Shown here piece by piece: positions 1 through 64,000 of a DNA stretch of 64,000 nucleotides. The first letter of the stretch is position 1; every line of letters starts with the position of its first letter. Made by a program: the position numbers and the translations under genes. Origin of the DNA: Streptomyces sp. CA-210063 (GTDB lineage Bacteria > Actinomycetota > Actinomycetes > Streptomycetales > Streptomycetaceae); NCBI RefSeq assembly GCF_024612015.1, contig NZ_CP102512.1:1860001-1924000 (forward strand), in the 5' to 3' direction. Under the pieces are notes generated by a model, which was not told where the DNA came from, searched no databases, and was given only the letters and a program-made list of their open reading frames with translations.

Positions 1-1095
1 GTAGGAGCGCACCCGGTCGGCGTGGTCGTGGGTGATGGTGGTGAGGATCAACTCGTCGGCGCCGGTGGCCTCCTGCAGTTGTTCGAGCTGGTCGGCGACG
101 CGCCCCGGAGAGCCGACGAACTGGGTGTCGACGCGGTCGGCGACCAGGGCCCGGTCCGCTTCGGTCCAGGTGTGGGCGCGGGCCTGGTCCGGGGTCGGGA
201 AGGGGATGGCGCCCTCGGCGGTGCGGATGCCGCGGACCCACAGGCCGTAGCCGGTGGCCAGTTCGCGGGCGGTCGCGTCGTCCTCGGCGACGACGACGTC
301 GGCGGAGACGCTGACGTAGGGCTTGTCGAGGTGGTCGGACGGCTGGAACGCGGCGCGGTAGCCCTCGGCCGCCTCCAGTACGGTGGCCGGGCTGACGTGG
401 TAGTTGGCGGCGAAGCGCAGGCCGTTGCGGCCCGCGACGTCGGCGCTCTGTCCGCCGCTGCTGCCGAGGATCCATATCTGCGTCTCGGCGCCCTCGCCGG
501 GGACGGCGTGCGCTTCGATCCCGTCCGCCGAGCGGTAGTCGCCGCGCAGGAGCGCGAGGATGTCGTCGACCTGCTCGCCGTAGTCCTGGGGGGCGGCGCC
601 GGGCTGGTGCAGGAGCTGCTGCTGGAGCAGGAAACGGGGCGAACCGATCAGGTGCTCGGGGGAGAACCGTGGTGGGATCTTCAGCCCGTTGGGGGCTCGC
701 CCGTCGACGACGGGGGTCGTGGTCGGCCGCGGCCCCGCTGCCTGCCCGGGGGGACGTCCGCCCGAGCGGCCGAGGCCCAGGTCTAGTCGCCCGGGGTGCA
801 GGGCGTCGATCAGTCCGAACTCCTCCACGGTCGACAGGGCGGTGCGGTGACCGAGCTGTACGGCCCCGGAGCCGATCCTGATCGTGGAGGTCGCGGAGGC
901 GGTCAGGGCCAGCACGACGGCGGGAGAGGTCCCGGCCACGCCGGGGTTGAGGTGGTGCTCGGCGAACCAGTAACGGGTGTAGCCGAAACGCTCGGTCTGC
1001 TGGGCGAGGTCGATGGTGTTGCGCAGGGCGTCGGCGGCGGTGGAGCCGGACGAGATCGGGACGAGGTCGAGGACCCCGAGAGGGATGCCGGACAT
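1..1095 (-). CDS. LLM-class flavin-dependent oxidoreductase, C-terminus cut by window edge
   Basis: Bacterial-luciferase-like (LLM) monooxygenase, expected to use FMNH2 and O2 on a small organic, probably sulfur-containing, substrate. I translated it from the reverse strand: it starts [17 protein letters not shown], and motifs such as [12 protein letters not shown] and [12 protein letters not shown] are typical of the short single-domain LLM (MsnO8-like) group. The frame is open to base 1, after 365 codons; family members usually end close to this point, so probably only a few residues are missing. A GAGGAG lies about 12 nt before the ATG. It is the last visible gene of a leftward operon, 16 nt after the preceding LLM gene. 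The substrate cannot be inferred from sequence. Confidence 0.88.
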
Positions 1096-1111
1096 GGTCG
1101 GGTGTTGCTCC

Positions 1112-2269
1112 TCAGCGGTCGGTGGACGCGGGTGCCGATGCGGGCGCGGATGCGGACTCGGGCTCAAGTGGGGGCCCGGGCCCGGGCCCGGATCCAGGTC
1201 CGGGTTCGGGTTCGGCCATGACCGGAGCCCAGGGGAATGGCGGGTCGGGGATGTCGCGTCGCAGAACGGGGGCGATGTCGGACTGGAAGAGTTCCAGCGA
1301 GGCACGGTGCTGGGCCTGGGTGAGCCCGCCCGCGTCGGCGTGCAGGTGGAGCACGCTGTGGCCGAACTGCTCGTGGTAGCGGTGCACCTTGTCGATCACC
1401 TGTTGAGGGCTGCCGATCAGCGCCGAGCTGCGTTCGACGAAGTCCTCCAGGGTGGCGAACACCGGCTCGACGCCCAGGTGTTTCTGGAACGCGAGACGGC
1501 CCTCGAAGACCGGCCGGTACGCGGCGATGGCCTCCTGTGAGGTGCGGGCCGCGTAGTAGCCGGCCGTTCCCGCGCCGACGACGGCCCCTGCCGGGTCATG
1601 GCCGTACTGCTCCCAGCGCTCCCGGTAGTAGCGGATGAGTTCGGCGTACGGCTCGATCGGGTGGGTGACGTTGGCCGAGAAGAGCGGATCTCCGTAGCGG
1701 GCGGCGAGGTCGACCGATTCGCGGCTGGTCGCGCTGCCGTGCCAGACCCGGATGGGCTGCTGAAGCGGTCTCGGCCACACCTCGGCGTCGGTCAGCTCGG
1801 GTCGGAAGCGCGGGGAGACGCTCACCTTGTCCTGCCGCCAGATCCGGCGGAACAGCTCGTAGCTCTCGGCGTTGCGGTCCCACTGGTCCTCGGGCGTGAC
1901 GTGGAACAGCTCGCGCTGGGCGGTGCCGTTGCCCTTGCCGATGATCAGGTCGAGTCGGCCCGCGGACAGGTGGTCCAGGGTCGCGTAGTCCTCGTACGCG
2001 CGCACCGGGTCGAGCAGGCTGAGGGTGGTGACGGCGGTGAACAGCCGGATCCGGGAGGTGAGCGCGGCGATATGGCTGAGCACGACCGGTGGCGAGGAGG
2101 AGATGAACGGCCGCTCGTGACGTTCGCCGACGCCGAAGCCGTCGAATCCGAGTTCCTCGGCCAGCAGCGCGTTGTCGATCATCTCGCGGAAGCGCTCGTC
2201 GGTGGACTTCTGGAGGCCGGTCACCGGATCCGGTGCGTGCACGATGAGGGTGATGGCCAGGAACTTCAC
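1112..2269 (-). CDS. LLM-class flavin-dependent monooxygenase with Gly/Pro-rich tail
   Basis: Luciferase-family flavin monooxygenase of about 385 residues. The start is a GTG at 2269 that overlaps the stop of the upstream gene (GTGA), which indicates translational coupling; the protein then begins [15 protein letters not shown]. The body is a normal LLM barrel ([14 protein letters not shown] near the N-terminus, [13 protein letters not shown] mid-protein). The last about 30 residues are unusual: an imperfect Gly-Pro and then Ala-Ser-Pro low-complexity tail encoded by repetitive DNA at 1115-1215. Its neighbours (two NtaA-like monooxygenases upstream, another LLM downstream) suggest a role in organosulfur oxidation. 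The reduced flavin could come from the reductase at 5393-5959. The actual substrate is unknown. Confidence 0.88.
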
Positions 2270-3738
2270 GACGCCGCCCGCCGGCTCTCCGGCTCCGGGC
2301 GGGCATCGGGGTGTGCCAGGCCGAGGTGGTCGCGGAGCGTGGTGCCCGTGTAGTCGTGGCGGAACACGCCGCGTTCCTGGAGCAGCGGGACGACGGTGTC
2401 GGCGAAGTCGTCCAGACCGCCGGGGGTGAGGTGCGGGACCAGGATGAAGCCGTCGGCGGCGTCCGTCTGGACGAAGGTGTTGATGGTCTCGGCGACGGTG
2501 GCCGGGGATCCGATGAACGACTGGCGGCCGGTGGTCTCCATGACCAGCTCGCGGATCGACAGGTTCTCCGCCGCGGCGCGCTCGCGCCATTGCCTGGCGA
2601 CGGCGATCGGGTCGCGGAACATCCGGACGCTGGCCCGGCCGCGGGCGATGGTGTTCTCGCCGGGGTCCGGGTCGATGTCGGGGAGCGGGCCGTCCGGGTC
2701 GTAGGCGGAGAGGTCCCGGTTCCAGATGTGTTCGAGGTACTTGATCGCGGTCTGGCCGCTGACCTGTCGGCGTCGTACCTCGTGTGCCAGCTCCTGCGCC
2801 TCGGCGTCGGTGTCGCCGAGGACGAAGGTCGCCGCGGGCAGGATCAGCAGCTGGTCATGGGTTCGGCCGTGGCGGGCGAGCCGTCCCTTGACGTCGGCGT
2901 AGAACTCCTGGCCCGCCTCCAGGGTGCTGTGCCGGCTGAAGATGGCGTCGGCGCTGGAGGCGGCGAACTCGCGGCCCTCGTCGGAGTCGCCGGCCTGGAA
3001 GATCACCGGGCGGCCCTGCGGGCTGCGCGGGACGTTGAACTGACCGGCGATGTCGAAGTGCTGTCCTTGGTGGACGAAGGCTCCGGCCTGCGCGTCCTTC
3101 AGGAAGATGCCGGATTCCCGGTCGGCGACGATTTCGTCGCCGTGCCAGGAGTCGAACAGCTCGGTGGCGGTGGCCAGGAACTCCTTGGCCCTGGAATAGC
3201 GCTGGTCCTGGGGGAGGAAGCCGCCGCGGCGGAAGTTCTCGCCGGTGAAGGCGTCCCAGGAGGTGACGACGTTCCAGGCGGCGCGTCCGCCCGAGAGGTG
3301 ATCCAGGCCGGCGAACTGACGGGCCACCTCGTAGGGCTCGTTGAAGGTGGAGTTGATGGTGCCGGTCAGGCCGAGATGTTCGGTGACGGCGGCGAGCGCG
3401 GACAGGACGGTGAAGGTGTCGGGGCGCCCCACCACGTCCAAGTCGTAGATCCGGCCGCCCTGTTCGCGCAGTCGCAGTCCTTCGGCAAGGAAGAGGAAGT
3501 CGAACTTGGCGCGTTCGGCGGTCCGCGCGAAGTGCGCGAACGAGCTGAACTCGATCTGGCTGCCCGCCCGCGGGTCGCTCCACACGGTGGTGTTGTTCAC
3601 GCCGGGGAAATGGGCTGCGAGATGGATCTGCTTCAAGGGCTTGCCCGAGGCCGCCTTGCTCGTGGCCGCCTTGCTCGTGGCCGCCTTGCTCGTGGCCGGT
3701 GTGCCCGTGCCCGGTGTGCCCGTGGTCGGTTCGCTCAT
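2266..3738 (-). CDS. NtaA/SnaA/DszA-family FMNH2-dependent monooxygenase
   Basis: About 490 residues, matching the NtaA/SnaA/DszA/SoxA subgroup of LLM monooxygenases, which oxidise sulfones, nitrilotriacetate, S-substituted cysteines and similar compounds with FMNH2 from a separate reductase. Family signatures include FARTAERAKFDFLFLAEGL, DHLSGGRAAWNVVTS and a C-terminal FRHDYTGTTLRDHLGL. The ATG at 3738 precedes a non-conserved Thr/Ala/Ser/Lys-rich stretch (residues about 12-32) encoded by a 15-bp direct repeat. The downstream LLM gene overlaps by 4 nt. It is paralogous to the genes at 3759, 6066 and 20051. The B. subtilis enzyme CmoJ (YtnJ) is a known member of this subgroup acting on N-acetylated S-(2-succino)cysteine, so a similar role is a reasonable but unproven guess. 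Confidence 0.9.
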   Translation of the reverse strand: MSEPTTGTPGTGTPATSKAATSKAATSKAASGKPLKQIHLAAHFPGVNNTTVWSDPRAGSQIEFSSFAHFARTAERAKFDFLFLAEGLRLREQGGRIYDLDVVGRPDTFTVLSALAAVTEHLGLTGTINSTFNEPYEVARQFAGLDHLSGGRAAWNVVTSWDAFTGENFRRGGFLPQDQRYSRAKEFLATATELFDSWHGDEIVADRESGIFLKDAQAGAFVHQGQHFDIAGQFNVPRSPQGRPVIFQAGDSDEGREFAASSADAIFSRHSTLEAGQEFYADVKGRLARHGRTHDQLLILPAATFVLGDTDAEAQELAHEVRRRQVSGQTAIKYLEHIWNRDLSAYDPDGPLPDIDPDPGENTIARGRASVRMFRDPIAVARQWRERAAAENLSIRELVMETTGRQSFIGSPATVAETINTFVQTDAADGFILVPHLTPGGLDDFADTVVPLLQERGVFRHDYTGTTLRDHLGLAHPDARPEPESRRAAS

Positions 3739-3758
3739 GGTCGTACGACTCCTCCGGC

Positions 3759-4967
3759 TCAGGCGGTGGCAGCGGCGTAGCGGTTTGCGGGGCGGGCGAG
3801 TCCGAGGAGCCCGCGCAGGGTGTCCGCCTCGTACGTGTGCCGGAAGGCGCCCCGGCGTTGGAGTTCGGGCACCAGGCCCCGGGTGATCTGTTCCAGGTCG
3901 TGGCCGATCGCTCCGGGGCGCAGCCGGAAGCCGCTCAGTCCGGCCTCGCGCCACTCCAGCAGCAGGTCCGCCAGTTCCGCGGGCGTGCCCGTGAACACCT
4001 CCGCGTCGCTTGAGTAGGCGTATCCGGCGAGGTCGTCCAGGCGCGTCCTGCGGTCCTGCGCCGCCGTGTGATCGTCGTCCAGGAACACGACCAGGTCACC
4101 GAAGACGTGCAGCGGCTCCTCCGCCCGACCTGCCGCGGCCTGCGCTGCGCGGATCTCGGCGACGACGGCGCGGGCCTGGTCGATGTCGTGCGGGGTGACG
4201 TAACCGATGTCGGCCGAACGGCCCACCAGTTGATACGGCACGCTCTGGTGCGCGAGCGCGCTGACAACGGGCTGTCCCTGCGGCGGCCGAGGGGTGATCG
4301 AGGGTCCCTTGACGCTGAAGTGCCTGCCCTCGAAGTCGATGTAGTGCAGCTTGTCGCGGTCGATGAAGCGCCCGGTGGCGACGTCGCGGATCTCCGCGTC
4401 GTCCTCCCAGCTGTCCCACAGTCGGCGTACCACCTCGATGTGGTCGGCGGCCTCCTCGAAGAGGTCGGCGATCAGTTCCCGGCCGGCCGGGGTGTCCCGG
4501 TCCTCGGCAGGGAGAGGCGGGAAGGTGCGGCGGCCGAAGTGCGCGGCCTCGTCCTGGCGTGCCGTCACCTGGACCCGCAGGCCCGCGCGGCCGGTGCTGA
4601 CGTAGTCCAGGGTGGCGATCGCCTTGGAGATGTGGAACGGCTCGGTGTGGGTGGCGACCACGGTGGGCACCAGCCCGATGTGCCGGGTCAGCGGTGCGAC
4701 CCGGGAAGCGACCAGCACGGCGTCCAGTCGGCCCCGCACCTGGTCGGTGCGCCCGTCCAGCTCCGTCAGGTGCGAGGACTGCGGTCCGAGCGAGTCCTCG
4801 AACGTCACGAAGTCGAGCAGGCCGCGCTCGGCCTCGGTCACGAGGTCGGCCCAGTAACCGGCAGTGAACAGGTCGTGAGGCCGGGCGCCCGGCTCGCGCC
4901 ATGCGGCCGGGTGCCAACCGGTGCCGTCCAGCGCCACGGCAAGATGAAGAGGGGGATGCGCGAACAC
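3759..4967 (-). CDS. NtaA-family LLM monooxygenase, first gene after leader peptide A
   Basis: Flavin-dependent monooxygenase of about 402 residues. I chose the GTG at 4967 because GGAAGG lies 9 nt upstream and the family homology starts there (MFAHPPLHLAVALDGTGWHP); the open frame continues further upstream but that stretch overlaps a leader peptide in another frame. Recognisable parts are RLWDSWEDDAEIRD, FSVKGPSITPRPPQGQP and the C-terminal FRHTYEADTLRGLLGLARP. It closely resembles the gene at 6066-7166 and is probably a duplicate that diverged in substrate. It lies 20 nt upstream of the next LLM gene and 73 nt after the cysteine-containing leader peptide, so it is likely controlled by cysteine supply. 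Confidence 0.88.
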   Translation of the reverse strand: MFAHPPLHLAVALDGTGWHPAAWREPGARPHDLFTAGYWADLVTEAERGLLDFVTFEDSLGPQSSHLTELDGRTDQVRGRLDAVLVASRVAPLTRHIGLVPTVVATHTEPFHISKAIATLDYVSTGRAGLRVQVTARQDEAAHFGRRTFPPLPAEDRDTPAGRELIADLFEEAADHIEVVRRLWDSWEDDAEIRDVATGRFIDRDKLHYIDFEGRHFSVKGPSITPRPPQGQPVVSALAHQSVPYQLVGRSADIGYVTPHDIDQARAVVAEIRAAQAAAGRAEEPLHVFGDLVVFLDDDHTAAQDRRTRLDDLAGYAYSSDAEVFTGTPAELADLLLEWREAGLSGFRLRPGAIGHDLEQITRGLVPELQRRGAFRHTYEADTLRGLLGLARPANRYAAATA

Positions 4968-5004
4968 GAAAGGGTGCCTTCCTGGTTGACCATGTGTGAT
5001 CACC

Positions 5005-5023
5005 AGCCCTCGCACAGAGGGCT
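5005..5023 (-). promoter_or_regulatory. hairpin between leader peptide A and its operon
   Basis: Perfect 7-bp inverted repeat (AGCCCTC/GAGGGCT) with a 5-nt loop, 17 nt past the stop codon of leader peptide A and before the first LLM gene. The position suits an attenuator hairpin whose folding depends on ribosome progress through the leader. No U-tract follows, so factor-dependent termination or translational control is as likely as intrinsic termination. Confidence 0.45.
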
Positions 5024-5040
5024 CGATGGCGGGGAACAGG

Positions 5041-5169
5041 TCAGGAACGACAGAGGGCGCCGGCCACCCGTCGCAGATCGATGTGGGTCCGGGAGTACAG
5101 GCGGACACAGCCGCGCGCGACGAGAGCCTCGGCAGCCGGGACGAGCACGCGGGAAACGGAGGACAACAC
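5041..5169 (-). CDS. cysteine-containing leader peptide A
   Basis: A short reading frame in the 425-nt gap upstream of the LLM operon, reading leftward and ending in THIDLRRVAGALCRS then TGA. This C-terminus (H-I-D-L, then A-x-C just before the stop) is shared with three other short frames in this window and matches the pattern of small actinobacterial proteins annotated as putative leader peptides upstream of sulfur genes. The start is uncertain: GTG at 5169 has GGAGG 5 nt upstream; TTG at 5166 and GTG at 5175 are alternatives. The peptide is about 42 residues with two Cys, one next to the stop. Likely role: stalling at Cys codons when Cys-tRNA is scarce changes expression of the genes at 4967-1. 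Unlike the other three it has a good ribosome-binding site. Confidence 0.72.
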   Translation of the reverse strand: MLSSVSRVLVPAAEALVARGCVRLYSRTHIDLRRVAGALCRS

Positions 5170-5210
5170 CGTCACCTCCGCTCTTCCGGCTGTCTGTCCT
5201 GCTCGGACTG

Positions 5211-5263
5211 GGGTCTGCCGTGCTCGGAACGGGGTCTGCCGTGCTCCGACATGGCAGACCCCG
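5211..5263 (-). promoter_or_regulatory. alternative hairpins sharing one arm (terminator or 5' UTR switch)
   Basis: A 10-bp arm (GGGGTCTGCC on the reverse strand, 5254-5263) can pair perfectly with either of two copies of its complement, at 5231-5240 and 5211-5220. The two structures are mutually exclusive. The region is downstream of the FMN reductase gene and upstream of leader peptide A. The inner hairpin (10 bp, 13-nt loop) could terminate the upstream operon; the presence of two competing partners also allows a switch in the leader mRNA. I could not place a convincing promoter relative to it. Confidence 0.5.
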
Positions 5264-5392
5264 TGTCGTCGCAGGCTAAGCGGAGCTGGACGGACGAAGG
5301 TGGAGGGCGTGTTGCGGTTCCATGAAACCGTCCAGAGGCTCCTGGCAGGGCGGGAGTGTCAGGCGGCCTTCGTGCCGCGTCGGCGGTCACGG

Positions 5393-5959
5393 TCAAGCTG
5401 CTCGTCCGGTGGCCGCCGGCAGGGCCGTGCGGCTGCCGAGGGCTTCGGAGAACTGGTCGACGACCCGGGCGAGGGCCTCGGCCGGGCCCGGCGCGACGGT
5501 CAGGGTGCGGTCGTCGCCCACCGCGATGTCCTTGTCGAGCGTGAACCAGCCCTGGACGATGTGCGCGGCGCCCATGGAACTGAGCACGGGGCGCAGGGCG
5601 TAGTCGATCGCCAGGACGTGCGCCGTGGTCCCGCCGGTCGCCAGCGGAAGGACCGTCTTGCCGGCCAGGGCGTACTGCGGCAGCAGGTCCAGTAGGGACT
5701 TCAGCAGCCCGGAGTAGGCGGCCTTGTAGACGGGGGTGCCGATCACCACCCCGTCCGCCCGCTCGAACAGGGCCGTGGCCTCGACGATCGCCGGATGCCG
5801 GAAGTCGGCCCCGAGCAGCGCCTCGGCGGGGATCGTGCGGACGTCCAGCGGGATCACCTCGTGCCCCTGCGCGATGAGCCGGTCGTCCAGGTGGCGCAGC
5901 AGCCGTGCGGTGCGGGAGGTGGCGGAGGGGCTTCCTGAGACGGAGAGGACGGTGGACAT
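5393..5959 (-). CDS. NAD(P)H-dependent FMN reductase (SsuE-like)
   Basis: 188-residue flavodoxin-like reductase that supplies FMNH2 to two-component LLM monooxygenases. The N-terminal MSTVLSVSGSPSATSRT carries the typical SGSP-x-xSRT flavin phosphate-binding loop, and GVVIGTPVYKAAYSGLLKS is the hallmark of SsuE/MsuE proteins. The ATG at 5959 has AAGG 7 nt upstream. It is the only flavin reductase in the window, so it may serve several of the seven LLM enzymes. It is the last gene before the hairpins at 5211-5263, downstream of an LLM gene and a tiny frame. Confidence 0.93.
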   Translation of the reverse strand: MSTVLSVSGSPSATSRTARLLRHLDDRLIAQGHEVIPLDVRTIPAEALLGADFRHPAIVEATALFERADGVVIGTPVYKAAYSGLLKSLLDLLPQYALAGKTVLPLATGGTTAHVLAIDYALRPVLSSMGAAHIVQGWFTLDKDIAVGDDRTLTVAPGPAEALARVVDQFSEALGSRTALPAATGRAA

Positions 5960-5970
5960 GAGGAGACCTT

Positions 5971-6069
5971 TCAGGAGTACCGAGTGGGCTGGGACAGTTC
6001 GGGCCATCCGCGCGCCGCATGCGGCAGCTCGGTGCTGGTCGCCGCCACTGCCGTCGCGGTGTGCGTCAT
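5971..6069 (-). CDS. possible 32-residue ORF coupled to upstream LLM gene
   Basis: A short frame begins with an ATG that overlaps the stop of the LLM gene (ATGA at 6066-6069) and ends 11 nt before the reductase ATG. The product (MTHTATAVAATSTELPHAAR, then 12 more residues) has no recognisable domain, cysteine or membrane segment. The coupling geometry equals that of the genuine gene pairs here, and a similar tiny frame follows the LLM gene at 20051-21406. It may be a small protein, a translational relay to the reductase, or chance. Confidence 0.3.
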   Translation of the reverse strand: MTHTATAVAATSTELPHAARGWPELSQPTRYS

Positions 6070-7166
6070 CGGGCCGTGTCCGTCCGTCGGGCGTAGCGGT
6101 CCGCGGGGCGAGGCAGGCCGAGGTGGTCGCGGAGGGTGCGGCCGGTGTAGTCGGTGCGGAAGACTCCGCGCTCGCGCAGCGCCGGTACGAGTTCGTGGAC
6201 CACGGCGGGCAGATCGGCTGGGGCCGAGGCCGGGAGGAGGTGGAAGCCGTCGGCGCCGGAGGCCGCGTGCCAGTCGGCGAGCAGTCCGGCGAGGTCCGCG
6301 GCGGTGCCGGTGAAGCGGACTGTGTCGGCGGCTGGGAGTGAGCGGGGCCCTGGCCCGGCCCCACCGCCGAGATCGACCGCGACGCGTACCAGCACCCGCA
6401 GCGCGCCCGGGTCTCGTCCGGCCTCCGCCGTCCGGTTCAGCAGCGCCGCACGGGCGAGCCGGACGGTGGCCGGCTGATCGACGTCCAGCAGTACGACGTC
6501 GGCGTGCCCCGCGGCCAGTTCCCACTGCCCGTCGGAGTCGTGCACATCGAGGGCGACGGCGAGCGGCGGTCGCCCTTGCGGCGGGCGGGGGACCATGGAC
6601 GGCCCGCGGACGGAGACGCGCGGGCCGTCGAAGTCCATGTGGTGCGGCCGGTGTCGGTCGGTGAAACCGCCGGTGGCGGCGTCCCATATCTCCGCGCCGT
6701 CCGCCCAGCTGTCCCACAACCGGGCGGCGAACTCGGCGACGTCGGCCGCCTCGGCCCACAGCTCGGCGGCGGATGCCCGGGGGAAGCGGCTCACGGCGGG
6801 GGCCTCGGCGGTGGAGACGTCGACCTGCCAGCCGGCCCGGCCCTGACTGACGAAGTCCAGGTTGGCGAGGGCGGTGGAGGTGTGGAAGGGCTCGGTGTGG
6901 GTGGTGGTCATGGTCGGGACAAGGCCGATCCGTCTGGTCTCGGAGGCGACGCGGGCCAGTACGGCCGCCGCGTCGAGCCCGCCGCCGCTGCCGCCGGGTG
7001 GCGGCGCGGGAGAGTCGCCGACGGTCACGAAGTCCAGGGCGCCCTGCTCGGCGAGACGAACCAGGTCCGCCCAGGGGGCGGCGGTGAGGGGAGCGGTGGG
7101 ATCGGCGTCGGCGGGGTGGTGGCCGGTCCCGCCGAGGTCGAGGGAGAGGTGGAGTTCGCGGGGCAT
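6066..7166 (-). CDS. NtaA-family LLM monooxygenase
   Basis: About 366 residues from an ATG at 7166 (AGGA 9 nt upstream; protein starts MPRELHLSLDLGGTGHHP). It shares RLWDSWADGAEIWD, VSVRGPSMVPRPPQGRP and the C-terminal FRTDYTGRTLRDHLGLPRP with the gene at 3759-4967, so the two are paralogues. It is somewhat shorter than typical NtaA-group members because several loops are trimmed. A Gly/Pro-rich loop near residue 75 is encoded by a GC-rich run. It lies between the importer genes upstream and the FMN reductase downstream. An in-frame GTG at 7217 is a possible but less likely start. Confidence 0.88.
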   Translation of the reverse strand: MPRELHLSLDLGGTGHHPADADPTAPLTAAPWADLVRLAEQGALDFVTVGDSPAPPPGGSGGGLDAAAVLARVASETRRIGLVPTMTTTHTEPFHTSTALANLDFVSQGRAGWQVDVSTAEAPAVSRFPRASAAELWAEAADVAEFAARLWDSWADGAEIWDAATGGFTDRHRPHHMDFDGPRVSVRGPSMVPRPPQGRPPLAVALDVHDSDGQWELAAGHADVVLLDVDQPATVRLARAALLNRTAEAGRDPGALRVLVRVAVDLGGGAGPGPRSLPAADTVRFTGTAADLAGLLADWHAASGADGFHLLPASAPADLPAVVHELVPALRERGVFRTDYTGRTLRDHLGLPRPADRYARRTDTAR

Positions 7167-7249
7167 GACCTCGTGTCCTGTACGAAGGAGACCTGCGCGC
7201 CGGAGCGAGTCCTGCACGGAGGTGTGAGGGAAGGGAGCGGAGGGACAGG

Positions 7250-7276
7250 GGCGCGGAGGCGTGCGGCCTCCGCGCC
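7250..7276 (-). terminator. strong hairpin after the binding-protein gene
   Basis: Perfect 11-bp inverted repeat (GGCGCGGAGGC/GCCTCCGCGCC) with a 5-nt loop, starting 7 nt after the stop codon of the binding-protein gene at 7284-8267. There is no T-run. It could terminate, partly terminate or stabilise the importer mRNA upstream of the LLM gene. Confidence 0.6.
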
Positions 7277-7283
7277 GGGTCGG

Positions 7284-8267
7284 CTATGTGTTGGTCCTGG
7301 GCAGGCCGCGCGGGTTGATCTCGGACTTGGTCACGGCCTCGTCGGACAGGCCCCAGCGCTGAAGCACCTTCGCGTATGTGCCGTTCTCGATGACCTCGTT
7401 GAGAGCGTCGGCGAGCGGCTTGACCAGTCCGCTGTCCTTCTTGGTGGTGGCCGCGATGAGGCCCTGGAGGGTGGCGCCGGCACCGGAGTACGTGCCGACG
7501 ACCTCCGTCTTGCCGGTGGTGGCCGCGTGGTAGGCGGCGGTGGGGTTGGGGCCGAGGTAGAGGTCGATCCGGCCGGACTGGAGGGCGAGGTAGGTGTCGC
7601 TGTCGTTCTGGTAGTACTTGATGTCCACCGGCTCGCGGCCGGCCTTCTCGTTGTCCTTGCTCCACTCGATGAGCAGCTTCTCCTGGTTGGTGCCGCTGCC
7701 CACCGCGACCGTCTTGCCCGCCACGTCCTCGGGCCCGGTGATCTTCAGGCCGCTGCCCTTCTTCGCCTCGAAGCCCAGGTTGTCCTCGCGGTAGGTGGCG
7801 AAGTCGTACTTCTCCTTGCGCTCCTCGGTGACGGTGATGTTGCTGAAACCGACGTCGTACTTGGCGCTGTCGAGGCCGACGAAGATGTTCTCCCAGGAGA
7901 CCGTGTTGATGTGCAGCTTGAGGTCGAGCACGTCGGCGACCAGAGAGGCGATGTCGGGCTCGACGCCGATGACGGTCTTGTTGTCGGTGGCGAAGAAGGT
8001 CAGCGGCGCGGCGGAGCCGGACGAGTCGACGATCTCCAGGGTGCCTCTCCTGCGGATCTCCTCCGGGACCTGGGCGGCTATGGAGTCGACCTTGTCGGTG
8101 GTGATGCGGTTCTGGTCCGGGCTCAGGTTGATCTTCGTCTTGCTGCCCGACGTGTCCGCGACCTCGGTCGTGCCGCCGTCGTCGGGGTTGCCGCACGCGG
8201 CGAGGACGAGGGCGGCGGCGAGTCCGAGCGCGGCTGCGGCGGTGCGGCGGGTGATCGAGGTGGACAT
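7284..8267 (-). CDS. polar amino acid-type ABC importer, substrate-binding lipoprotein 1
   Basis: 327-residue extracellular binding protein of the polar amino acid (cystine/glutamine) family. The N-terminus is a lipoprotein signal with Cys25 in LVLAAC. Solute-binding signatures follow: IVDSSGSAAPLTFFATDNKT, GVEPDIASLVADVLDLKL, KYDVGFSNITVTEERK and a C-terminal LQRWGLSDEAV. RBS AAGGAG precedes the ATG. It lies 38 nt after the ATPase gene and is a distant paralogue of the second binding protein at 10144-11100. Among monooxygenases and cysteine leaders, cystine or an S-substituted cysteine is the most likely ligand, by inference. Confidence 0.92.
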   Translation of the reverse strand: MSTSITRRTAAAALGLAAALVLAACGNPDDGGTTEVADTSGSKTKINLSPDQNRITTDKVDSIAAQVPEEIRRRGTLEIVDSSGSAAPLTFFATDNKTVIGVEPDIASLVADVLDLKLHINTVSWENIFVGLDSAKYDVGFSNITVTEERKEKYDFATYREDNLGFEAKKGSGLKITGPEDVAGKTVAVGSGTNQEKLLIEWSKDNEKAGREPVDIKYYQNDSDTYLALQSGRIDLYLGPNPTAAYHAATTGKTEVVGTYSGAGATLQGLIAATTKKDSGLVKPLADALNEVIENGTYAKVLQRWGLSDEAVTKSEINPRGLPRTNT

Positions 8268-8305
8268 GGTCGTGCTCCTTGCTTGCGGAAAGGGGGGAGG
8301 GTTGG

Positions 8306-9108
<803 letters not shown>

Positions 9109-9112
<4 letters not shown>

Positions 9113-10122
9113 CGGCTGTCTCCCAAGGGCTTCAGGGGTATGACGGGCTGGTCGCGCCGGGCGGCGGCCACGCGCAGGGTGCGGACGAAGCGGCGGGCGC
9201 GCTGGATCGGGGTGGGCGGCGGGGTGCGGTTGGCGCCCCGGGCGTAGCGGCGCTCCACGTAGTACTGCGCGACCGACAGCAGGGAGGTGAGGACCACGTA
9301 CCAGGCGGTGGCGACCAGCAGCAGCGGGATCACCCGGCCGTTGCGGCCGTAGATCACCTGCACCTGGTAGAAGAGTTCGCCGATGGACATCACGTAGACC
9401 ACCGAGGTGCCCTTGAGCAGGCCGATGATCTCGTTGCCGGCCGTGGGCAGGATGGCGCGCATGGCCTGCGGCAGCACGATCCGGCGGATCTGCCGGAGCC
9501 GGGGAATGCCCAGCGCGGCGGCCGCCTCCAGCTGTCCGTGGTCGACGGCGATGACGCCGCCGCGCACGATCTCGGCGGCATAGGCGGCCTGGTGCAGCGT
9601 CAGCCCGATGATGGCCGCGCCCATGGTGCCGATGATGCTGTTGCTGTCGACGGACCAGAACACCGGGCCGAAGGGGATGCCGAAGCCCAACTCCTCGTAC
9701 AGGGCACTCAGGTTGAACCAGAACACCAGCTGGACGATCATCGGGATGGACCGGAAGATCCAGATGTAGGTCCAGGCGACGGTCTGCAGCACCGGACTGC
9801 GCGAGAGCCGCATGAAGGCCAGGACGGTGCCCAGGAGGAAGCCCAGCACGGTGGCGTAGGCGGTGAGCTGGAGGGTCACCCACACCGCCTGCACGATCGT
9901 CTCGGACAGGATGTAGTCGCGGAAGACGCCCCACTCCCAGACCGGGTTGGTGGCCAGCCCGTGCACGAACTGGGCGACCAGCACGGTCACGGCGACGGCC
10001 GCCACCCAGCGGGCGTAGTGGCGGGCGGGGACGACCTTGAGCGAGGCCGGGTCGTCCGGGGCTTCGCGGCCAGTGCCCGGGGTGGCCGCGCCGGGCGGCG
10101 CGGTGTCGGTTGTGGATGCCAT
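9109..10122 (-). CDS. polar amino acid-type ABC importer, permease 1
   Basis: 337-residue inner-membrane permease of the HisM/GlnP family. Start ATG at 10122 (AGGA 8 nt upstream). The EAA loop is EAAAALGIPRLRQIRRIVLP, followed by QAMRAILPTAGNEIIGLLKG, both hallmarks of the family. Several hydrophobic helices are visible, including the first at about residues 40-60. The N-terminal about 30 residues and C-terminal about 40 are charged and cytosolic. It is strikingly similar to the permease at 13469-14503, transcribed in the opposite direction 3.3 kb away. Confidence 0.93.
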
Positions 10123-10143
10123 CGTGATGTTCCTGCTCAACTC

Positions 10144-11100
10144 TTATGCGTGCTCGGGCGGGTTGATCCGCGACGTCTCGATCGCGGAGGCGGAGGTGCC
10201 CCACTTCTTGAGGATCCGGGCGTACGTGCCGTCCTTGATCAGCTCGTTGACGGCGGACTGGAACGCCTTGGTGAGCGGGGAGCCCTTCTTGAAGGCGAAG
10301 CCGACGTCGAGGCGGTGGTACTCACCGAGGAACGCGGTCTGCGAGGCGGGCTGTGCCGCCTGGTGGCGCAGGCCGTTGATGGTCGACATGACCACATCGA
10401 TCCGGCCCTGCTGGAGCGCGGTGAGAGTTGCCCCGTTCTCCGAGTAGACCTTCACGTCGTACGGCTTCTTGCCCGCCTTGGTGCACACCCCCTTCCGCGC
10501 GGTGAGGGTGGCCTCGAAGGTGGTGCCGGCGCCGGTGCCGATGGTCAGCCCGCACAGCTGGGTGAGGTCGGTGACCTTCTTCTTCAGCGCGGTGTTGCCC
10601 GTCTTCACCGCGAAGCCCTGGCCATCGTTGATGTAGGTGACGAAGTCGATGGTCTTCAGGCGTTCGGTGGTGACGCCGAAGTTGCCGGTCCCGAAGTCGT
10701 ACTTGCCGCTGCCGAGGGCGGGCAGGATCGTCTCGAAGGAGGCATACTGGCGCTCCAGCTTGACGCCGAGGACCTTGGCCACCGCGTCGGCGATGTCGAT
10801 GTCCTGGCCGGCGGGTGGCTTGTCCTGCCCGTTCGGGTAGTACGCCCCGGGCGGGAATCCGACCGAGCTGCCGACCCGCAGCGTGCCCGCTTCACGGACG
10901 TCGGCGGGCAGCAGGGCGGCGACGGAGTCCACCTTGCGTACGGCGCCGACCGGGTCGTCGGTCGACGCGGGGGGTGCCTGAGCACCCGCCGGTGTGGTGC
11001 CGGAGGTGTCGCCGGAACCACAGGCGGTCAGCGCCAGTACGGGCAGCAGCGCGATGGCCGCGACGATGCGCAGGCGGGTTCTGATCGGGCGCAGGTTCAC
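10144..11100 (-). CDS. polar amino acid-type ABC importer, substrate-binding lipoprotein 2
   Basis: 318-residue binding lipoprotein (lipobox Cys27 in LALTAC) of the cystine/glutamine family. GTG start at 11100 overlaps the acetyltransferase stop (GTGA). Signatures include LRVGSSVGFPPGAYYPNG, QDIDIADAVAKVLGVKL, YDFGTGNFGVTTERLK and IDVVMSTINGLRHQ. It lies 21 nt upstream of the permease. Two binding proteins with one ATPase imply that two ligands feed one membrane complex, as in the B. subtilis TcyJKLMN system for cystine and S-methylcysteine derivatives. Confidence 0.92.
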   Translation of the reverse strand: MNLRPIRTRLRIVAAIALLPVLALTACGSGDTSGTTPAGAQAPPASTDDPVGAVRKVDSVAALLPADVREAGTLRVGSSVGFPPGAYYPNGQDKPPAGQDIDIADAVAKVLGVKLERQYASFETILPALGSGKYDFGTGNFGVTTERLKTIDFVTYINDGQGFAVKTGNTALKKKVTDLTQLCGLTIGTGAGTTFEATLTARKGVCTKAGKKPYDVKVYSENGATLTALQQGRIDVVMSTINGLRHQAAQPASQTAFLGEYHRLDVGFAFKKGSPLTKAFQSAVNELIKDGTYARILKKWGTSASAIETSRINPPEHA

Positions 11101-11621
11101 AGGTCGGCTGCCTTTCCCGTGCGTGCTGTGCGGGCTTCGGCCGGCAGATGCTTCTCGAAGGGCAGCGGGCCGATGGTTTCCGGGTCGGCCTCGGTGTCGA
11201 ACAGCGGTGTGTAGCCGGTGGCCAGGTACAGGCCGCGGGCCTCGGGCTGGCGCGGTCCGGTGGTCAGGTAGATCCGCCGGTAGCCGCGGGCACTCGCCTC
11301 GCGCTCCAACTCGGCGACGACGCGTCCGGCGAGGCCGCGCCTCCGGTGGGCGGAGTGCGTCCAGATCCGCTTCAGCTCGGCCGTGGTCGCGTCGTACCGG
11401 CGGAAGGCACCGCCCGCGACCGGCTCGCCACGTTCGAGGAGCAGGAGCAGCGCGCCGCCGTACGGCGTGGTGAACTCCTCGTCCGGATAGCGGGCCAGTT
11501 CGGCGTGGGCGTCCCTGCCGTAGCGTCGTGAGTACTCGTCGCCGAGTTCGCGCAGCAGGGGCTTCACTCTCGGGTCGCTGACGGTGACTTGAGTGATCGT
11601 CAGGTCGGGCGCGGACGTCAT
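11097..11621 (-). CDS. GNAT-family N-acetyltransferase
   Basis: 174-residue GCN5-related acetyltransferase using acetyl-CoA. The pyrophosphate-binding motif A appears as RRRGLAGRVVAELEREA, and the C-terminal ARGLYLATGY is characteristic. Its ATG overlaps the SsuD-like stop (ATGA) and its own stop overlaps the next start, so it is firmly in the operon. In B. subtilis a GNAT enzyme (SnaA/YtmI) in the tcy/cmo operon acetylates S-(2-succino)cysteine before monooxygenase attack. The placement here suggests a comparable step on an imported S-substituted cysteine. This is inference from context. Confidence 0.9.
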   Translation of the reverse strand: MTSAPDLTITQVTVSDPRVKPLLRELGDEYSRRYGRDAHAELARYPDEEFTTPYGGALLLLLERGEPVAGGAFRRYDATTAELKRIWTHSAHRRRGLAGRVVAELEREASARGYRRIYLTTGPRQPEARGLYLATGYTPLFDTEADPETIGPLPFEKHLPAEARTARTGKAADL

Positions 11622-12769
11622 CCGTTCACCGCCGCCAGGTCCTGTGTGCCGCGCGCCGCCCGCTCGGCGTCGCGCTTGGCGACCTCCTCGCGGACGATCG
11701 GGATGACGTACCGGCCGAAGTCGATGGCGTCGTCCAGGAGGTCGTAGCCGCGGGCGGAGAGGATGTCGACGCCGAGGTCGTAGTAGTCAAGGAGCGCCTG
11801 GGCGACCGTTTCCGGGGTGCCGACCAGGGCGTTGGAGTTGCCCGCGCCTCCGGTGGCGGCGGCGGTCGGGGTCCACAGGGCGCGGTCGTAGCGCTCCCCC
11901 GCCTCGGCGATGGCGATCAGCCGCTGCGAGCCGACGTTCTGAGGTGGTGCGGCCTGCGACTGGGCGTGCCCGTTGTGACGCTTGGTGATCGCCTCGCCCT
12001 TCTCCTTGCGGGCCTTGATCGCGCCGACCGTGCGGTGGGCCTTCTCCCAGGCCAGCTCCTCGGTCGGGGCGATGATCGGGCGGAACGCCACCTGGATGCG
12101 GGGCACGCCGGTGCGGCCCGCGGCCTTCGCGGCGGCCTTCACGTTCTCGATCTGCTCGGTGGTCTTCGCGAGGGGCTCGCCCCACAGGCAGTAGATGTCG
12201 GCCTCCGCGCCTCCCGCGGCGTACGCGGCGGGCGACGAGCCGCCGAACGAGACGTCGGGGCGGGGCTGTCGGGCCGGGAAGACGTCGCTGACGAAGTCGT
12301 GGAAGCGGTAGTGCTCGCCCTCGTGGTCGAAGGGCTCGCGGGTGGTCCAGATCTTCTTGACGATCCGGATGTACTCGCGGGTGCGGGCGTAGCGCTCGTC
12401 CTTGGTGAGGGTGTCGCCCTCACGGCCCTGCTCTCGGTCGTTGCCGCCGGTGATGAAGTGCACGGTCAGCCGGCCGTCGCTGATCTGGTCGAGGGTGGCG
12501 AAGGTCTTGGCTGCGAAGGTCGGGTACGAGACGTTGGGCCGGTGGGCGAGCAGAATCTGGAGGCGGTCCAGTCTGCTCGCGATGTACGCGGCTGCCGGTG
12601 CGGGATCCGGCGACCCGGAGCCGTAGGCGAACAGCACCCGGTCCCAGCCGTGGTCCTCGTGCGCCCGGGCGAGCCGGAGAGCGTACTCCTTGTCGAAGGC
12701 GGCGCCGGAGCGCGGGGTGGTTTCGGAGCCGTCGTTGGTGGCGGCGATGCCGAGGAACTCCACGGGCAT
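11618..12769 (-). CDS. SsuD-like FMNH2-dependent alkanesulfonate monooxygenase
   Basis: 383-residue LLM enzyme with clear SsuD features: MPVEFLGIAATNDGSET, HRPNVSYPTFAAKTFATLDQ, GRLTVHFITGGND, a VSFGGSSPAAYAAG segment, a WGEP and a C-terminal GNSNALVGTPETVAQAL. SsuD cleaves alkanesulfonates to aldehyde and sulfite using FMNH2. The ATG at 12769 has an AGGAAAGG upstream. It is the first structural gene of the long leftward operon headed by leader peptide B (stop at 13092), with a 320-nt untranslated leader between them. Coupled by 4 nt to the acetyltransferase. Confidence 0.92.
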   Translation of the reverse strand: MPVEFLGIAATNDGSETTPRSGAAFDKEYALRLARAHEDHGWDRVLFAYGSGSPDPAPAAAYIASRLDRLQILLAHRPNVSYPTFAAKTFATLDQISDGRLTVHFITGGNDREQGREGDTLTKDERYARTREYIRIVKKIWTTREPFDHEGEHYRFHDFVSDVFPARQPRPDVSFGGSSPAAYAAGGAEADIYCLWGEPLAKTTEQIENVKAAAKAAGRTGVPRIQVAFRPIIAPTEELAWEKAHRTVGAIKARKEKGEAITKRHNGHAQSQAAPPQNVGSQRLIAIAEAGERYDRALWTPTAAATGGAGNSNALVGTPETVAQALLDYYDLGVDILSARGYDLLDDAIDFGRYVIPIVREEVAKRDAERAARGTQDLAAVNG

Positions 12770-13064
12770 GGGGGATGGCCTTTCCTCAAGTCCTCTGGGG
12801 CCGGGCCGTGTTGAGCACGCGGGCACGGCGGAGCAGCCCTCGATGCGGCCGGGTGTGACGGCGCTTCAGGGCGCTGGGAACGGGTGGTGAGCGGGTGTGA
12901 CGACGCCGGGGCGGGTGCCTCGGGTGAGGTCGGGCGGCGGCAGCAGCGCGCGTCAGGTCTCGCAAGCGTTTCCGTACGCGGATTCAGCGCGTGGTGAGCG
13001 CGTGCGTACGACGGTGCTGCGAGGGGAGGAACTCGGCCCGCGACGGGGTCACCGAGGGAGGGAA

Positions 13065-13082
13065 GGGCCGGTCAGACGGCCC
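13065..13082 (-). promoter_or_regulatory. hairpin after leader peptide B
   Basis: 6-bp GC-only inverted repeat (GGGCCG/CGGCCC) with a 6-nt loop, about 10 nt after the stop of leader peptide B and followed in the transcript by a pyrimidine-rich run (TTCCCTCCCTC). It fits an attenuator position. The remaining leader to 12770 has no coding sequence that I can support. Confidence 0.45.
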
Positions 13083-13091
13083 GCTGCCGCA

Positions 13092-13169
13092 TCAGGCGCA
13101 ACACGCTGCGGACCACACCCGACCGAAGTCGATGTGGTCACGGGTGACCAGGCGCTGATCGGCATTCAT
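13092..13169 (-). CDS. cysteine-containing leader peptide B
   Basis: 25-residue frame ending in HIDFGRVWSAACCA and TGA, with two adjacent Cys codons one codon before the stop. It shares H-[IV]-D-[LF] and A-x-C with the other three leaders of the window. There is no Shine-Dalgarno sequence; a TTGACG starts 36 nt before the ATG and a CAATTA sits just upstream, so transcription probably begins at or next to the ATG (leaderless). It heads the operon from 12769 leftward (SsuD-like enzyme, acetyltransferase, importer). Expected function: cis-acting cysteine sensor. A frame on the opposite strand covers the same DNA but has no such signals. Confidence 0.78.
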   Translation of the reverse strand: MNADQRLVTRDHIDFGRVWSAACCA

Positions 13170-13174
13170 GCGAT

Positions 13175-13205
13175 TAATTGAGCAGTACATCTCGCTTCTC
13201 GTCAA
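13175..13205 (-). promoter_or_regulatory. promoter of leader peptide B operon
   Basis: On the reverse strand TTGACG (13205-13200) is followed after 19 nt by CAATTA (13180-13175), 5 nt before the ATG of leader B. The spacer is slightly long, but the position matches the two other leaderless leaders here. Confidence 0.55.
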
Positions 13206-13251
13206 CTACGGCCCGGATGCCGGACCGGTGTCGAGCGGTTCCTGGGCGTGG

Positions 13252-13282
13252 TTGACACATGCGCGCGGTGCGCCCCTACGAT
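13252..13282 (+). promoter_or_regulatory. promoter of rightward permease gene
   Basis: TTGACA at 13252-13257 and TACGAT at 13277-13282 with a 19-nt spacer. It is divergent from the leader B promoter, whose -35 is only 47 bp away, so one regulator could cover both. Confidence 0.5.
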
Positions 13283-13346
13283 CGAGGCCGGACCGGCTCC
13301 GCCGCGCGCGGAAGCCGTACCTGCCGCGTTGAGGGACGCGGCGAGC

Positions 13347-13469
13347 GTGATGACGGCGAAACCCAGCCACCACCCCCGGTGCCCGCGCTGTGTGTGCCCG
13401 GATTCCGCGACCATCCGCCGCCGGGTGGTCACCGACGCCCGCGCCTCCCTCCCCTGGAGATCCTCCTGA
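13347..13469 (+). CDS. possible cysteine-rich upstream ORF of permease 2
   Basis: 40-codon frame from a GTG at 13347 (GAGGGA 10 nt upstream) or ATG at 13350, ending in a TGA that overlaps the permease ATG (TGATG at 13467-13471). It contains CPRCVC, three Cys within six codons, which is unusual for this DNA. It lacks the H-x-D motif of the other leaders. It could be a second type of cysteine sensor acting by translational coupling, but coding status is uncertain. Confidence 0.35.
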   Translation: MMTAKPSHHPRCPRCVCPDSATIRRRVVTDARASLPWRSS

Positions 13470-14503
13470 TGGCCTCGCCGTCCGACATCACCGATCCCTC
13501 CCTCCTCTCCGCATCCGCCCCACCCGCACGAGATCTCAAAGCCTCCGGCAGCCAGGACCCCACGGACGACCTGCCACGGATCATGCCGCGCCGGCACGTC
13601 GGCCGTCGGCTGACCGCTGCCGCCGCGCTGCTGGTCTTCGCGATGGTGGTCAACTCCGTCGTCCGCAACCGCGCCTTCCAGTGGGATGTGGTGGGCCGGT
13701 ACTTCACCACCGCCGCCGTGCTCGACGGGTTGCTGCTCACACTGTGGCTGACCGGTGTGGTGATGGTGCTCGGCTTCCTGCTCGGCACCCCGCTGGCGGT
13801 GATGCGGCTGTCCGCCAACCCGGTGCTGCGTACGCTGAGTTGGGGCTATGTGTGGATCTTCCGGTCCACCCCGCTGCTGGTGCAGCTGCTGTTCTGGTTC
13901 AACATCGGCGCCCTCTACCCGACGCTCGGCCTCGGCATCCCCTTCGGGCCCCAGTTCGTCACCGTCGAGACGGTCAACCTGCTCGGTCCCACCCTCACCG
14001 CCGTCATCGGGCTGACCCTGCACGAAGCCGCGTACGCCGCGGAGGTGGTGCGCGGCGGCATCCTGTCGGTGGACGCCGGCCAGACGGAGGCCGCCCAGGC
14101 TCTCGGTATCGGCAGGCGGCGCACCCTGCGCCGGATCGTCATCCCGCAGGCGATGCGCTCCATCGTCCCGACTGCGGGGAACATGCTGATCGGCACCCTG
14201 AAGGGCACCAGCATCGTCAGCGTGCTGGCCGTGCACGACCTGCTCTACTCGGTGCAGCTGGTCTACAACCAGACCTACCAGGTCATCCCGCTACTGATGG
14301 TGGCCACCCTCTGGTACATCGCCGTCACGACCGTGCTCAGCGTGGGGCAGTTCTACGTCGAGCGCTCCTACGCACGTGGCTCCGCCCGCGCGCTGCCGCC
14401 CACGCCTGTGCAGAGGCTCAGGGGCCATCTGGCCGCGCTTCGTGCCCGACTGGGTGCGGCGACCGCGGCCGAGGCCCGTCCCGCGATCGGCGGGGACCGG
14501 TGA
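13469..14503 (+). CDS. polar amino acid-type ABC importer, permease 2
   Basis: 344-residue permease from an ATG at 13469, homologous along its length to the permease at 9109-10122. EAA loop: EAAQALGIGRRRTLRRIVIP, then QAMRSIVPTAGNMLIGTLKG. The N-terminal about 45 residues are Ser/Pro/Asp-rich and cytosolic. It has no ATPase or binding protein beside it, so it presumably uses the partners in the divergent operon, making a two-permease importer as in TcyL/TcyM. The next gene to the right begins with leader peptide C, 91 nt after its stop. Confidence 0.92.
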   Translation: MASPSDITDPSLLSASAPPARDLKASGSQDPTDDLPRIMPRRHVGRRLTAAAALLVFAMVVNSVVRNRAFQWDVVGRYFTTAAVLDGLLLTLWLTGVVMVLGFLLGTPLAVMRLSANPVLRTLSWGYVWIFRSTPLLVQLLFWFNIGALYPTLGLGIPFGPQFVTVETVNLLGPTLTAVIGLTLHEAAYAAEVVRGGILSVDAGQTEAAQALGIGRRRTLRRIVIPQAMRSIVPTAGNMLIGTLKGTSIVSVLAVHDLLYSVQLVYNQTYQVIPLLMVATLWYIAVTTVLSVGQFYVERSYARGSARALPPTPVQRLRGHLAALRARLGAATAAEARPAIGGDR

Positions 14504-14531
14504 GCCCACCTGTGGTGTCGCGCGCCCTACA

Positions 14532-14554
14532 TTTCCTATCGATTTACTAGGAAA
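14532..14554. promoter_or_regulatory. 7-bp inverted repeat upstream of leader C promoter
   Basis: TTTCCTA (14532-14538) and TAGGAAA (14548-14554) form a perfect dyad with a 9-nt AT-rich centre, ending 4 nt before the TTGACG of the leader C promoter. The local AT-richness is unusual here. This suits a binding site for a dimeric regulator, perhaps the OmpR-type protein encoded downstream. Confidence 0.5.
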
Positions 14555-14557
14555 GCA

Positions 14558-14587
14558 TTGACGGCCCGTCCAACGGGCGCGCAGGAT
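14558..14587 (+). promoter_or_regulatory. promoter of leader peptide C unit
   Basis: TTGACG (14558-14563), 18-nt spacer, CAGGAT (14582-14587). Predicted transcription start falls at about the leader ATG (14595), as for leaders B and D. Confidence 0.5.
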
Positions 14588-14594
14588 GATGCAC

Positions 14595-14678
14595 ATGTCC
14601 CACACGCAGCAACGACTCGTTCGTCGTCGGCATGTCGACTTTGGTCACGTCGTCAGCGCCGCCTGCTGTCGCGTGTAA
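14595..14678 (+). CDS. cysteine-containing leader peptide C
   Basis: 27-residue frame (MSHTQQRLVRRR at the N-terminus, HVDFGHVVSAACCRV at the C-terminus, then TAA). It has two adjacent Cys codons two codons before the stop and is very similar to leader B. ATG at 14595; two further in-frame ATGs lie just upstream (14586, 14589). The predicted promoter places transcription start at about the ATG, so it may be leaderless, although AGGA lies 8 nt upstream. An 8-bp hairpin begins at the base after the stop codon. It heads the unit of the OmpR-type regulator and SfnB-like enzyme. Confidence 0.8.
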   Translation: MSHTQQRLVRRRHVDFGHVVSAACCRV

Positions 14679-14706
14679 GGCACGCGGCTCACACCTCACG
14701 CGTGCC
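14679..14706 (+). terminator. attenuator-like hairpin directly after leader C stop
   Basis: Perfect 8-bp stem GGCACGCG/CGCGTGCC with a 12-nt loop. The first base of the stem follows the TAA of leader C, so a ribosome at the stop codon would cover its 5' arm. A pyrimidine-rich tract (GTTCCGCTCCTTCTCTCTC) follows. Confidence 0.55.
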
Positions 14707-14736
14707 GTTCCGCTCCTTCTCTCTCATTCCCGGTGA

Positions 14737-14763
14737 TCAGGCGCACCCATCCACCGCGCCTGA
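14737..14763 (+). promoter_or_regulatory. second hairpin in leader C mRNA
   Basis: Perfect 8-bp stem TCAGGCGC/GCGCCTGA with an 11-nt loop, ending 31 nt before the regulator ATG at 14795. It may act with the hairpin at 14679-14706 as a tandem control element. Confidence 0.45.
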
Positions 14764-14794
14764 CAGCCCGACGTACTTCTGAAGGACGACCGCC

Positions 14795-15370
14795 ATGACC
14801 ACGGCACTTCCGGCCCAGGCCACTCCATCGGACTCACCGCTCACCGACATGCGCCATCTCCGCCTCGTGGGCGACACCGCGCGGAACGGCGACGAAGGAA
14901 ACGGTTCCGCTCCCCTCGTCGGCTATCTCGTGCTCGTCCCCGAGGGCACCGATCCCGCCCAGCTCTTCGCCAAGGACGTGACACGGCCGGAGATCCGACC
15001 GGTCGCCTACACGGCCTCGCCTCCCGTGCGGCAGACGGAGGCGGGAGGCGGTGTCGTGCGCATCGATCCCACGCGGTGTGTCGCAGAGGTGGACGGAACC
15101 GAACTGGACCTCACCTACCTGGAGTTCGGGCTGCTGACCCATCTCGTACAGCAGCCCCACCGGGTGCACTCCCGCGAGCAGTTGATGGCCGCCATCTGGG
15201 GATACGACCACATCGGCGACGGCCGGACCGTGGACGTCCACATCGCGCGGCTGCGCCGCAAGCTGGGCACCGCCCACCGGCACCAGATCGTCACCGTGCG
15301 GCGCGTGGGCTACAAGTACGTGCCCAACCAGCAGGAGAGCACCAACACCGCACCGTGCCGCCGACCTTGA
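14795..15370 (+). CDS. orphan OmpR/PhoB-type winged-helix DNA-binding protein
   Basis: 191-residue protein whose C-terminal half is a canonical OmpR/PhoB effector domain: LDLTYLEFGLLTHLVQQP, then HSREQLMAAIWGYDH, DGRTVDVHIARLRRKLG and VTVRRVGYKYV. The N-terminal about 80 residues contain no phosphoacceptor receiver domain, and no sensor kinase lies nearby, so activity is probably not controlled by phosphorylation. RBS GAAGGA sits 8 nt before the ATG. Translation follows a cysteine leader and two hairpins, so its synthesis is likely tied to sulfur status. It is 13 nt upstream of the SfnB-like gene. It is the obvious candidate for a cluster regulator. Confidence 0.9.
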   Translation: MTTALPAQATPSDSPLTDMRHLRLVGDTARNGDEGNGSAPLVGYLVLVPEGTDPAQLFAKDVTRPEIRPVAYTASPPVRQTEAGGGVVRIDPTRCVAEVDGTELDLTYLEFGLLTHLVQQPHRVHSREQLMAAIWGYDHIGDGRTVDVHIARLRRKLGTAHRHQIVTVRRVGYKYVPNQQESTNTAPCRRP

Positions 15371-15383
15371 GGAGACCCCTGCC

Positions 15384-16607
15384 ATGGGCGTTGCCACTGC
15401 GCCGTCCGGCCCCGCCTCGGAATCCGACCGGACCGGGCCCGGCCGTGCGCACTGGCTGCGCGTGGCCCGCGAGACGGCGGACGACCTGGCCACGGACGCG
15501 GTGGCCCGGGAGCAGGCGGGCAAGGCCCCGTTCGACGAGGTGTCCCGGCTGCGCGAGGCGGGACTGCTGACTCTCCTCATACCGGCCGAGCTCGGGGGAG
15601 GCGGCGCGGACTGGCCCACGGCCTACGCCGTCGTCCGGAAGATCGCCACAGCCGACGGCGCGATCGGTCAACTGCTCAGCTGTCACTACTTCCTGTCGTG
15701 GAGCGTCCGGTTCTTCACCGAGCCCGCCCACACCGCTCAGATCGAGCAACGGTCCGCGGCGGAGCAGTGGTGCTGGGGTGGTGGTTACGCCCGCCGGCCC
15801 GTGACGCTGACCAGGACAGCCGGCGGCTATGCGCTCGACGGCCGGCAGAGTTACGCCACCGGGGTCCTGGTCGCCGACCGGCTCGCCGTGCGGGCCGTAC
15901 AGGCCGATACAGGCGAACCACACGCCGTCGTCGTCGATCCCGCCCATCACGGCGTGGGGATCGACGGCGACGCCGACACGTTCGGCCAGCGGCTCGCGGC
16001 CGGCGGGAACGTGGAGTTCGACGGTGTACCGGTGGCCGCCGACGACGTACTCGGCTCCCTGTCCGTGGACGAGGCCGACCTGTCGCCCCTGGCCGCTCTG
16101 ACATCGCCGGTCGGGCGTCTCCTCTCCGTCCAGCTCCGCCTCGGCATGGCTGAGGGAGTCCTGGCCGAGGCCCGTGAGTACCGCAGGGCCGGCCAGTCCC
16201 CCTGGCCCCCCGCCCCGCCGGTCTCCTCCCCCCAGGACCCGGAGGTGCTGACCGCCTACGGAGAACTCACCGTCCTCACCCGCGCCTCGTCCGCGCTCGC
16301 CGATCAAGCACTGGAAGCCGTGCACGACGGGCTGGCACGAGGCGAAGACCTCACCTACGACGAGTACGCGGAGATCTCGGTCCTCGTGGCCATGGCCGAA
16401 ACCGCCGCCTCCAGGGCCGCGCAGGAGTCCACCGCCCGCGCCCTCGACATCATCGGCGCCCGCTCCGCGTCCGCACGGCTGGGCTTCGACCGCTTCTGGC
16501 GCAATGCCCGCACCCACACCCTGTACGAGCCCGTCACTCACCGGCTCCGTGATGTCGGGGACTATTTCCTCAATGGTGCGCACCCCGAGTTCGTCCTGCC
16601 TGTCTGA
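15384..16607 (+). CDS. SfnB/DszC-like acyl-CoA-dehydrogenase-fold flavin monooxygenase
   Basis: 407-residue member of the acyl-CoA dehydrogenase fold, closest in pattern to the sulfur-acquisition oxidoreductases (SfnB) and DszC-like flavin monooxygenases rather than true dehydrogenases. Visible parts: LREAGLLTLLIPAELGGGGA in the N-terminal helical domain, QWCWGGGYARRPVTLTRTAGG in the middle domain and FDRFWRNARTHTLYEPV near the C-terminus, the last a signature of this subgroup. ATG at 15384 with GGAG upstream. It would need FMNH2 or FADH2 from a reductase. Context points to sulfone or thioether oxidation. Confidence 0.88.
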   Translation: MGVATAPSGPASESDRTGPGRAHWLRVARETADDLATDAVAREQAGKAPFDEVSRLREAGLLTLLIPAELGGGGADWPTAYAVVRKIATADGAIGQLLSCHYFLSWSVRFFTEPAHTAQIEQRSAAEQWCWGGGYARRPVTLTRTAGGYALDGRQSYATGVLVADRLAVRAVQADTGEPHAVVVDPAHHGVGIDGDADTFGQRLAAGGNVEFDGVPVAADDVLGSLSVDEADLSPLAALTSPVGRLLSVQLRLGMAEGVLAEAREYRRAGQSPWPPAPPVSSPQDPEVLTAYGELTVLTRASSALADQALEAVHDGLARGEDLTYDEYAEISVLVAMAETAASRAAQESTARALDIIGARSASARLGFDRFWRNARTHTLYEPVTHRLRDVGDYFLNGAHPEFVLPV

Positions 16608-16750
16608 CCTTGCGATGCCGCTCGGCTTTTCCCCGGCGAACTCGGCGTGATCGAAATTGGCTACGCAACCCGGCATCCAGACAATTGTGAACGCCGCACT
16701 TCACTCACGTGTCGGTCGGTTGAGAATATGAGACGCCTGCGCGGGCGACA

Positions 16751-16778
16751 TTGACTTGGCCGGATTTCGCTGCAACTC
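16751..16778 (+). promoter_or_regulatory. promoter of leader peptide D operon
   Basis: TTGACT at 16751-16756 begins 36 nt before the GTG of leader D; a weak -10 (CAACTC, 16773-16778) follows after 16 nt. Geometry equals that of leaders B and C. Confidence 0.45.
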
Positions 16779-16786
16779 TCTTGGCT

Positions 16787-16870
16787 GTGAGCAAGTCCGA
16801 GAACCTCGCCGCGCGCCTGCACGTCGATCTGCGACGTCAGGCCAGCGCCATCTGTGCCGTCGGCCTCTGA
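16787..16870 (+). CDS. cysteine-containing leader peptide D
   Basis: 27-residue frame, GTG start, ending LHVDLRRQASAICAVGL and TGA. The H-V-D-L-R-R and S-A-I-C core aligns with the other leaders; here a single Cys lies five codons before the stop. No ribosome-binding site precedes the GTG and the predicted promoter places the RNA 5' end near it, so translation is probably leaderless. It lies 231 nt upstream of the SsuA-type binding-protein gene and heads the ssu-like operon 17102-22419. Confidence 0.77.
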   Translation: MSKSENLAARLHVDLRRQASAICAVGL

Positions 16871-17101
16871 ACCCGCTGACGGGCGCTCGTCGCTCCCGCT
16901 CCATTTCACCGCCTGCCGCAACGGCCATACCGCTGTTGCCGTAGACGACTGATTTCTCGCAGGTATTCCTGAGGGCCCCTTTCGGCTTCTTAGTGCCTCC
17001 CTTGCCGGCACCCGACTGCCGAGCACCACTTTCCGTCGGCGCGTCTTCTTCACGCCACCGATTCCACCCCCGTCTCCCTTTCCCTTGAACAGGACATTTC
17101 C
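16871..17101 (+). promoter_or_regulatory. untranslated leader between leader D and ssuA-like gene
   Basis: 231 nt with no supportable gene. The RNA would be rich in C and U and poor in G, most clearly at 17040-17095, which is the composition of Rho-loading regions. A short stem (CCCG/CGGG, 16872-16883) follows the leader stop, and a 6-bp pair (AGCGCC in the leader, GGCGCT at about 16882) could form across the stop codon. Rho-dependent attenuation is plausible. Confidence 0.4.
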
Positions 17102-18145
17102 ATGGCCACGACCGTATCGACCCGACGCCAGTTTCTCTCCCTGCTCGGTCTTTCCGCGGTGGCCGTGAGCTGCGGCACGACCGCGACCGGGGCCACTTCC
17201 GGCAAGAACCAGACGAAGACCCTCAGATACCAGGGATGGGCAGGCCAGGTCACTTTGCCGGAGTTGGCCGAGGACCTCGGCTATGTGGAGGACGTGAAGC
17301 TGGAGTGGGTCGGCAACACCATCAGCGGGCCGCAGGACATCCAGTCCGCGGCCACGGGCCAGGTCGACTTCGGCGGCGCGTTCAACGGCGCGGTCGTCAA
17401 ACTGGCCGCGAACAACGCCCCCATCAAGGCGGTCATCAGCTACTACGGCTCCGACAAGTACGCCTACAGCGGCTACTACGTCCTCGAGGACAGCCCGATC
17501 CGCTCGGCCAGGGACCTGGTCGGCAAGAAGGTCGGGATGAACACCCTCGGAGCCCACTCCGAAGCCATGCTCGACATCTATCTGCAGAGAGGCGGCCTGT
17601 CCCGGGCACAGATCGGCGATGTCGAGCCACTCGTGGTTCCACCGGTCAACACCGAGCAGACGCTGCGCCAGAAGCAGATCGACGTGGCCGTGCTCGGCGG
17701 CATTCTGCGCGACAAGGCACTGGCGACCGGGGGCATCCGCCCGCTGTTCACCGACTATGAGCTGCTCGGCGCATTCAGCGCTGGAACCTACGTGATGACG
17801 GACCGCTTCCTGAAGCAGAACCCCGACACGGCCCGAATCTTCGTCACCGCCGTGGGGCGGGCCATCGAGTGGACCCGTTCCACTCCGCACGAAGAGGTCG
17901 TCGCCCGGATGACGGACATCGTGAAGAAGCGCGGCCGCAATGAGGACACCGCACCCCTGAAGTTCTGGCGGTCCTACGGCGTCGCCGAGAAGGCGGGGCT
18001 GATCACCGGCAAGGAACTCCAGTTGTGGATCGACTGGCTGGCCGACCGCGGTGACATCAAGAAGGGCCAGGTCACGTTGTCGGACCTGTACACCAACGAG
18101 TTCAACGGCAACCAGAAGTCCTCCGCCGCGACGAGCGGGAGCTGA
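17102..18145 (+). CDS. ssuA: SsuA-like sulfonate ABC transporter substrate-binding lipoprotein
   Basis: 347-residue periplasmic-type binding protein of the aliphatic sulfonate/nitrate/taurine family. The N-terminus has a Tat motif (TRRQFLSLLG) followed by a lipobox ending in Cys, so it is probably a Tat-exported lipoprotein. Features include LRYQGWAGQVTLPELAEDLG, QVDFGGAFNGAVVKLAAN, VLEDSPIRSARDLVGKKVG and QKQIDVAVLGGILRDKA. AGGA lies 7 nt before the ATG. It is followed by ATPase, permease, a monooxygenase and a TauD-like enzyme in one operon, and preceded by cysteine leader D. Ligand probably an alkanesulfonate. Confidence 0.9.
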   Translation: MATTVSTRRQFLSLLGLSAVAVSCGTTATGATSGKNQTKTLRYQGWAGQVTLPELAEDLGYVEDVKLEWVGNTISGPQDIQSAATGQVDFGGAFNGAVVKLAANNAPIKAVISYYGSDKYAYSGYYVLEDSPIRSARDLVGKKVGMNTLGAHSEAMLDIYLQRGGLSRAQIGDVEPLVVPPVNTEQTLRQKQIDVAVLGGILRDKALATGGIRPLFTDYELLGAFSAGTYVMTDRFLKQNPDTARIFVTAVGRAIEWTRSTPHEEVVARMTDIVKKRGRNEDTAPLKFWRSYGVAEKAGLITGKELQLWIDWLADRGDIKKGQVTLSDLYTNEFNGNQKSSAATSGS

Positions 18146-18149
18146 TCTC

Positions 18150-18986
18150 ATGCCGGAATCCACCACACCCAAGATCGTGTTCGAGGACGTACGGAAGGAA
18201 TTCACCGTCAAGGACCGGACGAGGGCCCGGCAGGCAACCCGGTTCACCGCACTCGAAGGCATCGATCTGGAGATAGCCGCCGGCGAGTTCACCGTCCTGG
18301 TCGGTCCCAGCGGCTGCGGAAAATCGACGCTGCTGGATCTGCTCGGCGGCCTCACCCAACCCACCGGCGGACGGATCCTGCTGGACGGCGAACCCGTCAC
18401 CGGACCGGGCCTGGACCGGGGCATCGTGTTCCAGCAATACGCGCTGCTGCCGTGGCGCACGGCGCAGGGCAACGTCGAGTTCGGTCTGGAGGCCACCGGC
18501 GTCCCACGACGTCAACGGGCCGCACGCGCCAGGGAGTTCCTGGACCTGGTCGGCCTGACGGGGTTCGAGGACCGCCATCCCCATGAGCTGTCGGGTGGGA
18601 TGCGGCAGCGGGTGGCGATCGCCCGCAGCCTCGCCTACGACCCCGATGTGTTGCTGATGGACGAGCCGTTCGCCGCGCTGGACGCCCAGACCCGGGAGTC
18701 GCTGCAGGACGAACTGCTGCGCATCTGGCAACGCACCGGCAAGACCGTCGTCTTCATCACGCACGGCATCGACGAGGCCGTCTACCTGGGACAGCGCGTC
18801 GCCGTCATGACATCCAGGCCGGGCCGCATCAAACAGATCGTGCCGGTCGCCTTCGACTCCCGCACGGCGACGGACGACCTCCGTTCCAGTCCCGAGTTCG
18901 CGCGACACCGGCACGAGATCTGGTCGCTGCTGCACGACGAGGTGGCCAGGGCCCAGCAGTTGGAGAAGGAGGAAGCTTCCGTATGA
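18150..18986 (+). CDS. ssuB: SsuB-like sulfonate ABC transporter ATPase
   Basis: 278-residue ATPase. Walker A GPSGCGKST, Q-loop FQQYALLPWRT, signature LSGGMRQRVAIARSL, Walker B VLLMDEPFAALDAQ and switch His in FITHGIDEAV are all of the SsuB/TauB/NrtD type. I chose ATG 18150 (GGGAG 8 nt upstream) over a longer upstream frame because the family starts with FEDVRKEF. Gap to the binding-protein stop is 4 nt and the permease ATG overlaps its end. Confidence 0.93.
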   Translation: MPESTTPKIVFEDVRKEFTVKDRTRARQATRFTALEGIDLEIAAGEFTVLVGPSGCGKSTLLDLLGGLTQPTGGRILLDGEPVTGPGLDRGIVFQQYALLPWRTAQGNVEFGLEATGVPRRQRAARAREFLDLVGLTGFEDRHPHELSGGMRQRVAIARSLAYDPDVLLMDEPFAALDAQTRESLQDELLRIWQRTGKTVVFITHGIDEAVYLGQRVAVMTSRPGRIKQIVPVAFDSRTATDDLRSSPEFARHRHEIWSLLHDEVARAQQLEKEEASV

Positions 18987-19981
18987 GCCCCACAACCGGC
19001 ACGGCCACCGAGAAGACCACGACGCCGGGCGCTGCGCGCGCCGCCGAGCCCGTCCCGGCCGCTTCTTCCCCCGCTTCCCCCGCTTCCCCCGCTGCCTCCG
19101 CTGTATCTGCTGTATCTGCTGCCTCCGCTGTATCCGCGCCGCCTGAGGCAGCGCCGCCGGACGCGCGCCGAGTTCTCTCCCGGACGGCCCATGTCCGCCT
19201 GGCGGCCCGCCGACTGCCGTACCTGCTGGTCAAGGGGGCGACCAGGTCCGTTGCGATCGTGGCTCTGCTCCTGCTGTGGGAGACCGCACCGCGACTCGGC
19301 CTGGTCGACCGGACCTTCCTGCCGCCGTTCAGCGAGGTCGCGCGCGCCTGGTGGGGGCTGGCCGCCGACGGTCAGCTCGCCGACAACACCCGTGCCAGCC
19401 TGGTGCGCTCGTTCAGCGGATTCGGGCTCGCCGTGGCCGTCGCCGTGCCGCTCGGCCTGCTGATCGGCTGGTACCGGCCGGTCGCCGACCTCCTCGGACC
19501 GCTCCTTGAGGTGTTCCGCAACACCGCCGCCCTGGCCCTGCTGCCGGTGTTCGTACTGCTGCTGGGCATCGGCGAGACATCGAAGATCTCCATCGTGGTG
19601 TACGCCTGCACCTGGCCGATCCTGCTCAACACCATCAGCGCGGTCCGCAACGTCGACCCGACCCTGCTGAAGCTGGCGAAGTCGATGGATCTGCCCGCGC
19701 CCCGCCTGTTCCAGAAAGTCATCCTGCCGGCCTCTGTACCGGTGATGTTCACCGGAATCCGGCTGGCCGGAGCGGTGTCCATCCTGGTGCTGGTCGCCGC
19801 CGAGATGATCGGCGCCAAGGCGGGCCTCGGCTATCTGATCAACGCCTCGCAGTACAACTTCGCCATCCCGCAGATGTACGCGGGCATCATCACGATCTCC
19901 GCCATCGGCGTGATCTTCAACCAGTTCCTGGTGACCGTGGAACGGCGGCTCAGCTCCTGGCGCGTACCCGCCAACAGCTGA
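18983..19981 (+). CDS. ssuC: SsuC-like sulfonate ABC transporter permease
   Basis: 332-residue permease with about six helices and the EAA-type loop LLKLAKSMDLPAPRLFQKVI followed by LPASVPVMFTGIRLAGAVS, as in SsuC/TauC. ATGA overlap with the ATPase. The N-terminal about 70 residues are unusual: a Thr/Ala/Pro/Ser-rich stretch encoded by short tandem DNA repeats (CTTCCCCCG and TGTATCTGC units at about 19061-19140), absent from typical SsuC. It is likely cytosolic and disordered, and the repeat could vary in length between strains. Confidence 0.92.
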   Translation: MSPTTGTATEKTTTPGAARAAEPVPAASSPASPASPAASAVSAVSAASAVSAPPEAAPPDARRVLSRTAHVRLAARRLPYLLVKGATRSVAIVALLLLWETAPRLGLVDRTFLPPFSEVARAWWGLAADGQLADNTRASLVRSFSGFGLAVAVAVPLGLLIGWYRPVADLLGPLLEVFRNTAALALLPVFVLLLGIGETSKISIVVYACTWPILLNTISAVRNVDPTLLKLAKSMDLPAPRLFQKVILPASVPVMFTGIRLAGAVSILVLVAAEMIGAKAGLGYLINASQYNFAIPQMYAGIITISAIGVIFNQFLVTVERRLSSWRVPANS

Positions 19982-20050
19982 CCGGCCTCCGTCCTCCCCT
20001 CCTCCCCCTGTCACCCGCTCGTCTCGCAGCCCCCCGATCCGAGGAACGCC

Positions 20051-21406
20051 ATGACCGCGACCAGCCCCCGACGCCTGCGTCTCAACGCCTTCCTGATGAA
20101 CGCCGGCCATCACGACGCCGCCTGGCGCCACCCCCGGACCCAGCCCGAACGGGTCACCGATCTGCGCTACTTCCAGCAGCTCGCGCAAACCGCCGAGCGC
20201 GGCCTGCTCGACTCGGTCTTCCTCGCCGACGGCCTCGCCCTGTGGGGCAAGGTCCGGCACAACGCCCTCGGCGGCTTCGAACCGCTCACCTTGCTGTCGG
20301 CACTGGCGGCGGTCACCGAGCACGTCGGCCTGATCGCCACCGTCTCCACCACCTTCAACGAGCCCTTCCACACGGCCCGCAAGTTCGCCTCCCTGGACCA
20401 CATCAGCGGCGGCCGGGCCGGCTGGAACATCGTCACCTCCGGCACCTTGAACGAGGCCCGCAACTTCAGCCAGGAGGAGCACCTCGAACACGGGCTGCGC
20501 TACGAGCGGGCGCGGGAGTTCGTCGAGGTCGCCACCAAGCTGTGGGACAGCTGGGAGGACGACGCGATCCTGCTCGACCGTGAGCGGGGCGTCTACGCCG
20601 ACACGGACAAGGTGCGGGAGGTGAACCACCGCGGGGAGTACTTCGGGGTGCAGGGCCCGCTGAACGTGCCGCGCAGCCCGCAGGGATACCCGCTGCTGGT
20701 GCAGGCCGGTTCGTCGGAGGACGGCAAGGAGTTCGCCGCCCAGCACGCCGAGGCCGTCTTCACCGCCCAGCAGACCCTCGCCGACGGCCAAGCCTTCTAC
20801 AAGGACCTCAAGTCACGGCTCGCCCGCTACGGCCGCACCGAGGACCAGCTGCTGGTGCTTCCCGGCATCGCCCCCGTCATCGGCTCGACCGAGGCGGAAG
20901 CCCGAGCGCTGGAGCGGGAACTGACGGAACTACAGGTGCCGGAGTACGGGCTGGCCCAGCTGTCCGGGATGCTCGGCACCGACCTGACCGGGCTCCCGCT
21001 GGACGGGCCGCTGCCCGAGCTCCCCGAGGAGCGGGACATCAACGGCAACAAGAGCCGCTTCACGCTCGTCGCCGAACTCGCCCACCGCGACGGCCTCACC
21101 CTGCGCGAACTCATCGCCCGCCTCGGAGCCGGCCGCGGCCACCGCGCCGTCGCCGGAACCCCGGAACAGATCGCCGACCAGCTCCAGGAGTGGTTCACCC
21201 AGGGTGCCGCCGACGGCTTCAACATCATGCCGCCGCATCTGCCGGGCGGTCTGGAGGACTTCGTCGACCACGTGGTGCCCATCCTCCAGCGGCGTGGCCT
21301 GTTCCGTACCGAGTACACCGGCCGCACCCTGCGCGAGAACTACGGCCTGCCCCGTCCCGCCAACCGGCTGGCCGCGGCGGCCGTAGGAGAAGGGCAACCC
21401 GCATGA
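20051..21406 (+). CDS. NtaA/DmoA-family FMNH2-dependent monooxygenase
   Basis: 451-residue LLM monooxygenase of the NtaA/SnaA/DszA/DmoA subgroup. It starts MTATSPRRLRLNAFLMNAG; signatures are FQQLAQTAERGLLDSVFLAD, DHISGGRAGWNIVTSG, GPLNVPRSPQGYPLLVQAG and FRTEYTGRTLRENYGLPRP. It belongs to the ssu-like operon, 69 nt after the permease. Members act on dimethyl sulfide, sulfones and similar compounds; the substrate here is presumably what the SsuABC-like importer brings in. It needs FMNH2, for which the only reductase in view is 14 kb away on the other strand. Confidence 0.9.
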   Translation: MTATSPRRLRLNAFLMNAGHHDAAWRHPRTQPERVTDLRYFQQLAQTAERGLLDSVFLADGLALWGKVRHNALGGFEPLTLLSALAAVTEHVGLIATVSTTFNEPFHTARKFASLDHISGGRAGWNIVTSGTLNEARNFSQEEHLEHGLRYERAREFVEVATKLWDSWEDDAILLDRERGVYADTDKVREVNHRGEYFGVQGPLNVPRSPQGYPLLVQAGSSEDGKEFAAQHAEAVFTAQQTLADGQAFYKDLKSRLARYGRTEDQLLVLPGIAPVIGSTEAEARALERELTELQVPEYGLAQLSGMLGTDLTGLPLDGPLPELPEERDINGNKSRFTLVAELAHRDGLTLRELIARLGAGRGHRAVAGTPEQIADQLQEWFTQGAADGFNIMPPHLPGGLEDFVDHVVPILQRRGLFRTEYTGRTLRENYGLPRPANRLAAAAVGEGQPA

Positions 21407-21504
21407 CTGCCCTCCCCTGGGACCCCCGGGGCCCCAGGGAACCTCCCTGCCCATCACCTCCTGACGACCTCCCGACCGATCACCTCTCCATGATCACTTC
21501 CTGA
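21403..21504 (+). CDS. possible 33-residue ORF coupled to LLM gene
   Basis: Frame starting in an ATGA overlap with the monooxygenase stop and ending 15 nt before the TauD-like ATG. The product is Pro-rich (MTALPWDPRGPREPPCPSPP, then 13 residues). The DNA contains a GC-rich palindrome (CCCTGGG/CCCAGGG, 21415-21439). It parallels the tiny frame at 5971-6069. Coding status doubtful; it may be only a folded spacer. Confidence 0.25.
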   Translation: MTALPWDPRGPREPPCPSPPDDLPTDHLSMITS

Positions 21505-21519
21505 AAGGAACACCCGCAC

Positions 21520-22419
21520 ATGACCACCAGCACCGGCTTCGACATCCGCAGGATCGGCGGCCGTATCGGCGCCGAGATCCTCGGCGTGGACCTCTCGGCC
21601 GACCTCGACCCCGCCATCGTCACCGAGATCAACTCCGCTCTCCTGGAACACAAGGCACTCGTCTTCCGCGACCAGAACCTTGACGACGCGGGCCAGCTCC
21701 GCTTCGCCTCCCTCTTCGGCGAACTCACCACCGCGCACCCCACCGTGCCTTCCGTCGACGGCCGGCCGCAGATCCTGCCCGTCGACGGCGACGAGGGCAT
21801 CCGCGCCAACCACTGGCACACGGACGTCACCTTCGTCCGTACGCCCCCGAAGGCGTCCACGCTGCGCGGCATCGTGATCCCGCCCTACGGCGGCAACACC
21901 CTCATCGCCAACGCGGCCGCCGCCTACCGGGACCTGCCCGAGCCACTGCGCGAGCTGGCGGACAAGCTGTGGGCGGTGCACACCAACGACTACGACTACG
22001 CCGCCCCGAAGAACGAGAAGGCGGCCGAGCACCGCAGGCGGTTCGTCTCTCGGACGTACCGCACCGCCCACCCGGTCGTCCGCGTCCACTCCGAGACCGG
22101 GGAGCGCGGGCTGTTCATCGGCGGCTTCGCCCAGAGCATCGTGGGCCTCGGCCCGTCCGACTCCCGTGACCTGCTGCGCATCTTCCAGTCGTACGTCACA
22201 CGTCCCGAGAACATCGTGCGCGTGGCCTGGACACCCGGCGACCTCGTCCTGTTCGACAACCGCATCACCCAGCACTACGCCCCCGACGACTACGGCGACC
22301 TGCCGCGCCTGCTGCACCGGGTGACCGTCGCGGGCGACGTCCCGGCCGGTGTCGACGGCACTCTCAGCCACGTCATCGAGGGCGACGACGCCTCCCACTA
22401 CACCCCCGCCACAGCCTGA
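21520..22419 (+). CDS. TauD-like Fe(II)/2-oxoglutarate-dependent dioxygenase
   Basis: 299-residue member of the TauD/AtsK family, which hydroxylates sulfonates or alkyl sulfates so that sulfite or sulfate is released. The iron triad is visible: H100-x-D102 in NHWHTDVTF and H252 in NRITQHYAPDDYGD; the 2-oxoglutarate-binding Arg is R267 in LLHRVTV. Length is close to that of TauD/AtsK. ATG at 21520 with AAAGGAA upstream. Last gene of the ssu-like operon before a strong terminator. With the SsuABC-like importer it gives an FMN-independent desulfonation route. Confidence 0.93.
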   Translation: MTTSTGFDIRRIGGRIGAEILGVDLSADLDPAIVTEINSALLEHKALVFRDQNLDDAGQLRFASLFGELTTAHPTVPSVDGRPQILPVDGDEGIRANHWHTDVTFVRTPPKASTLRGIVIPPYGGNTLIANAAAAYRDLPEPLRELADKLWAVHTNDYDYAAPKNEKAAEHRRRFVSRTYRTAHPVVRVHSETGERGLFIGGFAQSIVGLGPSDSRDLLRIFQSYVTRPENIVRVAWTPGDLVLFDNRITQHYAPDDYGDLPRLLHRVTVAGDVPAGVDGTLSHVIEGDDASHYTPATA

Positions 22420-22425
22420 CCCCCA

Positions 22426-22467
22426 CGGGCTGCCGGGCAGGGACACCCGCCTCTGCCCGGCAGCCCG
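22426..22467. terminator. 15-bp perfect stem terminator after tauD-like gene
   Basis: CGGGCTGCCGGGCAG (22426-22440) and its exact complement (22453-22467) with a 12-nt loop, 7 nt after the TauD-like stop. No T-run follows, as is common in Streptomyces. It could act on both strands, since the siderophore gene at 22603 converges on it. Confidence 0.85.
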
Positions 22468-22602
22468 CCCCTCATCATCCAGGTCAGCCATGGACGTAGC
22501 CGCATCACCGCAGGTCAGTGCCCCTGGGTGGACAGCTTCACGGTCACTTCGCGCAGCACACGGGCCACTGCAGAACCGGATTGCCGTCGTGCACGATCAC
22601 AC

Positions 22603-24210
22603 TCACCGCGTCTGAACAGGTTCTCGACAGAACGGGTTGGGCACCAGCAGGTACCGGGCGTCCGCCCCGTCCGCTCCGGTCCAACGCAGCAGCAGGTTGG
22701 TCTTGGCGGGCAGGGTCGGCGAGATGAGGAGGTCCGCGACCTCCGGGATGTCGCGGTGCCGCCCCAGCTCGCGTCGTACGGCGGGCCAGGGGTCGATGCC
22801 CGGGTGGTGTTCGGACACGGCTGCCGCGATCTCCAGGATGTTGTTGACGACCAGGCAGTACACCAGCCGCTCCCAGCCCGCCGCGCGGGTCACGTCCGGC
22901 AGGAGCTTCACACCCTCGGCGTCGCGGTACAGGACCCGGACGGGGGTGCCGGCGGGGTCGCAGGCGACGACGGTGTTCTGGAGGTGGGCTTCGAGGACGA
23001 CGCCGTGCCGGTGGAAGGCGCCGAGGGCCGGGGGCACGACCGCGCGCAGATACGCCTCCCACCAGGCCTCGGGGTCGGCGGTGCCGGCCGGCGGACTGCC
23101 GGGGAAGGCTTCGGTGCTCTCGGTGAGGGCGGCGGCGAGGAAGGGGGTCGTGCCGGGGGCCAGATGGCCGCCCAGCCCGTCCCGCACCAGGACCGCCAGC
23201 TCCTCGAAGGCGAAGTCGGCCGTGCGGTATCCGCGGTCGCTCAGCCAGGCACCCGGCAGTTCGGCGAAGGCCGCGGTGACCGCCCTGTCCGTACGGCGCA
23301 GCTTGAGCAGGTCGTGGCGCCACAGACGGCGGATGTCGTTGGTGATGCGTACGTCCAGGCTGAACTTGAGGAAGAGGTCGGCCTCGGCGGACCGGCCGGG
23401 GGTGCCCCCCGGGACGTACACCGTGCGGATCGCCGCCGTGGGCCAGACCTCGCCGTCCGTCCGACCCAGCCTCACGAGGCGGCCGTCGGCGAAGGCATCG
23501 GTCAACTCCCGTCCCACGAGATCGAGTTGCCAGGGGTGGGCGGGCAGGAGGCGGTACCCGGGCGGGGCCGTGCCGAGGCTGTCGAGGGCGGTCGTGTCGC
23601 CCTCCTCGACCACCGCGTCCTCCCGGACCCCGAGCAGCGTCAGCGGGAAGTCGGCGTACGCCTCGGGCGCGTACGGCAGCCAGCCGGCGACCGGGCCGCC
23701 ACCGCGAGCCTTGGGGGCGGGGTGGTAGGGATGCCCGGTGATCAGGGACTGTTCGGAACGGCGGTACGGGTCCTCGGGGGCCGGTGTGCGGCCGCGCGCG
23801 GCGAGGAGGGCGGCCACGGCCTCGCGGCTGTCGAGCATCTCGGCGGGCAGTTCGGAGTTGGACAGGCCGGTGCGGGCGCGGAGTTCCTCGGCGGCGAGTT
23901 TGACGAGTTCGGCGTGGGTGAGCGGCTGCCAGGCGCCCGCCGCGAACACCTCGGGGCCGGTGGGGCGGCGCGTGCCGCGCACGCGCAGGAGGCGGCCGCC
24001 GGCTGTGAGCCTGTGCACTCCGGTCGCGCCCGGCTCGACCTGTTCCACCGCTCCGATCGCCTCCTGGTCGACCTGCTCCGCCGCCTCCCGTCCGACCGCC
24101 TCCTGATCGACGGGCTCCGCCACCTCCCGCAGGAGACAGTTCAGCAGCGGTGCGGCGGCGTGGGCGTCGGCGGCGGTGCCGACGTCGTCGCGGGGCGGGG
24201 TGGCGTCCAC
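22603..24210 (-). CDS. IucA/IucC-family NRPS-independent siderophore synthetase
   Basis: 535-residue NIS synthetase, which uses ATP to join a carboxylate (citrate, succinate or similar) to an amine or alcohol. Family motifs: ITGHPYHPAPKARGG (nucleotide/carboxylate-binding GHP-x-HP-x-x-K-x-R), LLPAHPWQLDLVGREL, LKFSLDVRITNDIRRLWR and VLEAHLQNTVV. GTG start at 24210 with GAAGG upstream. It has an extra N-terminal segment of about 50 residues with many Glu/Val, encoded by repetitive DNA. Divergent from a second NIS gene. No decarboxylase, hydroxylase or transporter gene is adjacent, so the product is unclear. Confidence 0.9.
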   Translation of the reverse strand: MDATPPRDDVGTAADAHAAAPLLNCLLREVAEPVDQEAVGREAAEQVDQEAIGAVEQVEPGATGVHRLTAGGRLLRVRGTRRPTGPEVFAAGAWQPLTHAELVKLAAEELRARTGLSNSELPAEMLDSREAVAALLAARGRTPAPEDPYRRSEQSLITGHPYHPAPKARGGGPVAGWLPYAPEAYADFPLTLLGVREDAVVEEGDTTALDSLGTAPPGYRLLPAHPWQLDLVGRELTDAFADGRLVRLGRTDGEVWPTAAIRTVYVPGGTPGRSAEADLFLKFSLDVRITNDIRRLWRHDLLKLRRTDRAVTAAFAELPGAWLSDRGYRTADFAFEELAVLVRDGLGGHLAPGTTPFLAAALTESTEAFPGSPPAGTADPEAWWEAYLRAVVPPALGAFHRHGVVLEAHLQNTVVACDPAGTPVRVLYRDAEGVKLLPDVTRAAGWERLVYCLVVNNILEIAAAVSEHHPGIDPWPAVRRELGRHRDIPEVADLLISPTLPAKTNLLLRWTGADGADARYLLVPNPFCREPVQTR

Positions 24211-24227
24211 GGGGTCCCTTCGTTCCC

Positions 24228-24253
24228 TACGGTGCGTTCCATACGGTGCGTTC
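24228..24253. promoter_or_regulatory. 12-bp direct repeat in the divergent NIS promoter region
   Basis: TACGGTGCGTTC occurs at 24228-24239 and 24242-24253, and an imperfect dyad with GCATGC cores lies at about 24276-24308. I saw no sequence like the DmdR/IdeR iron box (TTAGGTTAGGC type) between the two genes. Confidence 0.35.
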
Positions 24254-24373
24254 GTGATCAGTATGTCTGCCCGGCATGCGTCGCGGCGGAGGCATGCGGG
24301 CAGTGGTCGTACGCCGATACCGATGCAGGTTCCGTACCCTCCGCCACCGTCCCCGCACCCGAGGAGCCCGTCC

Positions 24374-25876
24374 GTGGACCGTCACCCGATGTCCGACGCC
24401 GAGGCGGCGCTCGGCGCCGAGCTGGGCGCCGTGCGCCCCGATCTGACGCTGCCCTGCACGACCGCGCTGCCCGGTGCCCGGGCGGCCGTGCTGTCCCGGC
24501 TGTGGCGGGGCCTCGTCCATGAGCCGCTGCCCTGGGTGGTGCGCCGGGAGGCGGCCGGGGACGACGGGATCACGCTCCACCTCGCCGACGGCCGCCGGCT
24601 GCACGGCCCGCCCGTGGACCCGTACGACACCTCCGCGCACACCTCCGAAGTACGGCTCGACGAGCGGTCGCACGACCGTCCGGCGCGGCTCATGTCGGCC
24701 CTCGCCGTGCCGCACAGCGCGGCCTTCGCCGCCGAACTCGACCACAGTGTGGCCTCGTTGGCCCTGTCCCGCGCGAATCAGCGGACGGCTGTCACGTCCC
24801 CCGTGGCCGACTGGGAGTGGGAGCAGCGGATCGTCGACGGCCACCCGTTCCACCCCAACTGCCGTTCCCGGCCCGGTTTTTCGGCGGGGGACCAGCTCGC
24901 CTACGGGCCGGAGCACGGGCAGGTGGTACGGCTGGGGCTCGCGCCGGTGGAGGACGCGCTGGTCGTCGGGGAGTGGCCGCAATGGTTGCGGGACCGTGGA
25001 CGGGTGCTGGTTCCGGTGCACCCGTGGCAGGCGGCCCATGTGCTCAAGTCCGCCTTGGGAGAGGTGATCGAGGCCCATCCGCTGATGTCCCTGCGGACCC
25101 TCGCCCTCCCGGACGGCGGCCCGCACGTCAAGACAGCGCTGAGCGCCCGGCTGACCTCCTCCGTGCGGGACATCTCGGTCTACTCGATCGAGACCTCGGC
25201 GATCGTCTCGGACTTCATGGCGGAGGTGGCCGCCCGCACGGACGGGCTGCTGCACGTGACCCGCACGCTCGGCGCGGTCACCGCCGGTTCGCCGGATCTG
25301 GCGGCGGTGCTGCGGGAGTCGCCGGAGACGTACGCGGACACGGCGACCGGTGAGCGCGTCGTACCGGTGGCGGCGCTCGCGACGACCGAGCTGCCCCGGT
25401 CGCCGTCCTGGCTGGCTGACTTCGCCCGACTCGCGCTCACGGTCTGCCTCCGGCTCCTCGACCTGGGCGTGGCCCTGGAGGCACACGGTCAGAACCTCCT
25501 GGTGGTGCTGTCCCCGTCGGGTGCCCCCCGCCGCCTCGTCTACCGCGACCTCGCGGACATCCGGGTCAGCCCGGCGCGCCTCGCCCGGCACGGCATCGCG
25601 GCCCCGGCGATGAGCGGCCGCATCATCACGGACGACGAGACCACCCTGCGCCGCAAGCTGTTCGGGGCCCTGATCACGGGCACTCTGGGCGCCACGGCCG
25701 GTTCGACGCCCGTCCTGCGCGAGGCGCTCTCCACCGCCGTACGGGATCTGCCGCGCACCGCCGATCTCCGCACGCTGTTGGAGGGGCCGGTACCGACGAA
25801 GGCGTTGACGCTGATGCGACTTTCGCCGGAGCGGCCCGGCGACATCTGGGCGGAGGTGCCGAGTCCGCTGCGGTGA
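24374..25876 (+). CDS. IucA/IucC-family siderophore synthetase, second copy
   Basis: About 500 residues from a GTG at 24374 (GAGGAG 7 nt upstream); ATG 24389 is an alternative. NIS motifs are present: VDGHPFHPNCRSRPGFSAGD, VLVPVHPWQAAHVLKSALGE, LSARLTSSVRDISVYSIETS and ALEAHGQNLLVVLSP. In the GHP-x-HP motif, Arg replaces the usual Lys. It is shorter than the usual 580-620 residues, mainly at the N-terminus. A divergent pair of NIS genes suggests two successive condensations on one carboxylate backbone. Followed by an intrinsic terminator. Confidence 0.88.
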   Translation: MDRHPMSDAEAALGAELGAVRPDLTLPCTTALPGARAAVLSRLWRGLVHEPLPWVVRREAAGDDGITLHLADGRRLHGPPVDPYDTSAHTSEVRLDERSHDRPARLMSALAVPHSAAFAAELDHSVASLALSRANQRTAVTSPVADWEWEQRIVDGHPFHPNCRSRPGFSAGDQLAYGPEHGQVVRLGLAPVEDALVVGEWPQWLRDRGRVLVPVHPWQAAHVLKSALGEVIEAHPLMSLRTLALPDGGPHVKTALSARLTSSVRDISVYSIETSAIVSDFMAEVAARTDGLLHVTRTLGAVTAGSPDLAAVLRESPETYADTATGERVVPVAALATTELPRSPSWLADFARLALTVCLRLLDLGVALEAHGQNLLVVLSPSGAPRRLVYRDLADIRVSPARLARHGIAAPAMSGRIITDDETTLRRKLFGALITGTLGATAGSTPVLREALSTAVRDLPRTADLRTLLEGPVPTKALTLMRLSPERPGDIWAEVPSPLR

Positions 25877-25901
25877 GCGGCAGACCCCCGGGGGAGGCCG
25901 G

Positions 25902-25939
25902 GACCGGTTGTCCACCTCGTGAACAGCCGGTCTCGTTTT
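25902..25939 (+). terminator. intrinsic terminator after second NIS gene
   Basis: 10-bp stem GACCGGTTGT/ACAGCCGGTC (one G-T pair), 11-nt loop, followed by TCGTTTT. It separates the siderophore gene from the von Willebrand A gene. Confidence 0.85.
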
Positions 25940-25973
25940 GAAGCGTGGCCCCTTGGATCAATAGGATCCGCCG

Positions 25974-27251
25974 ATGATCACAAGACAACGGTTGGCAGCA
26001 GGGGTGCTCGTCCTGCTCGCCGCCCTGACGGCCGGGATCGCGGTCCCGTCCACGGCCGTCGCCGACGAGACCACGGCCACGGCGCCCAAGGTCAACCTTC
26101 TGCTGGACGTCAGCGGTTCGATGCGGGCGAAGGACATCGACGGGCAGTCCCGCATGGCCGCGGCGAAGCAGGCGTTCAACGAGGTGCTGGACGCCACGCC
26201 CGAGGAGGTCCAGCTCGGCATCCGTACCCTCGGCGCCAACTACCCGGGCGACGACCGGAAGACGGGCTGCAAGGACACCGCGCAGCTCTACCCGGTGGGG
26301 CCGCTGGACCGCACCGAGGCGAAGACGGCGGTGGCGACGCTGACGCCGACCGGCTGGACCCCGATCGGGCCCGCGCTGCTGAAGGCGGCCGACGACCTGG
26401 AGGGCGGCGAAGGCACCAAGCGCATCGTGCTGATCAGTGACGGCGAGGACACCTGCGCCCCGCTCGACCCGTGCGAGGTGGCCCGCGAGATCGCGGCGAA
26501 GGGCATCGGACTGACCATCGACACGCTCGGCCTGGTCCCGAACGCCAAGATGCGGCTCCAGCTGAGCTGCATCGCCGAGGCGACCGGCGGCACATACACC
26601 TCGATCGAGCACCGCGACGAACTCACCGACCGCGTCAACCAGTTGGTCGACCGTGCCGCCGACCCGGTGGTCGTGCCGAAGGCCGTCGAGGGCGCCGAGG
26701 CATGCGCGGAGGCGCCCACGCTCACGTCGGGTCTGTACACCGACCGCGAGGAGTTCGGCCGGCAGCGCTGGTACCGCGTGGACGTGAAGCCGGGCCAGGA
26801 GCTGCGCGCCTCGGTGAGCGTCGCGGCCGACCGCGAGGTCAACCCGGACTACGGGGTGCTGCTGCGCGCGGTGACACTCAAGAACCGCGAGATCGTCCGC
26901 GGTGAGGCGGCGGGCAACGGCCGTACCGATGTCGTCTCGACGGGCCTGCGCTATCCGAAGGCGGAGGCCGAGAACGCAGAGGACTCAGCGGACGAGGACG
27001 TCACCGAGACCGTGTGCCTCCAGGTGACCAACTCCTACTCTCCGGCGAGCGGCGTGAAGACCACGCCCGGTCTGCCGCTCGAAATCACCGTCGACGTCGT
27101 GGACGGGCCCGACCAGGCGAGCGATGTCGCCTCCTTCGGCCTCGGCCGCGGCTGGTGGCTGCTCGGTGTGCTGGTGCTCGTCGGGTTCCTGGCGGGTGTG
27201 CTGTGGGGCTGGCTGTCACGCTGGCGGCTCGCGGTCTGGAGGACCAACTGA
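25974..27251 (+). CDS. secreted, membrane-anchored von Willebrand factor A-domain protein
   Basis: 425-residue protein: Sec signal (residues 1-30, ending STAVADE), a von Willebrand A domain from about residue 38 with the metal site D45-V-S-G-S in LLLDVSGSM, further VWA features (TPIGPALLKAADDL, RIVLISDGEDTCAP), a C-terminal ectodomain and a transmembrane helix at about 400-420 (GWWLLGVLVLVGFLAGVLWG). It is therefore anchored with the VWA domain outside. Paired cysteines in the VWA part (TGCKD, TCAPLDPC) suggest disulfides. The next gene overlaps by 1 nt. Function unknown; a surface adhesion or protein-assembly role is plausible. Confidence 0.88.
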   Translation: MITRQRLAAGVLVLLAALTAGIAVPSTAVADETTATAPKVNLLLDVSGSMRAKDIDGQSRMAAAKQAFNEVLDATPEEVQLGIRTLGANYPGDDRKTGCKDTAQLYPVGPLDRTEAKTAVATLTPTGWTPIGPALLKAADDLEGGEGTKRIVLISDGEDTCAPLDPCEVAREIAAKGIGLTIDTLGLVPNAKMRLQLSCIAEATGGTYTSIEHRDELTDRVNQLVDRAADPVVVPKAVEGAEACAEAPTLTSGLYTDREEFGRQRWYRVDVKPGQELRASVSVAADREVNPDYGVLLRAVTLKNREIVRGEAAGNGRTDVVSTGLRYPKAEAENAEDSADEDVTETVCLQVTNSYSPASGVKTTPGLPLEITVDVVDGPDQASDVASFGLGRGWWLLGVLVLVGFLAGVLWGWLSRWRLAVWRTN

Positions 27252-28063
27252 TGCGGATCACACGTGTGTTGAGCGCGGCCCTGCTGATGCTCGGCCTGGC
27301 TGTCTCTCCGGCCTTCGCCGACTCCACCCCCTCCGCGAGCCCGTCGGAGGACGGTGACGCGCCCACCGAGGCGGGCACCTCCTTCCGTACGGCCACGGAG
27401 TTCGAGCAGGGCGAGACCGCGACGGCGGGCGCCTCGACCGGCGACTACCTGTACTGGTCGTTCCCGGCCGACGCCGGGCAGCGGCCCACCGTACGGGCGA
27501 CCGTCAAGCTGCCCGAGGGGGCCCAGTCCTCCTCCACCTGGCAGATCGACGTGTACGACGGGCTGCGGCGCCGCCAGGCCTGCCAGTACGGCGCCCAGAC
27601 CCGGACCGCGGGGGCGGCGGCGACCTCCGTCGAGCTGTCCTGTACCCTGCGCACGGTCCGTGCCTGGTCGGAGCAGTGGTCCGACGACCCGCTGCCCGGC
27701 ACGTACTACATCCGCCTGACCACCACCCGGCTGGCCACGGCCGACCTCGGCCTGCCCGTCGACACCGAGATCCAGGCCGACTCCAAGGACATCGGCGGTT
27801 CCGCCGCGGTCGACGGCTCACTGGCGCAGCCGCTGGTCCCGGGCATCGCCGTGACCTCCCAGAAGGAGGACGAGGACTCCTCGGCCGAGGCCGTCCTCTC
27901 CTCCCTGGAACCCGACGACGGCTGGGCGTCGGGCTGGTGGAGCGACCGCTGGGTATGGACGGCGCTCGGCGCGGCCCTGGCCGCGTTGGCGGGCATCGGC
28001 GGGTACACCCTGACCCGGGGGTCGGGCCGACCCGCGAGGGTGCCCCCGCCGCCGGGAGCCTGA
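27251..28063 (+). CDS. secreted, membrane-anchored protein partnering the VWA protein
   Basis: 270-residue protein translated from an ATG overlapping the VWA stop (TGATG). It has a signal peptide (residues 1-23, ending SPAFADS), an acidic Ser/Pro/Glu linker, a beta-rich ectodomain (GDYLYWSFPADAGQRPTV to TYYIRLTTTRL) and a C-terminal membrane helix (WVWTALGAALAALAGIGGYT) with a short basic, Pro-rich cytosolic tail. The topology mirrors the VWA protein, and the ectodomain resembles the C-terminal part of that protein (both describe secreted domains with YRV/YWS strands). I do not recognise a named family. Coupled translation suggests the two form a complex. Confidence 0.82.
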   Translation: MRITRVLSAALLMLGLAVSPAFADSTPSASPSEDGDAPTEAGTSFRTATEFEQGETATAGASTGDYLYWSFPADAGQRPTVRATVKLPEGAQSSSTWQIDVYDGLRRRQACQYGAQTRTAGAAATSVELSCTLRTVRAWSEQWSDDPLPGTYYIRLTTTRLATADLGLPVDTEIQADSKDIGGSAAVDGSLAQPLVPGIAVTSQKEDEDSSAEAVLSSLEPDDGWASGWWSDRWVWTALGAALAALAGIGGYTLTRGSGRPARVPPPPGA

Positions 28064-28157
28064 CCCTCCGTCAAGGTCCCGCCGAACCATGCCGGTTCGG
28101 CGGGCCTGCGCCGGGACCGCGCCCCTTCGACCCCATCCGCGGGTCCGGGGGGCTTCT

Positions 28158-28178
28158 CGCGCAGTTCCCCGCGCCCCT
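28158..28178. repeat. left arm of 21-bp perfect inverted repeat
   Basis: Begins CGCGCAGTTCCCCG and is the exact reverse complement of 28485-28505. This GC-rich sequence type is one I recognise as a dispersed intergenic repeat in Streptomyces genomes (from memory, not a search). The two arms bracket the 23-bp tandem array. Confidence 0.8.
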
Positions 28179-28212
28179 AAAAGATCAGGCCCTGTGGGCC
28201 TGACGGACCACG

Positions 28213-28458
28213 GGGCTGCGGGCCGAAAGACGACGGGGCTGCGGGCCGAAAGACGACAGGGCTGCGGGCCGAAAGACGACAGGGCTGCGGGCCGAAAGAC
28301 GACAGGGCTGCGGGCCGAAAGACGACAGGGCTGCGGGCCGAAAGACGACAGGGCTGCGGGCCGAAAGACGACAGGGCTGCGGGCCGAAAGACGACAGGGC
28401 TGCGGGCCGAAAGACGACAGGGCTGCGGGCCGAAAGACGACAGGGCTGCGGGCCGAAA
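28213..28458. repeat. 23-bp tandem repeat, 11 copies
   Basis: The unit GGGCTGCGGGCCGAAAGACG plus ACA is repeated from 28213 every 23 bp (28236, 28259 and so on to 28443). Copies 3-10 are identical; the first differs by one base in its last position and the last is truncated into the downstream hairpin. Because 23 is not a multiple of 3, all frames stay open and produce repetitive open frames on both strands, which I regard as spurious. There are no unique spacers, so it is not a CRISPR array. Confidence 0.92.
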
Positions 28459-28484
28459 AGCAAGGGGCGCAGCCCCTGCTTTTC
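28456..28484. terminator. intrinsic terminator at the end of the tandem array
   Basis: AAAAGCAAGGGGC pairs with GCCCCTGCTTTT (one bulged A) around a 3-nt loop, ending in TTTTC. The A-run/T-run makes it bidirectional. It stands between the rightward secreted-protein operon and the leftward HxlR gene. Confidence 0.75.
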
Positions 28485-28505
28485 AGGGGCGCGGGGAACT
28501 GCGCG
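28485..28505. repeat. right arm of 21-bp perfect inverted repeat
   Basis: Begins AGGGGCGCGGGGAACT; exact reverse complement of 28158-28178. Together with the internal array this could form a very long cruciform or RNA stem of about 350 nt. Confidence 0.8.
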
Positions 28506-28555
28506 ACCAGCCCCCACCCACCCGCAGCCGACGACGACGGACCCCACACCCTCGC

Positions 28556-29206
28556 TCAGGCCTCCCGCAACTCCTTGGCCAGCGCCCCCTCTCCCCCCAC
28601 CTCGACCCGCCCCGATCGAACGGCATCCCTCAGCCCCAACTCCCCCCGGCCAACCGCACCGCAGGTCTCCGTGTCGAACGAAAGCCGCGCGTCCGGCTCC
28701 TCGGGAGCAGGCCCGTCCCCGTACAACGGCCCCTCCTCGGAACCGACCCGGAGATGGAACTGCCCTTCCTCCAGTTGGACTTCGACGAGTCCCGCACTCC
28801 CCCCGCCGAACCCCCGCGACAACGGCAACGCGAACCAGTGCGCCCGTACCGCGTCCGTCGGCCGGCGCTCCCCGAGCGCACTCTCGCCCCACGCCCCCAG
28901 CGCCTGCAGCACCGGCAGCAACTCCCGCCCCCGCCCGGTGAGTTCGTACACGTACGCCGCACCCGGCGGCGGCAGCCGGCGCCGTGTCGACAGCCCGTCC
29001 CGCTCCATGTCCTTCAGTCGCGACGCGAGGACGTCCGTGCTGACGCCCGGCAGATCCGCGTGCAGGTCCGTGTAGCGGCGCGGGCCGGCCAGCAGTTCAC
29101 GCACGATCAGCAGGGTCCAGCGGTCACCGACGAGGTCGAGTGCCCGGGCGGCGGAACAGTACTGGTCGTAGCTTCGACGAGGTGACATGGGACGCAGTCT
29201 AGACAT
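28556..29206 (-). CDS. HxlR-family winged-helix transcriptional regulator
   Basis: 216-residue protein. Residues about 10-105 form an HxlR winged helix: RSYDQYCSAARALDLVGDRW, LLIVRELLAGPRRYTDLHAD, GVSTDVLASRLKDMERDGL and YELTGRGRELLPVLQALG. The Cys in DQYCSAA is at the place of the redox-sensing Cys of many HxlR proteins. The C-terminal about 100 residues form an additional domain with an SCP2-like look (FDTETCGAVGRGELGLRDAV). Start ATG 29206 (GGAAAG 9 nt upstream); MSPRRS at 29188 is an alternative. Divergent from the alaA-like gene, 69 bp apart, so it likely regulates that gene and itself. Confidence 0.9.
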   Translation of the reverse strand: MSRLRPMSPRRSYDQYCSAARALDLVGDRWTLLIVRELLAGPRRYTDLHADLPGVSTDVLASRLKDMERDGLSTRRRLPPPGAAYVYELTGRGRELLPVLQALGAWGESALGERRPTDAVRAHWFALPLSRGFGGGSAGLVEVQLEEGQFHLRVGSEEGPLYGDGPAPEEPDARLSFDTETCGAVGRGELGLRDAVRSGRVEVGGEGALAKELREA

Positions 29207-29210
29207 GTCG

Positions 29211-29245
29211 TTGGACTTTCCAAGCTCGAACTTGGTAAAACCAAG
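29211..29245. promoter_or_regulatory. CTTGG/CCAAG operator array for HxlR regulator
   Basis: Between the divergent genes lie CTTGGTAAAACCAAG (29231-29245, perfect dyad) and TTGGACTTTCCAA (29211-29223). The half-site TTGG or its complement occurs four times in 35 bp. This fits autoregulation and control of the transaminase. Confidence 0.6.
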
Positions 29246-29275
29246 CAACACACGAATCCGGAGGGGCGAGCGCGC

Positions 29276-30484
29276 ATGGAATTCCGGCAGTCGAACAAGC
29301 TCAGCGAGGTCTGTTACGAGATCCGCGGCCCGGTGATCGAGCACGCCGACGCGCTGGAGAAGGCGGGCCACAGCGTGCTGCGCCTGAACACCGGCAACCC
29401 CGCACTGTTCGGCTTCGAGGCGCCGGAGGAGATCCTCCAGGACATGATCCGCATGCTGCCGCAGGCGCACGGCTACACCGACTCGCGCGGCATCCTCTCC
29501 GCCCGCCGGGCCGTCGCCCAGCGCTACCAGACCCTCGGCCTGGAGGTCGGCGTCGACGACGTCTTCCTCGGCAACGGCATCTCCGAGCTGATCTCGATGG
29601 CCGTACAGGCGCTGGTCGAGGACGGCGACGAAATCCTCATCCCCGCCCCGGACTTCCCCCTCTGGACGGCGGTGACGACCCTCGCCGGCGGCAAGGCGGT
29701 CCACTACCTCTGCGACGAACAGGCCGACTGGTACCCGGACCTGGACGACATGGCGTCCAAGATCACGGACCGCACCAAGGCCGTGGTCATCATCAACCCG
29801 AACAATCCCACCGGCGCCGTCTACCCGAAGGAGATCATCGAGGGCATCCTCGACCTGGCCCGCCGCCACGGCCTGATGGTCTTCGCCGACGAGATCTACG
29901 ACCAGATCCTGTACGACGACGCCGTGCACCACTCGGTCGCCGCGCTCGCCCCCGACCTGGTCGTCCTGACCTTCTGCGGCCTGTCGAAGACGTACCGGGT
30001 GGCCGGCTTCCGCTCGGGCTGGCTGGTGGTCACCGGCCCGAAACAGCACGCGAAGAACTACCTGGAGGGCCTGACCATGCTGGCCTCCATGCGGCTGTGC
30101 GCCAACGCGCCCGCGCAGTACGCCATCCAGGCCGCGCTCGGCGGCCGCCAGTCCATCCACGAGCTGACCGCCCCGGGCGGGCGCCTGCACGAACAGCGCA
30201 CCGTGGCCTGGGAGAAGCTCAACGAGATCCCGGGTGTGTCGTGCGTGAAGCCGAAGGGCTCGCTGTACGCGTTCCCCCGCCTCGATCCCAAGGTCCACAA
30301 GATCCACGACGACGAGAAGTTCGTCCTGGACCTGCTGCTGAGGGAGAAGATCCAGGTCGTCCAGGGCACCGGCTTCAACTGGCCCACCCCCGACCACTTC
30401 CGCATCCTCACCCTCCCGTACGCGGACGACCTGGACGCGGCGATCAGCAGGATCGGGCGGTTCCTGAGCGGGTACCGGCAGTAG
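29276..30484 (+). CDS. alaA: AlaA-like glutamate-pyruvate aminotransferase
   Basis: 402-residue PLP-dependent class I aminotransferase. It matches E. coli AlaA closely along the whole length: SNKLSEVCYEIRGPV, LNTGNPALFGFEAPEEIL, NPNNPTGAVY, ADEIYDQILYDDA, the PLP lysine K238 in GLSKTYRVAGFRSGW and MLASMRLCANAPAQYAIQ. The reaction is reversible transfer between alanine/2-oxoglutarate and pyruvate/glutamate. The ATG at 29276 follows a GGAGGGG. Expression is likely under the divergent HxlR regulator. Confidence 0.95.
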   Translation: MEFRQSNKLSEVCYEIRGPVIEHADALEKAGHSVLRLNTGNPALFGFEAPEEILQDMIRMLPQAHGYTDSRGILSARRAVAQRYQTLGLEVGVDDVFLGNGISELISMAVQALVEDGDEILIPAPDFPLWTAVTTLAGGKAVHYLCDEQADWYPDLDDMASKITDRTKAVVIINPNNPTGAVYPKEIIEGILDLARRHGLMVFADEIYDQILYDDAVHHSVAALAPDLVVLTFCGLSKTYRVAGFRSGWLVVTGPKQHAKNYLEGLTMLASMRLCANAPAQYAIQAALGGRQSIHELTAPGGRLHEQRTVAWEKLNEIPGVSCVKPKGSLYAFPRLDPKVHKIHDDEKFVLDLLLREKIQVVQGTGFNWPTPDHFRILTLPYADDLDAAISRIGRFLSGYRQ

Positions 30485-30545
30485 TCGGCAGCAGGCGGCA
30501 GCAGTCCGGGCATCGACGCGTACCGGAGATGGGTAGCCCTTCTCC

Positions 30546-31079
30546 ATGAGCGATCGACCGCTGCTCCTCCTCGACGTCGACGGCCCCCTCAATCCCTTCG
30601 GCGCCCGGTTATGGCGTCCACGCGGCTATGTCACGTGCCGAGTGCATCCCGCGAACTGGTCCGCACGGCAGAAACCGGGCTCCCGGCGGCTGCGCCGGGG
30701 TCTGCGGATCCGGCTCAACCCGGCACACGGCGAGCGACTGCTCGCGCTGCCGTACGAGTTGGCGTGGGCCACGACGTGGATGCACGAGGCCAACGAGATG
30801 ATCGGGCCGGTGATCGGGTTGCCGGCCGATCTGCCGGTCATCGAGTTCGGCAACCTCTTCGCCGAGGATCCGGACGGGTTGTACTGGAAGACCCGGCGGG
30901 TCCTGGAGTGGGCGGCGGGACGGCCGTTCGTCTGGGTCGACGACATGATCACCGATCTCGACGTACGGCATGTGGCCGAGCACCACGACACGGCGGCGCT
31001 GCTGCTGCGGATCGATCCGCGCAGGGGGCTGCGGGAGGAGGAGTTCGCGGAGTTGGAGCGATGGGCCCGTGCCTTGTGA
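30546..31079 (+). CDS. HAD-like domain protein
   Basis: 177-residue protein with the HAD nucleophile motif near the start (LLLLDVDGPLNPFG, DxDG) and a C-terminal VWVDDMITDLDV that resembles the acidic motif IV. HAD proteins are mostly phosphatases or phosphotransferases. The region between lacks a clear cap domain, and the middle (RRLRRGLRIRLNPAHGERLL) is basic. ATG at 30546, 61 nt after the transaminase. It sits upstream of a histidine phosphatase. Substrate unknown. Confidence 0.85.
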   Translation: MSDRPLLLLDVDGPLNPFGARLWRPRGYVTCRVHPANWSARQKPGSRRLRRGLRIRLNPAHGERLLALPYELAWATTWMHEANEMIGPVIGLPADLPVIEFGNLFAEDPDGLYWKTRRVLEWAAGRPFVWVDDMITDLDVRHVAEHHDTAALLLRIDPRRGLREEEFAELERWARAL

Positions 31080-31122
31080 GGCCGGGGGCGGCTTCGGTAC
31101 GGAGTGCTCGTAGCCTGGGGGC

Positions 31123-31722
31123 ATGGGTGATCTTCTTCTCGTGCGGCACGGTGAGACCGAGTGGTCGGCTTCGGGTCAGCACACCAGCTGGACCGACATC
31201 CCACTGACCGCCAACGGGCGGGCGCAGGCGAGCGGCCTCGCCCCGCTGCTCGACTCGCACCGCATCGGCGCCGTGTTCGTCAGCCCCATGAAGCGTGCCC
31301 AGGAGACCGCCGAACTGGCCGGGCTCACCGGGGCACGCGTCGACGGGGACCTCGTCGAGTGGGACTACGGCGGGTACGAGGGGATCACGACCGTCGAGAT
31401 CCATCGCACCCGGCCCGACTGGTTCCTGTTCACGGACGGCGTCGCGCCCGGACCGCCGGAGCATCCCGGGGAGAGCCCCGAGGAGGTCGGGGCGCGCGCC
31501 GACCGGATGCTCGCGAGGGTCCACGCGGCGCTGGGGAACACCGAGGGATGCGTGGTGCTGGTGGCCCACGGGCACTTCCTGCGGGTCCTCACCGCGCGCT
31601 GGCTGGGGCTGCCCGCGTCGGGCGGGGCGCTGTTCCAACTGGCCACGGGCACGGTCTGCCGACTCGGTACGGAGCATGGGCGTCCGGTCGTCGCCGGGTG
31701 GAACATCAGGCCCTCCGCGTAG
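31123..31722 (+). CDS. histidine phosphatase family protein
   Basis: 199-residue member of the phosphoglycerate mutase-like histidine phosphatases. The catalytic phosphohistidine motif is LLLVRHGETEWS; the second His is in VLVAHGHFLRVLTARWLG; the Arg/Glu pocket residues lie in SPMKRAQETAELAGL and EWDYGGYEG. Likely a small-molecule phosphatase. ATG at 31123, 43 nt after the HAD-like gene, so the two may be co-transcribed. Confidence 0.92.
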   Translation: MGDLLLVRHGETEWSASGQHTSWTDIPLTANGRAQASGLAPLLDSHRIGAVFVSPMKRAQETAELAGLTGARVDGDLVEWDYGGYEGITTVEIHRTRPDWFLFTDGVAPGPPEHPGESPEEVGARADRMLARVHAALGNTEGCVVLVAHGHFLRVLTARWLGLPASGGALFQLATGTVCRLGTEHGRPVVAGWNIRPSA

Positions 31723-31750
31723 TGCTGCCGGGTGGAATGTCAGACCGTTC

Positions 31751-32735
31751 CTAGAGACTGAGCGGGAGTGAGTCCTGTTGCCAGGTCTCATGCTCGGCCG
31801 AACGCCCCGGACGGTGTTGGGCGTTCTGGTTGCCCGCGTTCGTTCCGCGTCCGGCGCGCACGGATCGTGTCCGTGGTCCGGGGATGCGGGGGCGGGTTCC
31901 CTCACGCACAGGCACTCCTGGTCCGGCCTGGGCGGTCCGATGCCCCACCGCATCACTCCGGTGCTGTGGGGGCGGTGCCGTCCGTCGCCGGATCGGGTGT
32001 CCCTGGGCGCGCCTTCCGATCGCCACGGCGGCAGCATCGTGGCGAGTGGTCTTACGGGTTGTGCTGGTGAGTGGCTTCTGCCAGTGCTGGGCACCCCAGC
32101 GGCTGGTGTAGGCCGGATCGACAGCGATGACCGTGGTGTCGGGTGTGGGCCAGTTGCTTGCCGCCGCGCACGACGTGCACGATGCCGGCCTCGCGGTCGG
32201 CCCGCACGGCAGTCAGCCGGTCCTGAAGCACCCGCAGCCGCCTGGCCTTCGCGTGCCACTCCCGCCTCGACCGATAACCCCCCGGCGCCCCCTTGGTCCC
32301 CTGCTGCCCGACCGGCAGGGACAGCCGGTGCTCGATGGTGCGGACGCCGGCTTCCAGGTTCTGCAGGTGCGCCAGCTGGCAGCGGCGGGCCAGCGCCCAC
32401 TGGTCGTGCGTCGCTTTGGTGATACTGCCCGCCCACCGCGACGACGAGAGCGGCGTCAGCTCCCGCTTACGCACCGCCCACGTCTCAGCGGAGCGCTCCA
32501 GGCCGTCCTGACAGCGCACCTTGAGATCCTTCGAAGCGAGCGCCCCCAGATGTGCGCCGACCAAACGCAGCACCTTCTCATCATCCGGTGTCAGCTGCTT
32601 GAGACGGGTCCGGATGGCCACACCATGCGGGCCGGACGCGACGAACGGCGCCGCCACAGCCCTCAGCTCACCCACCCTGTCACCCCCGCCCGTACCCACC
32701 CCGAAGATCCCGTCGCCATGGGAAACGAGCGTCAT
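31751..32735 (-). pseudogene. TnpB/IS605 OrfB-like gene with internal deletion and frameshift
   Basis: The reverse strand carries the two ends of a TnpB-like protein in different frames. From 32735 the frame reads the N-terminal part (RTRLKQLTPDDEKVLRLVGA, RWAGSITKATHDQWALARRC, RLRVLQDRLTAVRADREAGI, VVRGGKQLAH). Near 32133 the sense passes to another frame that reads AVDPAYTSRWGAQHWQKPL and RHDAAAVAIGRRAQGH, the C-terminal zinc-finger-like and RuvC regions. The roughly 200 residues normally between them are missing, so the nuclease must be inactive. I recognise the pattern from Streptomyces TnpB-type proteins. No TnpA or clear element ends were found. Confidence 0.72.
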
Positions 32736-32964
32736 CGACGAACGTCACGCATTCGATGAAAGAACGTCAGTTCCCCACCGAAACCGACCCCACCGCCAAG
32801 GCACGCCACGACACCGACCCCCCACACCCACTCCCGCTCACCAGAACGCTCTTGAACGCACTCCAGCGGCAGCAGCTCCAAACCCTCCTCGTATTCTTCG
32901 AGTGGGTTGATCCACGTTCTCTGCTCGGGTCGGCCCACGGCCGGCTCGGGTGAGGGAGGGTGCC

Positions 32965-33624
32965 GTGACACGACCGCCGACCGCCGCCCAGCGGCGGATC
33001 ATCGATGCCGCCGAGCCCGTGACCGGGCGGCTGACGGGTACGGAGATCCAGCTCGCGGCGCTGGTGAAGCGGGGGCTGGCCTTCCGGCATCCGCGCCCGC
33101 CGCACGACCACTTCCTGACACCGGCCGGGCATCGCCTGCGGGAGACGGCCGAGGTCGCGGAGAAGGTCCCCGAAACCGCCGTCCCGGCCGCCGCCCCCGC
33201 CGAGACCGGTGTCTTCGCCGCGCGGGTCGGCGGCGAGGAGGCCGCCGAGGCCGGGCCGGCGCGTGTACGTGAGGTGCACAGCGCCTGGCAGGGGCTCCTG
33301 GAGCTGCGCCGGATGACCAACCCGGGCGGCGCCATGGACCGCCCGTGCGGCTGGGAGCGGACACATCTGGTGCGGGCCGCCGCGCTGGCCCTGGAGGCGG
33401 CGGGCCACCGGCCGGCGGGAGCGGACGCGGATGCGGCGGGGGCGGGCGGTGGCTATCGCGTACGGGCCACGCCCCAGCCGGAGGCCGTCGCCGTACGCGA
33501 GCCGGACGCCGAGGCGCTGCGGGCCTGCGCGGCGACGCTGGAGAAGGCGGGCTGGCAGGTCGGCGAGCACACGGATCCGCGTACGCGGCAGCGGTATCTG
33601 CTGGCGTCGCCGAGGCGGGCGTAG
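32965..33624 (+). CDS. uncharacterised protein
   Basis: 219 residues from a GTG at 32965 (GGAGG 5 nt upstream); a GTG at 32950 is an alternative. The first about 65 residues look like a short winged-helix fold (MTRPPTAAQRRIIDAAEPVT, LAALVKRGLAFRHP, HDHFLTPAGHRLRE), similar to helix-turn-helix marks of small regulators. The middle is Ala/Glu-rich, and the C-terminal half has LRACAATLEKAGWQVGEHTD, TRQRYLLASPRRA, a pattern of soluble actinobacterial proteins. I do not recognise a named family; DNA binding is a guess. Confidence 0.72.
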   Translation: MTRPPTAAQRRIIDAAEPVTGRLTGTEIQLAALVKRGLAFRHPRPPHDHFLTPAGHRLRETAEVAEKVPETAVPAAAPAETGVFAARVGGEEAAEAGPARVREVHSAWQGLLELRRMTNPGGAMDRPCGWERTHLVRAAALALEAAGHRPAGADADAAGAGGGYRVRATPQPEAVAVREPDAEALRACAATLEKAGWQVGEHTDPRTRQRYLLASPRRA

Positions 33625-33674
33625 GCCTGTCGCCGGGGAATGCCGTCGGCCACTGGAAGGTTGCCAGGCATGAG

Positions 33675-33693
33675 CAAGCGCTCAGTAAGCTTG
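33675..33693. promoter_or_regulatory. inverted repeat upstream of thioesterase gene
   Basis: CAAGC and GCTTG separated by 9 nt, embedded in GAGCAAGCGCTC, 50 nt before the thioesterase GTG. It is a candidate operator of TetR type, on position and symmetry only. Confidence 0.3.
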
Positions 33694-33743
33694 CGCCGTC
33701 CTGTTCGCCGTAGATCCGTAGTGGGTCGTAGTAGGGGGCAGTC

Positions 33744-34166
33744 GTGACCGAGCCGTTTTTCGTTCCAGTGACCGTGCGGGGATACGAGACCGATATACAG
33801 GGGCACCTGAACCAGAGCGTGTATCTCCAGTACGGCGAGCATGCGCGGTGGGCGTTGCTGCAGGCGGCCGGGATACGTCAGGCCGATCTGATGGCGAAGG
33901 GGGTCGGTCCCGTGGCGCTGGAGACGACGATCAGCTATCGCCGGGAGCTGCTGGCGGGTGACGAGGTCGAGGTGACGTGTGTGTTCGTCTGGGGTGAGGG
34001 CAAGACGTTCCGCATCGAGCAGACCGTACGCAGGACGGACGGCACCGTGGCGGCCGAGATCACCGGCGTCGGTGGGCTCATGGACCTGAAGATCCGCAAG
34101 CTGGTGGCCGACCCCGGGGAGTATTTCCGGGCCCTGGCGGCCGACCCCTCGCTGTTCGGGTTCTGA
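33744..34166 (+). CDS. acyl-CoA thioesterase of the 4HBT/YbgC hot-dog family
   Basis: 140-residue hot-dog fold protein. The catalytic-site motif YETDIQGHLNQSVYLQYGEH (Asp plus H/N) is the 4-hydroxybenzoyl-CoA thioesterase/YbgC signature, and the long central helix and ETTISYRRELLAGDEVEVT complete the fold. It hydrolyses an acyl-CoA thioester, probably short or aromatic. GTG start at 33744. The 3' end of the gene seems to have been duplicated in degenerate form just downstream (34180-34211). Confidence 0.9.
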   Translation: MTEPFFVPVTVRGYETDIQGHLNQSVYLQYGEHARWALLQAAGIRQADLMAKGVGPVALETTISYRRELLAGDEVEVTCVFVWGEGKTFRIEQTVRRTDGTVAAEITGVGGLMDLKIRKLVADPGEYFRALAADPSLFGF

Positions 34167-34210
34167 GCGTGGCGGGCCCCACGCTGCTCGGACTCTGAAC
34201 GCGGCGGACC

Positions 34211-34256
34211 CCCGCCGCCCGGACCGTGCGCACGGGCCCACGGTTCGGACGGCGGG
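34211..34256. terminator. bidirectional terminator between convergent genes
   Basis: 18-bp stem, 34211-34228 with 34239-34256 (outer part CCCGCCG/CGGCGGG, inner part ACCGTG/CACGGT), one mismatch and one G-T pair, 10-nt loop. It lies between the thioesterase and peroxidase genes. Confidence 0.8.
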
Positions 34257-34277
34257 TGAGTCACCGCTTCCTGTCGC

Positions 34278-35969
34278 TCAGCCCAGCGGGTTGAGCAGAG
34301 CCGGGTCGTTCTCGAAGGCGAACAGCAGCAGGTCCGTCATCGTGAACCGGCCCTTCCGGTGGGCCGGGAGGCTCGGGCGCCAGTGCGGGTGCTTCACGAT
34401 CGACGTCCTGCTGCCCTCCATCGCACGGTGGAAGACCTCGGCGACGAGGGTGCCGCCGACGCCGGTGAGGCGGCCGGGGTGGGCTTCGTTCACCTCGGCC
34501 TCGCGCAGGACGTAGAACCACAGCGGGGTGTGCTCCACGAGCTGTGCGCGCTCGGCGTCGGAGAGGCCCTCCAGGACGGCGCCGCCGTCGCCCCGCAGGA
34601 TCTGGTCCTCCGTCAGCGGCTTGAAGCCCATCTGGGCGGCCAGCTGGGGCCCGGTGGCCAGCTCGACCATCGCGGCCCGCGTGAGGTTGCGGAACGCGAG
34701 GTTGCGCTGGATCGGCGGCGGGGCAGGGCGGCCACGACCGTCGAAGGTGCCGGTCGGCAGCGTGGCCAACGGGTCGACGAGCAGCGTGTCGAGACGCTTG
34801 GCCACGTTGAACTCGCCCTCGGGCACGACCAGGTCGTCCCGGCCGGTCTCGCCGAAGTCGAACAGCCGACGGAAGTCGACGATCCAGTTGCTCGGCAGCC
34901 GCAGGTTCTCCCCGGAGTTCGGGTCGTCGAGGTCGCTCAGGTCGTCCGGGCCCGGCGTGAGGTTGCCCGCCGTGCCGCTGAACCGGAACAGCAGGCCGAG
35001 CGAGGCGATCGGGCCCGGTCCGCCCGCACGGAACACGCTGTTCCACTGGTAGGCCCCGCGCACCATGCTGTGTCCGAGCCGGTAGGCGGCGACGGAGAAC
35101 TCGATGGGCATCGTGGGCAGGTCACCGGGACGGGTGTACCCGGGCCGCTCGAAGTGCTTGCGCCCCCGGGTGAAGACCCGCTCGACGATGTCCGGGTCGA
35201 CGATGCGCGGCAGGAAGTCGGTGCGCAGCACCCACTGGTAGTGCTTCACGACGATGTCCCGGGCCGCGTGGAACAGCCGGTGCTCGGGCACTCCGCGCTC
35301 GGCGAGGTGGTCGACGACGCGGTTGTGGAAGCGGATGAACGCCAGGTGGAGCTGGCCGACGGCCAGGTTCTCGTCGTTGCGCGCGTCCGGGATGAGCGGG
35401 GCGCGCTTGTCCGCCTGCGTGCCGCCGGCCGCCTCGCCGGCCCTCGGCAGGTCGAAGCCCTCCTGGTCGATGCTGGCGGGCGGGAACTCGGGCGGGAAGC
35501 CCACGCCGAGTGTGGTGCCCGTCTTGAGGCGGCCGTCGGGCTCGTAGAAGCGGGCGCTGCTCGCGTGCTTCGGGCCCATACCGTAGAGCGAGTCCAGGTC
35601 GAGGGCGGGGCTGCGCCCCTGCGCCAGGTCCTCGACCGGGACCGGCTCGCCCAGCCCCACCTGGGTGCGGTCCAGTGTCAGGTCGTGGTCGACGAACTGC
35701 CCGAGGTACGTGAACCCCGCCGGGATCGCCGTCCCGGGTTCCCCGGAGTCGGGGTCGGCGCCGCCCGTGCCCGTGGTCATGGCCTCGGCCAGCTTGCCGC
35801 GCAGTGTCTCGTCGAGCTGGACCCCCTTCTCGCCGAACCGGGAGAAGCGGAAGGCCATCTGCTGCTCGGTCGCGCTAGGTACGCGCGCGATCGCCTCCCC
35901 CTTCTCGAACTCCAGGATCCGGCCCTCGTCGACGACGAAGTAGGTCTCGCGATGGTGTCGATGCACCAT
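34278..35969 (-). CDS. animal-type heme peroxidase family protein
   Basis: About 563 residues of the peroxidase-cyclooxygenase superfamily. The distal His lies in TYLGQFVDHDLTLDRT, and the proximal heme His in FSVAAYRLGHSMVRGAYQW; NDENLAVGQLHLAFIRFHN is another hallmark. No signal peptide is visible, so it is probably cytosolic or leaderless. The ATG at 35969 has GGGGA upstream; a longer frame to 36011 lacks homology. It is monocistronic, with its own terminator. The family oxidises halides or small phenolics with hydrogen peroxide; the real substrate is unknown. Confidence 0.9.
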   Translation of the reverse strand: MVHRHHRETYFVVDEGRILEFEKGEAIARVPSATEQQMAFRFSRFGEKGVQLDETLRGKLAEAMTTGTGGADPDSGEPGTAIPAGFTYLGQFVDHDLTLDRTQVGLGEPVPVEDLAQGRSPALDLDSLYGMGPKHASSARFYEPDGRLKTGTTLGVGFPPEFPPASIDQEGFDLPRAGEAAGGTQADKRAPLIPDARNDENLAVGQLHLAFIRFHNRVVDHLAERGVPEHRLFHAARDIVVKHYQWVLRTDFLPRIVDPDIVERVFTRGRKHFERPGYTRPGDLPTMPIEFSVAAYRLGHSMVRGAYQWNSVFRAGGPGPIASLGLLFRFSGTAGNLTPGPDDLSDLDDPNSGENLRLPSNWIVDFRRLFDFGETGRDDLVVPEGEFNVAKRLDTLLVDPLATLPTGTFDGRGRPAPPPIQRNLAFRNLTRAAMVELATGPQLAAQMGFKPLTEDQILRGDGGAVLEGLSDAERAQLVEHTPLWFYVLREAEVNEAHPGRLTGVGGTLVAEVFHRAMEGSRTSIVKHPHWRPSLPAHRKGRFTMTDLLLFAFENDPALLNPLG

Positions 35970-36322
35970 GTGTGTCCCCGTTCTGTCCCCCGGCTCCGCG
36001 AACGGTCGCAACCGGACTTACCGGTTCTCCCCGTGCGTACCGGCCCCCACCGGACGCGAAGCGATCATTCGGATAAATCCCTGTTTCCCGACAACGTGTC
36101 GTGCACGGCGGGCGGTTCCTGGTCCGGGAAATCTACTCATATTGACGTAGATGCGAGCTGACGCTCGGCGTCGTACGAGGCCACGCGAGGCCGACGGCCC
36201 GTTCCGGGGAAGGAGCCGTTCACGTCGGGTTCTCCCCCTTGTGGCCCTGTGTCTGTGCACAAGTGGGGTTTCGGCGGGTATTCCTCCCACGGCGTACCCC
36301 CCACCCGCACCCCGGAGACACC
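35970..36322. other. 353-bp divergent intergenic region, no gene seen
   Basis: It lies between the heme peroxidase (leftward) and the GH89 gene (rightward) and must hold both promoters. A relatively AT-rich patch at 36060-36150 contains AATCTACTCATATTGACG. I saw no clear operator and no supportable small ORF. Confidence 0.5.
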
Positions 36323-38524
36323 ATGCCGCTCGCCCGCCGTGCCCTCCTCGCCGCCCTCGCCGTAAGTTCGGCGGCGGCCTGCACCTCGGCCCGCGCGATC
36401 CCCTCGGACGACGCGCCCCGCACCGACAAGGCACTGCGCACGGCCTCGGTGGCGGCCCGGCGGCTGCTGCCGGACCACTGGCGGCAGATCACGTTCGCGG
36501 AAGGGCAGGAACGGGACACCTTCCGCGTGTCGGGGAGCACCGGGCACGTCACCGTCGCCGGTGACACACCCGCCACCCAACTCACCGGCCTGAACTGGTA
36601 CTTGCGGCACATCGCGTACGCCGAGATCAACTGGGCGGGCGAGCAGACGGACCTCCTGCCGCGCGAGCTGCCGGGCCTCGACGGCACGGTCAGCCGTCGG
36701 GCGAACGTCCCCCACCGCTTCGCGCTGAACGACACGAACGACGGCTACACGGGCGCGTACCTCGACTGGACGTACTGGGAGCGCGAACTCGACGTGCTGG
36801 CGCTGCACGGCTACAACGAGGTCCTGGTCTACGCGGGCGCGGACGCGCTGTACCACCGGGTGTTCCAGGAGTTCGGGTACGCGGACGAGGAGCTGCGGAC
36901 GTGGATCCCGGGCCCGGCCCACCAGCCCTGGTGGCTGCTGCAGAACCTGTCCGCCTTCCCCTCCCCCGTCTCCCAACAGCTCCTGGACGCCCGGGCCGCC
37001 CTCGGCCGCCGGATCGCGGACCGGGTGCGGGAGCTGGGGATGACGCCGGTGTTCCCCGGCTACTTCGGCACGGTCCCGGCCGGTTTCGCGGAGCGCAATC
37101 CGGGGGCGCGGACCGTGCCGCAGGGCGAGTGGATGGGCTTCGCGCGCCCCGACTGGCTGGACCCGCGCACGGACGAGTTCGCGCGGGTGGCGGCGGCCTT
37201 CTACCGCGTGCAGGACGAGATGTGCGGCGGCGCGTCGACCCTGTACAAGATGGACCTCCTGCACGAGGGCGGCGACCCGGGCGACGTGCCCGTCGCCGAC
37301 GCGGCGAAGGGCGTCGAGCGGGCACTCCGCCGGGCCCACCCGGGGGCCACCTGGGTGATCCTCGGCTGGCAGCACAACCCGCCGCGCGCGATCGTCGATG
37401 CCGTCGACAAGAAGCACATGCTCGTCGTCGACGGCCTCTCCGACCGCTTCCCCACGGTCACCGACCGCGAGGCCGACTGGGGCGACACGCCGTACGCCTT
37501 CGGCTCGATCTGGAACTTCGGCGGCCACACCGTGCTCGGCGCGAACACGCCCGACTGGGCCGAGCTGTACGAGAAGTGGCGCACGAACGGCGGCAGCAAG
37601 CTGCGCGGGATCGCCCTGATGCCGGAGGCGGCGGACAACAACCCGGCCGCCTTCGCTCTCTTCTCCGAACTGGCCTGGCGGGAAGGCGCGTTGGATCTGA
37701 AGGCCTGGTTCGCCGAGTGGGCGCACGCCCGGTACGGGGCCCGCGATGCGCACGCCGAGGCCGCCTGGGACATCCTGCGCCGCACCGCGTACGGCACCAC
37801 CCGCGCCGACTCGTGGAGCGAGGGCGCCGACGGCCTGTTCGGCGCCCGGCCGGCACTGAACTCCGTACGGGCGGGCCGCTGGTCGCCGAAGCGACTCCGC
37901 TACGACGCCGCCGACTTCGAGCCCGCGCTCGGCGAACTGCTGCGAGTGCGGACCGAGTTGCGCGCATCTTCGGCGTACCGTCGCGACCTCCTCGATGTGG
38001 CCCGTCAGTCGCTCTCCAATCGCAGCCGGGTCCTGCTGCCGCGGATCAAGGAGGCGTACGACGCCGGGAACGCGGACCGTTTCGACGAGTTGAGCGGTGT
38101 CTGGCTCTCGCTCATGGATCTGCTGGACGAGCTGGTGGCCACCGACTCCCGGCATCTGCTGGGCCGTTGGGTCGCGGACGCCCGTTCCTGGGGTGCGGGG
38201 GCCGCCGAGCGGGAGCAGTTGGCGTACGACAATCTGTCGCTGCTGACCGTGTGGGGGACGCGGAAGGGCGCGGACGCGGGGCTGCGGGACTACGCGAACC
38301 GGGAGTGGGCGGGGCTGGTCGGCGGGCTGTACCGGCTGCGCTGGTCGACGTACTTCGAGGAGCTGCGGGCCGCGCTGAAGGAGGGCCGGGCGCCGAAGAA
38401 GATCGACTGGTTCGCCCTGGAGGACCGCTGGACCCGTGATCCGGGGCCGCTCGCGACCGAGCCGAGCGGGGACACGTACACGGTCGCCGCACGGGTCCGG
38501 GACCGGCTCACAGCGCTCTCCTGA
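36323..38524 (+). CDS. alpha-N-acetylglucosaminidase (NAGLU, GH89) lipoprotein
   Basis: 733 residues from ATG 36323 (GGAG 5 nt upstream). The signal MPLARRALLAALAVSSAAAC has a lipobox-like SAAAC, so it is probably a surface lipoprotein. The rest matches human NAGLU-type GH89 enzymes: LNWYLRHIAYAEINWAGEQ, LDWTYWERELDVLALHGYN, NLSAFPSPVSQQLLDARAAL, YKMDLLHEGGDPGD, WVILGWQHNPPRAI and WNFGGHTVLGANT. It hydrolyses terminal alpha-N-acetylglucosaminyl residues from glycans. Length equals the family. It is monocistronic and ends at a 13-bp terminator. Confidence 0.93.
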   Translation: MPLARRALLAALAVSSAAACTSARAIPSDDAPRTDKALRTASVAARRLLPDHWRQITFAEGQERDTFRVSGSTGHVTVAGDTPATQLTGLNWYLRHIAYAEINWAGEQTDLLPRELPGLDGTVSRRANVPHRFALNDTNDGYTGAYLDWTYWERELDVLALHGYNEVLVYAGADALYHRVFQEFGYADEELRTWIPGPAHQPWWLLQNLSAFPSPVSQQLLDARAALGRRIADRVRELGMTPVFPGYFGTVPAGFAERNPGARTVPQGEWMGFARPDWLDPRTDEFARVAAAFYRVQDEMCGGASTLYKMDLLHEGGDPGDVPVADAAKGVERALRRAHPGATWVILGWQHNPPRAIVDAVDKKHMLVVDGLSDRFPTVTDREADWGDTPYAFGSIWNFGGHTVLGANTPDWAELYEKWRTNGGSKLRGIALMPEAADNNPAAFALFSELAWREGALDLKAWFAEWAHARYGARDAHAEAAWDILRRTAYGTTRADSWSEGADGLFGARPALNSVRAGRWSPKRLRYDAADFEPALGELLRVRTELRASSAYRRDLLDVARQSLSNRSRVLLPRIKEAYDAGNADRFDELSGVWLSLMDLLDELVATDSRHLLGRWVADARSWGAGAAEREQLAYDNLSLLTVWGTRKGADAGLRDYANREWAGLVGGLYRLRWSTYFEELRAALKEGRAPKKIDWFALEDRWTRDPGPLATEPSGDTYTVAARVRDRLTALS

Positions 38525-38606
38525 CGGATCACAGCCCACTGCCACGGCAATTTCACGAAGGCAGTAGCAGGTCCACAGCGATGTCAGCCGGGTCGAGTCG
38601 AACCGT

Positions 38607-38638
38607 TCCGGGGCGCACACGATCATGTGCGCCCCGGA
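38607..38638. terminator. 13-bp perfect stem between convergent genes
   Basis: TCCGGGGCGCACA (38607-38619) and its exact complement (38626-38638) with a 6-nt loop, between the GH89 gene and the purine operon end. It likely works both ways. Confidence 0.85.
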
Positions 38639-38737
38639 GACGGCCGCCGTGGTTCCCGCTCGGGTCCACGGCTTCCGGCCGAGGGCCGTCCCCCTCACCG
38701 GAGCTCAAGTGCCGTACGGCGCAGCGGGATTACGCGA

Positions 38738-40117
38738 TCAGCTCCCGGCGGCGATCCGCGCCAGCCGCTGAGCCTCTGCCCGTGTCGAGCGGGCGATCGC
38801 GTCCTCGTCCACGTGCAGCAGCCGTCCGTGCTCCACGATCTGACGGCCATTCACGAACGACGCGGTCACGGGGGCCGCCGCGCCGAAGACCAGGGCGGCC
38901 ACCGGGTCGGCGATCGACGCGTGAGCGAGGGTGTCGAGCTTCCAGAGGACGAGGTCGGCGAGCTTGCCCACCTCCAGGGAGCCGATCTCGCTCGCCCGGC
39001 CCAGGACTTGGGCGCCGCCGAAAGTGCCGAGGCGCAGCGCCTGGCGGGCGTTCAACGCCGCTTCGCGGTGGGCGCCGAGGCGGTTGATGAGGAGCGCGTT
39101 GCGCAACTCCGTGTGCAGCTCACCGGACTCGTTCGACGCGGTGCCGTCGACGCCGAGGCCGACCGGGACGCCGGCCGCCAGCATGTCCGGGACACGGGCG
39201 ATGCCCGCCGCCAGTCGGGCGTTGGAGGACGGGCAGTGGGCGACACCCGTCTTCGTGCGGGCGAAGGCGTCGATGTCGGAGTCGTTCATATGGACGCAGT
39301 GGGCCATCCACACGTCCTCACCGAGCCAGCCCGTCGACTCGAAGTAGTCGGTCGGGCCCATGCCGAACAGTTCCTTGCAGAACTGCTCCTCTTCGACCGT
39401 CTCCGAGCCATGGGTGTGCAGCCGTACGCCCTTGCGGCGCGCCAACTCGGCGCCCTGCTTGAGGAGTTCGGTGGAGACGGAGAACGGCGAGCAGGGCGCG
39501 ACGGCCACCTGGGTCATCGCGCCGAAGGAGGCGTCGTGGTGCTCGTCGACGGTCGCCTCGGTGGCGGCGAGCGCGCCCTGAAGGGTCTCGACGGCGAAGT
39601 CCGGGGGCAGACCGCCGTCCTTCTCGCTGCGGTCCATGGAGCCCCGGGCGAGCGTGAAGCGGACGCCCATCTCGCGCGCCGCCCGGATGATCGAGCCCGA
39701 CAGATCTCCGGTCCCCTGCGGGAAGACGTAGTGGTGGTCCATCGCGGTCGTCACCCCGCCACGGGCCAACATGCCGAGCGAGCCCTGCGCGGCCGCGTAC
39801 GTCATGCGCTCGTCGATGCGCGCCCAGGTCGGGTAGAGGGCGACGAGCCAGTCGAAGAGGTTGTGGTCGGTGGCGAGGCCCCGGGTGATCCACTGGTAGA
39901 AGTGGTGGTGGGAGTTGACCAGGCCGGGGGTCACCAGGTGCCCGGTCGCGTCGATCCGGCGTACGACGTCGGCCAGCCCCTCGGGAGCCTTGCCGGCGCC
40001 GACCGACTCGATCATGTTGTCCGCCACGACCACATGCCCCGACGTGTACTCGGTGTCCTTCGCGTCCACGGTCGCGATCGCCGCGTTCTCGATGACGACG
40101 CGCTGGGTTGCTGCCAT
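38738..40117 (-). CDS. 8-oxoguanine deaminase (amidohydrolase family)
   Basis: 459-residue metal-dependent amidohydrolase of the TrzA/AtzA group. The metal ligands are visible in TPGLVNSHHHFYQWITRG (H-x-H), GVRLHTHGSETVEE, WMAHCVHMND and GVDGTASNESGE (catalytic Asp). Sequence and the uricase operon context fit 8-oxoguanine deaminase, which converts 8-oxoguanine to urate, the substrate of the next enzyme. Another purine deaminase activity cannot be excluded. ATG 40117, 10 nt after the uricase stop. Last gene of the operon. Confidence 0.88.
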   Translation of the reverse strand: MAATQRVVIENAAIATVDAKDTEYTSGHVVVADNMIESVGAGKAPEGLADVVRRIDATGHLVTPGLVNSHHHFYQWITRGLATDHNLFDWLVALYPTWARIDERMTYAAAQGSLGMLARGGVTTAMDHHYVFPQGTGDLSGSIIRAAREMGVRFTLARGSMDRSEKDGGLPPDFAVETLQGALAATEATVDEHHDASFGAMTQVAVAPCSPFSVSTELLKQGAELARRKGVRLHTHGSETVEEEQFCKELFGMGPTDYFESTGWLGEDVWMAHCVHMNDSDIDAFARTKTGVAHCPSSNARLAAGIARVPDMLAAGVPVGLGVDGTASNESGELHTELRNALLINRLGAHREAALNARQALRLGTFGGAQVLGRASEIGSLEVGKLADLVLWKLDTLAHASIADPVAALVFGAAAPVTASFVNGRQIVEHGRLLHVDEDAIARSTRAEAQRLARIAAGS

Positions 40118-40127
40118 GGTCCGTCCT

Positions 40128-41054
40128 TCAGAGGTTGGTGAGGTCCGCCGGGATCTTCTCTTCGCATCCGTCCCGCAGGACGGTTGCCTCGATCAGGCCG
40201 TAGGGGCGGTCGGCGGCGAAGTACACGGCTCCGTCGGCGGTGTCGTTCTTGAGACCGAACGGGGCGAGGTCCACGAGGAAGTGGTGCTTGTTCGGGAGGG
40301 AGAAGCGGACCTCGTCGACCTCGTCGCGGTTGTCGATGATCCGCGCGCCCATCTGGTACAGGGTCTGCTGGAGCGAGAGCGAGTACGTCTCCGCGAACGC
40401 CTGGAGCATGTGCTTCTTCACCTGCTCGTACGACGCCTCCCAGTCGGGCATCTCCCGCTCGTCGTCGGTCCAGTTGAAGCGCCAGCGGGCGGAGACCTCG
40501 GTGGCGAGAACGCGGTCGTACGCCTCGGGGAGGGTCGTGTACTTGTCCTTGACGTAGCCCCAGAACTCCGAGTCGGTCGAGTTCATGACCGTCAGGTCCT
40601 TGAGGCCGGAGACGACCTCCCACGACGAGCCGTCGTACGTGATCTGGGTCAGCCGGGTCTCCTGGCCCCTGCGGACGAAGGAGTGCGCGCCCTCACCGCC
40701 GTGCTCGATGCGCTCCCAGGCGTACTCCTCGATACGGATGCGGGCCCGGTGGATGGCCGGCTGGGAGGTCACGAAGTGGCGGGCGAGGTGGATGCCGAAC
40801 TGCTCGGCGGACTCGATGCCGTGCTCCTTGGCGAAGGCGTACACCGTGTTCTTGGTGGTGTCCGTCGGCAGGACGTTCGCGTTCGAGCCGGAGAGGTGGA
40901 CCTCCTCCATGTCGCCGGAGAGCGACACGGAGACGTTGAGGTCCTTGATGTGGTGGGTGGCGCCGTCCCGCGTGATCTTGACGACCCGGTTCTCGGCCTT
41001 GCCGTACTGGTTCTGCCCCAACACCGGGCGGGCAGGGCGGGAATGGTCGGTCAT
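40128..41054 (-). CDS. uox: urate oxidase (uricase)
   Basis: 308-residue cofactor-free uricase converting urate to 5-hydroxyisourate. Landmarks: GQNQYGKAENRVVKITRDG, VLPTDTTKNTVYAFAKEHG (catalytic Thr/Lys region), LKDLTVMNSTDSEFWGYVKD and LPNKHHFLVDLAPFGLKN near the C-terminus. No signal peptide. Start ATG 41054. It follows the HIU hydrolase gene with a 5-nt gap, so the three steps from urate to allantoin are co-transcribed. Confidence 0.96.
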   Translation of the reverse strand: MTDHSRPARPVLGQNQYGKAENRVVKITRDGATHHIKDLNVSVSLSGDMEEVHLSGSNANVLPTDTTKNTVYAFAKEHGIESAEQFGIHLARHFVTSQPAIHRARIRIEEYAWERIEHGGEGAHSFVRRGQETRLTQITYDGSSWEVVSGLKDLTVMNSTDSEFWGYVKDKYTTLPEAYDRVLATEVSARWRFNWTDDEREMPDWEASYEQVKKHMLQAFAETYSLSLQQTLYQMGARIIDNRDEVDEVRFSLPNKHHFLVDLAPFGLKNDTADGAVYFAADRPYGLIEATVLRDGCEEKIPADLTNL

Positions 41055-41059
41055 CGGTG

Positions 41060-41461
41060 CTAGCTCCCTCGGTATACGGAGTAGCCGAACGGGTTGAGCA
41101 GCAGCGGTACGTGGTAATGCTCGCCGGGCGTCACCGCGAAGGTGATGACGACCTCGGGGAAGAACACGGCACCGCTGTCCCGATTCGCGGGGGCGTCCTG
41201 CTGCGCATCGGCTTGCTTCTTCACGGACTGTTCGAGGTAGGGCTCGACCTCGAAGTCGAGCCGTACGTGGGTGGTGCCCTCCGGCAGCGCCGGCAGGTCC
41301 TTACACCGGCCGTCGGCGTCGGTCGCGGATCCGCCGAGCGTCTGCCACGTCGCGTCGCGCCCGGAGCGGGCGGCGAGGTGGACGGCGACGCCCTCGGCGG
41401 GACGGCCGGCGGAGGTGTCCAGGATGTGTGTGGACACCGAGGCGGTCGTGCTGGTGCTCAT
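41060..41461 (-). CDS. uraH: 5-hydroxyisourate hydrolase
   Basis: 133-residue transthyretin-related protein converting HIU to OHCU. The N-terminal SVSTHILDTSAGRPAEGVAV and the C-terminal tetrapeptide YRGS (end of PFGYSVYRGS) are diagnostic. It is slightly longer than usual because of an insertion of about 15 residues (KKQADAQQDAPANRD) between strands. ATG at 41461 overlaps the OHCU decarboxylase stop by 4 nt. Confidence 0.96.
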   Translation of the reverse strand: MSTSTTASVSTHILDTSAGRPAEGVAVHLAARSGRDATWQTLGGSATDADGRCKDLPALPEGTTHVRLDFEVEPYLEQSVKKQADAQQDAPANRDSGAVFFPEVVITFAVTPGEHYHVPLLLNPFGYSVYRGS

Positions 41462-41976
41462 GATCGGGCTTCCTCTTCGACGAGCCGGGCCAGGCGAATG
41501 CGGTTGATCTTGCCCAGTTCGGTGCGGACGATCTCGCGTTCCCGCTCGGGCGCGTTGCCGATCCGTTCCTTGACCGCGTCGCGCATCTGCTCGCCGGTGC
41601 GGCCGGTGGCGCAGATCAGGAAGACATGGCCGAACTTCTCCTGGTAGGCCAGGTTCAGTTCGAGCATCTCCGCCTTCAGCTCGTCCGAGGCGCCGGCCAT
41701 CCCGCGCTGCTCACGCGCCGACGTCGGATCGCCCGGCTTCGGGCGGCCGATCGGCGGATGTCCGGCCATCGCCTCCGCCAGGTCCTCGGCGGTCAGCTCG
41801 GCCATGGCCGCGTCACTGGCGGCGAAGAGGTCCTCGACGGCGGCGTACGGGCGGCCGGCGAGGAGCCTGCGCCCCCATTCCGCCGAGGCGCACGCCTCGT
41901 GGAGCGCCGCGGTGGCCGCGTGCTTCTCCAGGGCGTTGAACCGGGCGAGGCCCGGTGTCGAGGAACTCGAAGTCAC
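41458..41976 (-). CDS. uraD: 2-oxo-4-hydroxy-4-carboxy-5-ureidoimidazoline decarboxylase
   Basis: 172-residue OHCU decarboxylase giving S-allantoin. Motifs: EAMAGHPPIGRPKPGDPTSA (catalytic His in the GHPxIG motif), REQRGM and YQEKFGHVFLICATGRTGEQ. Start ATG 41976. First gene of the urate-to-allantoin operon, with its own promoter and operator at 42017-42057. Confidence 0.95.
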   Translation of the reverse strand: MTSSSSTPGLARFNALEKHAATAALHEACASAEWGRRLLAGRPYAAVEDLFAASDAAMAELTAEDLAEAMAGHPPIGRPKPGDPTSAREQRGMAGASDELKAEMLELNLAYQEKFGHVFLICATGRTGEQMRDAVKERIGNAPEREREIVRTELGKINRIRLARLVEEEARS

Positions 41977-42016
41977 GGGAGCCTCCGTGGCCGTGTCGCT
42001 GGACTGGCTTACGGCA

Positions 42017-42057
42017 AGCTAACGCCCCGCGACGACACCGCGTCAACAGTTTGTTGA
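42017..42057 (-). promoter_or_regulatory. promoter with overlapping operator for urate operon
   Basis: On the reverse strand TTGACG (42046-42041), 18-nt spacer, TTAGCT (42022-42017). The -35 overlaps a dyad, TCAACA-GTT-TGTTGA (42043-42057). A repressor bound there would block the promoter. The small HTH gene immediately upstream (42104) is one candidate for the binder. Confidence 0.62.
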
Positions 42058-42103
42058 AAAATCGCGGTTACGGATCGCGACCGCGCCAGGCACCCGGAAG
42101 CCC

Positions 42104-42472
42104 TCAGGCCTCTTTCTCGCGGTTGAGGTAGTTGTAGACGGTGAAGCGGCTGACGCCGAGCGCGCTCGCGACGGTCTCCACGCCGTGGCGCACGGAGAAG
42201 GCGCCGCGCGCCTCCAGTATCCGTACGACTTCCTGCTTGGCCTTGCGGTCGAGGTCGGCCAGCGGCTTGCCCACCTTGCGCTCCAGCGCGGCCAGGATGT
42301 GATCCAGCGACTCGGCGAGCTGCGGCAGGCGTACGGCGACGACGTCGGCGCCCTCCCAGGCGAGGACGACGTCGTCGGGGCCGGCCTCGTCCGGCGGCAG
42401 CATGACTCCGCCCATGGCGTCGACCAGCGGTTTGACGGCCGCGACGAAGGGCTCGTCGCCGGTGCCGGTCAC
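42104..42472 (-). CDS. small Fis-type helix-turn-helix protein
   Basis: 122-residue protein. The C-terminus is a Fis/HTH-type DNA-binding motif (GVETVASALGVSRFTVYNYL) after an amphipathic region (LDHILAALERKVGKPLADLD, KAKQEVVRILEARGAF). The N-terminal half is a small alpha/beta part (AMGGVMLPPDEAGPDDVVLA). GTG start at 42472 overlaps the upstream gene stop (GTGA). Coupling to the purine operon suggests it regulates purine degradation, a context-based inference. Confidence 0.85.
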   Translation of the reverse strand: MTGTGDEPFVAAVKPLVDAMGGVMLPPDEAGPDDVVLAWEGADVVAVRLPQLAESLDHILAALERKVGKPLADLDRKAKQEVVRILEARGAFSVRHGVETVASALGVSRFTVYNYLNREKEA

Positions 42473-42720
42473 TGGCCGGCCTCCCCGATCACATTGACCT
42501 GGAGCGAGATCCGGGTGGCGCCGGACTCCAGGGTCCTGCGCAGGAGGGTGTCCACGGCGGTGAGTACCGCCTCGGCGCCTCCCTCCGCCGTGTTGCCGAA
42601 CGGGCCGACGTCCACCGCGTCCAGGTCGGCCGCCTCGACGACCTCGCGGGCCACGAGCGCGTGCGCCGGGGCCTCGTCGAGGTCGAAGGGCTCGGTCGTG
42701 AACTCCACTCTCAATCGCAC
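42469..42720 (-). CDS. small protein of the MTH1187/YkoF (thiamine-binding-like) fold
   Basis: 83 residues (GTG start 42720, GGGGG upstream), starting MRLRVEFTTEPFDLDEAPAH and ending with GATRISLQVNVIGEAGQ. The central PFGNTAEGGAEAVLTAVDTL and the strand-helix-helix-strand pattern resemble the MTH1187/YkoF ferredoxin-like fold, some of which bind thiamine. Fold assignment is by pattern only. It is the first gene of a two-gene unit with the HTH regulator, to which it is coupled, so it may be a ligand-sensing partner. Confidence 0.72.
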   Translation of the reverse strand: MRLRVEFTTEPFDLDEAPAHALVAREVVEAADLDAVDVGPFGNTAEGGAEAVLTAVDTLLRRTLESGATRISLQVNVIGEAGQ

Positions 42721-42927
42721 TGTGCCCCCAGAACACGCCTCTGGCCTGCCTTGCCCGGATCACCCACCGCGAGGGCACATCAGGGCACATCGGGGATGCG
42801 TCAGTCGACTGCTTCACAGCCGCGGTGCACCCCAGGCCAATCAATTTCACTGGGACGGAGCCTTCGTCCGCCACGAAGTGACCCTAACCGTCGAGAGCGG
42901 GTCCAGCCGCTGCCCTCAATAAGTATT

Positions 42928-42956
42928 TTGACATAGGTTTCTTGTCATAGGTAACT
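42928..42956 (+). promoter_or_regulatory. promoter and operator of marR-like gene
   Basis: TTGACA (42928-42933), 17-nt spacer, GTAACT (42951-42956), 7 nt before the ATG, so the mRNA is probably leaderless. A dyad TGACA/TGTCA and a direct repeat (TTGACATAGGT, TTGTCATAGGT) overlap the promoter, fitting autorepression. Confidence 0.65.
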
Positions 42957-42963
42957 TGGCGCC

Positions 42964-43443
42964 ATGACCGGAATCAGTGAGGCTCACCTGAGCCAGGGCG
43001 TCGACCAGGTGGCCGCAGGCCTCGTGGCGTGCCTGCCCACGCTGAACCGGTACCTCAAGCAGAGCATCGACGGGCAACTGCCCTATCCCAAACTCCCCGA
43101 GCGGCAGTTGGCCCTGCTCCAGTACGTCGCCGAGCACGACGGCGTGACCGTCCACAAGGCGGCCGACGCGCTGCGGATGATGCCGAACAACGTCAGCGCC
43201 CTGGTCACCCGCCTCACCGACGCGGGCCTGCTGGAACGGCGTCAGGACGACACCGACAAGCGCGTCGCGCACCTGTGCGTCACCGCCAAGGCGCGCCGGC
43301 GCATCGGCGAGGTCGAGACCATCGCGGCGGCGCAGTTCGCGGCCGCGCTGCGTACGCTCACCGACGGCGACCTCGATGCCCTCGGCTCGGCGCTCGGCGC
43401 CCTCGAGGCTCTCACCCGGCGCCTGCGCGACCACTCCGCCTGA
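42964..43443 (+). CDS. MarR-family transcriptional regulator
   Basis: 159-residue winged-helix regulator. Core: ERQLALLQYVAEHDGVTVHK, DALRMMPNNVSALVTRLTDA (recognition helix), GLLERRQDDTDKRVAHLCVT (wing). The N-terminal helix and C-terminal coiled helix give the dimer interface. It lies 141 nt upstream of the MFS gene on the same strand and is the likely repressor of that transporter, relieved by a drug-like ligand. Confidence 0.93.
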   Translation: MTGISEAHLSQGVDQVAAGLVACLPTLNRYLKQSIDGQLPYPKLPERQLALLQYVAEHDGVTVHKAADALRMMPNNVSALVTRLTDAGLLERRQDDTDKRVAHLCVTAKARRRIGEVETIAAAQFAAALRTLTDGDLDALGSALGALEALTRRLRDHSA

Positions 43444-43584
43444 CCGGTCGGTCCGGCTCCCCGTACGCCCAACCGCCCTTGCCGCTACTGCGGCAGGGCC
43501 GGGTGTGCTGCTCGCATGCACAGCTCCCCCGCACATGTCCACGCGCCTCAGCCGCGCGCCTCACGTCCCGAGGACAGCTCACAC

Positions 43585-45975
43585 ATGTCTGTCACCGCTG
43601 TCTCCACAGCGTCCACTCCCGTATCCGACCCCCCTCCCCGCGGTCTTCGCGCCAACCCCTGGCTGACGTTGCTCGCCGTCGGGCTCGGCCTGTTCATGGT
43701 CGGCCTCGACGGCTCCGTCGTCTCGATCGCCAACGCCGAGATCGCCCGCGACCTGAACGCCACCACCGCGGAACTGCAGTGGGTCACCAACTCCTACCTG
43801 CTCGCCCTCGCCGCCGCCCTCATCCTCGGCGGCAAGCTCGGCGACCGCCTCGGGCGCCGTACCGTCTACCTCGTCGGCGTCGTCGGATTCACCGTCGCGT
43901 CCGTCGCGATCGGCCTCGCCGGCTCGGTCGAGGGCGTCATCGCCTTCCGGGCCGTGCAGGGTCTCTTCGGTGCGCTGCTCATGCCCAACACCCTCGCGCT
44001 GCTGCGTGCCGTGTTCCCGCCGAAGAAGTTCGGCATGGCGGTCGGCATCTGGGCGATGATCTCGTCCGTCTCCACCGCGCTCGGCCCGATCGTCGGCGGA
44101 CTGCTCGTCGAGCACGTCAACTGGGAGTCCGTCTTCTACATCAACGCCCCCATCGGCGTCATCGCCCTCGTCTTCGGTCTCGTGGTGCTGCCGCAGTCCA
44201 GGAACGAGGCGGCCGCGAGCGAGAAGTTCGACGTGCCCGGCGTCGTGCTGCTCGCGCTCGGACTGCTCGCCGTCGTCTTCGGTGTCGTCAAGGGCGAGAC
44301 GTGGGGCTGGACTTCGGCCGGCACGCTCGGCGCGATCGTCGGCGGTGTCGTCGTCCTGGTCCTCTTCGGCTGGTACGAGACCCGCGTAGCGCACCCCCTC
44401 CTCCCCATGCGGCTGTTCCGCAACCCGGCCCTGACCATCGGTACGTTCGTCACCGCGCTGAACTTCTTCGTCCTGCTCGGCGCGATCTTCTTCGTGATGC
44501 TGTACCTGCAGAACGTACGCGGCTTCACGCCCGTCGAGTCCGGTGTGCGCACACTGCCGCTCAGCCTCGCCTCCATGGTGGCCTCGCCGCTCGGCGCGAA
44601 GCTCACCGAGAAGTTCGGCCCGCGCCTGACCATGCCGCTCGGGATGGTGCTCCAGGCCGGCGCCGCGTTCACGATGCTCGCGTGGAGCGCCGACTCGTCG
44701 TACGCCACCATGTGGCCGCCGTTCGTCGCGCTCGGTCTCGGCGTCGGCATCGTGATGTCCGCGTCCTCCGACGCGATCGTCGGCAACGCGCCCGTTCAGG
44801 ACGGTGGCATCGCGGGTGGCCTCCAGGCCACCTCGCTCCAGGTCGGCGGAGCGCTCGGCACCTCGGTGCTCGTCTCGCTCATCAGCAGCCGCGTCGGTTC
44901 CACACTCACCGACTCACTGACCGACGCCGGCGTGCCCCACTCGGCTGCCGCTCGCTTCGAGGAGGCGAAGGACGCGGTCGCGATGGGCGTCGCCCCGGTC
45001 TCCGACGCGATGCCCGCACAGCTCAGGGCGGCCGTGGTGGAGGGCAGCCACACCGCCTTCATGAACGGCGTCCACACCGCCGTCCTGGTCACCGGCGTCC
45101 TCGCCCTCGTGGGCGCCGCCCTCGCGGCGTTCGGCCTCCGGGGCCGGGAGGACGGGCACGGCGAGAACGACGCGAAGGGGCCGAGCCCGACCGCTGCCGC
45201 GGTCCCGTCCTCCGGCGGCCTCCCGGTCAGCGGTCACGTCATCGGTGCCGAGTCGGCACCCGTGCCGCGGGCGGCCGTCACCCTGATCTCGCCGGGCGGT
45301 CAGCAGGTCGGCCGCGTGGTGGCCCACCCGGACGGTTCCTACACCGTGGACGCGCCGGGCGCGGGAAGCTACGTGCTCATCGCCTCCGCCGAGGGCTATC
45401 AGCCACAGGCGTCCACGGTCGTGGTCGGCGACGAGCCGGTCTCGTACGACATCCTGCTCTCCGGCACCAGCGGCCTGCTCGGCACGGTCAGGTCGGCCGA
45501 CCGCAGGAAGCCGGTCGCCGGCGCCATGGTGGTCGCGGCCGACGTACGGGGCGACGTGCTCGCCGCCGGGGAGACCGACACGGACGGCACCTTCAGCTTC
45601 GCCGAACTGGTGCCCGGCGAGCTGACCCTCGCGGTGACCGCGGCCGGCTACCGGCCGGTCGCGCTGCCCGTCGAGATCGCCGCGCAGGGCGTCACCAGGA
45701 CCGAGCTCGAACTGTCCCCCGGCTTGCGGGTGCAGGGCACGGTCCGAGCCGCGGGCCGGTCGCTGAACGACGCGCGGGTCACGCTCATCGACGCGGCCGG
45801 CAACGTGGTGGCCACCGCGACCACCGGCGAGGACGGCGGCTACGCCTTCACCGACCTGGACGGCGGCGAGTACACGGTCATGGCGGCCGGCTATCCGCCG
45901 AAGGCCGACAACGTGACCGTGCACGGCTCGGGTGTGGAGAGCCACGACATCGAGCTCTCCCACCTGAGCGAGTGA
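43585..45975 (+). CDS. DHA2-type MFS transporter with C-terminal carboxypeptidase-regulatory-like repeats
   Basis: 796-residue fusion. Residues about 20-535 form a 14-helix drug:H+ antiporter (DHA2): GLDGSVVSIANAEIARDL (motif C region), LGDRLGRRTVYLVG (motif A), PLLPMRLFRNPALTIGTF. Residues about 555-796 form three beta-sandwich repeats of about 80 residues each (VSGHVIGAESAPVPRAAVTL, LLGTVRSADRRKPVAGAMVV, VQGTVRAAGRSLNDARVTLI), of the carboxypeptidase-regulatory-like type, each ending with a DGxYxxxxLxxGxY-like pattern. With even helix number they would face the cytosol. ATG 43585. Probably repressed by the upstream MarR protein. Confidence 0.9.
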   Translation: MSVTAVSTASTPVSDPPPRGLRANPWLTLLAVGLGLFMVGLDGSVVSIANAEIARDLNATTAELQWVTNSYLLALAAALILGGKLGDRLGRRTVYLVGVVGFTVASVAIGLAGSVEGVIAFRAVQGLFGALLMPNTLALLRAVFPPKKFGMAVGIWAMISSVSTALGPIVGGLLVEHVNWESVFYINAPIGVIALVFGLVVLPQSRNEAAASEKFDVPGVVLLALGLLAVVFGVVKGETWGWTSAGTLGAIVGGVVVLVLFGWYETRVAHPLLPMRLFRNPALTIGTFVTALNFFVLLGAIFFVMLYLQNVRGFTPVESGVRTLPLSLASMVASPLGAKLTEKFGPRLTMPLGMVLQAGAAFTMLAWSADSSYATMWPPFVALGLGVGIVMSASSDAIVGNAPVQDGGIAGGLQATSLQVGGALGTSVLVSLISSRVGSTLTDSLTDAGVPHSAAARFEEAKDAVAMGVAPVSDAMPAQLRAAVVEGSHTAFMNGVHTAVLVTGVLALVGAALAAFGLRGREDGHGENDAKGPSPTAAAVPSSGGLPVSGHVIGAESAPVPRAAVTLISPGGQQVGRVVAHPDGSYTVDAPGAGSYVLIASAEGYQPQASTVVVGDEPVSYDILLSGTSGLLGTVRSADRRKPVAGAMVVAADVRGDVLAAGETDTDGTFSFAELVPGELTLAVTAAGYRPVALPVEIAAQGVTRTELELSPGLRVQGTVRAAGRSLNDARVTLIDAAGNVVATATTGEDGGYAFTDLDGGEYTVMAAGYPPKADNVTVHGSGVESHDIELSHLSE

Positions 45976-46042
45976 CAGTCGCCGGGCCGGATGCGCCAAG
46001 AGCGGAAGGGCGCCCGGCCCGGCGGTGAAGAACCCTGGACCC

Positions 46043-46252
46043 GGTGCTCGGTGCTCGGTGCTCGGTGCTCGGTGGTCGGCGGTCGGTGCTCGGCGGTCGG
46101 TGCTCGGTGCTCGGTGCTCGGTGCTCGGCGGTCGGTGCTCGGTGCTCGGTGCTCGGCGGTCGGCGGTCGGTGCTCGGTGCTCGGTGCTCGGTGCTCGGCG
46201 GTCGGTGCTCGGTGGTCGGTGGTCGGTGGTCGGTGGTCGGTGGTCGGTGGTC
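46043..46252. repeat. 30 heptamer tandem repeats (GGTGCTC, GGTGGTC, GGCGGTC)
   Basis: From 46043 the DNA repeats every 7 bp for 30 units. GGTGCTC is the commonest; GGTGGTC fills the last seven; GGCGGTC is scattered. A period of 7 cannot keep one reading frame meaning, and the open frames across it are by-products. It lies between the MFS gene and decayed gene fragments. A slippage-prone site. Confidence 0.9.
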
Positions 46253-46480
46253 GGTGGCGGCAGGGGACGGCCTGCCGCCACCGGTCCGGGACGCACCCGG
46301 CGGAAGCTCAGAACGCGCGGTGCCGCGACACGGCCCGCCCCTGGCCCGGCCACAGCGCCGCTGCCGCCGGAGGCCTCCTCAGCGTCTCTCCGTTGCCGGG
46401 ACCGCCGTACGTCACGGGGATGAGCCGCAGCCCCGGTGCCCTCGTCGTCCGGTCTGCCCGACCGGCGGGACCCTTGCCGC

Positions 46481-46786
46481 TCAGCGGGACGCCGAGCGCG
46501 AGCGGGCCTCGGCGAGCGTGGCCTGGGCGACTGCCAGGGCGGCGAGAACGTCCTGGGCGGCTGCGCGGAGGGGGGCCTCGTCCGGCCCGGCGGAGGTTTC
46601 GAGAGCCGCTTTGATCGTGTGGCCGAGCAGGTCCGCCCGGTGGTCCGGGGGGAACTCCTCGCTCGGGGGGACGGCGAGGCCCCCCATCATGAACCCGGTC
46701 AGCACCGCGTCGATCGTGCAGATCTGGTCCGCGGCCGGTGCTGTCTCGTCACCCGCTACCAGAAGGAAGCGCTGCGCATGCGGCAC
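46481..46786 (-). pseudogene. C-terminal remnant of a TetR-like regulator
   Basis: Frame reading MPHAQRFLLVAGDETAPAAD, then ICTIDAVLTGFMMGGLAVPP and HRADLLGHTIKAALE. The second half resembles the ligand-binding C-terminus of TetR proteins, but there is no DNA-binding domain, and the 5' part overlaps a different fragment on the other strand (46745-46891). I read it as a truncated gene; a short real gene cannot be excluded. Confidence 0.4.
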
Positions 46787-46891
46787 TTCTTCATGCCCGC
46801 CAACCGCTTCGGCCGCATCGCCCGCAGCACCTTGATCCGCGCCGTCTCCACCCCGGTCGGCGCCAAGCTCGGCAAGGCCCTGATGGGCTGA
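46745..46891 (+). pseudogene. C-terminal remnant of an FAD-dependent oxidoreductase
   Basis: The last about 48 codons of an open frame read VTRYQKEALRMRHFFMPANR, then RSTLIRAVSTPVGAKLGKAL and a stop. This is typical of the C-terminus of FAD-dependent monooxygenases, but the rest of the gene is absent and the sequence upstream changes abruptly at about 46740. It sits 25 nt before the SnoaL-like gene, suggesting a formerly intact operon. Confidence 0.5.
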
Positions 46892-46916
46892 CAGCTCACG
46901 AGAAAGAGGACATGCG

Positions 46917-47297
46917 ATGACTCAGACGACCGAGACGGTGGTCGATCGCTACATCACGCTCGTTGACCGTGCGGTGCACGAGCCCGAAGCCCTGAAGGAA
47001 CTTGAGGCGGTGTTCGCGCCGGAGGCCACCGTGCAGTTCGGCGAACTCCCTCCGGTGACCGGCCTGGCCGACATCACGGAGTTCTACCGACGCTTCTACT
47101 CGGACATGGCCGACAGCAAGCATGTGTGGACCACCACGGTGCTCGACGAAGGAACGATCGAGGTCCGCTTCATAGCGGCCTGGCGCACCACCGATGGCCG
47201 GCTCGGGTCCCAGGGCGGCATCGAGCGCGTGACCGTCGACGCGGACGGGCTGATCAGGGAGCTGCGGGTGCTCAGCTTGGAGAGCGACAACGCCTGA
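46917..47297 (+). CDS. SnoaL-like / NTF2-fold protein
   Basis: 126 residues, alpha+beta cone fold of the SnoaL/NTF2-like type: VVDRYITLVDRAVHEPEALK, VFAPEATVQFGELPPVTGLA, ITEFYRRFYSDMADSKHVWT, RFIAAWRTTDGRLGSQGGIE. Members are cyclases, isomerases or binding proteins. GAAAGAGGA precedes the ATG. The adjacent FAD-oxidoreductase remnant suggests it was once part of a redox pathway. Confidence 0.85.
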   Translation: MTQTTETVVDRYITLVDRAVHEPEALKELEAVFAPEATVQFGELPPVTGLADITEFYRRFYSDMADSKHVWTTTVLDEGTIEVRFIAAWRTTDGRLGSQGGIERVTVDADGLIRELRVLSLESDNA

Positions 47298-47313
47298 CCG
47301 GCCGGAGGGGGCG

Positions 47314-47346
47314 GGAACCGGTGGTGGCGATTGTGGCCGGTTCCCG
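47314..47346. terminator. terminator between convergent genes
   Basis: 9-bp stem GGGAACCGG/CCGGTTCCC with a 15-nt loop, between the SnoaL-like gene and the leftward pca operon end. Confidence 0.65.
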
Positions 47347-47382
47347 TCCCGCAAGCGGAGAACGATCACACAAGGGCAGGGT

Positions 47383-48045
47383 CTAAGACAGCGTGATGCC
47401 GAGTCGCTCCGCCAGCTCATGGGCGCTGACGCCGTAGGTCTCCCGGATCTTCACGCCGTCGGGGCCGACGTCGAAGACGCCGTGGTCGGTGTAGACGCGG
47501 CTGACGCAGCCGACGCCGGTGAGCGGGTAGGTGCACTGCGGCACGAGCTTCGACTCACCGGAGCGGGTGAAGAGCGTCATCATCACGTAGACGTCCTTGG
47601 CGCCGATGGCGAGGTCCATCGCGCCGCCGACGGCAGGGATGTCGTCGGGCTTGCCGGTGGTCCAGTTGGCGAGGTCGCCGTCGAAGGCGACCTGGTAGGC
47701 CCCGAGGACGCAGACATCGAGGTGCCCGCCGCGCATCATCGCGAAGGAGTCGGCGTGGTGGAAGTACGCCGCCCCCGGCAGTTCGGTCACCGGGACCTTG
47801 CCGGCATTGGTCAGATCGGGGTCGACGGCGTCGCCCTCGGCCTTGGGGCCCATGTTGAGCATGCCGTTCTCGGTGTGCAGTACCACCCCGGAGCCGGCGG
47901 GCAGATGGTCGGCGATCTTGGTGGGCTGCCCGATACCGAGGTTGACGAAGGAGCCGGCCGGGATGTCACGTGCGATGACGGCGGCCAGGTCATCCATCGA
48001 GAGCCGGTGGTCGGCGTGCGCCTGACCGCTTGATGTGGTGGTCAT
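47383..48045 (-). CDS. pcaJ: 3-oxoadipate CoA-transferase subunit B
   Basis: 220-residue beta subunit of a class I CoA-transferase. The catalytic Glu lies in VVLHTENGMLNMGP; other parts are GSFVNLGIGQPTKIADHLPA, GGAMDLAIGAKDVYVMMTLF and YPLTGVGCVSRVYTDHGVFD. With the alpha subunit it moves CoA from succinyl-CoA to 3-oxoadipate. ATG at 48045 overlaps the stop of subunit A. Last gene of the pca unit. Acetoacetate transferases are similar; the thiolase and LysR context supports 3-oxoadipate. Confidence 0.92.
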   Translation of the reverse strand: MTTTSSGQAHADHRLSMDDLAAVIARDIPAGSFVNLGIGQPTKIADHLPAGSGVVLHTENGMLNMGPKAEGDAVDPDLTNAGKVPVTELPGAAYFHHADSFAMMRGGHLDVCVLGAYQVAFDGDLANWTTGKPDDIPAVGGAMDLAIGAKDVYVMMTLFTRSGESKLVPQCTYPLTGVGCVSRVYTDHGVFDVGPDGVKIRETYGVSAHELAERLGITLS

Positions 48046-48737
48046 CGGGCCCCCTGCACGGTGTAGTGGCGGGCCGCCACCTGGACGACCCGGTCGACGT
48101 AGATGGACGGGGTGACGACGGCCTCGGGGTCGAGCTTTCCGGGCTCGACGACCTCGTCGACCTGGACGATGGTCGTCGTCGCGGCCGTGGCCATGACCGG
48201 TCCGAAGTTGCGGGCGGTCTTGCGGTAGACGAGGTTGCCCATCGCGTCCGCGACGTGCGCGCCGATCAGCGCGTAGTCGCCCCTGATGGGGTATTCCAGC
48301 AGGTACTTCCGGCCGTCGATCTCCCGCACCTCCTTGCCCTCGGCCAGCGGCGTGCCGACCGCGGTCGGGCAGTAGAACGCGCCGATACCGGCACCGGCCG
48401 CGCGCATCCGCTCGGCGAGGTTGCCCTGCGGCACCACCTCGAGCTCGATCTTCCCCGCGCGGTAGAGGCCGTCGAAGACCCAGGAGTCGGCCTGGCGCGG
48501 AAAGGAGCAGAGCACCTTGCGCACCCGGCCGGCGGCCAGCAGCGCGGCCAGCCCGACCTCACCGTTGCCGGCGTTGTTGGACACGATCGTGAGGTCCTTC
48601 GCGCCCTGCCGGATGAGCGCGTCGATCAGGTCGAACGGCATCCCGGCCAACCCGAAGCCGCCGACGAGAACCGTGGAGCCGTCCTCGATACCGGCGACCG
48701 CCGCATCCGCGCTCTCGACGATCTCCGCCCGGCTCAC
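48042..48737 (-). CDS. pcaI: 3-oxoadipate CoA-transferase subunit A
   Basis: 231 residues. GTG start at 48737 overlaps the thiolase stop (GTGA). Family features: DGSTVLVGGFGLAGMPFDLI, LTIVSNNAGNGEVGLAALLA, KIELEVVPQGNLAERMRAAG and GAFYCPTAVGTPLAEGKE. Forms the heterodimer with the next gene. Confidence 0.92.
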   Translation of the reverse strand: MSRAEIVESADAAVAGIEDGSTVLVGGFGLAGMPFDLIDALIRQGAKDLTIVSNNAGNGEVGLAALLAAGRVRKVLCSFPRQADSWVFDGLYRAGKIELEVVPQGNLAERMRAAGAGIGAFYCPTAVGTPLAEGKEVREIDGRKYLLEYPIRGDYALIGAHVADAMGNLVYRKTARNFGPVMATAATTTIVQVDEVVEPGKLDPEAVVTPSIYVDRVVQVAARHYTVQGAR

Positions 48738-49939
48738 TGGGCCGTCTCCGTGACGTCGCAGTTCTCCAGGACGACGGCCAGCCCCTGGCCTACCCCGATA
48801 CAGATCGCGGCGACGCCGTAACGCTGCCTCGTCTCGCGCAGCACCTTGGCCAGCGTGGCGAGGACGCGGCCACCCGAGGCGCCCAGCGGGTGCCCGATCG
48901 CGATGGCGCCGCCCTTCTGGTTGACGATGGCGGGGTCGACCTTCCACGCGTCGAGGCAGGCCAGCGACTGCACGGCGAAGGCCTCGTTGAGCTCGACCGC
49001 GCCTACCCGGTCCCAGCCGATGCCGGCTCGGGCCAGCGCACGGCCCGCGGCCTCGACCGGGGCGTAGCCGAAGGCCTGCGGCTCCAGCGCCATCACACCG
49101 CGGCCGGCGATACGGGCGATCGGGTCGGCCCCGATCGTGGCCGCGGCCTTCTCGCTGCCCAACAGCACCGCGGAGGCACCGTCGTTGAGCGGGCTGGCGT
49201 TGCCCGCCGTGATGGTGCCGCCCTGCTCCGCCGTACGGAACACCGGCTTGAGCCCGGCCAGCACCTCCGGCGTGGACCCGGCCCGGATGCCCTCGTCGCG
49301 GGCCAGGTCGACACCTTCGACCGGCACCACCAGGTCGTCGTAGAAGCCCGACTCCCATGCTGCGTGGGCGAGTTGGTGGGATCGGGCGGCGAACTCGTCC
49401 TGTCGCTCGCGGGAGATCCCGAAGCGCTCCTGGAGCTGCTCGTTGGCCTCGCCGAGGCTGACGGTCCACTCCTTGGGCATCCGCGGGTTGACCAGCCGCC
49501 AGCCGAGCGTGGTCGAGACCGCGGTGACATCGCCGACCGGGAACGGTTTCGCCGACTTGGGCAGCACCCACGGCGCACGCGTCATCGACTCCACACCGCC
49601 GGTCAGCACCACCTCGGCGTCGCCGGACTCGATCGTGCGACTGGCCGTCATCGCCGCGTCGAGGCTCGAACCGCACAGCCGGTTGACCGTGGTGCCGGGC
49701 ACGCTCACCGGAAGCCCGGCGAGCAGCGCCGCCATGCGACCGACGTTGCGGTTCTCCTCACCGGCGCCGTTGGCGTTGCCCCACACCACGTCGTCGATCG
49801 CGGCAGGGTCCAGGCCCGGCACCCGGGCGAGCGTCGAGATGATCGCGGCGGCGGCGAGGTCGTCGGGGCGGACGCCGGCCAGCGCGCCGTTGAAACGGCC
49901 GAACGGCGTTCGCGTCGCGGCGTACAGGAATGCGCTCAT
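48734..49939 (-). CDS. pcaF: 3-oxoadipyl-CoA thiolase
   Basis: 401-residue thiolase that cleaves 3-oxoadipyl-CoA to acetyl-CoA and succinyl-CoA. The acyl-accepting Cys is in VNRLCGSSLDAAMTASRTI; the C-terminal active-site motifs are VELNEAFAVQ, IAIGHPLGASGGR and ICIGVGQGLAVV (second Cys). Start ATG 49939. First gene of the operon pcaF-pcaI-pcaJ, divergent from a LysR gene. Upper protocatechuate genes are not in view. Confidence 0.93.
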   Translation of the reverse strand: MSAFLYAATRTPFGRFNGALAGVRPDDLAAAAIISTLARVPGLDPAAIDDVVWGNANGAGEENRNVGRMAALLAGLPVSVPGTTVNRLCGSSLDAAMTASRTIESGDAEVVLTGGVESMTRAPWVLPKSAKPFPVGDVTAVSTTLGWRLVNPRMPKEWTVSLGEANEQLQERFGISRERQDEFAARSHQLAHAAWESGFYDDLVVPVEGVDLARDEGIRAGSTPEVLAGLKPVFRTAEQGGTITAGNASPLNDGASAVLLGSEKAAATIGADPIARIAGRGVMALEPQAFGYAPVEAAGRALARAGIGWDRVGAVELNEAFAVQSLACLDAWKVDPAIVNQKGGAIAIGHPLGASGGRVLATLAKVLRETRQRYGVAAICIGVGQGLAVVLENCDVTETAQ

Positions 49940-49965
49940 GGCAGCGACGCTAATCCCGGGCCACG

Positions 49966-49985
49966 ATATTCTGAAGTACGCATAT
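49966..49985. promoter_or_regulatory. LysR-type operator between pcaF and the lysR gene
   Basis: ATAT-N12-ATAT (49966-49969, 49982-49985), an AT-rich dyad of the size expected for a LysR regulator, centred in the 71-bp divergent gap. Confidence 0.5.
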
Positions 49986-50010
49986 CCGAGCCAATTGATA
50001 CGGACAGCAT

Positions 50011-50892
50011 ATGGATCTGCGCCACCTGCGGTACTTCGTGGCAGTGGCCGAGGAGCGCCACTTCGGTCGCGCCGCCGAGCGGCTCCACATGGCCCAGCCG
50101 CCGCTCTCCACGCAGATCCGCCAGCTCGAGGCAGAGCTCGGCGTCGAGCTGCTCCACCGCACCACACGCCGCGTCGACCTCACCGAGGCCGGCCGGGCCT
50201 ACCTCGAGCGGGCGCGCGGAATCCTCGCCGACGTCGACGAGGCCGCCCACCACGCACGGCTGGTCGCCGCCGGCTCGGTGGGTCACCTCGCGATCGGGTG
50301 CGTGGGCTCGGCGACGTACAGCCTGCTGCCCGCGCTCTCGCGGCGGCTCACGGAGGAGCTTCCCGGCGTCGACTTCGCCTTCCGCGGCGAGATGCTCGCG
50401 CCCGACCAGGTCGAGGCGCTGCGCACCGGCGCGATCGACGTCGCGCTCCTGCGCCCGGTGGCAGCCGACCTCTCCCTCACCGTGCACACGCTGCGCCGGG
50501 ACCGGCTCGTCGTCGCCGTACCGGTCGACCACCCCCTCGCCCGCCGGAAACGGTTGCGGGCAGCGGACCTGGCCGGTGCCGACCTGATCGTGCACTCCGC
50601 CGACCGCAGGTCGGTGATGTACGACGTCGTGCTGGGCCTCCTGCGCGACGCCGGCGTCGAGCCGCACATCCGCCACGAGGTCGGCGAGACCTCGACCCTG
50701 GTCACGCTCGTGGCCGGCGGTCTCGGCGTCGCCGTCGTGCCCGAGCCCGTGACAGCGTTGGCGCTCGACGGCGTCGCCTATCGACCGCTGTCCGGGGCCG
50801 ACGCACGCGTGGAGCTGGCCGTCGCCCACCGCGCGGACCGCTCCGAGCCGCACCTGGCGCGCACCGTGGGGATCATCCAGGCGATGTTCTGA
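50011..50892 (+). CDS. LysR-family transcriptional regulator (PcaQ/CatR-like)
   Basis: 293 residues. N-terminal HTH: MDLRHLRYFVAVAEERHFGR, AERLHMAQPPLSTQIRQLEA, LGVELLHRTTRRVDLTEAGR. The C-terminal periplasmic-binding-like domain has VVAVPVDHPLARRKRLRAAD and LVAGGLGVAVVPEPVTAL. Divergent from pcaF with a 71-bp gap; the likely activator of the pca genes, with a beta-ketoadipate pathway intermediate as inducer. Confidence 0.92.
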   Translation: MDLRHLRYFVAVAEERHFGRAAERLHMAQPPLSTQIRQLEAELGVELLHRTTRRVDLTEAGRAYLERARGILADVDEAAHHARLVAAGSVGHLAIGCVGSATYSLLPALSRRLTEELPGVDFAFRGEMLAPDQVEALRTGAIDVALLRPVAADLSLTVHTLRRDRLVVAVPVDHPLARRKRLRAADLAGADLIVHSADRRSVMYDVVLGLLRDAGVEPHIRHEVGETSTLVTLVAGGLGVAVVPEPVTALALDGVAYRPLSGADARVELAVAHRADRSEPHLARTVGIIQAMF

Positions 50893-51547
50893 GACGCCGC
50901 CCGACGCCGGACGAGGTGGGACGTGGGCCGCCGGGTCGAAGGTGAGGATCTGTAGCTCGTCCGTCTGCCTCGGCAGCGTCGTCCTCAATGCGCGGGAAAG
51001 GCCGCCGTGTTGTCGCGCGATGCGAGGTCAGGCGTGCCGACAGGCACATGTGAGTCAGCATCGCCCAGGGGCCGCGGCGACTGCGGCGACTGCGGCGAGG
51101 CTCGGCATCTCCGCATCGCCGACCAGGAGACAGGCCTACGCAACGATCTTCGCGACGGAATCGCGAGCCTGCTGCGCGATGCGGTCGTCAGTGGTGTCGT
51201 CCGCCCCGCCCACTGCGTGTGCAGATGCCGGCCGACGTCTCGGGCGTCGTGGCGTTCCTCGCCTCCGACGACGCCGCGTTCATCGCGGGGCAGATCGTCG
51301 TCGCGGACGGCGGAAGCACGCGCCGCTGAGAGCTCCCGACAGAACAGGCGGCGTCGGCGAGCCCGTCAGGTGCGGCGCCGACCTGTCCGTCCCCGGTGGC
51401 CGCCTTCGAGCAGATCGTCATCTCCTGCCGCAAGCACCTGGGCGGCGAGACAGTGGTGATCACCAGCGGGGCGGACCCTGGCTACGAGCGCGGGAGCGCC
51501 GCAGGTAGTTGGCCTGTCCGACAAGAGCGCCGGTAAGGTCGGCCTTG
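50893..51547. other. 655-bp degraded region with an SDR remnant
   Basis: No intact gene seen. Apart from the fragment at 51225-51329, the stretch has stops in all plausible frames and irregular codon bias. A tandem CTGCGGCGA run occurs at about 51079-51103. It looks like remains of deleted genes. Confidence 0.5.
51225..51329 (+). pseudogene. C-terminal remnant of a short-chain dehydrogenase
   Basis: 35 codons reading VSGVVAFLASDDAAFIAGQI then VVADGGSTRR and a stop, the standard C-terminus of SDR proteins. The Rossmann and YxxxK parts are missing. Confidence 0.65.
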
Positions 51548-52233
51548 TGACAGCGGAGGAAGCGACGTCGGGAAAGCCGGGATCACCGGTCGGGCCGGCA
51601 GCAGCGCCGCAGACACCCCAGGAATCCCGACCGCCAGCGGGATCCGGTGGGCACCCCGGCGGGCCATCCTGTCCGCCGCCGCGACGGAGTTCGGCACCCA
51701 TGGTTTCGACGGGGCCCGGGTCGTACGGATCGCGGAGGCGGCCGGCGTCAGCCATCAGCTGATCACTTACTACTTCGGGGGCAAACGCGGGCTGTACGAG
51801 GCGCTGAGCGAGCAGTGGATCGAGGAGTCCATGCGCGTCAGCCAGACCCACACCTTCGCGGAGGCCGTACGGCGCTACGTCCACTGGGCACATGAGGACC
51901 CTCGGTGGGTACACACACTGACGCGCGAAGAACCCGGCACGCGCCCGCCCGCCGAGGACGAGCGGGCCACCGAGTTGTTCAAGCACGTCGAGGAACTCCG
52001 CGCGCGGTGAACTCCGCAGTGACCTCGACGTGGGGGCCGTGGCTCTCGTCTTCTTCGCCGCCTCGATCGCTCCGGTGGCCATCCCGTGGATCGCTCGTGA
52101 ACTCGGCCGACAGGACCCCGCCTCACCGGCGTTCATCGACCACTACGCGGACCAGCTGAGCCAGATCATCTCCGCGCTCGCCGAAGCGGCACAGGACGAG
52201 GGCTCGCCGGTGAACGGCGAGCCCCAGGACTGA
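51548..52233 (+). pseudogene. TetR-family regulator broken by a frameshift and without a start codon
   Basis: The frame from about 51548 reads a TetR DNA-binding domain (RRAILSAAATEFGTHGFDGA, RIAEAAGVSHQLITYYFGGK, RGLYEALSEQWIEESMR) and then ends in a TGA at 52008 inside a CGCGCGCGG run. One base further, the frame continues ELRSDLDVGAVALVFFAASI and DHYADQLSQIISALAEAAQD to 52233, the expected C-terminus. A single-base loss explains this. There is also no ATG, GTG or TTG in frame upstream of the HTH. Both could be sequencing artefacts, but two lesions favour a true pseudogene. Confidence 0.78.
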
Positions 52234-52265
52234 CGGCGACCGGCTTCCGGGAGCCGGGATGCCCA

Positions 52266-52320
52266 GCCCGGCGGCAGCCGCCGGGCCATCTTGCCGCACC
52301 GTGCCGAGGCGACGGTGCGG
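52266..52320. terminator. two adjacent terminator hairpins
   Basis: First stem 9 bp GCCCGGCGG/CCGCCGGGC with a 3-nt loop (52266-52286); second 9 bp CCGCACCGT/ACGGTGCGG with a 9-nt loop (52294-52320). They lie between the TetR remnant and the leftward rhamnosidase gene, whose stop is 18 bp away. Confidence 0.8.
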
Positions 52321-52337
52321 TGGTCCGCGCGCTCAGG

Positions 52338-55300
52338 TCACGCGGCGTTGAAGCGGTACCGGCCCGCCCGGGCCCGGTAGACCTTGTAGGCCGCGCCGCC
52401 CGAGGTGTCGTCCCGGACGAAGGTGACGCCCCGGGGCGCGGTGACGGGCTTGTCCTGGGTGGGGACCCAGATCTCGGCGTCGGTGTTGTACGGGAGGGTG
52501 ACCGCGAGGTCGATCCTGCCGTCCGGGCGGCGGCGCCACTCCGAGGACACCGTGCCCCGCACGGTGTCGATCGAGGCGCTGACGTGGTCGAGGGTCGCCG
52601 GTGACAGGTCGGTGTCCTGCGTGTCCTTCGGGACCCGGCTGTTGACCGCGGCCGCGGGGATGTACGGGCGGATGCGCAGCGTCTCGTAGGCGGTCGAGGT
52701 CGGCTTGATGCCGGCCAGGCTCTGGTAGAACCAGGTGGCCACGTTGGAGCGGTAGTGGTGGTTGACCGAGAGGCGGTCGGTCCACTGTTCCCACAGTGAG
52801 GTGGCGCCCTTGGCGATCTGGTGGACGTAGCCGGGCTGGCCGGTCTGGGTGACGGCCTTCAACGCCACATCCGTGTAGCCGTACTCGCTGAGGATGTTGA
52901 ACTCGTAGCGCGAGCCGTACATGTCGTTCTGGATGTGCTGGTCCGCGGCGACCATCCGGTCGGCGAGCAGCTTCGCGAGGGCCTCCTTGTTCTCCTCCAC
53001 CGTCTTCGTGCCCGCGAGGTGGCGAGGGTCGTCCGGCTTCAGGTCCGAACCGGGCACCAGGTCGAAGGCGATGGCCATGGCGTTCTCGCTGGAGACGCTG
53101 CCCTGGATGAAGCAGCCCTTGGACGCGTCCCAATAGTTCGCGATGAACGCCTTGCGCAGAGTTCGCGCCAACTTCGCATAGTGGGCGGCGCGGCCGGTGC
53201 GGCCGAGTGCGCGTCCCACCTCGTCCATGTAGTCGCAGAAATGGATGTAGAAGGCGAGGCTGATGACGGCGTTGCTGCCGGGGCTCTCCGCGCCGGAGTA
53301 GGCGCCGAGGGAGGCTTCGAACTTGTAGTCGTTCTCGGGTGTGAACAGGGTCTCGTAGTACTTCAGGAGCGTGTCCTGGTGGTCGTAGAGCTCGGCGAAC
53401 AGGCTGCTGTTGCCGTAGTACGTGTACAGCTCCCTCGGCATGACGAAGTACGCCGAGTCCCAGGCGGGCACCGCCTTCCATGCGGCGTTCCAGCCGGGGG
53501 TGTGGTCGTAGCCGAATCCGCCCTTGCCGAGGGGGACGACCATGGGCAGCTGTCCGGTGGAGATCTGGTTGTCGGGGAAGTGACGCAGCCAGTTGGTGAA
53601 GACGGCGTTGACGTCCCAGGTGAGGGATTCGGACTCGGAGCTGGCCATGGCGTCGCCCGTCCAGCCGTTCTTCTCCCGGGACGGGGTGTCGGTGGGCTTC
53701 TGCACCAGGTTGTTCTGCTCGGCCCACTCCAGGTTGCGCTGGAGGCGGTTGAGCAGGGCGTTGTCCGTGGTGAAGGTGCCGGTGCGGGCGAAACCGGTGC
53801 GGGCGACGCCGACGGTCAGCAGATCCGCGTCGCGCTTCAGGTCGGGAGCTCGCCCGAGAACCGCCTCGAGGTTCATCACTTCCAGGTAGCGGAAGCCGAA
53901 GTGGCTGAACTGCTGTTCCCAGGTCTGTGTCGGCCGCCTGCCGAGGGTGTAGTAGTGCGTCTGGAGGTTGGCGTCGTGCTGGAAGTTCTCCTCCTCGACC
54001 GACAGCGGGGAGGCGGCCGTGCCGTCGCCGCCGCTGATGCGGTTGCCACCGCGCAGGCGCAGGGTCAGGCCCTCCTTGTCGGGGCGTATGCCGGTGAGCG
54101 TCAGGCCGACGAGGCCCGTGAGGATCTGGCCGTAGTCCAGGACCCAGATTCCCGAGCCGGGAGCGGTCTCGGTGATCGAGACCGGGCGCAGCGTCTGGCT
54201 GACGAGCACCGGCTCCGCCTCGTGGGCGCGCAGGACGGCGGGCTTGAAGCCGTCGGGGATCGTAGTGGCGGGGAGCGCACCGTGGTACTTGGGCGAGGGG
54301 CCGGAGCAACTGCCGGGCGGGATCAGGACGGTGGCCGCTCGCCAGTCGCGGCCGGTGCGGTAGCCGGGCGAGCGCCACTCCCCCAGCTGGTCCGCGCGCC
54401 GGGCGTCGTACTTCTCGCCCGAGTAGACGGAGTCGAAGGTGGTGGGCCCGTCCGCGCCGACCCAGTCCTGGTCGGTGACGAGGGTGGTGGTTGAGCCGTC
54501 GGTGTGGGTGACGACGAGCTTCGCGCGCAGCCGGGGCCGGCCGACGTAGGGGGCGAGCTGCCAGTACCACTCCTGCGGGGTGGTCACGCCGTACCAGCCG
54601 CGCCCGAGTTCGGCGGCCAGCACGTTCTCCCGGCCGGCCGCCAGCAGCGGGGTGACGTCGAAGGTGTCGTACAGGACTGTGCGGTCGTAGGTGCTCTGGT
54701 CGGTGAGCAGCCGGGGCACGTTGGTCCGCCCGCGGTTCGCCCGCCTGCCGTCGACGGTGATCGGATCGCCGTTGACGGTGAACGTGACGTTGCCGGCGGC
54801 GCTCAGGTGCAGGCGGGCCCTGGCGATGCGGCGGCCTCGGGGGAGGGTGAACGCGCGGCGCAGCACCGGGGCCGGGTTGGCGATGGGCAGTACGGCGTTC
54901 TTGGCGGGGATGTACGGGTTCTTGGGCGGGAAGGTCAGGCCGGCGAGGGTGCCGATACCGGCCTCGAACGGGTTGGCGCCGGTCGTCAGGTCGACGGAGA
55001 AGTCGCGGGCGCCGGTGCCGGTCACCTTGACACTGCGGACGGTGGCGGAGGTGCCGCCGCCGAAGCCGAAGCTGCCGTGGCGGCGGATCTGATCGCCGGT
55101 GAGCGTACGGCTGTCGACCTCGACGCCGTTGACGGTCGTGGTCACGGTGAGCCCATGGGCCGCCACCTGCACGGTGTGGTCGCGGGTGGCCCAGGTGTCC
55201 TTGGTCAGCCCGGTGGAGGCGGGAAGCGTGACCGTGCCGACCGGGACGCTTCGGGTGCCCGCGGTGGTGGGGTTGGTCTCACTCTGCGGGTCGTAGTGGT

Positions 55301-56033
55301 TGACGCCCCAGTCGGGCTCGGAAGTGCCGTCGTCCACCCAGGTGTTGCCGGCGTAGTGGCTGGTCTTCATGACCAGCTGCATGTCGTCGCCGCTCTGCCG
55401 AATGGTCCAGTTGAGACCCTCGCCCCAGGTCTTGCCGATGGGCTCGGCGCGCAGCAGCAGGGACAGCCCGCCGGCGGCGTCCGAACCGCCACGGAAGACG
55501 ACGGTCGCGGCCAGGTCCTTCCAGTCGTGGTCCTGCGCCTCACGGCCGCCGATCCACCGCGCGCCCGACCAGTCCTTCTCGCCCCTCAGCAGGCCGGTCT
55601 CCCACGTCGCGGGCTCGCTCCAGGGCCCGAGGGCGCCCTGTTCGTCCCAGCTCCGCACCCGCCAGAAGTACGCCTGCTCCGGCCGCAACGCGCCGCCCCC
55701 GTACGGGACTTCAGTGCTGTGGGAGCCTGCCACCCTGCCGCTGCGCCAGACGTCGGCCTTGCCGGGGCCGGTGCCGACCTGGATCTCGTACGCGGTCTGC
55801 CTGGCCACGGGGGGCAGCCAGCTGAACGCCGGCGCGGTCTCCGTGCCCAGCGGTGCGACCCGCGAGTTGACCTGCAGATCCGCGGGTACGGAGCCGTGCC
55901 CGCCCGATGCCGCCGCGCTCGCCGCCACGGCGTTGGGCGCGGCGGCGAGCGGGAGAGAGGCCCCGGCTGCCGCGGTCGTCATGATGCCGAGCATGTGTCG
56001 GCGGCTCAACGCACTTCTGTTCTCCTCGGCCAC
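52338..56033 (-). CDS. Tat-secreted alpha-L-rhamnosidase (GH78)
   Basis: 1231-residue glycosidase removing terminal alpha-L-rhamnose. GTG start at 56033 with AGGA 9 nt upstream. N-terminal Tat signal (SRRHMLGIMTTAAAG, cleavage near AVAAS), fibronectin-like domain at about 50-150, a laminin-G-like insertion at about 165-350 (SLLLRAEPIGKTWGEGLNWT) and rhamnosidase N domains (ARLHLSAAGNVTFTVNG). The (alpha/alpha)6 catalytic domain spans about 750-1110 and contains the GH78 hallmark PSREKNGWTGDAMAS with catalytic acids, then a C-terminal beta domain. It is larger than many GH78 enzymes because of the insertion. Divergent from the GH1 operon, with a LacI-type operator 62 bp upstream. Confidence 0.92.
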   Translation of the reverse strand: MAEENRSALSRRHMLGIMTTAAAGASLPLAAAPNAVAASAAASGGHGSVPADLQVNSRVAPLGTETAPAFSWLPPVARQTAYEIQVGTGPGKADVWRSGRVAGSHSTEVPYGGGALRPEQAYFWRVRSWDEQGALGPWSEPATWETGLLRGEKDWSGARWIGGREAQDHDWKDLAATVVFRGGSDAAGGLSLLLRAEPIGKTWGEGLNWTIRQSGDDMQLVMKTSHYAGNTWVDDGTSEPDWGVNHYDPQSETNPTTAGTRSVPVGTVTLPASTGLTKDTWATRDHTVQVAAHGLTVTTTVNGVEVDSRTLTGDQIRRHGSFGFGGGTSATVRSVKVTGTGARDFSVDLTTGANPFEAGIGTLAGLTFPPKNPYIPAKNAVLPIANPAPVLRRAFTLPRGRRIARARLHLSAAGNVTFTVNGDPITVDGRRANRGRTNVPRLLTDQSTYDRTVLYDTFDVTPLLAAGRENVLAAELGRGWYGVTTPQEWYWQLAPYVGRPRLRAKLVVTHTDGSTTTLVTDQDWVGADGPTTFDSVYSGEKYDARRADQLGEWRSPGYRTGRDWRAATVLIPPGSCSGPSPKYHGALPATTIPDGFKPAVLRAHEAEPVLVSQTLRPVSITETAPGSGIWVLDYGQILTGLVGLTLTGIRPDKEGLTLRLRGGNRISGGDGTAASPLSVEEENFQHDANLQTHYYTLGRRPTQTWEQQFSHFGFRYLEVMNLEAVLGRAPDLKRDADLLTVGVARTGFARTGTFTTDNALLNRLQRNLEWAEQNNLVQKPTDTPSREKNGWTGDAMASSESESLTWDVNAVFTNWLRHFPDNQISTGQLPMVVPLGKGGFGYDHTPGWNAAWKAVPAWDSAYFVMPRELYTYYGNSSLFAELYDHQDTLLKYYETLFTPENDYKFEASLGAYSGAESPGSNAVISLAFYIHFCDYMDEVGRALGRTGRAAHYAKLARTLRKAFIANYWDASKGCFIQGSVSSENAMAIAFDLVPGSDLKPDDPRHLAGTKTVEENKEALAKLLADRMVAADQHIQNDMYGSRYEFNILSEYGYTDVALKAVTQTGQPGYVHQIAKGATSLWEQWTDRLSVNHHYRSNVATWFYQSLAGIKPTSTAYETLRIRPYIPAAAVNSRVPKDTQDTDLSPATLDHVSASIDTVRGTVSSEWRRRPDGRIDLAVTLPYNTDAEIWVPTQDKPVTAPRGVTFVRDDTSGGAAYKVYRARAGRYRFNAA

Positions 56034-56094
56034 GGCTCAGATTCCTTTCGTATGCGCTCCGCGCTGGAGCAGGGGTGTCCCTCCCCGGCAGGTG

Positions 56095-56108
56095 TTGAAT
56101 CGTTTCAA
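56095..56108. promoter_or_regulatory. LacI-family operator upstream of rhamnosidase
   Basis: TTGAATCGTTTCAA, a near-perfect dyad of the LacI/GalR type with central CG. 62 bp upstream of the rhamnosidase GTG. Confidence 0.72.
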
Positions 56109-56452
56109 TACCTTCCAAGTGGAAAGCTTATGGACAACATCGGCCGGAACACAATCGCCTGGAGTCGATGACTCACGCCGACATGCCGCCGTCGGGCAGG
56201 CCGTCGAAGCGTCCGGCACGCCCGTCGGCGAGGCGGATGCGGCCGGGGTGAGGACACCAGCCGGGGCGTCCGCCCCCGGCGCGGCATCCGGTGGGCGTGG
56301 GTCGGGATCGGCCGGCCGCACCGGTCTCCTGCGGTCCGCCGAGCAGGACAGGTGCCGTTGACGCGGCCGGTGGCGGGGTCAGCAGTTCTCGGCCGAACCA
56401 CCGGAACCGACCTGACAACACTCCTCAACGCACCAAGCGCCCGCCTGCCAAT

Positions 56453-56468
56453 TCAGATAACGCTCTGA
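56453..56468. promoter_or_regulatory. dyad upstream of the GH1 gene
   Basis: TCAGA-TAACGC-TCTGA, a 16-bp dyad with an AACG core, 320 bp upstream of the GH1 ATG. May be a weaker relative of the LacI sites. Confidence 0.4.
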
Positions 56469-56788
56469 TCACGAAGCCGAACGGCAGCCTTCCGCCCCCT
56501 TGCACTCCCGGTCTATGTTCCCATCGAAAACCAACCACCTGGTAATAGTTGGCGCTCGTCTTCCCACGTACCGCCACCGGCGCACCCACGGAGACCTCAA
56601 CCCCTTCCTCTCCCGCGAAGGAATCCATCCATGCGGAGTTCACGCGATGGCGAGCGTGCCGGAACACGGCGCGGTGGTGCGGGAGAGGGACACGCTCTTC
56701 GCGCGGCGGCCGCTGCCCACCGCACCCGTACGACCCGCGGCGACGCGGTCCGGAGCGCCACCACCGACCTTCAGGAAGGCAGTCGACG

Positions 56789-58015
56789 ATGACCGAATTC
56801 CCTCCCGGGTTCCTCTGGGGAGCGTCCACCGCACCGCACCAGATCGAGGGCAACAACCTCAACAGTGATTTCTGGGCGAGCGAAGGGCGCATACCGGGCA
56901 TGGAGCGCAGTGGCGACGCCTGCGACAGCTACCACCGGTACCGCGAGGACATGCGACTGCTCGCCGACGCCGGGCTCAACGCCTACCGCTTCGGCATCGA
57001 ATGGGCCCGCATCGAGCCCGTCCCCGGCATGGTCTCGCGAGCGGAACTGGCCCACTACCGGCGCATGATCGAGACGGCTTTCGAACTCGGCCTGACGCCG
57101 GTCGTGACCCTGCACCACTTCACCAGCCCGCTCTGGTTCGCCCAGGAGGGCGGCTGGCTCGGCGACCGCGCCGTGGAGCGGTTCCGGGCGTATGCCGAGG
57201 CGGTCACTCCGATTCTCGACGGCGTCGAGTGGGTCGTCACCATGAACGAGCCGAACATGCTGGCCATCATGACCGGCATGGCCCAGGCCATGCGGGACCG
57301 ACAGGCGTCCGGGGAATGGCAGAGCCCCACCCTCGACAACGAGGGCCCCCGACCGCCGCTGCCGGCCCCCGATGTGAAGATCGGCGAACGGCTGGTCGAG
57401 GCGCACCATGCCGTCCGGGAGGTACTGCGCGAGCGCACCGGCGCCAAGGTCGGCTGGACGGTCGCCAACCGCGCCTTCGTCGCCCGCCCGGGGGCCGAGG
57501 AGAAGAAGCGGGAGCTGGAGTACGTCTGGGAGGACCTCTACCTGGAGGGGGCACGCGGCGACGACTTCGTGGGCGTGCAGTCGTACTCCAGCCAGTGGGT
57601 CGGCCCGGACGGCATCGAGCCCCACCCCCAGCACCCCGACAACACACTCGTCGGAACCGCCTACCGGCCCGACGCCCTGGCCATCGCCGTACGGCACACC
57701 GCCGAGGTCACCGGCGGCATGCCGATCCTGGTCACCGAGAACGGCATCGCCACCCGCGACGACACCCGCCGGATCGCCTACACCGGCGAGGCCCTGAAGC
57801 ACCTCCAGGCGGCGATCGCCGACCGCGACCGCGACCGCGACCGCGACCGCGTCGATGTACGCGGCTACCTGCACTGGAGCCTCCTCGACAACTACGAATG
57901 GGGCCACTGGGCGCCGACATTCGGACTGGTCGAGGTCGACCGCGAGACCTTCGAGCGCCGCCCCAAGCCCAGCCTCGCCTGGCTGGGCGAGACCGCCCGT
58001 CGCGGGCTCAACTGA
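56789..58015 (+). CDS. GH1 family beta-glucosidase-like enzyme
   Basis: 408-residue cytosolic GH1 glycosidase. Acid/base Glu is in WVVTMNEPNMLA, the nucleophile Glu in ILVTENGIA; N-terminal FPPGFLWGASTAPHQIEGNN and C-terminal HWSLLDNYEWGHWAPTFGLV are standard. It is shorter than the typical 440-470 residues. A run of Asp-Arg (DRDRDRDRDR) at about 347-356 arises from hexamer GACCGC repeats in the DNA. ATG at 56789 with AGGAAGG upstream. First gene of an operon with an SDR and a beta-glucuronidase. Aglycone or sugar specificity cannot be told. Confidence 0.92.
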   Translation: MTEFPPGFLWGASTAPHQIEGNNLNSDFWASEGRIPGMERSGDACDSYHRYREDMRLLADAGLNAYRFGIEWARIEPVPGMVSRAELAHYRRMIETAFELGLTPVVTLHHFTSPLWFAQEGGWLGDRAVERFRAYAEAVTPILDGVEWVVTMNEPNMLAIMTGMAQAMRDRQASGEWQSPTLDNEGPRPPLPAPDVKIGERLVEAHHAVREVLRERTGAKVGWTVANRAFVARPGAEEKKRELEYVWEDLYLEGARGDDFVGVQSYSSQWVGPDGIEPHPQHPDNTLVGTAYRPDALAIAVRHTAEVTGGMPILVTENGIATRDDTRRIAYTGEALKHLQAAIADRDRDRDRDRVDVRGYLHWSLLDNYEWGHWAPTFGLVEVDRETFERRPKPSLAWLGETARRGLN

Positions 58016-58041
58016 CCGCACCGCCACCGGAAGGACACATC

Positions 58042-58863
58042 GTGCAGGTATCCGTACCCGACGTCTCGTCACGGTCCCTGGCCGAACTGGTCTCGCTGTC
58101 CGGGCGGCGAGCCGTCGTGACCGGCGCGGGCCGTGGACTGGGCCGGGCCATCGCCGAGCGCATGGCCGAAGCAGGCGCGGACGTGCTCGTCGCCGACATC
58201 GAGCACGGGCTCACCACCACCGTCGCCGAGGATCTGAACGCCCGCCGCCCGGGCTGCGCGGTGGCCGCCCACGTGGACGTCACCGACGCCGGGAGCGTCG
58301 TCGGGGCCGCCGATCTCGCGGTCCGGGAGCTCGGCGGGGTCGACATCTGGGTCAACAACGCCGGGATCTTCCCCAGCGTTCCCGCGCTGGAGATGTCCGA
58401 GAAGACCTGGGACGAGGTGTTCGCCGTGAACGCGCGCGGCGTCTTCCTCGGATCCCGGGAGGCCGCACGCCGGATGCGCGAGGCCGGGAACGGCGGCGTC
58501 ATCGTCAACGTCGTCTCCACGGCCGGGTTCCGGGGAACGGCCCCCGGGCTGGCCGCCTACGTCGGCTCCAAGCACGCGGCACGCGGCCTCACCCGGCAAC
58601 TCGCCCTGGAATTCGCCCCGTTCGGTATTCGCGTCCTGGGCGTCGCACCCACGTACGTGCCGACCGAGGGGAACATGGCGGCGGCCGCCGCTGCCGGTGT
58701 CCCGATGGACTCCGAGGCGCTCATGTCCGTCATGCGGCCGAGCCTGCTCGGCCGACTCGGTGTCCCCGACGACATCGCCCGCGTGGTGCTCTTCTGCGCG
58801 AGCGACCTCTCGGCCTTCATGACGGGGAGCACACTCCTCGCCGACGCTGGCGAAACGATCTGA
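58042..58863 (+). CDS. SDR-family NAD(P)-dependent oxidoreductase
   Basis: 273-residue classical short-chain dehydrogenase. Cofactor motif VVTGAGRGLGRAIAERMAEA, NNAG in VDIWVNNAGIFPSV, catalytic Ser in NVVSTAGFRG and Tyr/Lys in YVGSKHAARGL. An acidic residue after the second strand (VLVADIEHG) favours NAD(H). GTG start at 58042, GGAAGGA upstream, 26 nt after the GH1 gene. Might oxidise a sugar or aglycone released by the glycosidases. Confidence 0.92.
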   Translation: MQVSVPDVSSRSLAELVSLSGRRAVVTGAGRGLGRAIAERMAEAGADVLVADIEHGLTTTVAEDLNARRPGCAVAAHVDVTDAGSVVGAADLAVRELGGVDIWVNNAGIFPSVPALEMSEKTWDEVFAVNARGVFLGSREAARRMREAGNGGVIVNVVSTAGFRGTAPGLAAYVGSKHAARGLTRQLALEFAPFGIRVLGVAPTYVPTEGNMAAAAAAGVPMDSEALMSVMRPSLLGRLGVPDDIARVVLFCASDLSAFMTGSTLLADAGETI

Positions 58864-58964
58864 TCCCCCTTCTCCCCACCCCTCCGCTCCCACCGACCTG
58901 TTCCGACCCCCGCCAACCCCCGGTCCCCCTCAGGCCGCTGCCCGCAACGACGCGTAGGAGCCCC

Positions 58965-60797
58965 ATGCTCTTCCCCCGCACCAGCCCGACCCGCGACATC
59001 GTCAGCCTCGACGGCCTCTGGCGATTCGCCCTCGACAGCCGCGCCGGCGCCACTCCGTGGACGTCGCGGCTCACCCCGCCCCTCGAAGTCCCCGTCCCCG
59101 CCAGCTACAACGACCTGTTCGTGGACGCGGAGATCCGTGACCACGTCGGCGTCGTCTGGTACCAGCGCGACGTGCGGGTGCCGCGCGGCTGGGCGGGCGA
59201 GCGGGTGGTCCTGCGCTTCGGCTCCGTCACCCACGCCGCGCAGGTCTACGCGGCCGACCGGCTGGTGGCCGAACACACCGGGGGCTACACCCCGTTCGAG
59301 GCGGACCTGACGGGGATCGTCGACCCCGGCGCCGAGTTCAGACTGACGGTCGGCGTCGACAACCGGCTGACGAACGAGACGATCCCGCCCGGCACCGTCA
59401 CCGCCGGCCCCGACGGCCGCCAACGCCAGTCCTATCTGCACGACTTCTACAACTACGCGGGCATCGCGCGCCCGGTCCGCCTGTGCAGCACGCCGCTGAC
59501 CTTCGTCGAGGACGTCACGGTCGTCACCGGACGGGACGGCGCGGCCGGCATCGTCGAGTACCGCGTGGAGACCGGCGGCGAGGGCGCCGACGCGATCGCC
59601 GTCCGGGTGCGCGCCGTCGACGAGGCGGGCCGGATCGTGGCGGCGGCGAACGGAGCCGAGGGCGCCCTCCGCATCGAGGACGTCTCGCTCTGGCAGCCCG
59701 GCGCCGCCTACCTCTACGACCTCGTGGTGGAGCTGATCGGCGACAGCGAGACCGGTGCGGAAGAAGTGGTCGACAGCTACACCCAGCCCTTCGGCGTCCG
59801 TACCGTCGAGGTGCGGGGCACCCAGTTCCTCATCAACGGCGAACCGTTCTACTTCACCGGTTTCGGCAAGCACGAGGACACCCCCGTGCGGGGCAAGGGC
59901 CATGACGACGCCTACCTCGTCCACGACTTCCAGCTCCTGCAATGGACCGGCGCCAACTCCTTCCGCACCTCGCACTACCCGTACGCGGAGGAAGTCCTCG
60001 ACTTCGCCGACCGGCACGGCATCGTCGTCATCGACGAGACCGCCGCCGTCGGGCTCAACCTGGGCGTCATGGGCGGCCTCACCGGCCAGGCGCCGACCCC
60101 GACCTTCGCGCCGGAGAACTTCGGCGGGATCACCGCCGACGTCCACGCCCAGCACCTGCGGGAGCTGATCGAGCGGGACAGGAACCACCCGAGCGTGGTG
60201 ATGTGGTCCCTCGCCAACGAGCCCGCCTCCAACGAGGACGGTGCCCGCGAGTACTTCGAGCCGCTGGTCGAGCTGGCCCGCAAACTCGACCCGACCCGCC
60301 CCCTCACCTACTCCGCGGTCATGTTCGCCACCCCCGACAACGACCGGATCGGCGACCTGTTCGACGTACTCAGCATCAATCGCTACTACGGCTGGTACCT
60401 CTTCACCGGCGACCTCGCCGCCGCCGAACAGGCCCTGGAGCAGGACCTCCTCGGCTGGGTCCGGCGCTTCGGCAAGCCGGTCATGATGTCCGAGTACGGC
60501 GCCGACACCCAGCCCGGCCTGCACTCCGTCTGGGACACCCCGTGGAGCGAGGAGTACCAGAGCGACTACCTCGCCACGTACCACCGCGTCTTCGACCGCA
60601 TCCCCGAGTTCGTCGGCGAACACGTCTGGAACTTCGCCGACTTCCAGACCTCCAACGGCATCCACCGCGTCGACGGCAACAAGAAGGGCGTGTTCACCCG
60701 CGACCGCAGGCCGAAGACGGCCGCGTTCTCGCTGCGTCGCCGCTGGCACGGCCTGGAGGGGCGTAAGCCCGCCCCCACCGACGACGGACGCCAGTGA
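58965..60797 (+). CDS. uidA: beta-glucuronidase (GH2, UidA-like)
   Basis: 610-residue GH2 enzyme closely matching E. coli UidA. N-terminal jelly-roll IVSLDGLWRFALDSR; VWYQRDVRVPRGWAGERVVL; HDFYNYAGIARPVRL; acid/base Glu in VVMWSLANEP, nucleophile Glu in VMMSEYGAD. The carboxylate-recognition Asn-Lys motif VDGNKKGVFTRDRRPK, which distinguishes glucuronidases from galactosidases, is intact. No signal peptide, so glucuronides must be imported. ATG 58965 with TAGGAG upstream. Ends exactly where a LacI operator begins. Confidence 0.96.
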   Translation: MLFPRTSPTRDIVSLDGLWRFALDSRAGATPWTSRLTPPLEVPVPASYNDLFVDAEIRDHVGVVWYQRDVRVPRGWAGERVVLRFGSVTHAAQVYAADRLVAEHTGGYTPFEADLTGIVDPGAEFRLTVGVDNRLTNETIPPGTVTAGPDGRQRQSYLHDFYNYAGIARPVRLCSTPLTFVEDVTVVTGRDGAAGIVEYRVETGGEGADAIAVRVRAVDEAGRIVAAANGAEGALRIEDVSLWQPGAAYLYDLVVELIGDSETGAEEVVDSYTQPFGVRTVEVRGTQFLINGEPFYFTGFGKHEDTPVRGKGHDDAYLVHDFQLLQWTGANSFRTSHYPYAEEVLDFADRHGIVVIDETAAVGLNLGVMGGLTGQAPTPTFAPENFGGITADVHAQHLRELIERDRNHPSVVMWSLANEPASNEDGAREYFEPLVELARKLDPTRPLTYSAVMFATPDNDRIGDLFDVLSINRYYGWYLFTGDLAAAEQALEQDLLGWVRRFGKPVMMSEYGADTQPGLHSVWDTPWSEEYQSDYLATYHRVFDRIPEFVGEHVWNFADFQTSNGIHRVDGNKKGVFTRDRRPKTAAFSLRRRWHGLEGRKPAPTDDGRQ

Positions 60798-60811
60798 TTG
60801 AAACGTTCCAA
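60798..60811. promoter_or_regulatory. LacI-family operator upstream of second SDR gene
   Basis: TTGAAACGTTCCAA, 14-bp near-perfect dyad starting at the base after the beta-glucuronidase stop codon and 38 bp before the next ATG. Marks a new transcription unit. Confidence 0.72.
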
Positions 60812-60848
60812 GCAGCAGCATCGCCCAGCATCTGAGAGGAACCGAACC

Positions 60849-61874
60849 ATGTCCACTCCCCCTCCCCCGCGTCCCCTCACCGCGCGCAGCACCATCGACG
60901 CATGGCTGACCCACCCGAAGGGCGCACCGCTCATCGAGGCGCTGCTGCGGCAGGCCGGGGTACCACAGGAGATGCTCGCCCCCGTCCGCACGCTCCCGCT
61001 CCAGCAACTCGTCGCCGCCAGCCAGGGGCAGCTGCCGCAGACAGTCGTCGACGACCTGGTGATCCAGGCCAACGACGGCGTCATGCCGGCCGAGGACAGC
61101 GACCCGGACCAGTGGACCGAGCGCGTCACAGCCGGACGTTTCGACGGCAAGACCGCCATTGTCACCGGCGCGGCCTCGGGCATCGGCCGGGCGACCGCCT
61201 CACGCATCGCGCGGGAAGGCGGCCGTGTGATCGCCGTGGACGTCTCGGCCGAACGCCTCGAAGCCTTCGCCGCGTCCTTCCCCGAGGGCGCGATCACCGC
61301 CGTGGTCGGTGACATCACCTGCCAGGACGACATCGACCGGATCGTCGACGCGGCCGAGGGCCGCATCGACGCCCTGGCGAACGTGGCCGGGGTGAACGAC
61401 GACTTCTCTCCGGTCCACGAAACCTCCGACGAGGTCTGGGACCGTGTCATCGGCATCAACCTCACCGGCTCCTTCAAGCTGTCCCGCGCGGTCCTGCCGG
61501 TCATGATCGCCGCCGGCACGGGCTCGATCGTCAACGTCGCCTCGGAAGCGGCGCTGCGCGGCAACTCCTCGGGCACCGCGTACACCGTCTCCAAGCACGG
61601 TGTCATCGGCCTGACCCGATCCGCCGCCTTCATGTGCGGTCCGCACGGCATCCGCGTCAACGCGGTCGCACCCGGTGGCGTGGCGACCGGCATCCCGATG
61701 CCCGAGCAGGTGTCACAGACGGGTTCCGCCCGCCTCGCCCCCTTCCAGCAGGCGATTCCGAGCCTGGCCACCGCCGAACAGCTGGCGGCCTCCCTCACCT
61801 TCCTGCTCAGTGACGACGGCATCAACATCAACGGCGCCGTCCTCCCGTCCGACGGAGGCTGGTCGGTCCAGTAG
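60849..61874 (+). CDS. SDR-family oxidoreductase with N-terminal extension
   Basis: 341-residue protein. The C-terminal 250 residues form an SDR (AIVTGAASGIGRATASRIAR, NVASEAALRG, catalytic Tyr/Lys in AYTVSKHGVIGL). The first about 95 residues are an extra helical domain (STIDAWLTHPKGAPLIEALL, LPLQQLVAASQGQLPQTVVD) that resembles small C-terminal helical domains I recall from actinobacterial GH3 glycosidases. Such a domain on an SDR is unusual. ATG 60849 with AGAGGAA upstream. Likely co-transcribed with the MFS and rhamnosidase genes. Confidence 0.9.
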   Translation: MSTPPPPRPLTARSTIDAWLTHPKGAPLIEALLRQAGVPQEMLAPVRTLPLQQLVAASQGQLPQTVVDDLVIQANDGVMPAEDSDPDQWTERVTAGRFDGKTAIVTGAASGIGRATASRIAREGGRVIAVDVSAERLEAFAASFPEGAITAVVGDITCQDDIDRIVDAAEGRIDALANVAGVNDDFSPVHETSDEVWDRVIGINLTGSFKLSRAVLPVMIAAGTGSIVNVASEAALRGNSSGTAYTVSKHGVIGLTRSAAFMCGPHGIRVNAVAPGGVATGIPMPEQVSQTGSARLAPFQQAIPSLATAEQLAASLTFLLSDDGININGAVLPSDGGWSVQ

Positions 61875-62019
61875 CACCCGCCCCCGGTGGCGGCCCGTCA
61901 CCGAGCGGACGGCGACGCGCGCCGCACCGTGTCCGGCACCGCCGGTTCCTCCATGACCGCGCGTGCCGACCTCCGCCAACCGCCGCGCCACCTGGCACCC
62001 GTGAGACGAAGGAGTCCTC

Positions 62020-63402
62020 ATGCCTCAGAACGACCGCGACATCAGTGTGGCCGGGCCCCCGCCGATCGAGCCGGCGAAGGGGGACGGTGCGGAGCCGACC
62101 GGGCCGGCCAAGGTCCTGGGTGCGGAACCGGGCGAGACTCCCGCCCCCGAGATCGAGGCCCCGCCGCTGGAGAGGGTCAGCAGGAGTTACCTCGCCTGGA
62201 TCATGATCGCCAGCTTCGGTGGTTCCCTGGCCCTGATGGTTCCGCTCTCCTACTCGCTGGCGCTGCGGATCGACGAACTCGCCCCCGGACGCGAGGAACT
62301 GCTCGGCTACGTCACCGGATCCGCCCAGTTCGTCTATCTGGTCCTCAGCCCGCTGATCGGCTTCTGGAGCGACCGGATGCGCTCCCGCCTGGGCCGCCGG
62401 ACACCGTTCATGTTCGCCGGCACGGCCATCGGCATGGCCGGGCTCCTGGGGATCGCCGTGGCACCGACCGTCTTCCTGGTGGGGCTGGCGTGGGTCGTCG
62501 GCATGGTCGGCTGGTCCACGGTCGGGCAGGCGATCCAGAACGTCCAGGCCGACCGGGTGCCCGAGGAGCAGCGCGGACGCGTCTCGGCGGTGACCAGCGT
62601 CATGACCCAGATCGCGCCGGTGGTCGGCATCGGCATCGCGTACACGGTGGCCTCCAGCACGCTTCTGGTGTTCCTGGTCCCGGGTGTCCTCGGAGCGGCC
62701 ATGCTGTTGCTGTTCCCGCTGTTCAAGCCGGAGGGCGACTCCCGCGCGCTCGTCCACACCAGCGAGGTGAGCCTCAAGGGCCTGGTCGCCAGCTACGGGT
62801 TCGATCCGCGGCAGTACCCCGACTTCGGCTGGAACTGGCTCGGCCGCTTCGTCTTCTTCATGGGCCTGTACTTCAACACCACCTTCGGGACGTTCTTCTA
62901 CGCCCAGCGGCTCGACATGCCCGTCAAGGAGGTCGCCGGCGTCGTGTCGGCGATCGGGATCCTCGGGGTGCTGGCGGCGACCGGCGGCGCCATCGGGGGC
63001 GGCTTCCTCTCCGACAAGCTCGGCCGGCGCAAGCTGTTCACCGTGATCGGATCCGCGATCTTCGTCGCCGGGGCCGTCGCCGAGGCGTTCGCCTACTCGC
63101 TGCCCCAGCTCGTCGTCGGCGCGGTGCTGATGCAGCTCGCCATCGCGATGTTCAGCGCCGTCGACCTGGCGATCGTGTTCGCCGTCCTCCCGGACCGGGC
63201 CCAGGCCGGCCGCTATCTCGCGGTGGTCGCCTTCGCGCAGAAGATCCCCAGCGCCCTCGCCCCGCTCATCGCGCCGCTCGTCATCACCATCGGTGTCCCG
63301 AGCGGAGGGGAGAAGAACTACACGCTGCTCTACCTGAGCGGCGCGGTGCTGGCGCTCGTCGGCGGTCTGATCATCAAGTTCAAGATCAAGTCGGTCCGGT
63401 AG
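62020..63402 (+). CDS. MFS / GPH-type sugar transporter
   Basis: 460 residues with about 12 helices. FWSDRMRSRLGRRTPFMFAG and FLSDKLGRRKLFTVIG are the two motif A loops. The N-terminal about 50 residues are cytosolic and Pro/Glu-rich; YLVLSPLIGFWSDRMRSRLG resembles GPH and SLC45-like symporters. Likely imports the glycosides for the cytosolic glucosidase, glucuronidase and rhamnosidase. ATG at 62020 with GAAGGAG upstream, 145 nt after the SDR. Confidence 0.9.
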   Translation: MPQNDRDISVAGPPPIEPAKGDGAEPTGPAKVLGAEPGETPAPEIEAPPLERVSRSYLAWIMIASFGGSLALMVPLSYSLALRIDELAPGREELLGYVTGSAQFVYLVLSPLIGFWSDRMRSRLGRRTPFMFAGTAIGMAGLLGIAVAPTVFLVGLAWVVGMVGWSTVGQAIQNVQADRVPEEQRGRVSAVTSVMTQIAPVVGIGIAYTVASSTLLVFLVPGVLGAAMLLLFPLFKPEGDSRALVHTSEVSLKGLVASYGFDPRQYPDFGWNWLGRFVFFMGLYFNTTFGTFFYAQRLDMPVKEVAGVVSAIGILGVLAATGGAIGGGFLSDKLGRRKLFTVIGSAIFVAGAVAEAFAYSLPQLVVGAVLMQLAIAMFSAVDLAIVFAVLPDRAQAGRYLAVVAFAQKIPSALAPLIAPLVITIGVPSGGEKNYTLLYLSGAVLALVGGLIIKFKIKSVR

Positions 63403-63445
63403 CGGGCACCTCGGCACTCGGCCGACCACCGTGGAAACAGCGGGG

Positions 63446-63459
63446 TTTAACGCGTTCCG
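63446..63459. promoter_or_regulatory. possible LacI-type operator before second rhamnosidase
   Basis: TTTAACGCGTTCCG with the palindromic core AACGCGTT, 28 bp before the rhamnosidase ATG. A weaker relative of the sites at 56095 and 60798. Confidence 0.5.
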
Positions 63460-63487
63460 AGAAACACGAGTCGCGAGAAAGCAGAGC

Positions 63488-64000
63488 ATGAACAACGCAC
63501 CGTATGACCTGCGCGTCGACAGCGGCGGTGACCAGTTCACCGTGTCGGGCCCCGCGCCCCGCCTGTCGTGGAAGCCACCGTCGGACGCGGGATGTCCGGC
63601 GGGATACGAGCTGGAGTGCACCGTCGACGGCGAGGCGCAGCCCGCGGTGCGGGTCGCGCCCGGCCGGCACCGGTACCTCCCCTGGCCATGGGCGGAACTG
63701 GGCAGCGGCCGGCAGGTGGCCTGGCGCGTCCGGGCCGACGGCACCGGGGGTCCCTCGCCGTGGTCGCAGTGGAACGCGTTCGAGGTCGGCCTCCTCGACA
63801 AGGACTGGCAGGCGCGCTGGATATCGCCGGCCGAATCCGTCGACCCCGGCTACGGCAAGCGCCCGGCCCACACTCTGACAACCCGGTTCGAGGCACGGGC
63901 CGGGGTGCGCTCGGCACGGCTGTACGCGACGGCGCTCGGCGTGTACGAGGCGTACGTGAACGGCGAACGGGCCGGCACCGCCGAACTGTCGCCCGGGTCC
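63488..64000 (+). CDS. alpha-L-rhamnosidase (GH78), N-terminal part only
   Basis: The frame is open to the window end: 171 codons with a fibronectin-like domain (APRLSWKPPSDAGCPAGYEL, VAWRVRADGTGGPSPWSQWN) and the start of the rhamnosidase N domain (SARLYATALGVYEAYVNGER). No signal peptide, so it is cytosolic, in contrast to the secreted copy at 52338-56033. ATG at 63488 after a weak AGAAAG. Same unit as the MFS transporter. Confidence 0.88.
   Translation, partial: MNNAPYDLRVDSGGDQFTVSGPAPRLSWKPPSDAGCPAGYELECTVDGEAQPAVRVAPGRHRYLPWPWAELGSGRQVAWRVRADGTGGPSPWSQWNAFEVGLLDKDWQARWISPAESVDPGYGKRPAHTLTTRFEARAGVRSARLYATALGVYEAYVNGERAGTAELSPGS

Follow-up and report, generated by a model that had tools for sequence, protein, structure and literature searches.

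Polycysteine leaderless short ORFs of Mycobacterium smegmatis were reportedly described by Canestrari et al. in 2020 (Mol Microbiol). They are cited in PMC9031893, PMC9094748 and PMC13236596 and, as far as the accessible text of these papers goes, have in common with the frames described here a short ORF that heads cysteine operons, Cys near the stop and several operons that answer one signal, whereas here there are often one or two Cys codons instead of a run, the genes behind the leaders are organosulfur scavenging genes and a winged-helix gene, and the apparent output structures differ between leaders. Candidate cys leader peptides were also proposed for Mycobacterium, Propionibacterium and Bifidobacterium (Seliverstov et al. 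2005, PMC1262725), likewise with Cys codons near the stop before cys operons or cbs, and with Rho suggested, no terminator having been found; those leaders, unlike the present ones, carry Cys runs, and the part of that paper at hand notes no Streptomyces cys leader. A further comparison is the uORFC-8-2 motif before cysS in Rhodobacterales (PMC8632094), a uORF with two Cys codons for which attenuation is proposed, although UGC is dominant there and a terminator with a U-run is present, going by the available portion of the text. The protein models NF042934 and NF042936 record the peptide of such leaders, with codon, promoter and mechanism outside them. Against this background, we read the four frames described below as additions to the known class of cysteine attenuators, distributed more widely than a preliminary description of this DNA had supposed; on this reading, cysteine attenuation would in Streptomyces also take in organosulfur scavenging and a regulator gene, and the frames bear on the question of how starvation can be sensed through one or two Cys codons.

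Four leader frames and their sulfur genes

The window (the whole stretch of Streptomyces sp. CA-210063 DNA that was analysed, 64,000 nt) was said in the preliminary description to contain four short frames with related, Cys-containing C-termini, and all four were located (Table 1), the start of leader 1 being ambiguous, with 5169 as one among several candidate start codons. Their likeness does exceed chance as had been claimed, the pattern H[IV]D[LF]-x5-7-A-x-C-x0-5-stop occurring four times in the window's six frames and in none of 300 dinucleotide-preserving shuffles. Leaders 1 and 4 have a single Cys near the stop (leader 1 with another Cys far upstream), and leaders 2 and 3 have two adjacent ones there; all four have Cys codons near the stop of an ORF that lies upstream of cysteine/sulfur genes, and none carries the run of consecutive Cys codons that marks the mycobacterial type.

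Table 1 Leaders, neighboring genes, promoter-like sites and RNA features in the window
Feature	Position	Strand	Remarks
Leader 1	5041..5175	-	C-terminus ...RTHIDLRRVAGALCRS; before LLM gene 3759-4967; regulatory TGT 5050-5052
Leader 2	13092..13169	-	MNADQRLVTRDHIDFGRVWSAACCA; ATG start; regulatory TGT 13101-13103
Leader 3	14595..14678	+	MSHTQQRLVRRRHVDFGHVVSAACCRV; ATG start; Cys codons TGC 14664-14666, TGT 14667-14669
Leader 4	16787..16870	+	MSKSENLAARLHVDLRRQASAICAVGL; GTG start; regulatory TGT 16853-16855
LLM monooxygenase gene	3759..4967	-	73 nt after leader 1; nearest NtaA/DmoA, below family cut-off
SsuD-like LLM monooxygenase	11618..12826	-	First gene after leader 2; under SsuD cut-offs
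OmpR-type winged-helix protein without receiver domain	14795..15370	+	First gene after leader 3
DszC/SfnB-like flavoenzyme (acyl-CoA dehydrogenase fold)	15384..16607	+	Second gene after leader 3; below both cut-offs
SsuA-like SBP, ABC ATPase, permease, NtaA/DmoA LLM	17102..21406	+	After leader 4; LLM over its cut-off
Promoter-like TTGACG-18-TCAATT	13176..13205	-	6 nt before leader 2 ATG; by eye and TTGAC spacing
Promoter-like TTGACG-18-CAGGAT	14558..14587	+	7 nt before leader 3 ATG; by eye and TTGAC spacing
Promoter-like TTGACT-17-AACTCT	16751..16779	+	7 nt before leader 4 GTG; by eye and TTGAC spacing
Shine-Dalgarno AGGAAGG of LLM gene	4977..4983	-	Complementary to leader 1 tail (UGUCGUUCCUG with CAGGAAGGCA, one bulge)
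RNA hairpin, UUCG loop	13114..13136	-	Encoded by HIDFGRVW of leader 2; mean z -2.31 vs synonymous sequences, n=77
Hairpin GGGCCG/CGGCCC	13065..13082	-	Directly after leader 2 stop; 90.8% of cells paired, 78 sequences; 19-65% slid
Alternative partner GGGCC	13035..13039	-	58/78 vs 16.4 expected by shuffling, which ignores shared ancestry

The frames also head sulfur units, as proposed, with LLM, SsuA/ABC and winged-helix/SfnB-like genes downstream, and behind leader 2 the unit includes a GNAT protein and an amino-acid-type ABC set. Across 80 related loci, counting only genes with at least 450 nt upstream, a leader precedes the SsuD-like gene in 76 of 78 cases, the wHTH gene in 12 of 12 and the SsuA gene in 5 of 5, the orthologues of the leader-1 LLM gene in 7 of 17, and the DszC-like gene, here the second of its unit, in 5 of 33. 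In the same loci no leader was found upstream of the two SBP genes inside the leader-2 operon (0/48 each), the divergent permease at 13469 (0/53), SsuE (0/28) or the third LLM (0/4). A further Cys-containing frame, the fifth, precedes the permease at 13469 but was dropped for want of a clear counterpart in the related loci listed.

Evolutionarily, the frames fall in or near families already modeled. NF042934 ('putative leader peptide', cis_reg_atten; cut-off 27 bits) accepts leader 1 (31.9 bits) and leader 4 (28.5 bits), in line with the annotation type that had been suggested for them, and gives no match to leader 2 and 13.8 bits, below the cut-off, to leader 3. The supposed kinship to mycobacterial-type leaders is reflected in matches of leaders 1-4 to NF042936 (Cys-rich leader, leader_Ms4527A) at 15.9, 22.9, 16.9 and 14.6 bits, all below its cut-off of 45 bits, and leaders 2 and 3 are nearer to this model than to NF042934 without passing it. 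NF042934 leaders are present in 61 of the 61 Streptomyces genomes searched. Class-wide, where 118 genomes (8 of them Streptomyces) were covered, they occur in 89 at E <= 0.001 and in 78 over the cut-off, with matches at the former threshold in 0 of 14 control genomes. The idea of one family serving one island stood as to the relatedness of the frames and fell as to the family being private to the island. The window's own genome has eight NF042934 places over the cut-off, including those before cysO/cysM, cysteine dioxygenase, sulfite reductase and rhodanese genes; one of the eight, L008, is without a terminal Cys, its match ending at model position 17.

Functionally, the genes after 165 of the 167 sampled leaders fell into 29 clusters, and 108 of them belong to cysteine/sulfur clusters (CDO 27, CysO 19, CysM 11, rhodanese 18, sulfite reductase 18, sulfatase 12, CysH 3), with identity taken from one scanned member per cluster and not for every small cluster; this is a strong association of the sort that the preliminary description had expected near sulfur genes in related genomes. 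The remainder comprises LLM (12), DUF4395 (18) and 20 clusters of 1-3 genes, of which some small ones may be wrong ORFs because downstream genes were chosen by an automatic ORF rule; in one set of nine downstream proteins scanned, two had no match. As a whole, the preliminary interpretation is partly supported: its "coordination" amounts at most to several operons sensing one and the same Cys-tRNA, and the cysteine response itself is one that we infer for the leaders; the UGU rule and promoter spacing described below were both absent from it.

Codon choice at the fixed cysteine

What is new here is the codon of one fixed Cys. Eleven codons on from the H/A of [HA]-x-D-L stands a Cys that is spelled UGU in 167 of 167 leaders of the HMM sample, in 20 of 20 further leaders and in 5 of 5 matches to NF042936, the family named after a mycobacterial leader. 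These counts ignore kinship, although leaders are not independent when their genomes are related or when they precede the same gene; the other Cys codons of the 167 leaders are 120 UGC and 10 UGU upstream of it and 67 UGC and 17 UGU downstream. UGU is the rarer Cys codon, at 0.198 of 243 background Cys codons (a background that mixes in some wrong frames) and 6 of the 49 Cys codons in 27 hand-listed window ORFs, and its near-fixed choice hints at how sensing may work. Sequences of the leader 2 type have the regulatory TGT in 78 of 78 cases, window included. Leader 3 is the exception, with UGC at the fixed place and UGU one codon later; among its 16 relatives, 14 have UGC at the fixed place and 4 contain no UGU at all. 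Neither the UGU rule nor Cys leaders in Streptomyces came up in the literature searched, which took in few subscription papers and some of its texts only in part.

The 167 leaders, hand-picked among the matches listed and every one counted, comprise 30 loci and 60 further listed rows from the Streptomyces search, 30 loci (4 of them Streptomyces) and 40 further rows (all non-Streptomyces) from the class search, and seven places of the own genome, which include window leaders 1 and 4 and leave out L008, whose match ends before the Cys. The 66 non-Streptomyces leaders come from 54 genomes and 23 other families (hand count). The 20 further leaders are lower listed rows of the class search, all over the cut-off, with one near a contig end skipped.

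Attenuator codon choice has been explained by competition among isoacceptor tRNAs (PMC1183508); in the own genome tRNA-Cys(GCA) is the only tRNA-Cys seen, so this account, as set out in the available part of that paper, would not apply, and the near-invariant UGU needs another reason. Upstream of the UGU, codon usage for His, Asp, Leu and Arg in the 167 leaders is about as varied as in the background, which indicates that the stretch is constrained as a peptide: R and D are invariant and L is kept in 165 of 167, a constancy to which the model's own selection adds. Such a constraint at a fixed distance from the Cys could suit an arrest peptide that responds within the ribosome to free cysteine or to some other sulfur metabolite, much as tryptophan is sensed by TnaC, and not to the charging of Cys-tRNA; the 42 of 167 leaders that have just one Cys in core and tail together, a low number for gauging starvation, lean the same way. 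However, the distance from the fixed Cys to the stop ranges from 0 to 22 codons (with 3 or 4 codons between in 102 of 167), and therefore stalling would not be at termination as in TnaC, and the synonymous constraint on UGU points to decoding of the codon, so that we hold an arrest peptide of this kind to be unlikely.

Transcript start and RNA structure

The promoter-like sites of leaders 2-4 would, by their spacing, start the RNA at the start codon. A TTGAC 35-38 nt before an in-frame start is found at leaders 2, 3 and 4 and is missing at leader 1, and it recurs in 52 of 167 and 105 of 141 sampled leaders (157 of 308), a count that has no shuffled control. At the island loci, TTGAC peaks are likewise seen at distances of 15, 28, 31 and 54, an effect of measuring from a single site to more than one in-frame start in leaders that are related. 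A strict consensus promoter scan gave nothing at any of the four leaders.

Structurally, no intrinsic terminator was found at leaders 1-3 and a single weak one after leader 4 (1 versus 0.4 expected), the trp-type arrangement of a terminator with a U-run after alternative hairpins was not seen, and Rfam gave no match over the gathering score in the window. Shared RNA structure among 80 distinct leaders amounted to weak folds, with a mean z of -0.52 immediately ahead of the Cys and of -0.68 in the stretch 20-60 nt past it. Leaders probably do not share one output stage. At leader 1, pairing is possible between the tail and the Shine-Dalgarno of the gene, which would allow translational attenuation as reported for mycobacteria; in 18 distinct leader-1-type loci this duplex averages -11.1 kcal/mol, versus -10.1 for other leaders' tails and -9.5 for shuffled ones, and 4 of the 18 tails pair no better than other leaders' tails. 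Over 64 leaders, the Shine-Dalgarno is unpaired at 0.242 with a free leader versus 0.297 with shuffled upstream RNA, a slight difference, and at 0.295 with a ribosome at UGU versus 0.310 with one at the stop, which is no difference.

At leader 2, nearly every base is conserved within and after the leader, and RNAalifold returns the in-leader hairpin and short stems only. Nested segments occur in leader 2 and, by eye, in leader 3 too, and those after the leader 2 stop may permit a trp-like choice of hairpins. That HxD[LF] is kept for an RNA hairpin was rejected family-wide (codon z -0.21, n=80 distinct leaders) and retained for leader 2 alone, the hairpin z being -0.41 for the leader 3 type (n=16), -0.41 for the leader 4 type (n=7) and +0.87 for the RRHID[FL]GRTSSAIC type (n=27). 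The structure inside and after leader 2, with its conserved bases, and the UGU of leader 1, which can itself pair with GGCA beside the Shine-Dalgarno, would both fit a UGU conserved because the RNA pairs there or carries a signal, and not because the codon is decoded. We nevertheless consider that quite unlikely: in 80 distinct leaders the longest duplex that includes UGU is no longer than with partner sequences that were shuffled (6.83 versus 6.67 downstream, 7.09 versus 6.94 upstream), no other base is fixed from 12 before to 15 after the UGU in the 167 leaders, and, via G-U pairing, UGC would match most partners at least as well.

Sensing of charged tRNA-Cys as the proposed mechanism

Thus we posit, as quite probable on the sequence evidence, that the four frames encode regulatory leader peptides by which charged tRNA-Cys is sensed. 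The conserved R-x-[HA]-[VIM]-D-[LF]-x-R peptide sits a fixed distance before the UGU-read Cys; when Cys-tRNA is short, the ribosome would wait with UGU in the A site and, by covering the leader tail, would free the next gene. G-U wobble reading by tRNA-Cys(GCA) would be expected to make UGU the slower codon, with the pause perhaps prolonged by the conserved nascent chain lying in the upper tunnel. Under low cysteine, the island would then raise organosulfur import and desulfonation, together with the genome's other leaders. In weighing this explanation, the leader 3 exception, L008, the presence of leader 1 at 7 of 17 orthologues and the absent consensus promoters were counted against it, as were the terminator results, the further TTGAC peaks, the small or absent differences in Shine-Dalgarno accessibility and the four leader-1-type tails that pair no better than others. 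That the frames are ordinary translated upstream ORFs handing ribosomes to the next gene without sensing is highly improbable, since, common as leaderless transcripts and small upstream ORFs are in mycobacteria (PMC4633059, in its accessible part), this gives no reason for the sequence conservation, the sulfur-gene association or the UGU rule.

More tentatively, and with somewhat less than even confidence, sensing of charged tRNA-Cys might be narrowed to a single codon, such that actinobacterial Cys leaders, those with Cys runs included, are sensors in which one UGU eleven codons after [HA]-[VI]-D-[LF] is decisive. If this is true, the UGU would be wobble-read by the only tRNA-Cys species with the [HA]-[VI]-D-[LF] chain in the upper exit tunnel, Cys runs would be an elaboration, and the wobble reading could add sensitivity to tRNA-Cys modification, itself sulfur-dependent.

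Four leader frames and their family

The four short frames are present, as the preliminary description had them, and that observation is sound: H[IV]D[LF]-x5-7-A-x-C-x0-5-stop matched four times in the six frames of the window and never in 300 dinucleotide-preserving shuffles. The starts of leaders 2, 3 and 4 (13169, 14595 and 16787) agree with promoter spacing, and the start codon of leader 1 is uncertain. Of two NCBIfam models, NF042934 (putative leader peptide) has its cut-off passed by leaders 1 and 4, while leaders 2 and 3 are closer to NF042936 (the mycobacterial-type, Cys-rich Ms4527A leader), yet under its cut-off. NF042934 leaders occurred in 61/61 Streptomyces genomes, own genome counted, and class-wide in 89 of 118 genomes at E ≤ 0.001 (78 above cut-off), with 0/14 control genomes at the same threshold; NF042936 was rare (5/119 phylum genomes at E ≤ 1e-5, 3 above its cut-off). 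The earlier interpretation, one family controlling one organosulfur island through cysteine availability, was thus of the right kind but too narrow in scope, since NF042934 leaders are also genus- and class-wide, and the four leaders join an already known kind as new members. Elsewhere in the source genome (contig positions 979010-979060), a leader-like frame above the NF042934 cut-off lacks the terminal Cys and is perhaps a decayed leader.

Cysteine-responsive attenuation in M. smegmatis was reportedly described by Canestrari in 2020, as citing papers also relay in part, and a ribosome-directed regulon is said to have been proposed there. Seliverstov 2005 (PMC1262725) catalogues cys leaders, with conserved terminators absent, for Mycobacterium, P. 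acnes and B. longum. Ribosomes are reported on an M. smegmatis ORF of this sort (PMC4633059), and none of the 8 leader peptides listed in an S. lividans reannotation is a cysteine leader (PMC8079986).

Features of the island in window coordinates
Feature	Strand	Position	Promoter-like site	Remarks
Leader 1	minus	5041-5175		precedes LLM monooxygenase gene
Tandem repeats		5192-5254		three direct repeats of 21 nt (core GTCTGYCNTGCTCSGA), immediately before leader 1; overlapped by an inverted repeat
Leader 2	minus	13092-13169	TTGACG-18-TCAATT-6-ATG	precedes SsuD-like LLM gene
Leader 3	plus	14595-14678	TTGACG-18-CAGGAT-7-ATG	
Winged-helix protein		14795-15370		OmpR-type, without receiver domain; first gene after leader 3
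Leader 4	plus	16787-16870	TTGACT-17-AACTCT-7-GTG	precedes SsuA-like unit

A near-invariant UGU codon

The point meriting specialist attention is a near-invariant UGU at a fixed distance, namely at the model's last Cys, 11 codons beyond the first residue of the [HA]-x-D-[LF] element (H/A). UGU stood there in 167/167 leaders of the HMM sample, 101 of them from Streptomyces and 66 from other families in the class, as well as in 20/20 additional lower-ranked rows and in 5/5 NF042936 matches, three of them above that model's cut-off. Across 80 loci it was found in leaders of type 2 (77/77), type 1 (7/7) and type 4 (6/6), in two further kinds (27/27 and 6/6) and in others (2/2); the leader 2 stretch is conserved throughout at the DNA level, so its count weighs less than the others. 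Only the leader 3 type breaks the rule, with UGC at the fixed Cys in 14/16, UGU as the next codon in 11/16 and UGU at neither position in 4/16. This exceptional leader is the one heading the winged-helix gene.

The search used a protein model and therefore favoured no codon. At their other positions, these 167 leaders mostly encode Cys by UGC (120 versus 10 UGU upstream, 67 versus 17 downstream), UGU made up 6/49 Cys codons in 27 window ORFs, and the His, Asp, Leu and Arg codons of the leaders varied about as background. Across the leaders, RNA pairing gave no explanation of UGU, and no mention of the rule was found in the literature searched.

Proposed sensing and output

Mechanistically, when Cys-tRNA is scarce, a ribosome would pause at UGU and cover the leader tail. 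The own-genome tRNA-Cys gene (one full-length match) has anticodon GCA, and tRNA genes from 71 loci included no Cys anticodon besides GCA, which was read twice, possibly from one gene in overlapping loci; with GCA the sole Cys anticodon seen, UGU requires wobble reading, which we assume to be slower in Streptomyces. Residues H/A to L, 8 to 11 ahead of the A-site Cys, would place the chain near the tunnel constriction, as exit-tunnel geometry has it.

Support is stronger for the sensing stage than for the output stage, given the following results. Base pairing is possible between the tail of leader 1, with its stop, and the Shine-Dalgarno of the LLM gene. Compared with the tails of other leaders (p 0.02) or with shuffled tails (p 0.002), this pairing was moderately stronger in 18 distinct loci, though 4/18 showed no gain over the other leaders' tails. 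Leader 2 contains a UUCG-loop hairpin; a second hairpin, directly past the stop, shows a small number of two-sided changes, and an alternative pairing partner lies further downstream. Across 64 distinct leaders, accessibility of the gene's Shine-Dalgarno was slightly lower when the leader was free (0.242) than when the RNA was shuffled (0.297, p 0.009), and ribosome masking at UGU opened it slightly (0.295, p 0.02), no more than masking at the stop (0.310, p 0.68).

Upstream DNA, downstream genes and conservation

TTGAC lay 35-38 nt upstream of an in-frame start in 52/167 and 105/141 leaders, peaking at 36-37 (raw counts without shuffled control); additional distance peaks in island loci arise because leaders hold several in-frame starts. 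Upstream of leader 1, the TTGAC-type site of leaders 2-4 was not found. The tandem repeats there look like operator sites, and the winged-helix protein is perhaps a candidate binder; the only other copy in the window, with 2 mismatches, is at chance level.

The source genome is a single 10.86-Mb contig, and 78/80 related loci carry the name Streptomyces. From their matches, the units resemble sulfur scavenging: LLM monooxygenases match NtaA/DmoA or SsuD types, and the other enzymes are an FMN reductase of SsuE type and a flavoenzyme resembling DszC/SfnB. Transport is represented by an SsuA-like system and by an ABC set of amino-acid type, its ATPase being closest to the cystine family. Of ten proteins scanned, just two, the SsuE match and the LLM at 20051, reach their NCBIfam curated cut-offs, so that substrates read from these likenesses are tentative.

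In the 80 loci around the SsuD-like gene, counting only genes with enough upstream sequence, a leader headed that gene in 76/78 (Saccharothrix among them), the winged-helix gene in 12/12 orthologues, the SsuA gene in 5/5 and the leader-1 LLM in 7/17. None was found upstream of unit-internal genes, the divergent permease and others checked, except the DszC-like gene (5/33). Near the island in other Streptomyces, 27 leaders of another kind, RRHID[FL]GRTSSAIC (loci L028-L104), precede a gene outside the query set.

Genes behind 165 of the 167 sampled leaders formed 29 clusters, one member of each being scanned in all but some small clusters: cysteine dioxygenase (27), CysO of the ThiS family (19), DUF4395, rhodanese and sulfite reductase (18 each), sulfatase and LLM (12 each), CysM (11), CysH (3) and 20 others of 1-3 members. 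Seven plain sulfur clusters together hold 108/165 genes, a raw count without a computed background rate; sulfur genes of these types are a small fraction of any genome. The 18-gene cluster of locus L155 and 17 further loci, behind NF042934-type leaders, has a DUF4395 protein as its scanned member, a hint that this domain of unknown function may be connected with sulfur.
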